A DNA stretch of 25,568 nucleotides from Fragilaria crotonensis (taxonomy: Eukaryota; Bacillariophyta; Fragilariophyceae; Fragilariales; Fragilariaceae): the NCBI GenBank assembly GCA_022925895.1, contig JAKSYS010000789.1, positions 1-25,568 of the forward strand, read 5' to 3'. Each line of letters begins with the position of its first letter. Position 1 is the first letter of the stretch. The notes beneath the pieces were generated by a model. That model made no database searches. It was not told the origin of the DNA and worked only from the letters and a program-made list of their open reading frames with translations. Below, in pieces: positions 1-25,568 of the stretch. A program made the translations under genes and the position numbers.

Positions 1-2172
1 GGCGGTACTGCCTGTTATCGTTGCATCAACGACCAGACAGCTGAGACTTTGGATTCAGGTTGTACTGCTGCTGCGCCTTATTGTTCGGCTGAACAAGGGC
101 AGGGCGGTAGCGTGTGTTATCCATGCGTCAATGACCAAGGAGATTTTGATGTGGATTCAGGTTGTAGTGCTGCTACGCCTGCTTGTCTGGCCCCACGAGG
201 GCAGGGCGGTAGCACATGTCATCGATGCGTCAACGACGACAAGCCTGAATCCATGATTCCGGATGTACGACGACTGCGCCTGCTTCGCTTGGCTCCGCAA
301 GACCAAGGCGGTACTGCCTGTTATCGATGCATCAACGACCAGACAGGTGCGACTTTGGATTCAGGTTGTACTGCTGCTGCGCCTTATTGTTCGGCTGAAC
401 AAGGGCAGGGCGGTAGCGTGTGTTATCCATGCGTCAATGACCAAGGAGATTTTGATGTGGATTCAGGTTGTAGTGCTGCTACGCCTGCTTGTCTGGCCCC
501 ACGAGGGCAGGGCGGTAGCACATGTCATCGATGCGTCAATGACAGCTGGCCTCAATACCATGATTCCGGATGTACGACGACTGCGCCTGCTTGCTTGGCT
601 CCGCAAGACCAAGGCGGTACTGCCTGTTATCGATGCATCAACGACCAGACAGGTGCGACTTTGGATTCAGGTTGTACTGCTGCTGCGCCTTATTGTTCGG
701 CTGAACAAGGGCAGGGCGGTAGCGTGTGTTATCCATGCGTCAATGACCAAGGAGATTTTGATGTGGATTCAGGTTGTAGTGCTGCTACGCCTGCTTGTCT
801 GGCCCCACGAGGGCAGGGCGGTAGCACATGTCATCGATGCGTCAACGACGACAAGCCTGAATTCCATGATTCCGGATGTACGACGACTGCGCCTGCTTGC
901 TTGGCTCCGCAAGACCAAGGCGGTACTGCCTGTTATCGATGCATCAACGACCAGACAGGTGCGACTTTGGATTCAGGTTGTACTGCTGCTGCGCCTTATT
1001 GTTCGGCTGAACAAGGGCAGGGCGGTAGCGTGTGTTATCCATGCGTCAATGACCAAGGAGATTTTGATGTGGATTCAGGTTGTAGTGCTGCTACGCCTGC
1101 TTGTCTGGCCCCACGAGGGCAGGGCGGTAGCACATGTCATCGATGCGTCAACGACGACAAGCCTGAATTCCATGATTCCGGATGTACGACGACTGCGCCT
1201 GCTTGCTTGGCTCCGCAAGACCAAGGCGGTACTGCCTGTTATCGATGCATCAACGACCAGACAGGTGCGACTTTGGATTCAGGTTGTACTGCTGCTGCGC
1301 CTTTTTGTTCGGCTGAACAAGGGCAGGGCGGTAGCGCATGTTATCGATGCGTCAACGACGACAAGCCTGAATACCAAGATTCCGGATGTACGTCGACTGC
1401 TCCTGCTTGTTTGGCTCCGCAAGGCTTAGGCGGTTCTGCCTGTTATCGATGCGTCAATGACCAGTTAGCTTCCAATTTGGATTCAGGTTGTAATGCTACT
1501 GCGTCTGTTTGTTCCGCTGGTTTAATGCAAGGCGGTAGTAGTTGCCATAGATGCATCAACGACAACACGGGTGCGGCGGCTCTGGATTCAGGTTGTACTC
1601 CTGCTGCGCCTGCTTGTTTGGCTGACACAATGAAGGGCGGTACTGACTGTTATCGATGCGTCAACGACCAGTTAGCTGCCAATTTGGATTCGGGCTGTAA
1701 TGCTACTGCGCCTGTTTGTTCCGCTGGTTTAATGCAAGGCGGTAGTACTTGCCATAGATGCATCAACGACAACACGGGTGCGGCGGCTCTGGATTCAGGT
1801 TGTACTCCTGCAGCGCCTGCTTGTTTGGCTGACACAATGAAGGGCGGTACTGACTGTTATCGATGCGTCAACGACCAGTTAGCTGCCAATTTGGATTCGG
1901 GCTGTAATGCTACTGCGCCTGTTTGTTCCGCTGGTTTAATGCAGGGCGGTAGTACTTGCCATAGATGCATCAACGACAACACGGGTGCGGCGGCTCTGGA
2001 TTCAGGTTGTACTCCTGCTGCGCCTGCTTGTTTGGCTGACACAATGAAGGGCGGTACTGACTGTTATCGATGCGTCAACGACCAGGTAGGTGCGACTTTG
2101 GATTCAGGTTGTAATGCTGCTGCGCCTACTTGTTTGGCTCCACAAGGGCAGGGCGGTAGTACTTGTTTTTGA
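1..2172 (+). CDS. Tandem Cys-rich repeat protein, 5' end outside window
   Basis: The frame is open from the first base to a TGA at 2170-2172, so the window holds only the C-terminal 723 residues. They form about 21 tandem units of 34-35 residues. Each unit carries the pattern D-S-G-C, then P-x-C five to six residues on, then G-G-[ST]-x-C-[YH]-x-C-[VI]-N-D, giving four cysteines per unit, enough for two disulfides. This suggests a rigid extracellular or cell-wall protein, but no signal peptide can be checked because the N-terminus is missing. The four-Cys spacing recalls small Cys-rich repeats of bacterial and algal surface proteins; that is only a resemblance. The last unit stops just after its third cysteine. 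Around residues 83-96 the reading frame slips and recovers, destroying one DSGC motif. I recognise no named family. The coding assignment is secure and the function is unknown. Confidence 0.85.
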   Translation, partial: GGTACYRCINDQTAETLDSGCTAAAPYCSAEQGQGGSVCYPCVNDQGDFDVDSGCSAATPACLAPRGQGGSTCHRCVNDDKPESMIPDVRRLRLLRLAPQDQGGTACYRCINDQTGATLDSGCTAAAPYCSAEQGQGGSVCYPCVNDQGDFDVDSGCSAATPACLAPRGQGGSTCHRCVNDSWPQYHDSGCTTTAPACLAPQDQGGTACYRCINDQTGATLDSGCTAAAPYCSAEQGQGGSVCYPCVNDQGDFDVDSGCSAATPACLAPRGQGGSTCHRCVNDDKPEFHDSGCTTTAPACLAPQDQGGTACYRCINDQTGATLDSGCTAAAPYCSAEQGQGGSVCYPCVNDQGDFDVDSGCSAATPACLAPRGQGGSTCHRCVNDDKPEFHDSGCTTTAPACLAPQDQGGTACYRCINDQTGATLDSGCTAAAPFCSAEQGQGGSACYRCVNDDKPEYQDSGCTSTAPACLAPQGLGGSACYRCVNDQLASNLDSGCNATASVCSAGLMQGGSSCHRCINDNTGAAALDSGCTPAAPACLADTMKGGTDCYRCVNDQLAANLDSGCNATAPVCSAGLMQGGSTCHRCINDNTGAAALDSGCTPAAPACLADTMKGGTDCYRCVNDQLAANLDSGCNATAPVCSAGLMQGGSTCHRCINDNTGAAALDSGCTPAAPACLADTMKGGTDCYRCVNDQVGATLDSGCNAAAPTCLAPQGQGGSTCF
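37..1343 (+). repeat. 306-bp higher-order tandem repeat inside the Cys-rich gene
   Basis: Three different 34-codon units (beginning DQTGATL, DQGDFDV and DDKPEFH) recur in fixed order as a block of 306 bp. The anchor ggagattttgatgtgg recurs at about 139, 445, 751 and 1057, a constant 306-bp spacing. The copies are almost identical in nucleotides, so the expansion or homogenisation is recent. The block length is a multiple of three, so copy-number changes keep the frame. Confidence 0.9.
1443..2093 (+). repeat. 207-bp higher-order tandem repeat inside the Cys-rich gene
   Basis: A second higher-order block pairs a 34-codon unit (DQLAxNL type) with a 35-codon unit (DNTGAAAL type) and repeats three times at 207-bp spacing, starting near 1443, 1650 and 1857. 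Copies two and three are nearly identical; copy one differs at several sites. It follows the 306-bp block after two transitional units, so the gene grew by at least two independent amplifications. Confidence 0.88.
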
Positions 2173-2239
2173 TTCATCTCGTAACTTGCAATGGAACTAC
2201 AATGTCAACTAGAATTGTTGAATTCGCACCACGCAGGAC

Positions 2240-2345
2240 GTTGTCTTCTACCTGCTGTATACCCCTTTTAGGATACGTCAGAGGTTATATAGGTTAAAGA
2301 TGTACAAGCGCCAAGTGTAAAGTAATCGTCCTAAATCTAGTGGAA
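2240..2345 (+). repeat. Duplicated 3' flank, copy 1
   Basis: This stretch, after the stop at 2172, matches 2785-2897 with substitutions and small indels. Shared blocks include aggacgttg, cttct.cctgct, ttaggata, gatgtacaagcg and gtgtaaagt. It is the likely 3' UTR and flank of the Cys-rich gene. Confidence 0.7.
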
Positions 2346-2482
2346 GGTTTCATGTGGGCGGAGAGATCTTGACGCTATCCTCCTGAAAGCACCGTTGCTC
2401 ATTATAACTGTCCCACTTTGGCCAACTCTCTTGATTCTGACCGTAAACCGAGTTCAAGACGTTTGCACCGCCCAGTCGATGA

Positions 2483-2761
2483 TGTGAGGGATCCGATGGA
2501 AATGCTATTCCTACTTGTCTGGCCCCACAAGGGCAGGGCGGTAGCACATGTCATCGATGCGTCAATGACGACAGGCCTGAATACCATGATTCCGTATGTA
2601 CGTCGACTGCGCCTGCTTGCTTGGCTCCGCAAGGCCAAGGCGGTACTGCCTGTTATCGATGCGTCAATGACCAGTTAGGTGCAGCTTTGGATTCAGGTTG
2701 TAGTGCTGCTACGCCTACTTGTCTGGCCCCAGAAGGGCAGGGCGGTAGTACTTGTTCTTGA
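2483..2761 (+). pseudogene. Duplicated 3' fragment of the Cys-rich repeat gene
   Basis: From 2483 the frame reads about three Cys-rich units of the same family as the gene upstream and ends with the same truncated last unit and a TGA at 2759-2761. An in-frame TGA at 2480-2482 lies immediately upstream, and no ATG or signal peptide precedes the units. One unit has DSVC instead of DSGC. The sequence after the stop is also homologous to that after the first gene, so this is a diverged duplicate of the gene's 3' end. It could instead be the last exon of a gene whose upstream exons I failed to identify. Confidence 0.7.
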
Positions 2762-2784
2762 TTAACCATTTGGAAATTGGACCA

Positions 2785-2897
2785 AGGACGTTGCCTTCTG
2801 CCTGCTGCATTTTCTTAGGATACATGAGAGGTCCAATAGGTTTGTGATGTACAAGCGTCAAGTTAAATGTAATCGGTCCTTAGTGTAAAGTGACAGT
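2785..2897 (+). repeat. Duplicated 3' flank, copy 2
   Basis: Second copy of the flank seen at 2240-2345, again directly after a Cys-rich unit ending in a stop. The conserved order of coding end plus flank shows that one segment of at least 400 bp was duplicated in tandem and then diverged. Confidence 0.7.
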
Positions 2898-3738
2898 ACG
2901 ATCGCCTCATCCGAACAGCATCGTCGTGCGTTGCGATCCATGCCATTGACAGGAAATGTCTTTTCAGCAGAAGGCTGTCAAGGTTTTTCATGATTTGAGA
3001 GAATATTAGACCTACAGTAGTTGCAATTTTTTCTTCGATTTAGACACCTATGCTGCACTGGACTACCATACCATCGTTGTACTGTGCTACTGTGAGGTCA
3101 TCCATCGAAATGAGAAACACGATACGCTGTATGGCTGGGTGCAGCATAGAAGAAATTAGGGTAGCCTCCGTAAAGCTGGTATGCTATTTTTTTAGTTTCC
3201 TCCCTCCACCGATGCATCTATCACGTCGAATGTCATACTTTATTGATGATGACCTTCATCATTGATTATCTTGTGATCAAACAAACCTCCCGTGTGGGTG
3301 ATTAGCTCCTCCTTTTGACAACCATGAGCACTACAAGCGATCACACTCTTCGCCCACACGGCAAACTGAATTCTTCGTCATTTATCATTTCATGTGTGCG
3401 CGTGGTTTTCAGCAACAAGGTTCTCCATGGAAGATGGTTGCCAGCAGAACAACTTCATGTGTACATGCACATGAAGTGCAATGTTGGAGATGATATCAAG
3501 TTCAGTTATGCATCAATGATAAGAGCAATGAACAAGGCCCTACCTCTAACAAGCTTGCAGCCAAACAAATTCGAAATTCCAGGTGGACTGAACGTCAATG
3601 TATTCCGACATTCCTTTCAAATTCAGAAGCAGAGGCATTTTTCTGGGTGACTTCAAGTGTTGGCGCGGTCCCATCAACACCCTCTAATGGCAAATCTACA
3701 ACCCATCCAAGCAACTAGCTTTTAACATTTAATTTTCC
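2898..3738. other. Intergenic stretch, nothing recognised
   Basis: No RNA gene or repeat is evident here. Two modest plus-strand open frames exist. One at 3050-3265 has 71 codons. The other has its first ATG at 3324 and ends at 3650, 108 codons, with a middle part rich in ordinary amino acids. Neither shows a motif I recognise. I leave both unassigned; either could be an eroded gene fragment. Confidence 0.4.
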
Positions 3739-4914
3739 ATGGTGTCCGTTTCATTTGTCGACACTAACGCCGTGAGGGTCGCTTCCACCGCTCAAGTAGA
3801 CAAATGGACTGATTTCTACGAGAAGAACAGGACCGACGGGGGCTCCTGCCAGATGCTTGACAGGAACGAAATGACCAGACCAGCTGTGTCGGAAGGGGTC
3901 GCAGCCCCTTTGCTTGGAGAGTATGATGGGAGCCGAGTCACCCGAGGAGTTTGGCGCCGTCGAGGCGGAAGGAAACAACATCTTAGAGGATTGCCCGAAC
4001 CACTGCCTCGTTACGCCTAGCATATTCGCTATTGCAAAAGGCTCCAAAAGCATCGATTCGAAAGCCCTAGCCTACCACATGATAGAATTGTTTCAATTAT
4101 CGGTCGAAGACGACAATGAACTGAGTAGTACCGAAAAAGAGGAGGAAGCAGCCGGATTGGAAAGTACACTGGCTCTGCTCTGGGCGTCGAGCCAAGGGCT
4201 CCTGAACAAAGTTAGACTGGAAGACGCACCCGAGGAGAGCACCATGATGAACCACCTCATCAAGGGGGTTAGGGACACACTGGCGGGACGTGACGCTAGT
4301 ACGACACATCCCGGACTAGCAACAGCACCGGCGGCGACGACCGGCGGAGAATCGGCTAGCATGGAGTTGATGGCAGCCCCTTCCCAAAGCATGGTTGCCC
4401 TGCTGAGTAAATTCCAAGATGGGAGCGAGGCAGAAAGCCCGCGCAAGGAAGCTGACAAGTTGATATCAAAAACCATGGGCCCGACACAACGCGACCTCTT
4501 CACGTCTCTTTGCACTCGACGGATGAACGTAGAGCCCGCGATGACAACGTTCATGAAGAGCCTCGCATCGAGTAAAACGCCACAAAAGGCGTTTAACCTA
4601 ATCCAGTCCGAAACCAGGGACTGGGAGGGGACGTTTCCGCCGGCGGTTTCCACAAGTTACTCTCTCACGGATTCCTCTCGCAAGACCCTAACCGAGCAAA
4701 CCCTGGCGGCTTCATCATCTTCATGTTCTATCCTAAGACGGTACCCCTCGGAGTCAAAGGTGAGAAAGGCAGCAACGAGCTCCTCCGGGAGTACCTCGGG
4801 ATGGATGTATCAGAAGCAACGCTCAAGTTCTACATGAAACAAGGGTTCTACGCACCCAGCTCGCCCACCGACCTCCGCATCCAGCTCCAGACAGCGCTCG
4901 ACATTTGCAAATGA
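3739..4914 (+). pseudogene. Unrecognised gene broken by two frameshifts
   Basis: Three plus-strand frames join into one protein of about 390 residues. The first starts at the ATG at 3739 (MVSVSFVDTNAV). Near 3912-3916 the sense passes to a frame reading ESMMGAESPEEF. Near 4647-4649 it passes again, where restoring one T to a T run would continue into a frame reading KLLSHGFLSQ and then GGFIIFMFYPK, ending in TGA at 4912-4914. The protein is soluble with an acidic middle and a Thr/Ala-rich linker around 4290-4400. There is no catalytic motif or zinc knuckle. The hydrophobic GGF-I-I-F-M-F patch and the following basic segment look like a conserved C-terminal domain. The style recalls multi-copy proteins linked to diatom mobile elements, but this is an impression only. 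A tandem array begins right after the stop. Confidence 0.5.
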
Positions 4915-4924
4915 ACCGAATGTG

Positions 4925-5257
4925 CATTTTGTTCTGTATCTTCCCTTGTAACTTTCCAATTTTAAATCTGTAACAACATACCTTGAGGATAGTTGACCTC
5001 AAAGAATGTTTAACACAAGACCTCTGAAGGAAACAACCCTGCTGAGGATGCAAACAAAAATAGAATTGAGATTGAATTTTTAGTGTTCAATCGTGATTTG
5101 AACATGCACCAACTCCACATTTCATACTGTATCTTCACGAATAAGAGTCCAATATTAAATCTGAAACAACAGACCTTGAGAAAAGTTGACCTCAAAGAAT
5201 ATTAAACACAAGACCTTTTAAGGATGCAAACAATATAATAGAGAATGAATTGTTGGT
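4925..5257 (+). repeat. Degenerate ~190-bp tandem array, left part
   Basis: Units contain, in order, tgtatcttc, a block close to aattttaaatctgaaacaac, then accttgag, gttgacctcaaag, caagacct, gaggatgcaaacaa and gagaatgaat. The anchor tgtatcttc lies at 4935 and 5128, spacing 193 bp. The second unit is cut at 5257 by the retrotransposon. The array resumes at 14317. Confidence 0.85.
5242..5257 (+). repeat. Target-site duplication, left copy
   Basis: AGAATGAATTGTTGGT, identical to 14317-14332 and directly flanking the retrotransposon at its 3' (left) end. The sixteen-base length is typical of target-primed reverse transcription. Confidence 0.85.
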
Positions 5258-5492
5258 TATACTAAACTCTTCATTACATGTTTATAACCAATCTATTTCT
5301 AGGTTGACTCGTTTCATGTTGCTGGCCTCAAGGGCGGGCGAATTGGTTAGGGGCAGATAGGGACAAGGAAGCAATAGCTAGTGATAGCAATGCAGCAGTA
5401 GGAGGGTGTTAACTTGAGCACTGGAGGCGTAAAGGAGGATAAAACGATAGCGAAGCAGGCGATGCAAGACGCATTGCAGCCCGAAAGGATGG

Positions 5493-6794
5493 TCAGGGAC
5501 GTGAGAGGCCGAAAAAGGCTGTAAGGGGCAGTTGTTCCAGTATCGTTGGAACAGCAAGTATGGTTGACGTTGGGAGAGGACAGGAGGCGTCCGGAGCAGT
5601 AGGCTGTGTCGAGCCGTTATACTGGAAGTACGTAGAGAGGAGTTGTTGTCTCGTCCCCTTTGATGAAGCGTGGGAGGTAGCAAGGCGTGCAAGCCTTAAC
5701 CAGCGTTTACGTTGTCGGGGAGCTTGACTTAAACGATTGACCAGAGGTAGGGTAAAGTAGCTCTGTAGAATTGGAGAGAAAGTGTGTTGTAGCGAGTATA
5801 GTTGGGTGATTGAATGATTCAAGGCAGCATGAACGATCGCAAGACTATCTGAGCCAGCTTCATGAAGTACGGCGTTCCTGCTCTTCCAGATAGCGAGGGA
5901 GTAGCCTTGGACGGCCATTACAACTGTCGTGAGGGTTTTTGTAGCCTGAACTTGGTTTGCGTCCAATGTCAAGCGAGTGGCGTTCGTCAGAGAGTAGATG
6001 TGTCCCCAGTCGAGACTCACAAAACCACGAAAGAAGTTGTCCCATCCAATGTGGTGTTGGCTTGCCATCGCGCGATTGATTGATACTTGTATACCCAACG
6101 CAGCGTCAAGTGGCGTGATGACGATGAGGCCCCCAGGCGTGAGAGTCCAAACTGTGATTGCTCGGAGGAGAGACGCACCAGCGTGACCGACTTTTGAGAG
6201 TACCTTGCGTAATGGGATCATCGCATCATAGCGGAACTTCCTTGCTCTTGGTTCAGCGCATGTTAGCAGATGACTAAAGTCCTCGGCCTGCTTACAGTAC
6301 GGACAGCACCGTTCAATTTCCAAAGAAGTACCACCTGCCCCAAATTTAACACGTTGAGCTCCGAGGTGCAGCCAATTATGCACAATTTTTGATCGAGTGA
6401 CAGGTTGAGAGAGCAATGGTTTGCGGGCGCAGATCTGAAAGGCATCCCATGAAATAGACTCCCAGACGAGGTCGGACCATTTGTACTTCTTTTGAAGGAA
6501 CTGGCGGTGAGTAGCCGAGCTGATGATCTCGCGGAGGCGAGCAACGTAGTGGGAGGAGAGCACTTGTCCATTTTGCGTGACTTCCACTTCGAGGTTTCGA
6601 GGACGAAGGGGAATGGATAGAGTATGTTCGTCCTCGTTGGTAGCTTGGCGCTGCATTTGTTCTGTGGCCATAGTGTCGCAGAGCACGTTTAGCTTTGCGG
6701 GGAAAGGTAGATCATCGAACGCTGTCCCTTCATCCTGGTGACTATGCACATGAGTCAGGAAGAAGTGCTTAAGAACATGATGTGCGGAGCTCAT
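5493..6794 (-). CDS. Retrotransposon ORF2: end of RNase H, zinc motif and C-terminal domain
   Basis: A 433-codon frame beginning inside RNase H. The last catalytic Asp is in LNVLCDTMA (D40), preceded by THVHSHQDEG (14-23). A zinc motif C-P-Y-C-x7-H-x3-C lies at residues 164-179, a feature of the ORF2 C-terminus of many LINEs. The final 250 residues are Ala/Ser/Leu-rich with no recognised motif and end at 5493. The sense before the first Met (ISNVKLLRDLIPK) joins in frame to this segment. It is displaced by one base from the upstream LYVDSTSA stretch, with the junction near 6868-6872. This is therefore the tail of one ORF2, not a separate gene. Confidence 0.85.
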   Translation of the reverse strand: MSSAHHVLKHFFLTHVHSHQDEGTAFDDLPFPAKLNVLCDTMATEQMQRQATNEDEHTLSIPLRPRNLEVEVTQNGQVLSSHYVARLREIISSATHRQFLQKKYKWSDLVWESISWDAFQICARKPLLSQPVTRSKIVHNWLHLGAQRVKFGAGGTSLEIERCCPYCKQAEDFSHLLTCAEPRARKFRYDAMIPLRKVLSKVGHAGASLLRAITVWTLTPGGLIVITPLDAALGIQVSINRAMASQHHIGWDNFFRGFVSLDWGHIYSLTNATRLTLDANQVQATKTLTTVVMAVQGYSLAIWKSRNAVLHEAGSDSLAIVHAALNHSITQLYSLQHTFSPILQSYFTLPLVNRLSQAPRQRKRWLRLARLATSHASSKGTRQQLLSTYFQYNGSTQPTAPDASCPLPTSTILAVPTILEQLPLTAFFGLSRP

Positions 6795-6943
6795 TGTCGA
6801 CAGAAGGTCAGCATTATTTGGATACCTGCGTTTTGGAATCAGGTCCCGTAGGAGTTTGACATTGCTGATGCGCTGGTGCTGTCCACATAAAGACGAAATT
6901 TGCAGCAGACATCGATCTGGTGATACGCAGTGAGTTCATCCAA

Positions 6944-9706
6944 TTATAATGTTAGTGAAGCAATGGCTGCCTCCTCGCTGCGGAGGGAGCTTTGGCATTT
7001 ATGCCATCCGTCGACAGGGCCAGAATTCAGGACGAGTTTTTCTTTACTCGGAGAACAGAGAATCCAGGAAAACGATCCGCTGTGCTGACGCTTGCCACCA
7101 TCCGTCCCAATGAACAACTTGCAAGGAATCTGTAGATATTGAAGCAGCGCTTGTTCCCCGTCACAATCTTCAAAGTAGTGAGAGGAGATCAATCGGCGCT
7201 CTGCCGGAGGTAGCTGTTGAATCCAAGTTTGGAAGGATGTAGCCGGAGCCGGAAGCGTGGCATAAGCGGACGCAGATGGGCTCATCGCCATGAAGATGTG
7301 ACAGCCTGAAATATCTGTCGGAATGGCCTGAGAGGGTATAGTTGCCGTATACCAGTCAGGCTTGGTATCGTAGTAGATCGCGGAGGTGGGAGCTGTGGGG
7401 ATGAGGCGTCGAGGAAAGTGCACTGCAATGTGCCTTTCGGCGTCCATAAGATTACGCTTAACTAAGGGGTCACTCCGGTAGAGTGCAGAGTCCCATATCA
7501 TAGCCCCCCATCGCATCATGGAATCTGCTGTCCACGAGCCAAGAGGCCTGAGAAGTTGTAGAGATGCTGTTGTTGTCGAGGGATGGAGTAGGTGCCGCAA
7601 CAGGCGGCGCCACAGGCCGCATTGATAGCTTGTTGGTTGCTCCTGCCTCGGAAAGGTTGTGCGACTGGATCGATCGGGAATCGGGTGCGCTCGCCAAGTA
7701 TATGGATGCAACATACGGCCGTCCGCGGTGGTAATATCGCTGACAGTTGTAACGCCGAGGAATATCCGGACCAGATTCAAGTCGATCAATTCCTGCCGCT
7801 TTAGGCCAAGTGTCATAGCAGTTTCCATGAGCATTGTGTCGCCTTCGCGAGAAATAGTCGGTAGACGGTTACTTCGGACGTGGAGGGAAATGTGATATTC
7901 AGCACAGAACCGTCTAAGTCCAAGGATCCAGCAGTCCGTGAGGTATGGCAAGGGACTCTGGGGCATTGTAAGTAGATCATAGGAAACGCCAGCCTCCACT
8001 TGAAGATGTCGAAGCGAGATGATCATTACCTGCCCAACTCTGTGTTTAGTTCCAACGTAGTCAAGCAGGGATTGAATATGCGTTAATCCCTGCTCAACTC
8101 TGAGATCGAGGAGACCGCACCCAAATAGAGAAAGTGGAGCAAACGCCACTGCGTGGGGGTAATGTCGATTGTATCCAAGTTTGTTGAGGATGCTAGCGGT
8201 CATGAGCGATTGTACTCTGTGGAGTTCGACCTTTGACATTGGCGTAACGGGGAGAGAATATCTCACAGAGGGAAGGTAGAATGTGTCATAGAACTTCCTT
8301 GATAGGACCGGAGTGAGCGAGGATTGGCGAAGCCTGCGTGCCATCCCGTCGAACTTGATCCGCATGGTAGCCGCATGGTATGCAAAGGATCCCATAAAGT
8401 TCATATGAACGCCCAAGCCTTTCACTTCTGTGGCATTGGAATGTTGGCGGATGATGTGGTGTTCAGGGTTGGAACCACTTGTCATAAGGAGTAGCGGGTC
8501 AGCTGATGTCATGGGAAGAAGGCGTGGACGCCCTTTAATCCAGTGCCAATATTGCAAAGTCCACGAACACTTCGCAAGATTTAAACTGCCGCCCGAAATG
8601 TGAAGGAGCGATTCCCAAAGTTGACCAGCTCTTCGGATTTGCTCCACGAGTTCTTCGATAGAAAGAGATCCTGAGCTGTCCAAGATGCCTTGGTTGGTGT
8701 CATCAACAAAAGCGCCAACTCGCCACTTTGTACGGAGGTCGTTCCACGGGTCTGAAAAATCGAGTCCAGGAATCTCGTCTTCATCGGAGATACGGTCCAG
8801 CGCATTCAATAGAATAACCACAAGGCCCAGCCAGATGGCTGGGGAAGCGCCACTGCCTTGTCCGGTGCCGAAAAGAGGTTCCGTTTCTGATCCCGTATAT
8901 GCTTGCGAAGCTGTCCCGTATGCATGTTTGACCGAGTATTGCATCGTCCGCAGTGTCTCCGCTTGACATTTAACGGCCATCTTTGGCATCCCAAGGCGAC
9001 GGCAAGCGATCATCCCCAGGGATGTAATAATTCTGTCATAACAGCCAGTTGCATCATTATCCATATGGGCACTATTAGCTCGTGTTTGTCTAATTAAGTC
9101 TTTTTCCAGACGAGCAAAGTACAGGGCGTCAGTTGTCATGCGACGCGGGCGTGACCCATGCTGTTGGTCATTGAGTGCCTGGCTTCGCTCGGCATTTTTG
9201 ACCATTCGCCTCCCGTAGATGATTTTTAGAAACAGATTGTAGTCGGCTTCAAAAAGATGAATCACCCGTAGACGTGTCAGAAAGGGGCGTCCAGCGTCTT
9301 TCTCGATGAGCGGAGTCACCGAGTGCGTCCAGCGTTCAGGAGCAAAGCCATTAGCGATGGGTAGATTCAAAAGTTGAGTATGAAGGTGCGCAGTATCATC
9401 GTCGAGGATTGCCGTGCGATAGTGCCCAAGATGGCGACCAGAGGGAGATGTCGAGGTTGATTCTTTCCATTCTTTGACGGTGCGGATGAACTGCTCTACA
9501 GAGATGGTTGTAGAGATAGGTTTCACTGAGGCCGGCCGCCTGCATTCTTCCAGAAACACTTGGAGTTCACGCCGCATCGGGAGACCAAGATATTCGACAC
9601 AGGCGCCCTCTACAATGGCTGTGGCAGGTTCAGTCAGACCGTCGTATCCAACAAGATCGAATAGAGCACCATGACCGAATGGGTGTCCTTGGCTTGGCGA
9701 AACCAT
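6944..9706 (-). CDS. Retrotransposon ORF2: reverse transcriptase and start of RNase H
   Basis: A 920-codon frame. The reverse transcriptase shows PSGRHLGHYR (88-97), motif A MDNDATGCYD (215-224) with both aspartates, motif B GTGQGSGASP (280-289) and motif C AFVDDTN (332-338) with the paired aspartates. The connection and thumb follow. From about residue 865 an RNase H domain begins, with its first Asp in IGTDGGK (D869) and its Glu in SEEAA (E911 or E912). The frame is interrupted by TAA at 6944-6946 yet continues in the same frame (LDELTAYHQIDV, then LYVDSTSA with the third catalytic Asp). The first residues overlap a frame that reads REWFRQAKDTH; loss of one base in the G run 9681-9683 explains the switch. 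The chemistry is intact at the RT active site; the ORF as a whole is broken. Confidence 0.92.
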   Translation of the reverse strand: MVSPSQGHPFGHGALFDLVGYDGLTEPATAIVEGACVEYLGLPMRRELQVFLEECRRPASVKPISTTISVEQFIRTVKEWKESTSTSPSGRHLGHYRTAILDDDTAHLHTQLLNLPIANGFAPERWTHSVTPLIEKDAGRPFLTRLRVIHLFEADYNLFLKIIYGRRMVKNAERSQALNDQQHGSRPRRMTTDALYFARLEKDLIRQTRANSAHMDNDATGCYDRIITSLGMIACRRLGMPKMAVKCQAETLRTMQYSVKHAYGTASQAYTGSETEPLFGTGQGSGASPAIWLGLVVILLNALDRISDEDEIPGLDFSDPWNDLRTKWRVGAFVDDTNQGILDSSGSLSIEELVEQIRRAGQLWESLLHISGGSLNLAKCSWTLQYWHWIKGRPRLLPMTSADPLLLMTSGSNPEHHIIRQHSNATEVKGLGVHMNFMGSFAYHAATMRIKFDGMARRLRQSSLTPVLSRKFYDTFYLPSVRYSLPVTPMSKVELHRVQSLMTASILNKLGYNRHYPHAVAFAPLSLFGCGLLDLRVEQGLTHIQSLLDYVGTKHRVGQVMIISLRHLQVEAGVSYDLLTMPQSPLPYLTDCWILGLRRFCAEYHISLHVRSNRLPTISREGDTMLMETAMTLGLKRQELIDLNLVRIFLGVTTVSDITTADGRMLHPYTWRAHPIPDRSSRTTFPRQEQPTSYQCGLWRRLLRHLLHPSTTTASLQLLRPLGSWTADSMMRWGAMIWDSALYRSDPLVKRNLMDAERHIAVHFPRRLIPTAPTSAIYYDTKPDWYTATIPSQAIPTDISGCHIFMAMSPSASAYATLPAPATSFQTWIQQLPPAERRLISSHYFEDCDGEQALLQYLQIPCKLFIGTDGGKRQHSGSFSWILCSPSKEKLVLNSGPVDGWHKCQSSLRSEEAAIASLTL

Positions 9707-9941
9707 TCCCTATTGTACCGAGTGAGTTCCTCTTCGATGGCATCACAGTCGATAAGCGTTGTATATTCAACCGATGTTTTGTCAGCCTGTGCCATAGCAA
9801 TGAGTTGAGTGGCAGAGACGTGCCCATTCGCATCGCAGAACTTAGAAGCCACTTTATGATTCTGAACTCCAGAAGGGACAAAAGTTTTGATAGACCCCAG
9901 CATGCCTCTCCTGCATGGACGCATGGATGACGCTAAAGGGC

Positions 9942-11651
9942 TCATGTTTTCGATGTTAATAAGGCGGTCAAGCCGACGAATCTTTGTTTCATTTGCGCTG
10001 CGAGCGCCAGCTTTGATTTCCTCGGGAGAGAGTGTAAGCTGTGGTATCGTTCAAGAGTGCCCAAGAGATGTACTGCGCGATGATCATACGCAGCATTGCG
10101 AATTGTGCGGAGCAGTTTAATGGCCTGTTTCCATCTCTGTTTGAGAGTTACCACGTCCGAACACTCGTCATCATTGAGAGAGATGTTGAGGGACTTGGTT
10201 CTAGCAAGTAGACTTGCCAGAGCAGACCGGAGACATACATTGCTTTCAACTTCTTGCAAGCGAAGGTGCCAGTAGCGTGCAGTCAATCCAGCTTCTCGCA
10301 GTTTCGGAGACCATGCGTATTTCCCACTTGGCCGACGAGCTTGTTTCTCTGCGTGAAGCATTCCTCTTGTGACATCGCGATCAATTGCATCAAAGCTTTC
10401 TTTACATTGCTCTGGTGTGAGAGTGGACGCCACTGTTGTTAGATCTGCAACACGATCCCATAAACGATGGTCATCCGCATATTGCTTAAAAGATTCAAGA
10501 TAGCGGTCCACCGACGGTTGATCTTCTGACCGAAGTGCTCTCGCTTTGGGTGGCGCAATTTTTTCGACCGATCCCATGAGTGATGTGAAGTCCAGATCAA
10601 TAAAGATGCCCCTGTGTTTGGAGAAAATACCATTATCATATGCAATGTATCCCGCATTCCGGATGACCTGAACGATAGCAGTTGATCCTAACATGTAGTC
10701 AATGCGTCGACCGGTTCCATATTTGTACGTTGCGGTGGGATCAGAAGGTCCGAGAAGATGTAGATCTGTAAGTGTGCATTCGTCGATGAGATGTGCTATG
10801 CCACAGGTTGTGTCCTGGCCAAGTATCTCATTTGCATCAAGAGAAACAATTACTTCGTGGCCCCTGGATTGCAGATTGTTCACAAAGGTGACCAAATCGG
10901 TGATAAACTGCCTTCGTACATTTGGTTTGGAGACCCCTTGAGATAGTAGGAGAGAGTGCTGTTGATCGAAGAAACCAAAGCCTCCAGAGGGTTGCTGGCG
11001 TGGGCTGCGGTACGCCGTGATAATGGCAAGAAGCTTTCCTCGTTTTCCCAAGTAACAGAGACCCGACCATCGTCCAAGGCCCGAGGGATCCACCAGAGGT
11101 GTACCCGTGCTTCGAGTAGCCCATCGGTCTGCTGTTGTCATAAACGTACCGCCTGGTTGGTATCCACTAGCAGAATCAGGGGGAAGCGTGCTGGAGGAGA
11201 AGGCACTGCGTGACGTGCAGAAGTGTTTGCCGATAGGGCGTTGGAGACTTTGACGGACTATCGGATTGGAGAAATCAAGTCCCGGATCTGCCCAACAGAA
11301 GGTACCGATCTTGAGTTGCGCCATACTTGACACATATAGTGCAATTTCGTCGGCGTCGTTCCTTAGCCCGTCGATGTTCTGAAAGTATATGCGATGAAGG
11401 TCTCCAGGGTCGTCATGGATGGAGTCACCCCATGTGTTGTCGTCTTCCCTGCAATGATGTTCGGAGGGTGCAGAGGTGAAAAAATTAAACAGAGTCTGTG
11501 CAGTGGGCGCCGCAGTTTCTTTTTCTGCCAGTGCGTTGACTGGCGTGAGAGAAGGAGACGGATTCTGCAGACGAGTCGATGAGGCACGAATCGTGTCACT
11601 CCCGAGAGTAGCAACAATCTGTGCCAGCGCTAGAACTGGGAAGACTAACAT
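9942..11651 (-). CDS. Retrotransposon ORF2: APE-type endonuclease segment
   Basis: A 569-codon frame. Residues about 88-355 show the order of motifs of the exonuclease-endonuclease-phosphatase fold used by LINEs to nick target DNA: QNIDGLRND (91-99), ITAYRSP (211-217), VSLDANE (269-275), RIDYMLGS (316-323) and SKHRGIFIDLDF (344-355). At the place where a catalytic Glu is expected after the second strand the sequence reads CWADPGLDF. The Glu therefore seems replaced by Asp, or I have misplaced the motif. The C-terminal 200 residues are a basic linker. The frame ends at TGA 9942-9944, but the sense continues in the -1 frame (INIENMSPLASSMRP) to about 9684. That suggests one lost base near 9979-9980. 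The start is the ATG at 11651; the true N-terminus may be fused to ORF1. Confidence 0.85.
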   Translation of the reverse strand: MLVFPVLALAQIVATLGSDTIRASSTRLQNPSPSLTPVNALAEKETAAPTAQTLFNFFTSAPSEHHCREDDNTWGDSIHDDPGDLHRIYFQNIDGLRNDADEIALYVSSMAQLKIGTFCWADPGLDFSNPIVRQSLQRPIGKHFCTSRSAFSSSTLPPDSASGYQPGGTFMTTADRWATRSTGTPLVDPSGLGRWSGLCYLGKRGKLLAIITAYRSPRQQPSGGFGFFDQQHSLLLSQGVSKPNVRRQFITDLVTFVNNLQSRGHEVIVSLDANEILGQDTTCGIAHLIDECTLTDLHLLGPSDPTATYKYGTGRRIDYMLGSTAIVQVIRNAGYIAYDNGIFSKHRGIFIDLDFTSLMGSVEKIAPPKARALRSEDQPSVDRYLESFKQYADDHRLWDRVADLTTVASTLTPEQCKESFDAIDRDVTRGMLHAEKQARRPSGKYAWSPKLREAGLTARYWHLRLQEVESNVCLRSALASLLARTKSLNISLNDDECSDVVTLKQRWKQAIKLLRTIRNAAYDHRAVHLLGTLERYHSLHSLPRKSKLALAAQMKQRFVGLTALLTSKT

Positions 11652-12621
11652 GGGTACCCTCCACTGGAGCCCATGTCTTCGTTGTATTGAAGGCTCAAGT
11701 TGGATGTTGATGGTGACTTTGTTGGAGTAGAGGCGGCGCGTCGTTTCAATGGATTGGTGGCTTTCTTTGGCGTACCAAGAAGAGCCAAGACTGTGTTTCC
11801 TTGGCTCTCCGGAGGAAACAGTTGAACACCCTGCATGCCGTGTCCCTCAGATGGAAGTGATTGATGAGATGCTGGTTCGACCCAGAGTGGATCTTCATGA
11901 AGCGGAATAATGCCAGTAGGGGTTGGTGACATAGGAGGAGAAAGTCGCTTGCTGACCATGATGGCCTTGAACATGGCCTTGATTTCTGCTAGCGACGAAT
12001 CGAATTTGTCCAGTCGACTATGAGCAGAGGCTGCAGTGAGCCCAGAGTGCGAGGACGAGCGAGATACCTTCGACTTCGCAGACTTTGACATTTGTGACTC
12101 AACTGAATTTGTCCCAGACGGGAGATCGAGTTGAGCCTCGAGGATGGCAATTTTTTTGCGTTGATTGATCTCGATGGATGACATTTTTTCTTTCGGGGCG
12201 CCTTTCGCTTTCGAGAGCAGAGTTTCCTGAAGAGGTTTGCGCCATGCAATGGACCCTTTGGAGTGTGTTGTCCCATCGATGGTGTCACCTCCAGTCAGAG
12301 ACGAGACTGGAGAGAATAGACTAGAAGTGTCATCCGTAGGAGCGTCCTTTTTCGTCATAATCCTTTTTGCCAGAATCGTGTCGATGTTTTTTGTAAAGAC
12401 GGTCGTTGGAATGTCTGGATGGGTCACGAGGCTCTCGAATAAAGTTTCACTGCGTGCGACAGGGTCGGATTTCGACGTGTCCAATAATTCTGAAGTTCCA
12501 CCTTTGCCTGGAAAAGTGACGCCGAAGGAACCACTAATACTGTTTTTCCTTCATTGGTACCACCGTTCTCAAGATCCAACTCCAGAGATTCGCCGTCAGG
12601 TGATAACAGACTTTTGCCCAT
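11645..12621 (-). CDS. Retrotransposon ORF1, C-terminal segment
   Basis: Two overlapping frames are combined here. The first runs from 12621 (MGKSLLSPDGES) to about 12487. There a one-base deletion passes the sense to the second, which reads LDTSKSDPVARSETL and then runs to TAG at 11645-11647 (279 codons from 12484). The sequence is Lys/Ser/Pro-rich and likely disordered, with PTKSP-type stretches and a possible short helix (EINQRKKIAILEAQL). Its stop overlaps the ATG at 11649-11651 that opens ORF2. No known domain was recognised. Confidence 0.55.
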
Positions 12622-12758
12622 TGGCGAGGCGTGCGACTGACGGTTTCACCAGAATCAAAAACTCAGTGACTTCAGTATCAATCGCTGCAGATGCCGCAAA
12701 CAGAAGATGAGAAACGTCGTCAAGGTATTCATTATGGACCTTGTAGATTCTCTGATAG

Positions 12759-13871
12759 TCATGTTTGAGGTCTGCTTGGCTCCAAGTGCAAGACGGAGAT
12801 AAAGATTTCCGGGTGGAGACCCTCGCCGCATAAGGCAGTACTGAGATGTTCTGCTAGTTGTGTTGCCGTAGATTTACCACAACGTACGGTGAGGATAGTG
12901 ATACGGCTGCCTGTCGGGTTGGAATGCCTGAGTTTGATGTCAAATACCGGCGCATCAGGAGGAAGGACCTCATTACAAAGATACTTCAAGTACTGTCCGC
13001 GATGAGTCACTGATGCATCTTTTAGTAGGATGTCGCCTACATAGGTGAGTTCGCCTTGTGAAGCTGGAACTGCAGATGGGTCAAATGTCAGGTTTTCACC
13101 GCGTTTGGCAATAGCCAATACCTTCGATTTCATTACGTGCGAGAACTGAGCCCCAGTAGCACATATGCGAAAGCTAAAATAGAAGCATTGCTCTTTTGCG
13201 ACTGGTACGACACGAATGCTGAGGAACTTTGATAGCTGTGCCGGGTCGATGTCAGGTGTTGCATCCATTTGATCAACTTGCCATTCCATCATCCATGAGT
13301 GATCGGTATTAAAGCAGGAAAGGATCGGTGCAAGGCGCCGATGCATTGTTGCCGTAGATGACCGAAGCTCATTGAAATCTTTTGGAGCCCAGCGGGTTTC
13401 AACACGAACCACGTGCTTAATCGCTGATGGACGTCGAACTTGGTGAGTCAGTGATGGCTGATCTGTCGCCTTGGGCTGGTCGGTGGCAGTAGTCGTACTA
13501 CTGCTGGACGTGACGGTAGCTCCAGTAATAGAGCTTGTTGTCGTGGAAGACGATTTGTTGCGTTTCGTCGAATAAACAACTGCATCTGCTTGTGTGGTAG
13601 GAGGTTCATCAGAGGAGGACTGAGATGATTCCTGTAAGACGATTGCAGGCGACTCTGTCGCTGCGGTGCTTAACTTCAAGGTTGCAGCAGTACGAAGCGA
13701 GGAGATTATCTCTTTGTCACTGCTGTCAGCAGAGTCAATATCCATAGCGGTGTTTTGTTCCGCGGGCTGCTTAAGGCCGAGGAGGTATGAATCCATGTCG
13801 TTCAGAGACAGATCGAAGAAGCTGGGATGAGTCTGCGCGAGTGCAGTCTCAACAGCAGAGATTGTTTGCAT
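12759..13871 (-). CDS. Retrotransposon ORF1, middle segment
   Basis: A 370-codon frame. Residues 40-140 are a low-complexity Ser/Thr-rich linker. Residues from about 150 to the end form a globular-looking domain (RRLAPILSCFN, then WMMEWQVDQMD). The end contains GSRITILTVRCGKSTA. I recognise no standard ORF1 fold, RRM or CCHC motif. After the TGA at 12759 the sense continues in another frame (DYQRIYKVHNEYLDDV) for about 140 bp with no clean start. This points to a 1-2-nt indel rather than a true end. Confidence 0.6.
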   Translation of the reverse strand: MQTISAVETALAQTHPSFFDLSLNDMDSYLLGLKQPAEQNTAMDIDSADSSDKEIISSLRTAATLKLSTAATESPAIVLQESSQSSSDEPPTTQADAVVYSTKRNKSSSTTTSSITGATVTSSSSTTTATDQPKATDQPSLTHQVRRPSAIKHVVRVETRWAPKDFNELRSSTATMHRRLAPILSCFNTDHSWMMEWQVDQMDATPDIDPAQLSKFLSIRVVPVAKEQCFYFSFRICATGAQFSHVMKSKVLAIAKRGENLTFDPSAVPASQGELTYVGDILLKDASVTHRGQYLKYLCNEVLPPDAPVFDIKLRHSNPTGSRITILTVRCGKSTATQLAEHLSTALCGEGLHPEIFISVLHLEPSRPQT

Positions 13872-14223
13872 CAGAAACCATCAATTTTGCATGATTTTCC
13901 AAGTGATTGCGATAATAACGAGCCAATCGAAGATTTTCGGCTTCGACTGATTCGTGGGCTTTGTGAGAGTAATATTCATCGGGACTAACGAAGTCCTGAA
14001 TACCGAATGAAACATAGGTGTTCCAAGAGTTGACAGACAGATTTTTGTATGCTCTGTTGTAGTTTTTGATCCGTAGCGCAATCACAGAAGGGTCGATGGT
14101 TTTAAAACCAATAAGGGTGGGGGGAGCCTTGTACCCTAAAGGAGGTAGGGCGGACAGAGCAGCAGCAGTTTGGGGATGCAGTGAACCCTTAGTACCGCGA
14201 CTGGATCGTTTGGGATCCACCAT
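13849..14223 (-). CDS. Retrotransposon ORF1, N-terminal segment
   Basis: This 124-codon frame starts at an ATG at 14223, in the favourable context ccaccATGG, 93 bp inside the 5' end of the element. It is rich in Arg/Lys and Tyr/Asn, with no zinc knuckle. It ends in TGA at 13849, overlapping by 23 bp the next frame, which begins at 13871. The overlap is either a real restart or, more likely in a eukaryote, a frame break in one longer ORF1. By position it should be the RNA-binding or nucleoprotein part; that is inference from LINE organisation. Confidence 0.6.
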   Translation of the reverse strand: MVDPKRSSRGTKGSLHPQTAAALSALPPLGYKAPPTLIGFKTIDPSVIALRIKNYNRAYKNLSVNSWNTYVSFGIQDFVSPDEYYSHKAHESVEAENLRLARYYRNHLENHAKLMVSDANNLCC

Positions 14224-14316
14224 GGTGGATGGCTGACAATTTCGGGTGCAGATTCACGAAAAAACGGACGGACAGACAGAACGTTTCTAAAAATCTCTAA
14301 GCTAGGAATTGTGTGA

Positions 14317-14332
14317 AGAATGAATTGTTGGT
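14317..14332 (+). repeat. Target-site duplication, right copy
   Basis: AGAATGAATTGTTGGT, identical to 5242-5257. It flanks the 5' end of the minus-strand retrotransposon, 93 bp before the first ORF1 ATG. Confidence 0.85.
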
Positions 14333-14860
14333 GCTCAATCATGATTCACACAAACCGACTCTAGCTTCATACTCTATCTTCACGAATAAGAGCCCAATTT
14401 TAAATCTGAAACGACACACCTTGAGAAAAGTTGACCTCGAATAATGTTGGATCCGTGACCTCCGAACAAACGTACCTGATAAGAAAGCAAACAAAATAAT
14501 GGAGAATGAATTTCGATTTTAATCCTGATTCGCACATGAACCAACTCCGCATTACATACTGCATCTTCCCTCGCAATAGTCCCATTTTGAATCTAAAGCA
14601 ACAGACATTGAGAATTGTTGCCCTCAAGGAAAGTCGGACCACAGATCTTTGAATATTATGTGAATGTCGAGGAAGAAAACAGCAGGATGGAGCATGAATT
14701 TCAGTTTTCAGTCTCTGCATTTCATACTGTATCTTCCCTAATAATCATCAAATTGTGAATCTGAAACGACAGATGTTGAGAATAATTTATTCAAAGAAAA
14801 TGTACCGAAGACCTTTTAACGAATGTACCTTTTGAGGATGCAAACAATGAAATGATTACA
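14317..14860 (+). repeat. Degenerate ~165-190-bp tandem array, right part
   Basis: Continuation of the array at 4925-5257 after the inserted element. The anchor (variants tctatcttc, tgcatcttc, tgtatcttc) occurs at 14373, 14560 and 14727, spacing 187 and 167 bp. The phase across the insertion is preserved: the left part ends at agaatgaattgttggt and the right part restarts with the same bases followed by gctcaatcatgatt, as in an uninterrupted unit. These repeats therefore predate the insertion and are not LTRs. Confidence 0.85.
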
Positions 14861-15084
14861 ACAGAGGGAACAATCCTTTTGTTGGTTGAGTTCCTTGACA
14901 GGATCAAGCATATCTTGCCAGTGTTGGATGTGTATAGCGTATAGCTAAATGCTCCGTGCTGAGCACGAAGATGAATGCAGCTTCAGATTCACATGAATGA
15001 TCATACAGTAAGTAGACGCACAGTCCAAACAGCCAACAGTGTGGGTCATTTCCGTCATCAGTCTCAAGTTTCAACTCACTCCAG
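14861..15084. other. Short intergenic gap between the two mobile elements
   Basis: About 220 bp between the end of the tandem array and the Harbinger target site. No gene, RNA or repeat is evident. Confidence 0.4.
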
Positions 15085-15087
15085 TAA

Positions 15088-15115
15088 GAGCATCCTCCAA
15101 GGGACGATATCAAAC
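15088..15115 (+). repeat. Harbinger terminal inverted repeat, left
   Basis: The first 15 bases match the right end perfectly, followed by three scattered differences and the shared word GATATCAAA. An imperfect direct copy (AGCATCTTCCAAGG) lies further inside at 15162-15175. Confidence 0.9.
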
Positions 15116-15117
15116 GT

Positions 15118-15310
15118 TATCAAATGCCCGACCGGCGCGCAAAGTCGAGATTTTCGAAAAAAGCATCTTCCAAGGCTCGATTATCAAATATTTGACCTCC
15201 CGCCGGAGGCAACGCGCCGGCAGGGCATTTGATAAATTTGATAATGCATTTGGTAATATCAAATCTCCCGTGATTTGATAATACCAAATGATATCAAATC
15301 TGATATCAAA
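15118..15310. repeat. Harbinger subterminal repeats and nested inverted repeat
   Basis: 15118-15139 and 15213-15234 form a 22-bp inverted repeat with 20 matches, around a GC-rich core (CCGGCGCG). Between and after them, ATCAAA or TTTGAT occurs about nine times up to 15310, often as TATCAAAT or ATTTGATA. The density is far above the surroundings. In this superfamily the Myb-like protein or transposase binds such subterminal words; that role here is inferred. Confidence 0.7.
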
Positions 15311-15438
15311 TCACCCAAATTCATGTACAACGTACATCGAAGTTGTACTCTCGTATTGTGCTCTGCGTGAAAACCTGTTGCGCCATGCACACAGTTGGTG
15401 ATTCGCATGATTTTGTAGAACCATCAAGATCAACAACC

Positions 15439-16438
15439 ATGACGGACGATGCTGGCTCGTTCACGGCACCGGGTGCGGAGAAACAACTTAGCAAGAGAGG
15501 ACCAGCCTTCACAAGTGCAGAGGATCTCATTGTGGCGAGCTTTTATTGCCGCCTCTGAGAATGCAATCTGCGGAGCGCATCAAAGGGTCGCGTCTTCAAA
15601 GCCCACATGTTCGAGCTCTACAAAGACATGATTGCGGATGCAACCAAAACAAACCAGGCTCTCCTTGAGCAATCCTCTCACGCAACTAGAGAGTACATTA
15701 AAAGGAGTTGGAAATGCGTTTCCTCTTCGTTCCCCAGAGTCGATCTTCAACAGATTCAAGCAGCAGATTTCGGCGGAGGTCATGAAGTATATGGGCATTA
15801 CCGAGACAACAGAGATGTCTTCGGGTTGGAGCATGGACGACCACAAGACAGCCTGCCTAGGATTATTCAAAGACAGGTATGGTAGGGCATTCGATTTCTT
15901 TCCATGCTATGAATACCTCAAGGACAAGAACAAGTTCTCGTCGTTCAGGACAAAGTGCGACGAGGACAACGGTGGAGGAAAGAGACCAATTGGAAAGAAA
16001 CAAGCACGGCAGACAGAGCGCGATGCAAAACTCATCAAGGCAATTGTCTCTGAAGTGGTTGTGAAAAAGGAGAAGACGTCTCCTGCAAGTGGCGGTGGTG
16101 GTGAGTCTATTCTATCTGAATTTGATACTGCTATAACGACTGGTGCTCCGGGAAACGTTATGGGCGATGTTTTACAAAACATTTCGAACGTGATTGCAAA
16201 CGTAGGGACAGCAGTCCTTGAAAATATGAAGGCTGAGCAAGACATTAGGTTTCTTCAATCTCTGGACACACCGGATCGAAAGATGTATGCCAAGGAACAG
16301 TTGGCATTGCGAATGGCTGAGACTCGCCAGAAGAGGCGTCGCATAGAGTTCTCTCGCAGCTGCGTTATCGTTCTGTCTTCTGCCGAAAAGTCTACCAATG
16401 GTGAGGATCATGAGGGCGATGAGGAGCAACATACTTGA
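15439..16438 (+). pseudogene. Harbinger SANT/Myb-like DNA-binding protein, frameshifted
   Basis: The protein starts at the ATG at 15439 (an in-frame ATG at 15385 is possible). It opens with KRGPAFTSAEDLIVA, a SANT/Myb-like helix start. The sense then changes frame three times. Near 15538 it passes to AFIAASENAICGAHQ, near 15588 to FKAHMFELYKDMIAD, and near 15703 to GVGNAFPLRSPESIF. The last frame runs to TGA at 16436-16438. Later come GGKRPIGKKQARQ, resembling the NAM-associated C-terminal domain found in these proteins, and a basic-acidic helical tail. Family members bind subterminal DNA and bring the transposase to the element. The breaks at 15538 and 15703 fit 2-nt losses and that at 15588 a 1-nt loss in AAA. 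No intron fits such short gaps. The gene is either decayed or damaged by assembly. Confidence 0.8.
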
Positions 16439-16635
16439 GAACGAGAACAGGATTTAACATTACGAGAGCAACTCACAATACGAGGTCGTAGTAATGATTG
16501 ATAAGAATGACGACAACAGTTAACAAACAGCAGCAACATGGAGCGAGACGTAGTAGAATTACTATTACTAGAATGTAGAAGCAAACAACGACAATAGTGC
16601 TACTTCTAGTACTAGTAAGCAAGTATGATTACGTT

Positions 16636-18151
16636 TTACGCTTCTATGTGATCCATTATAGAATCGCGGAGCCTGAGATGCTCGTCTAAGTCGTATAAGC
16701 ATTCCCAACGTCGCTGCACATACTGGAGCCGCAACGATTCAAGAATCCGACGTTCGCGATCTGTCATCGTGTCATCTTGCTGGTTGTTTGTTCCATAAAG
16801 TTGAGCATGAAGATGCATTTCTGCAGCTCGTCGGTCAACGTATACTTGCTCTGCTTCGTCGGCAACTCCACCTGCTACCGGCGTGTCGTCGCCTCGAGCA
16901 AGTCCTGGAAATGCATAGAAGTCCTCGGATTCTTCTTCGTCTTGTGCCATTCGAGATGCTACCATCATGTTGTGAAGGCACAGACAACACTTCACGACAC
17001 TAGCAATGTTGCTTACGTACCACAGCTCAATTTTTCCAACGAGCAAATGGAATTTACGTTGGAGGACTCCGAAGGCTCGCTCAACATCCTTTCGTGCGGA
17101 TTCTTGCCACACTGCATACCGGCATGCTCTCCTCCCAACTGGCTCCTGCAAGGTTTTGACAAATCTACTCAATTCTGGGTAGATACCATCGACAAGAATC
17201 CAAAGACGATTGAAAACCTTTTCGTCACCGATTGTAAACTCAAAGTCCACGTCTCGTGCAAAGCTTCCGTCCAGGAATGCCTTCAACAAGCAGCTCCGGT
17301 TCCAAATGTTTCTGTCGTTCAAGGATCCAGGCCAACCAAAAGAGTGATGCCAAAACCACAAGTTGTGGTCAGCCATTGCTTCCAAAACAATGGTTGGTTT
17401 GCCCAACTTTCCCTTGTTCGCTCCCTGCCATGCCACTGGACAGTTTTTCCAGCCGACATGCATACAATCAAGTGACCCTACTACCATTCCAGCAACGCCG
17501 TGACAAGCCTCATGTAAGGCAGAAAGTCTCCGAGCATCACTGCGGGTCATCTGTCTCCCATACACACTTTGTAACTCATCTTTGGTCGACACAATTGTAG
17601 AAAACTTTATCAAGCTTCGACGAGCCAAAGTCTCGCTCATTTGGAAGTAATCCATGAACGCAGACGGGGAGCAGCCATATGCAAGCTGCTTGATTGCAAC
17701 AAGCACCTTTGCCACCGGAGATATATTGTACCGTCCGGTGACATCCTGTATGTTGGTGAAGAAAGGGTCGGCTTTGCCACAGACCTGAACAAAGAGATTC
17801 AACAATTGATTTTGTGACACGAAAGATTCTTTCGAATTGTCTGTCATCAAAGAGAGGTGTCGGCGAGAAATAATCACTTTCAATAGCACGTCTTGCTCGT
17901 TCGTAGGAATATGATGAAAGTCGTGGTTTTTTCTTCATCCGTTCATCGTTGTCACCGCGGCTGATGCGAATCGTCCTCAAAGCAATTCGTGCAATTTGTT
18001 CAGCTTTAAGCTTCCGGCTGTCGTCAGCTCTCTCTTGGTGGTCTTGATATGTTGTCTCTTCTGCATACCACAATAACAAAATAGGAATCAAAGCTGACAC
18101 CACCAACAACATGAATGCTGTTGCAGCACTTTGCTGCGGAGCGGAGTTCAT
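16636..18151 (-). pseudogene. PIF/Harbinger DDE transposase with one frame break
   Basis: The ATG at 18151 opens a frame with a hydrophobic stretch near residues 13-28 (AFMLLVVSALIPILLL), a basic helical region and FDDRQFERIFRVTKS. Near 17785-17810 the sense shifts frame to FVQVCGKADPFF and continues to the stop at 16636. The catalytic domain shows the DDE triad in context: D in GSLDCMHVGWKNCP, D in GSLNDRNIWNRS and E in KDVERAFGVLQRKF. Between the first two lie GKPTIVLEAMAD and HHSFGWPGS, all signature of the PIF/Harbinger DDE_Tnp_4 or plant-transposon family. It cuts and pastes the element at TWA sites. The C-terminus is Gln/Arg/Glu-rich. The shift is +1 or -2 nt. The gene converges on the Myb-like gene. 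Confidence 0.88.
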
Positions 18152-18262
18152 TGCGGTCCAATTCGAGCGTTCGACCCTACTGTGAAATTGTGATTTTTGT
18201 TGGGGGGAACTCGGCAAAGCTACTGCAAGCTACTGCAAAGCTACGACGAGATGAGAAGCACG

Positions 18263-18291
18263 CTGGAGTAGCATTCGTTTTGCTACTCCAG
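18263..18291. repeat. Perfect 11-bp hairpin upstream of the transposase
   Basis: CTGGAGTAGCA at 18263-18273 and its exact reverse complement at 18281-18291 enclose a 7-base loop. It lies about 110 bp upstream of the transposase ATG on the minus strand, in the presumed promoter or 5' UTR. Any role is unknown. Confidence 0.6.
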
Positions 18292-18505
18292 AGTAAAACT
18301 TCGTACGTACCGTACCGTCCCTATTCCAACGATTTGATATTTGATATCATGATATTTGCAATATGAATCTCCCGCCTTGAAAGTTGCCACTTAAAGAACT
18401 TTAATTTCGAGCAGGCCAGCCATTTGGTTAAACCGTCAGAGAACGCTACGGTTGTGAAAGATACTGTTTTCGTCACTATTACGTTATTTGATCCGGAAAT
18501 TTGCG

Positions 18506-18533
18506 ATTTGATATCATTCCTTGGAGGATGCTC
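18506..18533 (-). repeat. Harbinger terminal inverted repeat, right
   Basis: Reverse complement of 15088-15115 with about four mismatches in 28; the outer 15 bases are identical. It is followed directly by TAA at 18534-18536. Confidence 0.9.
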
Positions 18534-18855
18534 TAATAGATTGGTACGACGATAGGTCTGTTTGTTGAAACCACAATATCAACACACAGTACCTACGTGC
18601 CAATCAGACAACGATACAGTACTGCAGTCAACACTGGGAGATTAAATCGCTTGTAAATCGGAAAAATGAATTAGAATGAGACTATCATTCGTTTCCGAAG
18701 CTGGTCCGTTTACAATTGACCTTTTCGTTCACACGTGATACGTTCTCAATCTTGCCGGCACTCAATCGTGACCGCTTCCGTTTCTCCTTAATGTCTTGTT
18801 TAGACTCCACGGTTCTCCATCCGGTATTCGTTTCGTCGCCGTTCGTCCTCTCACT

Positions 18856-19583
18856 ATGTCCGGTGGTCATTCCGTCAGTTATATTTTATTCAACACTGTT
18901 ATCTGCTCCTTTGTAGTGTCGTGTTAATTCCCTCTTTTCATTACGTCAACACACAAGCATTCTGTCAGATGTATGCCGACGTAATCTCTCCTAGGTATGG
19001 TGTCACCTCTCTTCAACAGAAGAATGAAATCGACAATAACCATGCAGAGCGATGCTGTCACGAGACTCAGTCGGTATCTGAGGAGCAACTCTGGAACAGT
19101 CCCTCGTTCTCGGTCATTCGTCGTTGGTATAAGGTTCGTACTCAGTTGAAAGCCATGGAAGGTAAGATTCAGCAATGGTGCCAGAACGACACGCAGGCAA
19201 TCACAGATTTTGGATTTCTTGCTCCTTCTGCCTTTGGGTTTAGAAGTGCAACCATTCCCTGCAAAAAGTGCGCTTGCAGTACATGCGATGCCCTCGCCGT
19301 GCTGGAAGAAACGTGCAAGACTCTCATTATTAGTAAGCAGCAACTTGCCAATGCGGAGAAGGAGCATGCTGAAGCAAAGAACGAACATGCTGAAGCTGAA
19401 AACAGAATGATGCCGAATTATCGCTCCGCCAAGAAAGACAGGGCGCTGGAACTGCTTGGTAAAATTCTGGCCGACAAAGCCGAGCTGGTCGCCAGCCATC
19501 TCAATTTGATTTCCAAAGATGCCAATTTGGAGCATTGGGGGCTGCTGGAATGGAACGTCTCTTGTAGCTTTAATCGATCTTGA
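18856..19583 (+). CDS. Unrecognised coiled-coil protein with one probable intron
   Basis: A short exon (ATG at 18856, MSGGHS) can join across a 95-bp intron, 18874-18968 (GTCAGT...TGTCAG), in frame to a second exon that begins ATG TAT GCC at 18969 and runs to TGA at 19581-19583, about 210 residues. Visible are a Trp/Arg-rich region, a metal-binding-like C-K-K-C-A-C-S-T-C cluster near 19261-19286, and a charged coiled coil around 19330-19410 with a repeated H-A-E-A motif. Near the end, after LEHWG at the G run 19537-19541, another frame reads SLVALIDLDLAKVSDD and stops at 19651-19653. It may be the true C-terminus if the run is miscounted. No family was recognised. It follows the transposon by about 320 bp. 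Exon 1 is the weakest part of the model. Confidence 0.5.
18874..18968 (+). other. Probable intron, 95 bp
   Basis: It starts GTCAGT and ends TGTCAG, with a T-rich middle, and joins two in-frame coding stretches. The size suits short diatom introns. Support is by splice-site appearance and frame only. Confidence 0.4.
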
Positions 19584-19653
19584 TTTGGCCAAGGTTTCCG
19601 ATGACCTTTCAAATGCGAGAGTCAATCTCCACGTCGGATCCAGCTCATCTTAG

Positions 19654-20334
19654 TTTGGCATCCTAGCCATCCTTCTCAACTGGAATTGATAAGCTTGACG
19701 ATCACCAGGTATTGCTTGATCCATTCTTGGAAAATCAGAAGCGCGTTCTTTCGGAACATCAGCTATGCTAAAGAGCACGGATTTGAATTATCCCAAGAAG
19801 ATGAATGCGACAGTCAAAGGCATCAATGAATGGAACATTGCCAAGTCTACGGGTTGATCTACGCCAAACTTCTATGCGCCTGGTTGTGAACGCCAGGAAA
19901 GGGACTGATCACAACCCAGTTTGTATGTCATGCCAAAATTTTTCTGGGGCGTGGTGTTAGCACCGCTCTATTGCGAGCGAGTGAATGCGAAAGTGTGCAC
20001 TAACTACTTAGTACATCAGGTGTTTAAATTAATGGTGGATTGTACACCTTATGATACACCTTTTCATTTGAATTGTTAGGACACGATTCCAATGCACCAA
20101 CCACAGGTAAAGCTGCGCGATATTGTGGTCAAGCCAAGCTTAATGATTTGCATTCATGCTGCCAAGGGCTCACAAGGACTGAGTGGTTTTGTTGCTGAAA
20201 GGTGATGCGAACGTGCATGCTATTGCGACATGCGAGTCTGTCTGACAAGCTCTCTAGACTAAATGTGGAAGTATCGGACAAACAAGGAATTTACTTCTAA
20301 GAAACTCTTTGCAAATTTACGGTTGAGCAACAAT
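19654..20334. other. Intergenic stretch, nothing recognised
   Basis: About 680 bp between the coiled-coil gene and the kinase gene's poly(A) signal. I see no open frame of note, tandem repeat or RNA gene. Confidence 0.4.
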
Positions 20335-20340
20335 TTTATT
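20335..20340 (-). terminator. Putative poly(A) signal of the kinase gene
   Basis: AATAAA on the minus strand, 43 bp past the stop codon at 20383. Position and sequence fit a polyadenylation signal. Confidence 0.5.
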
Positions 20341-20382
20341 TAGCCAATCTATGACACCTACGTAGGGCAGAGTAGAGTGGAG

Positions 20383-22769
20383 CTAGATTGACGCGCTTGT
20401 TCTCAGGTCGGCAACGAACACTTTTCGAAACTCCTCAAACGACACGGTCCCTGTGTTAGTCAGGTCCATGATATTGAACAACTCTGCAATCTCATTGTCT
20501 GTGTATTCGGGATCCATATCTCGCATAATCTTCGCGACGGACTCGCGTCCGAAACCCATTACCGTCCACACCGACAGCAAGGAAGGCTTCCATCGGATTG
20601 TTGTACGGGAACTCTTTTTCAATCTGTGGACGATGGCCTTCTTCAAATCGCGTCGCAAGCATAATTCACGGAGTGATGCCTTTGCATCGGGATTCAAATC
20701 CATGAGTCGGCGGTACTCTCTTCCTGCCATGACTTGGCAAACACAGGAATCTGATTCACATCGGGCGGTACAGTTTCGCTTCAATCCTGTGATTACCGAT
20801 TGCTCACCACAAATATTGCCTTTACTGGCCGTGAAGACATGCTCACCTTCCACTGTGACCTTGACGTCACCGCTGTCAACAATGTAGAGAGTATCCCCAT
20901 TCGCCCCCTGGCTGTATATCACGTCGCCTTTCTTGAAGGTTTGTATTGGATTATTCTGGAGAGTAAGGATCATCTTTGCTCTGTTTCTCCTTCGGATGCG
21001 ATCCTTCTCCTTGACTGCAAGCATCAAGCCCAGTTCGGATGATTGCAGGTACTTTGAAAGTATTCTCGACTTATTTCAATCACGTGGACTGGTGTCTTGC
21101 ATCGAATCGTACCAGACCGAATACTCTTTGGATGGAGCAATGCACCTTCACCAAAGAAATCGCCTTGGCTTCGTTCAGCTCTAGATCCATTTGAAGTCGT
21201 GACTTCAATCGTCCCCGAATTGATAATGTACATGTGGTTTCCAATGTCGCCCTCATTGTAAACAATATGGTTCTTAGGGAAGAATTTGTGCTTCATGTTC
21301 TCAGCAAGCAGACTGCGAAATTCAGCCATTGATATTGATTCATCGTGGTCCGTATCATCATGTGTCTCTCCATCAGTATGGTGTAGCAGCGGCAAGAAAC
21401 CGCCATTCTTGGCGTACATTGTTTTGAATGACTCATCAATTAACGATGTTTGTCGCCGAGTGTGGTTTTCGTTATCGCTCCAGTTCACGACATCCTGCAG
21501 AAAATTAGCTTGCAGCCTAGTCTTCATGGCGCGAATACGGCGCAATCGTTCGTCTGATCCAGTAATGGCGGCGGTAGGCGCAGTCGTTCCGTTGACCCAT
21601 GGATGCTCCAACATTTCTTCAGCCGTCATCCTTTTGCTGGCGTCAGGTTCAATGAGTCGTTCCAGTAGTTCTTTCGCACTCGCTGACAAATGAGCCGTCA
21701 TGGGTGAATCACGAATAGGTGGAGGCACGCCACTCTTGATGCGAGTTTCCAATTCCTCATCGGTTAGGTTTCCCGTGAGAACAAATGGATGTAGGCCCAC
21801 GAGCATGATGTAGAGTATTACGCCAAGAGCCCACATATCCATCGGCGGTTCAAAGGGTTCCGATGCTTCCTTCTTATGAAAGGTTTCGGGTGGAGCGTAT
21901 GCAGGAGTGAATGCCGTACTCTGGTTATCTCCGCCTGGTATCTGCGTGCAGCCAAAGTCAACTAATTTGACAATCGAATCTGACGCCTGTTCGGAGCTCA
22001 GCATGAGGTTTTCTGGTTTTAAATCAGCGTGCACCACACCAATGCCATGGAGAAAGGCCAACGCGGATGCCACTTCCCGAACGAGTCTCGCGGCATCTGC
22101 TTCCGAGTAGGCTCCATTCTTGATTAAATGATCAAACATCTCACCACCTGATATGTAATCCATGACAACGTGGAAGTAATCCTCGTCTTCAAAATAGGTA
22201 TGAAGTGATACGATATGAGGATGTCCTCCGAATTGTAGTACATATTGCATAGCCCTCATTTCTCTTTGAAAGGAGTCCCGATCTGTGTAGGATCGGCTTA
22301 TGCTCTTGACAGCCACCTGTTCCCCCGTCTTCTTGTCGACGGCCAGTTGTACCTTGGCATACGCACCCTCGCCCAATCGTTTGCTGGAAAGTGTAAAGTG
22401 AGTCTGAAGCATGTTTTCTTCATCCGTATTTTCACCGTCATTGTGAATACCTCGTTCGCAAGACGAGGCCATGGATAACAACGAAAATGATGGAAAGTGC
22501 ATTTGGAACCTGGACAATGCGGACGCAGTAGCCGTAGTCATTTCATCACGACGTTTTTGCTGTTTCAGAGCAGCATTACAGTTGATCCGCTGCCGTAATG
22601 ACAGCAGTTTTTCCCCATCTGTGTCGATGCCATCATTAGCGGAATCGTTGTCGATCCACCAACACAAGAGCGCTGCGGCAGTAGCAGCTGCTGCTGACGC
22701 TGTCCAAGGAATTGCCGCAAGAGGATCGTGATACATCCGATTCCTTCGTGGAATCAAATGTCGATACAT
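20383..22769 (-). CDS. Protein kinase with EF-hands and two cyclic-nucleotide-binding domains
   Basis: Starts at ATG 22769. Residues 17-37 are hydrophobic (a possible membrane anchor or targeting segment). The kinase domain runs from about 125 to 392: GEGAYAKV (133-140), VAVK (K155), HADLKPEN (247-254), DFG (271-273), APPE (292-295), DMWALG (311-316), closest in style to CaMK/CDPK kinases. HAD replaces HRD and APPE replaces APE. An EF-hand loop DTDHDESISMAE spans 472-483. A first cNMP-binding domain (about 494-575) has GE at 540-541 and R551. The frame ends at 21024-21026. One missing A in the run 21052-21054 would carry it on into a 214-codon frame with a second cNMP domain (GE 74-75, R84) and an EF-hand DLTNTGTVSFEE (188-199), stop at 20383. 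The whole protein is about 795 residues. A role sensing both Ca2+ and cAMP or cGMP is inferred. It is probably a host gene. Confidence 0.85.
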
Positions 22770-23827
22770 TGTATATTGTATCGAGCGCAGTGATGTGAGG
22801 TGTGAGGCGTGTGTCGTATATTCAGTATAATAGATAATAGGCGATCGGCGCCAATGGGTTCGTTCCTTTCTTGTCTTTTTGGACGACTATGAGCGTACCA
22901 ATACTAGAGTTGGAGCACACCTGGCACTGAAGTAATCCGCGCGTGTTCGATGAAATCTAGCGTATAGCTTTAGCGTCACAATGAAGATGAAGTAATTAGG
23001 AATCCAAGCCGAGCAATCCAGCACGTAGCGTCGAGCCTGGAGAAGATTCACCCAGTACGATAGGACGATACGACGATTATGAATGCAAAGGTGAAAGTTG
23101 ACTGACACCACCACAACACCAAAAGGCAAACAAAAGAACAAATATGAATTGGTTCTTGTTGCAAATGTGCTCTTCTGCGTGGGCTCAGTGTTCTTACGGA
23201 TTGTGCAATGTGGACGACAATCAGGAGAACGGATCGATGTCGTTATTTTTTATGCTCATACCGATTTGTTGGATGTCCTGTTGACTCGTCGGTTTTGTGC
23301 GGTGATGAGTCGTCTGGTCCTAGTAGAGAGTTCTACGAGGAATGCTCGTAGTGGTGCAAAGCATGTCATCCCTCGTATGCATACTTGCAACTTGCATACA
23401 AGTCGTACAGTAGATAGGAGGTTTCTTTGTGATTCGTGGATGGGCAGGTGGTGACATCGCACATTCCTCAATGCGTGGTCTGTCGTCGGCCGTATCATCA
23501 TAGTTTGCGCTGCTTGTATGTCATACGCTTGTGCTGTGCAGGATCCGATTAGAATGCAAGGAAATGACGTCAACATTATCGTCACAGTAATGAAGCTGCG
23601 TGGGACCTTCACGTAGAGCACAAGTGACACGCGTAGGCCGAAGAAAACACGGAATCTTCGTTTCTCATTTTTCATGGGTTTTCCAATACGCCGGCCCAGC
23701 CTCTTCCACGCCAGCCCGTTAATGTTTGAATGTTGTTATGCGTGGAACAGCATGCTTGAAACGACTCTCCGTTAGTACCGAATGATTTCCATTGCCATGT
23801 GTTATGTTTGCATATGATATTAGCCCT
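22770..23827. other. Intergenic stretch upstream of the kinase gene
   Basis: The first 100-200 bp must hold the kinase promoter and 5' UTR; no certain core element is seen. Several open frames of 80-140 codons occur on both strands (for example 22887-23141 minus, 23256-23675 minus, 23098-23454 plus). They overlap, lack recognisable motifs, and some lack a proper start. I call none of them. Confidence 0.4.
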
Positions 23828-24475
23828 GTGCCGCCACTCGACGGCGGCATTTGCGGATTTTTACCAGTAATGCCGCCACTCGTACAACAGGGCGGCATTT
23901 GCGGATTATTTTCTACCAGTAATGCCGCCACCACTCGTACAACATGGCAGCATTTGCGGATTTTCTACCAGTAATGCCGCCACTCGTACAACAGGGCGGC
24001 ATTTGCGGATTTTCTACCAGTAATGCCGCCACTTTCGTACAACAGGCGGCATTTGCGGATTTTCTACCAGTAATGCCGCCACTGCAACAGGGCGGCATTT
24101 GCGGATATTTTCTACCAGTAATGCCGCCACTAGTCGTAAACGGCGGCGGCATTTGTGAATAACTATGATAATTCATCACACCTCGATCCATTTCAAGCAA
24201 TGTGGTATGAACTACAATACTAATCAGTGTCTCTACCAGTAATGCCACCACTCGTACCCGACGGCTCATCTTGTGGATTATTTTCTACCAGTATTAATGC
24301 CGCCACTTGTATACAATGGCGGCATTTGTGGATTTTTTTCTACCAGTAATGCCGCCACTTGTATGCTGTGGCGGCATTTGCGGATTATTTTCTACCAGTA
24401 ATGCCGCCGCCTTCACAAATGGCGGCATTTGCGGATTATTTTCTACCAGTAATGCCGCCAATTGTTCGGAGACAT
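23828..24475 (+). repeat. Hairpin minisatellite, direct-orientation arm
   Basis: TACCAGTA occurs eleven times (23862, 23914, 23966, 24015, 24065, 24113, 24234, 24286, 24341, 24393, 24444), mostly 48-55 bp apart. Each unit has AATGCCGCC, a variable 8-14-base loop, then GGCGGCATT and TTGCGGATT-TTTTC. Every unit can therefore fold into a short hairpin. A 121-bp gap after 24113 holds unrelated sequence. Loops differ (ACTCGTACAACAG, ACTTGTATGCTGT, GCCTTCACAAAT and others), while the stems are conserved. Confidence 0.9.
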
Positions 24476-24507
24476 TATATATCTTAGTTTCATCAACAAG
24501 AAAGAGC

Positions 24508-24580
24508 AGCAATGCCTAGGTTAGTAGGTTACAAACTTGTTTTTTGAAACAAGGTCCGGGGTTCGATCCCCGAAAAATGC
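24508..24580 (+). ncRNA. tRNA-like Pol III promoter relic
   Basis: GGTTCGATCCC at 24560-24570 fits the B-box consensus of tRNA genes. TAGGTTAGTAGG at 24517-24528 fits the A box except at one position. A 6-7-bp stem (CTTGTT/AACAAG) lies between them. The T stem pairs for only three bases in canonical register and the acceptor ends barely pair. It is thus not a working tRNA, but could be a tRNA-derived SINE piece or decayed tRNA. The antisense frame gives GDRTPDL, a peptide commonly produced by antisense tRNA sequence. It sits in the spacer between the two hairpin arms. Confidence 0.35.
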
Positions 24581-24612
24581 TAAAAACCTATTTCTTGTGA
24601 TAATCAAAATTC

Positions 24613-24740
24613 GGAAACTATCGTGATGCGTAGTACAGTTGTGAAAAAGGACACCGCTAGCTGTGACATTGTTCATGGTAGCAGCAGATCCGAGATCAAC
24701 AGGGAAACCATCATGAGAAGGAGTACAGTTGTGAAGAAGC
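24613..24740 (+). repeat. Direct repeat in the spacer of the fold-back array
   Basis: agtacagttgtgaa occurs at 24632-24645 and 24722-24735, inside a looser match of nearly 40 bp (24613-24650 and 24703-24740) at 90-bp offset. It is the only further structure seen in the spacer between the two hairpin arms. Confidence 0.6.
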
Positions 24741-24774
24741 AAGAACAAGGCTGCTGTCTCGACGTTGCCATCAT

Positions 24775-25080
24775 TACTGGTAGCACACATTTTGCAAATG
24801 CCGCCATTTTGGCGCAGTCAGCGGCATTACTGGTAGCGTATTCCCAAATGCTGCCATTTTCAAAGTTGGCAGCATTACTGGTAGCATTTCATTTGCAATT
24901 GCCGCTGTTTGAAAAGTCGGTGGCATTACTGGTATAATCCGGAAATGCCGCCTTCGTGAAGGAGCGGCGGCATTACTGGTGAAAATAATCGGAAATGCCG
25001 CCACAGCATACAAGTGGCGGCATTACTGGTAGAAAATTATTCGAAATGCCGCCATTTACAAAGTTGGCGACATTACTGAA
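24775..25080 (-). repeat. Hairpin minisatellite, inverted arm
   Basis: The same unit as 23828-24475 on the opposite strand: TACTGGTA or close variants at 24775, 24828, 24876, 24927, 24974, 25024 and 25074, with AAATGCCGCC...GGCGGCATTACTGG units. The stretch 24993-25036 is an exact 44-base reverse complement of 24336-24379. Neighbouring units keep the mirrored order (ACTTGTATGCTGT loop next to a CTTCAC loop). The two arms are thus a large inverted duplication. Confidence 0.88.
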
Positions 25081-25568
25081 AGCAATGCTGTTTGTCTACG
25101 TGAATGCAACAATGATTAAAATTTAGGCCTCTCCCTTGCTTATTCTTAAACGCTACTTCACTACTCCACTGGCTGATTTCTAGAAAGACCGCTGTGACAC
25201 CGACAAAGAGATGGCTTCATCTTGCACTTTGTTACAAACTTTGCCACTCCCTACATAGCTTCTGTACGTTGCTCGACCTGTGGCCTGCACCATTGCAGCA
25301 TTGCCTTGCACTTTGGATGTCCTGATTGTCCCACCTTTTCTACAGCAACTACATACTCCTTTCAAAGCAACCGCTCTGATGGAATTATGTTATTTGCCAT
25401 CAGAACACCAGAGTTACGGTACTTCTATAGCATCCTCAACAAAAATATTAGCAAAAGTAAATAAGGACCATGTTGCGTGGCAGTACATCTTTGAAGCTAC
25501 GCATTCTTCTGGATCCTAAGAAAGGCAGGACAATGAATGGCGAGTGTCGTGTCAGCATCACAGATTAC
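25081..25568. other. Terminal stretch, no gene assigned
   Basis: A plus-strand frame to 25464 includes a Cys cluster C-S-T-C-G-L-H-H-C and C-P-D-C (25270-25340), reminiscent of a zinc-binding transposase tail. It has no ATG start before the cluster and no other support. Nothing else was recognised up to the window edge. Confidence 0.3.

Follow-up and report, generated by a model that had tools for sequence, protein, structure and literature searches.

How many genes does this locus hold, and which signals would act on the kinase that it encodes? The locus lies in a 25,568-nucleotide stretch of Fragilaria crotonensis DNA (contig JAKSYS010000789.1), hereafter called the window, in which a broken coding region carries a protein kinase domain, EF-hands, and cyclic-nucleotide-binding (cNMP) domains. 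The reading that we favor, with a probability of roughly 0.55, is that of a single gene that encodes a non-RD Ser/Thr kinase of the CAMK group, in which two PKG/PKA-type cNMP domains, arranged in tandem, separate the EF-hand lobes of a calmodulin-like domain, and which would be regulated by cyclic nucleotides and, in some of its paralogues, by Ca2+.

One gene, read through in a second copy

In the 62.1-Mb assembly, the window corresponds to contig C768, to which a second contig, C428, is nearly identical (15.5 kb aligned at 98.9%). In C428, a single stop-to-stop frame of 835 codons spans the same sequence as the broken gene of the window, and from the ATG equivalent to position 22769, which in the translation of the window is the first in-frame ATG past the upstream stop, it encodes a protein of 796 residues (P0002). 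Over the coding region, the two copies differ by one substitution and three indels (at 20551, 20615, and 21053). A first-pass annotation of the sequence had claimed one gene and had placed its suspicion at 21052-21054; the open frame of C428 supports the claim, and the suspicion was exact, one base being missing there relative to C428. An intron at 21053 was considered and rejected, as an additional T suffices to keep the frame of C428 open at this place.

From 16500 to 23800, comparison of the two contigs gives 14 indels against 2 substitutions, and 10 of these indels fall in homopolymer runs of two or more, a pattern that we infer to be that of long-read consensus error. Because of this excess of indels, C428 was taken as the correct reading and the breaks in the window as probable consensus errors of a duplicate contig. 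Further to the left (9521-16499), substitutions are commoner than indels (54 versus 31), for which reason C768 and C428 may be haplotypes. The three frame-breaking indels of the window copy could alternatively mark two genes or a decayed pseudogene. We consider this very improbable and reject both readings on the grounds of the C428 copy, which is open throughout, and of the paralogues, which join the same domains (see below); the indel-dominated, homopolymer-rich differences between the contigs likewise speak against it.

Domain order and its conservation in four paralogues

Read from its sequence, the protein consists of an N-terminal hydrophobic stretch, a CAMK-group kinase, a junction helix, an EF-hand lobe, two cNMP domains, and a second EF-hand lobe (Table 1). 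A Pfam search of P0002 (hmmscan) returned the kinase domain and two cNMP_binding stretches (protein E value of 1.2e-34), and the window’s own two frames return Pkinase at 1.6e-59 and cNMP at 2.2e-18 and 3.5e-14. The order of kinase, EF-hand, cNMP pair, and EF-hand given in the first-pass annotation stands as an order of domains, except that its two EF-hand loops are really remnants of two calmodulin-like EF-hand lobes. When its domain calls were checked by HMM, the cNMP domains and the C-terminal EF-hand pair scored above the Pfam cut-off and the first lobe scored below it. A single-sequence AlphaFold2 model of the window protein (P0001) reached a mean pLDDT of 39.3 and was useless as a fold.

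Table 1. Features of the kinase gene in the window and the evidence or remark attached to each
Feature	Position	Strand	Evidence or remark
Whole coding region	20386..22769	minus	Matches one 796-residue protein in the C428 copy (L001:1359-3746, minus; P0002)
N-terminal hydrophobic Ala-rich segment (residues 17-35), after an Arg-containing N terminus	22665..22721	minus	Kyte-Doolittle
Protein kinase domain (residues 129-392), CAMK group	21594..22385	minus	Pkinase, E 3.1e-59 (P0002)
Catalytic-loop HAD (non-RD)	22023..22031	minus	
Junction helix SDERLRRIRAMKTRLQANFLQDVVNW	21480..21557	minus	Lies where CDPKs and CaMKs have their autoinhibitory junction
First EF-hand lobe (EF1 degenerate, EF2)	21288..21449	minus	Four-paralogue profile versus calmodulin; weak alone, E 0.12
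EF2 loop DTDHDESISMAE	21321..21356	minus	
cNMP-binding domain A	21040..21287	minus	End crossed by 1-base indel at 21053
Domain A cassette FGEGALLHPKSIRSGT	21108-21155	minus	
Frame break at the end of domain A	21053..21056		T run one base shorter in the window than in C428
cNMP-binding domain B	20728..20940	minus	
Domain B cassette CGEQSVITGLKRNCT	20767-20811	minus	
Two more frame breaks, window copy	20551..20620		2 bases at 20551; one T at 20615
C-terminal EF-hand pair	20416..20590	minus	PF13499, E 1.6e-12, 48 bits in P0002 (residues 728-786)
EF3 GVDGNGFLGRES	20539-20572	minus	Contains the 2-base indel
EF4 DLTNTGTVSFEE	20431-20466	minus	

Searching the genome with the window protein revealed, besides C428, at least three loci in which a kinase domain is followed by cNMP domains: C548, C99, and C283. 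A C-terminal EF-hand pair then follows in each, after two inferred introns each in C99 and C283 and past a one-base frame break in C548, and the C-terminal pairs of all four paralogues (the window gene included) exceed the PF13499 cut-off, with 39.9 to 52.7 bits. The four share 38 to 45% overall identity and the same domain order, so that order and conservation are established at the level of the encoded sequences. The N-terminal hydrophobic segment that had been reported for the window protein is present, and hydropathy is raised at this place in all four paralogues, weakly so in C548; the best 19-residue mean Kyte-Doolittle values are 1.54 for the window protein, 0.83 for C548, 2.03 for C99, and 1.95 for C283. 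This segment is possibly a membrane anchor or a targeting sequence. In a collection of viral contigs, none of nine pattern matches was confirmed as a relative; in a collection of genome contigs without eukaryotes, 2 of 44 were confirmed, both bacterial and with the kinase domain alone matched.

The cNMP pair keeps the cassette residues of PKG and PKA

The Gly-Glu and the Arg of the phosphate-binding cassette, which the first reading had seen in both cNMP domains of the window, are aligned in all eight domains of the four paralogues. Among solved structures, apicomplexan PKG is closest to the cNMP pair (E value of 3.1e-25), followed by PKA RI-beta and PKG1, while HCN channels match the pair only at about 5e-7. 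In three of the four members, the residue after the cassette Arg of domain A is a Ser. A hydroxyl group at this place is associated with a preference for cGMP.

The cassettes of the window gene deviate from the PROSITE signature PS00889: the pattern matches domain A of C548 and C99, not that of the window gene or C283, and no domain B. Divergent cyclic-nucleotide-binding domains of some kinases bind other ligands. These two points would favor a scheme in which the cNMP domains act as scaffolds, with some other small molecule or nothing at all as their ligand, and the kinase is constitutively active or regulated by its localization. We consider this scheme improbable, given that Glu and Arg are kept in eight of eight domains and that the closest solved relatives are the regulatory domains of PKG and PKA. 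Binding of a cyclic nucleotide by the pair is part of the reading that we prefer.

Two calmodulin-like lobes, decayed to different extents among the paralogues

Homology to EF-hands is clear for the C-terminal lobe and, for the first lobe, at the level of the family only. The C-terminal pair scores 48.0 bits against PF13499 in P0002 (cut-off of 30) and 29.6 bits in the window’s second frame, the lower value being due to the indels at 20551 and 20615, which lie in or next to EF3. The first lobe reaches the Pfam cut-off in none of the four members; the best EF-hand E value of the stretch between kinase and cNMP domains, taken alone, runs from 0.12 in the window gene through 0.015 in C548 and 0.0011 in C99 to 2.2e-5 in C283. 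A profile of this lobe built from the four paralogues finds calmodulin as its best match, with a whole-chain E value of 3.7e-9 that is the sum of two matches: profile positions 44-109 to calmodulin 3-77 in the N-lobe (i-E value of 0.0057) and positions 53-98 to calmodulin 85-128 in the C-lobe (i-E value of 0.0013).

Within the lobes, the loops differ in how much of the Ca2+-binding pattern they retain. The PROSITE EF-hand pattern is matched by no loop in the window gene or in C548, by two in C99, and by one in C283, where EF4 (DVDEDGGVNLEE) misses it solely through a Gly at position 7. In the window gene, EF2 alone keeps D1, D3, D5, and E12; EF3 has lost positions 1 and 12, EF4 retains D1 and E12 but carries Thr at positions 3 and 5, and the EF1 region offers no usable loop. 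As judged from these loops, the Ca2+ input of the window gene is weak, and since they are largely degenerate and matching loops occur in C99 and C283, the claim of Ca2+ control rests on the family more than on the window gene. The proposal of the first-pass annotation that a single kinase integrates Ca2+ and cyclic nucleotides therefore fits the family, in which the cNMP residues are kept, and fits the window gene less well.

It is tempting to go one step further and to regard the window paralogue as a cyclic-nucleotide-only kinase, with both EF-hand lobes as structural relics that do not bind Ca2+. The conserved residues of EF2 and a C-terminal pair that still scores 48 bits argue against this idea, as does the fact that non-canonical EF loops can bind Ca2+. 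The losses in EF3 and EF4 and the loopless EF1 speak for it, and a precedent exists in plant CRKs with solely degenerate EF-hands, for which Ca2+-independent activation is described as likely in the abstract of PMC11989534. Overall, we rate it as rather unlikely and prefer a lobe pair in which some Ca2+ response might persist.

A non-RD kinase with a putative autoinhibitory junction

The best solved relatives of the kinase domain are CaMK1, CDPK, and CaMKII chains. It contains the Lys of VAVK, the Asp of HAD, and the Asp of DFGC, with equivalents in all four paralogues. The replacement of HRD by HAD noticed in the first pass was found as described, and the Arg before the catalytic Asp is absent from all four members (HAD, HGD, HGD, and HAD). 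It is kept in each of 16 other kinase frames translated from the genome, a sample of its kinome, of which 12 read HRD and 4 read YRD (the latter being PKG frames, with C107 and C631 as near-copies). Without the RD arginine, phosphorylation of the activation loop is probably not the main switch of a kinase. The non-RD status of the family suggests, from what is known of other kinases, control by autoinhibition instead. A candidate for this role is the junction helix, into or through which the profile alignments with CDPK and CaMKII chains extend and which presumably autoinhibits the kinase.

Relation to CDPKs and PKG

With CDPKs, the family shares a CAMK-group kinase, a junction helix, and two EF-hand lobes on one chain, and the alignment with solved CDPKs enters EF1. 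The profile of kinase plus linker passes the kinase into EF1 (as far as profile position 346-357) in 17 of the 60 matches listed, 16 of which are labeled as calcium-dependent or calmodulin-domain kinases, several of them being the same protein; the highest-scoring chains with the kinase profile are those of CaMK1, not CDPKs, and the alignment of CaMKII chains likewise extends into the junction. A CDPK-type junction and EF-hand lobe C-terminal to the kinase are thus seen with the family profile, the lobe of the window gene alone staying below the Pfam cut-off. Taken together, the two lobes resemble the regulatory domain of a CDPK, except that a cNMP pair lies between them. In contrast to the four contiguous EF-hands of CDPKs, however, the lobes of the family are parted by two cNMP domains, several of their EF loops are degenerate, and the kinase is non-RD.

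The genome also holds at least six CDPK-like genes (two on C13 and one each on C55, C729, C782, and C2). In a kinase tree of 17 rows, the family forms a clade with supports of 100/100 and lies outside a separate clade of these six CDPKs (96/93). Neither a tree that joins the family with the CDPKs (p-AU of 0.169) nor one that joins it with PKG, represented by the single row C38 (p-AU of 0.167), was rejected. Of the six CDPK sequences, four begin only at profile position 201-213, so that the greater part of their N-lobe is missing, probably due to introns. Since the tree neither supports nor rejects an origin from CDPKs, we do not claim descent from a CDPK by insertion. Candidate routes are the insertion of cNMP domains into a CDPK and the gain, by a CAMK kinase, of a ready-made EF-cNMP-cNMP-EF unit.

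With the PKGs of apicomplexans and stramenopiles, the family shares tandem PKG/PKA-type cNMP domains with the cassette Glu and Arg, and a kinase on the same chain. In PKG, however, the cNMP domains precede a kinase of the AGC group, as they do in the genome’s own PKG on C38 (three cNMP domains, then the kinase), whereas in the window gene they follow a CAMK-type kinase.

A possible lever for two messengers

By analogy with CDPKs, the helix between the kinase and the first lobe would keep the kinase off, and the EF-hand lobes would hold or release this helix. A cyclic nucleotide, more likely cGMP than cAMP, would bind the inserted pair and move the lobes relative to each other, so that the helix is released. 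As such binding would alter the distance and the angle between the lobes, either messenger could act on one lever. In C99 and C283, with canonical EF3/EF4, Ca2+ would act on the same lever, which would make these two paralogues kinases with two inputs; the most that Ca2+ could do in the window gene would be to modulate the response. The hydrophobic N terminus may tether the enzyme to a membrane.

One enzyme may in this way listen to two classes of cell signal, and a kinase that physically bears both sensors would be a direct meeting place of the two messengers. More tentatively, and in our view less likely than not, these genes could form a family of diatom kinases whose calmodulin-like regulatory domain was opened between its lobes to take up a tandem cyclic-nucleotide sensor. 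The result would be a single allosteric unit for Ca2+ and cGMP together, and the paralogues would have drifted from two inputs (C99 and C283) toward dominance of the cyclic nucleotide (window gene and C548). With four paralogues in different states of EF-hand decay, the logic of the inputs is testable by loop swaps or mutations in one fold.

Related kinases in diatoms and oomycetes

We found no description of the order kinase-EF-cNMP-cNMP-EF in the literature, including the accessible parts of PMC3019232, PMC5322657, PMC13187674, PMC1266030, PMC4820453, and PMC4726125; a relative may be concealed in the tables of PMC3019232, which list cNMP binding for eight AGC and CAMK kinases. Phaeodactylum tricornutum has nine CDPK-like proteins, four of them with two or fewer EF-hands, among these Pt25067 in diatom clade III and Pt1875 in clade I (PMC13187674). 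Like the present family, the latter two are diatom kinases with EF-hands outside the canonical CDPK clade and, compared by description only, they could be its orthologues; yet the legend of Figure 1A gives them a kinase and EF-hands, and the terms “cyclic nucleotide” and “cNMP” do not occur in the main text of that paper (PMC13187674). The one CDPK-like kinase with two EF-hands reported from Thalassiosira pseudonana is possibly of the same family, the accessible text mentioning no cNMP domain for it (PMC3019232).

A cNMP-bearing CAMK kinase is not unheard of, as Phytophthora infestans has cNMP binding on eight kinases of the AGC and CAMK families (Table 2 of PMC3019232) and PMC4820453 mentions homologues of the HCN type that lack channel domains and show identity within a putative kinase domain. 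No oomycete kinase with both EF-hands and cNMP domains is described in the accessible parts of these two papers: in PITG_08008, EF-hands and a PH domain precede the kinase, and in the PP2C-cNMP proteins the kinase is inactive (PMC3019232). On comparison by description only, some of the reported diatom and oomycete kinases could be members of the family whose domains were noted only in part, and the architecture may thus sit undiscussed in databases.

Other features of the genome and the window

Two further frames of the genome carry cNMP domains in other company. On C16 (L008:1450-3147, minus), one frame of 566 amino acids joins a thioredoxin domain (E value of 4.8e-9), a cNMP-binding domain (2.2e-15), and a calmodulin-like EF-hand region whose residues 414-554 align with calmodulin 2-147; it is a further protein of the diatom in which cNMP and EF-hand domains are coupled, possibly with a redox part. 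On C436 (L009:1889-4117), a PP2C phosphatase is followed by two cNMP-binding domains in one frame without a kinase domain, resembling the PP2C-cNMP proteins that PMC3019232 reports, in its accessible parts, from oomycetes and plants. Silicon transporters, which mark the genome as that of a diatom, match the assembly 19 times, in 18 cases above the Pfam cut-off; three such domains stand in a row in one 1456-codon frame (C97:29749-33762, plus), and a frame of 1008 codons on C771 contains two or more.

Elsewhere in the window, two long frames (6944-9709 and 9942-11846, minus) look like the reverse transcriptase and endonuclease of non-LTR retrotransposons and had no Pfam match at an E value of 0.01; a transposase-like frame lies at 16636-17934 (minus; Plant_tran at 7.5e-54, DDE_Tnp_4 at 5.7e-14). 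A repeat of 102 bases underlies a Cys-rich frame at 1-2172 (plus) and also appears as 306-base units that are 97% alike. About 1.1 kb upstream of the start of the kinase gene, at 23843-25078, arrays of a repeat of ~50 bases occur in both orientations (GGCGGCATT... and ...AATGCCGCC), and the indels between C768 and C428 are densest at these arrays, with 17 in 23801-24990.
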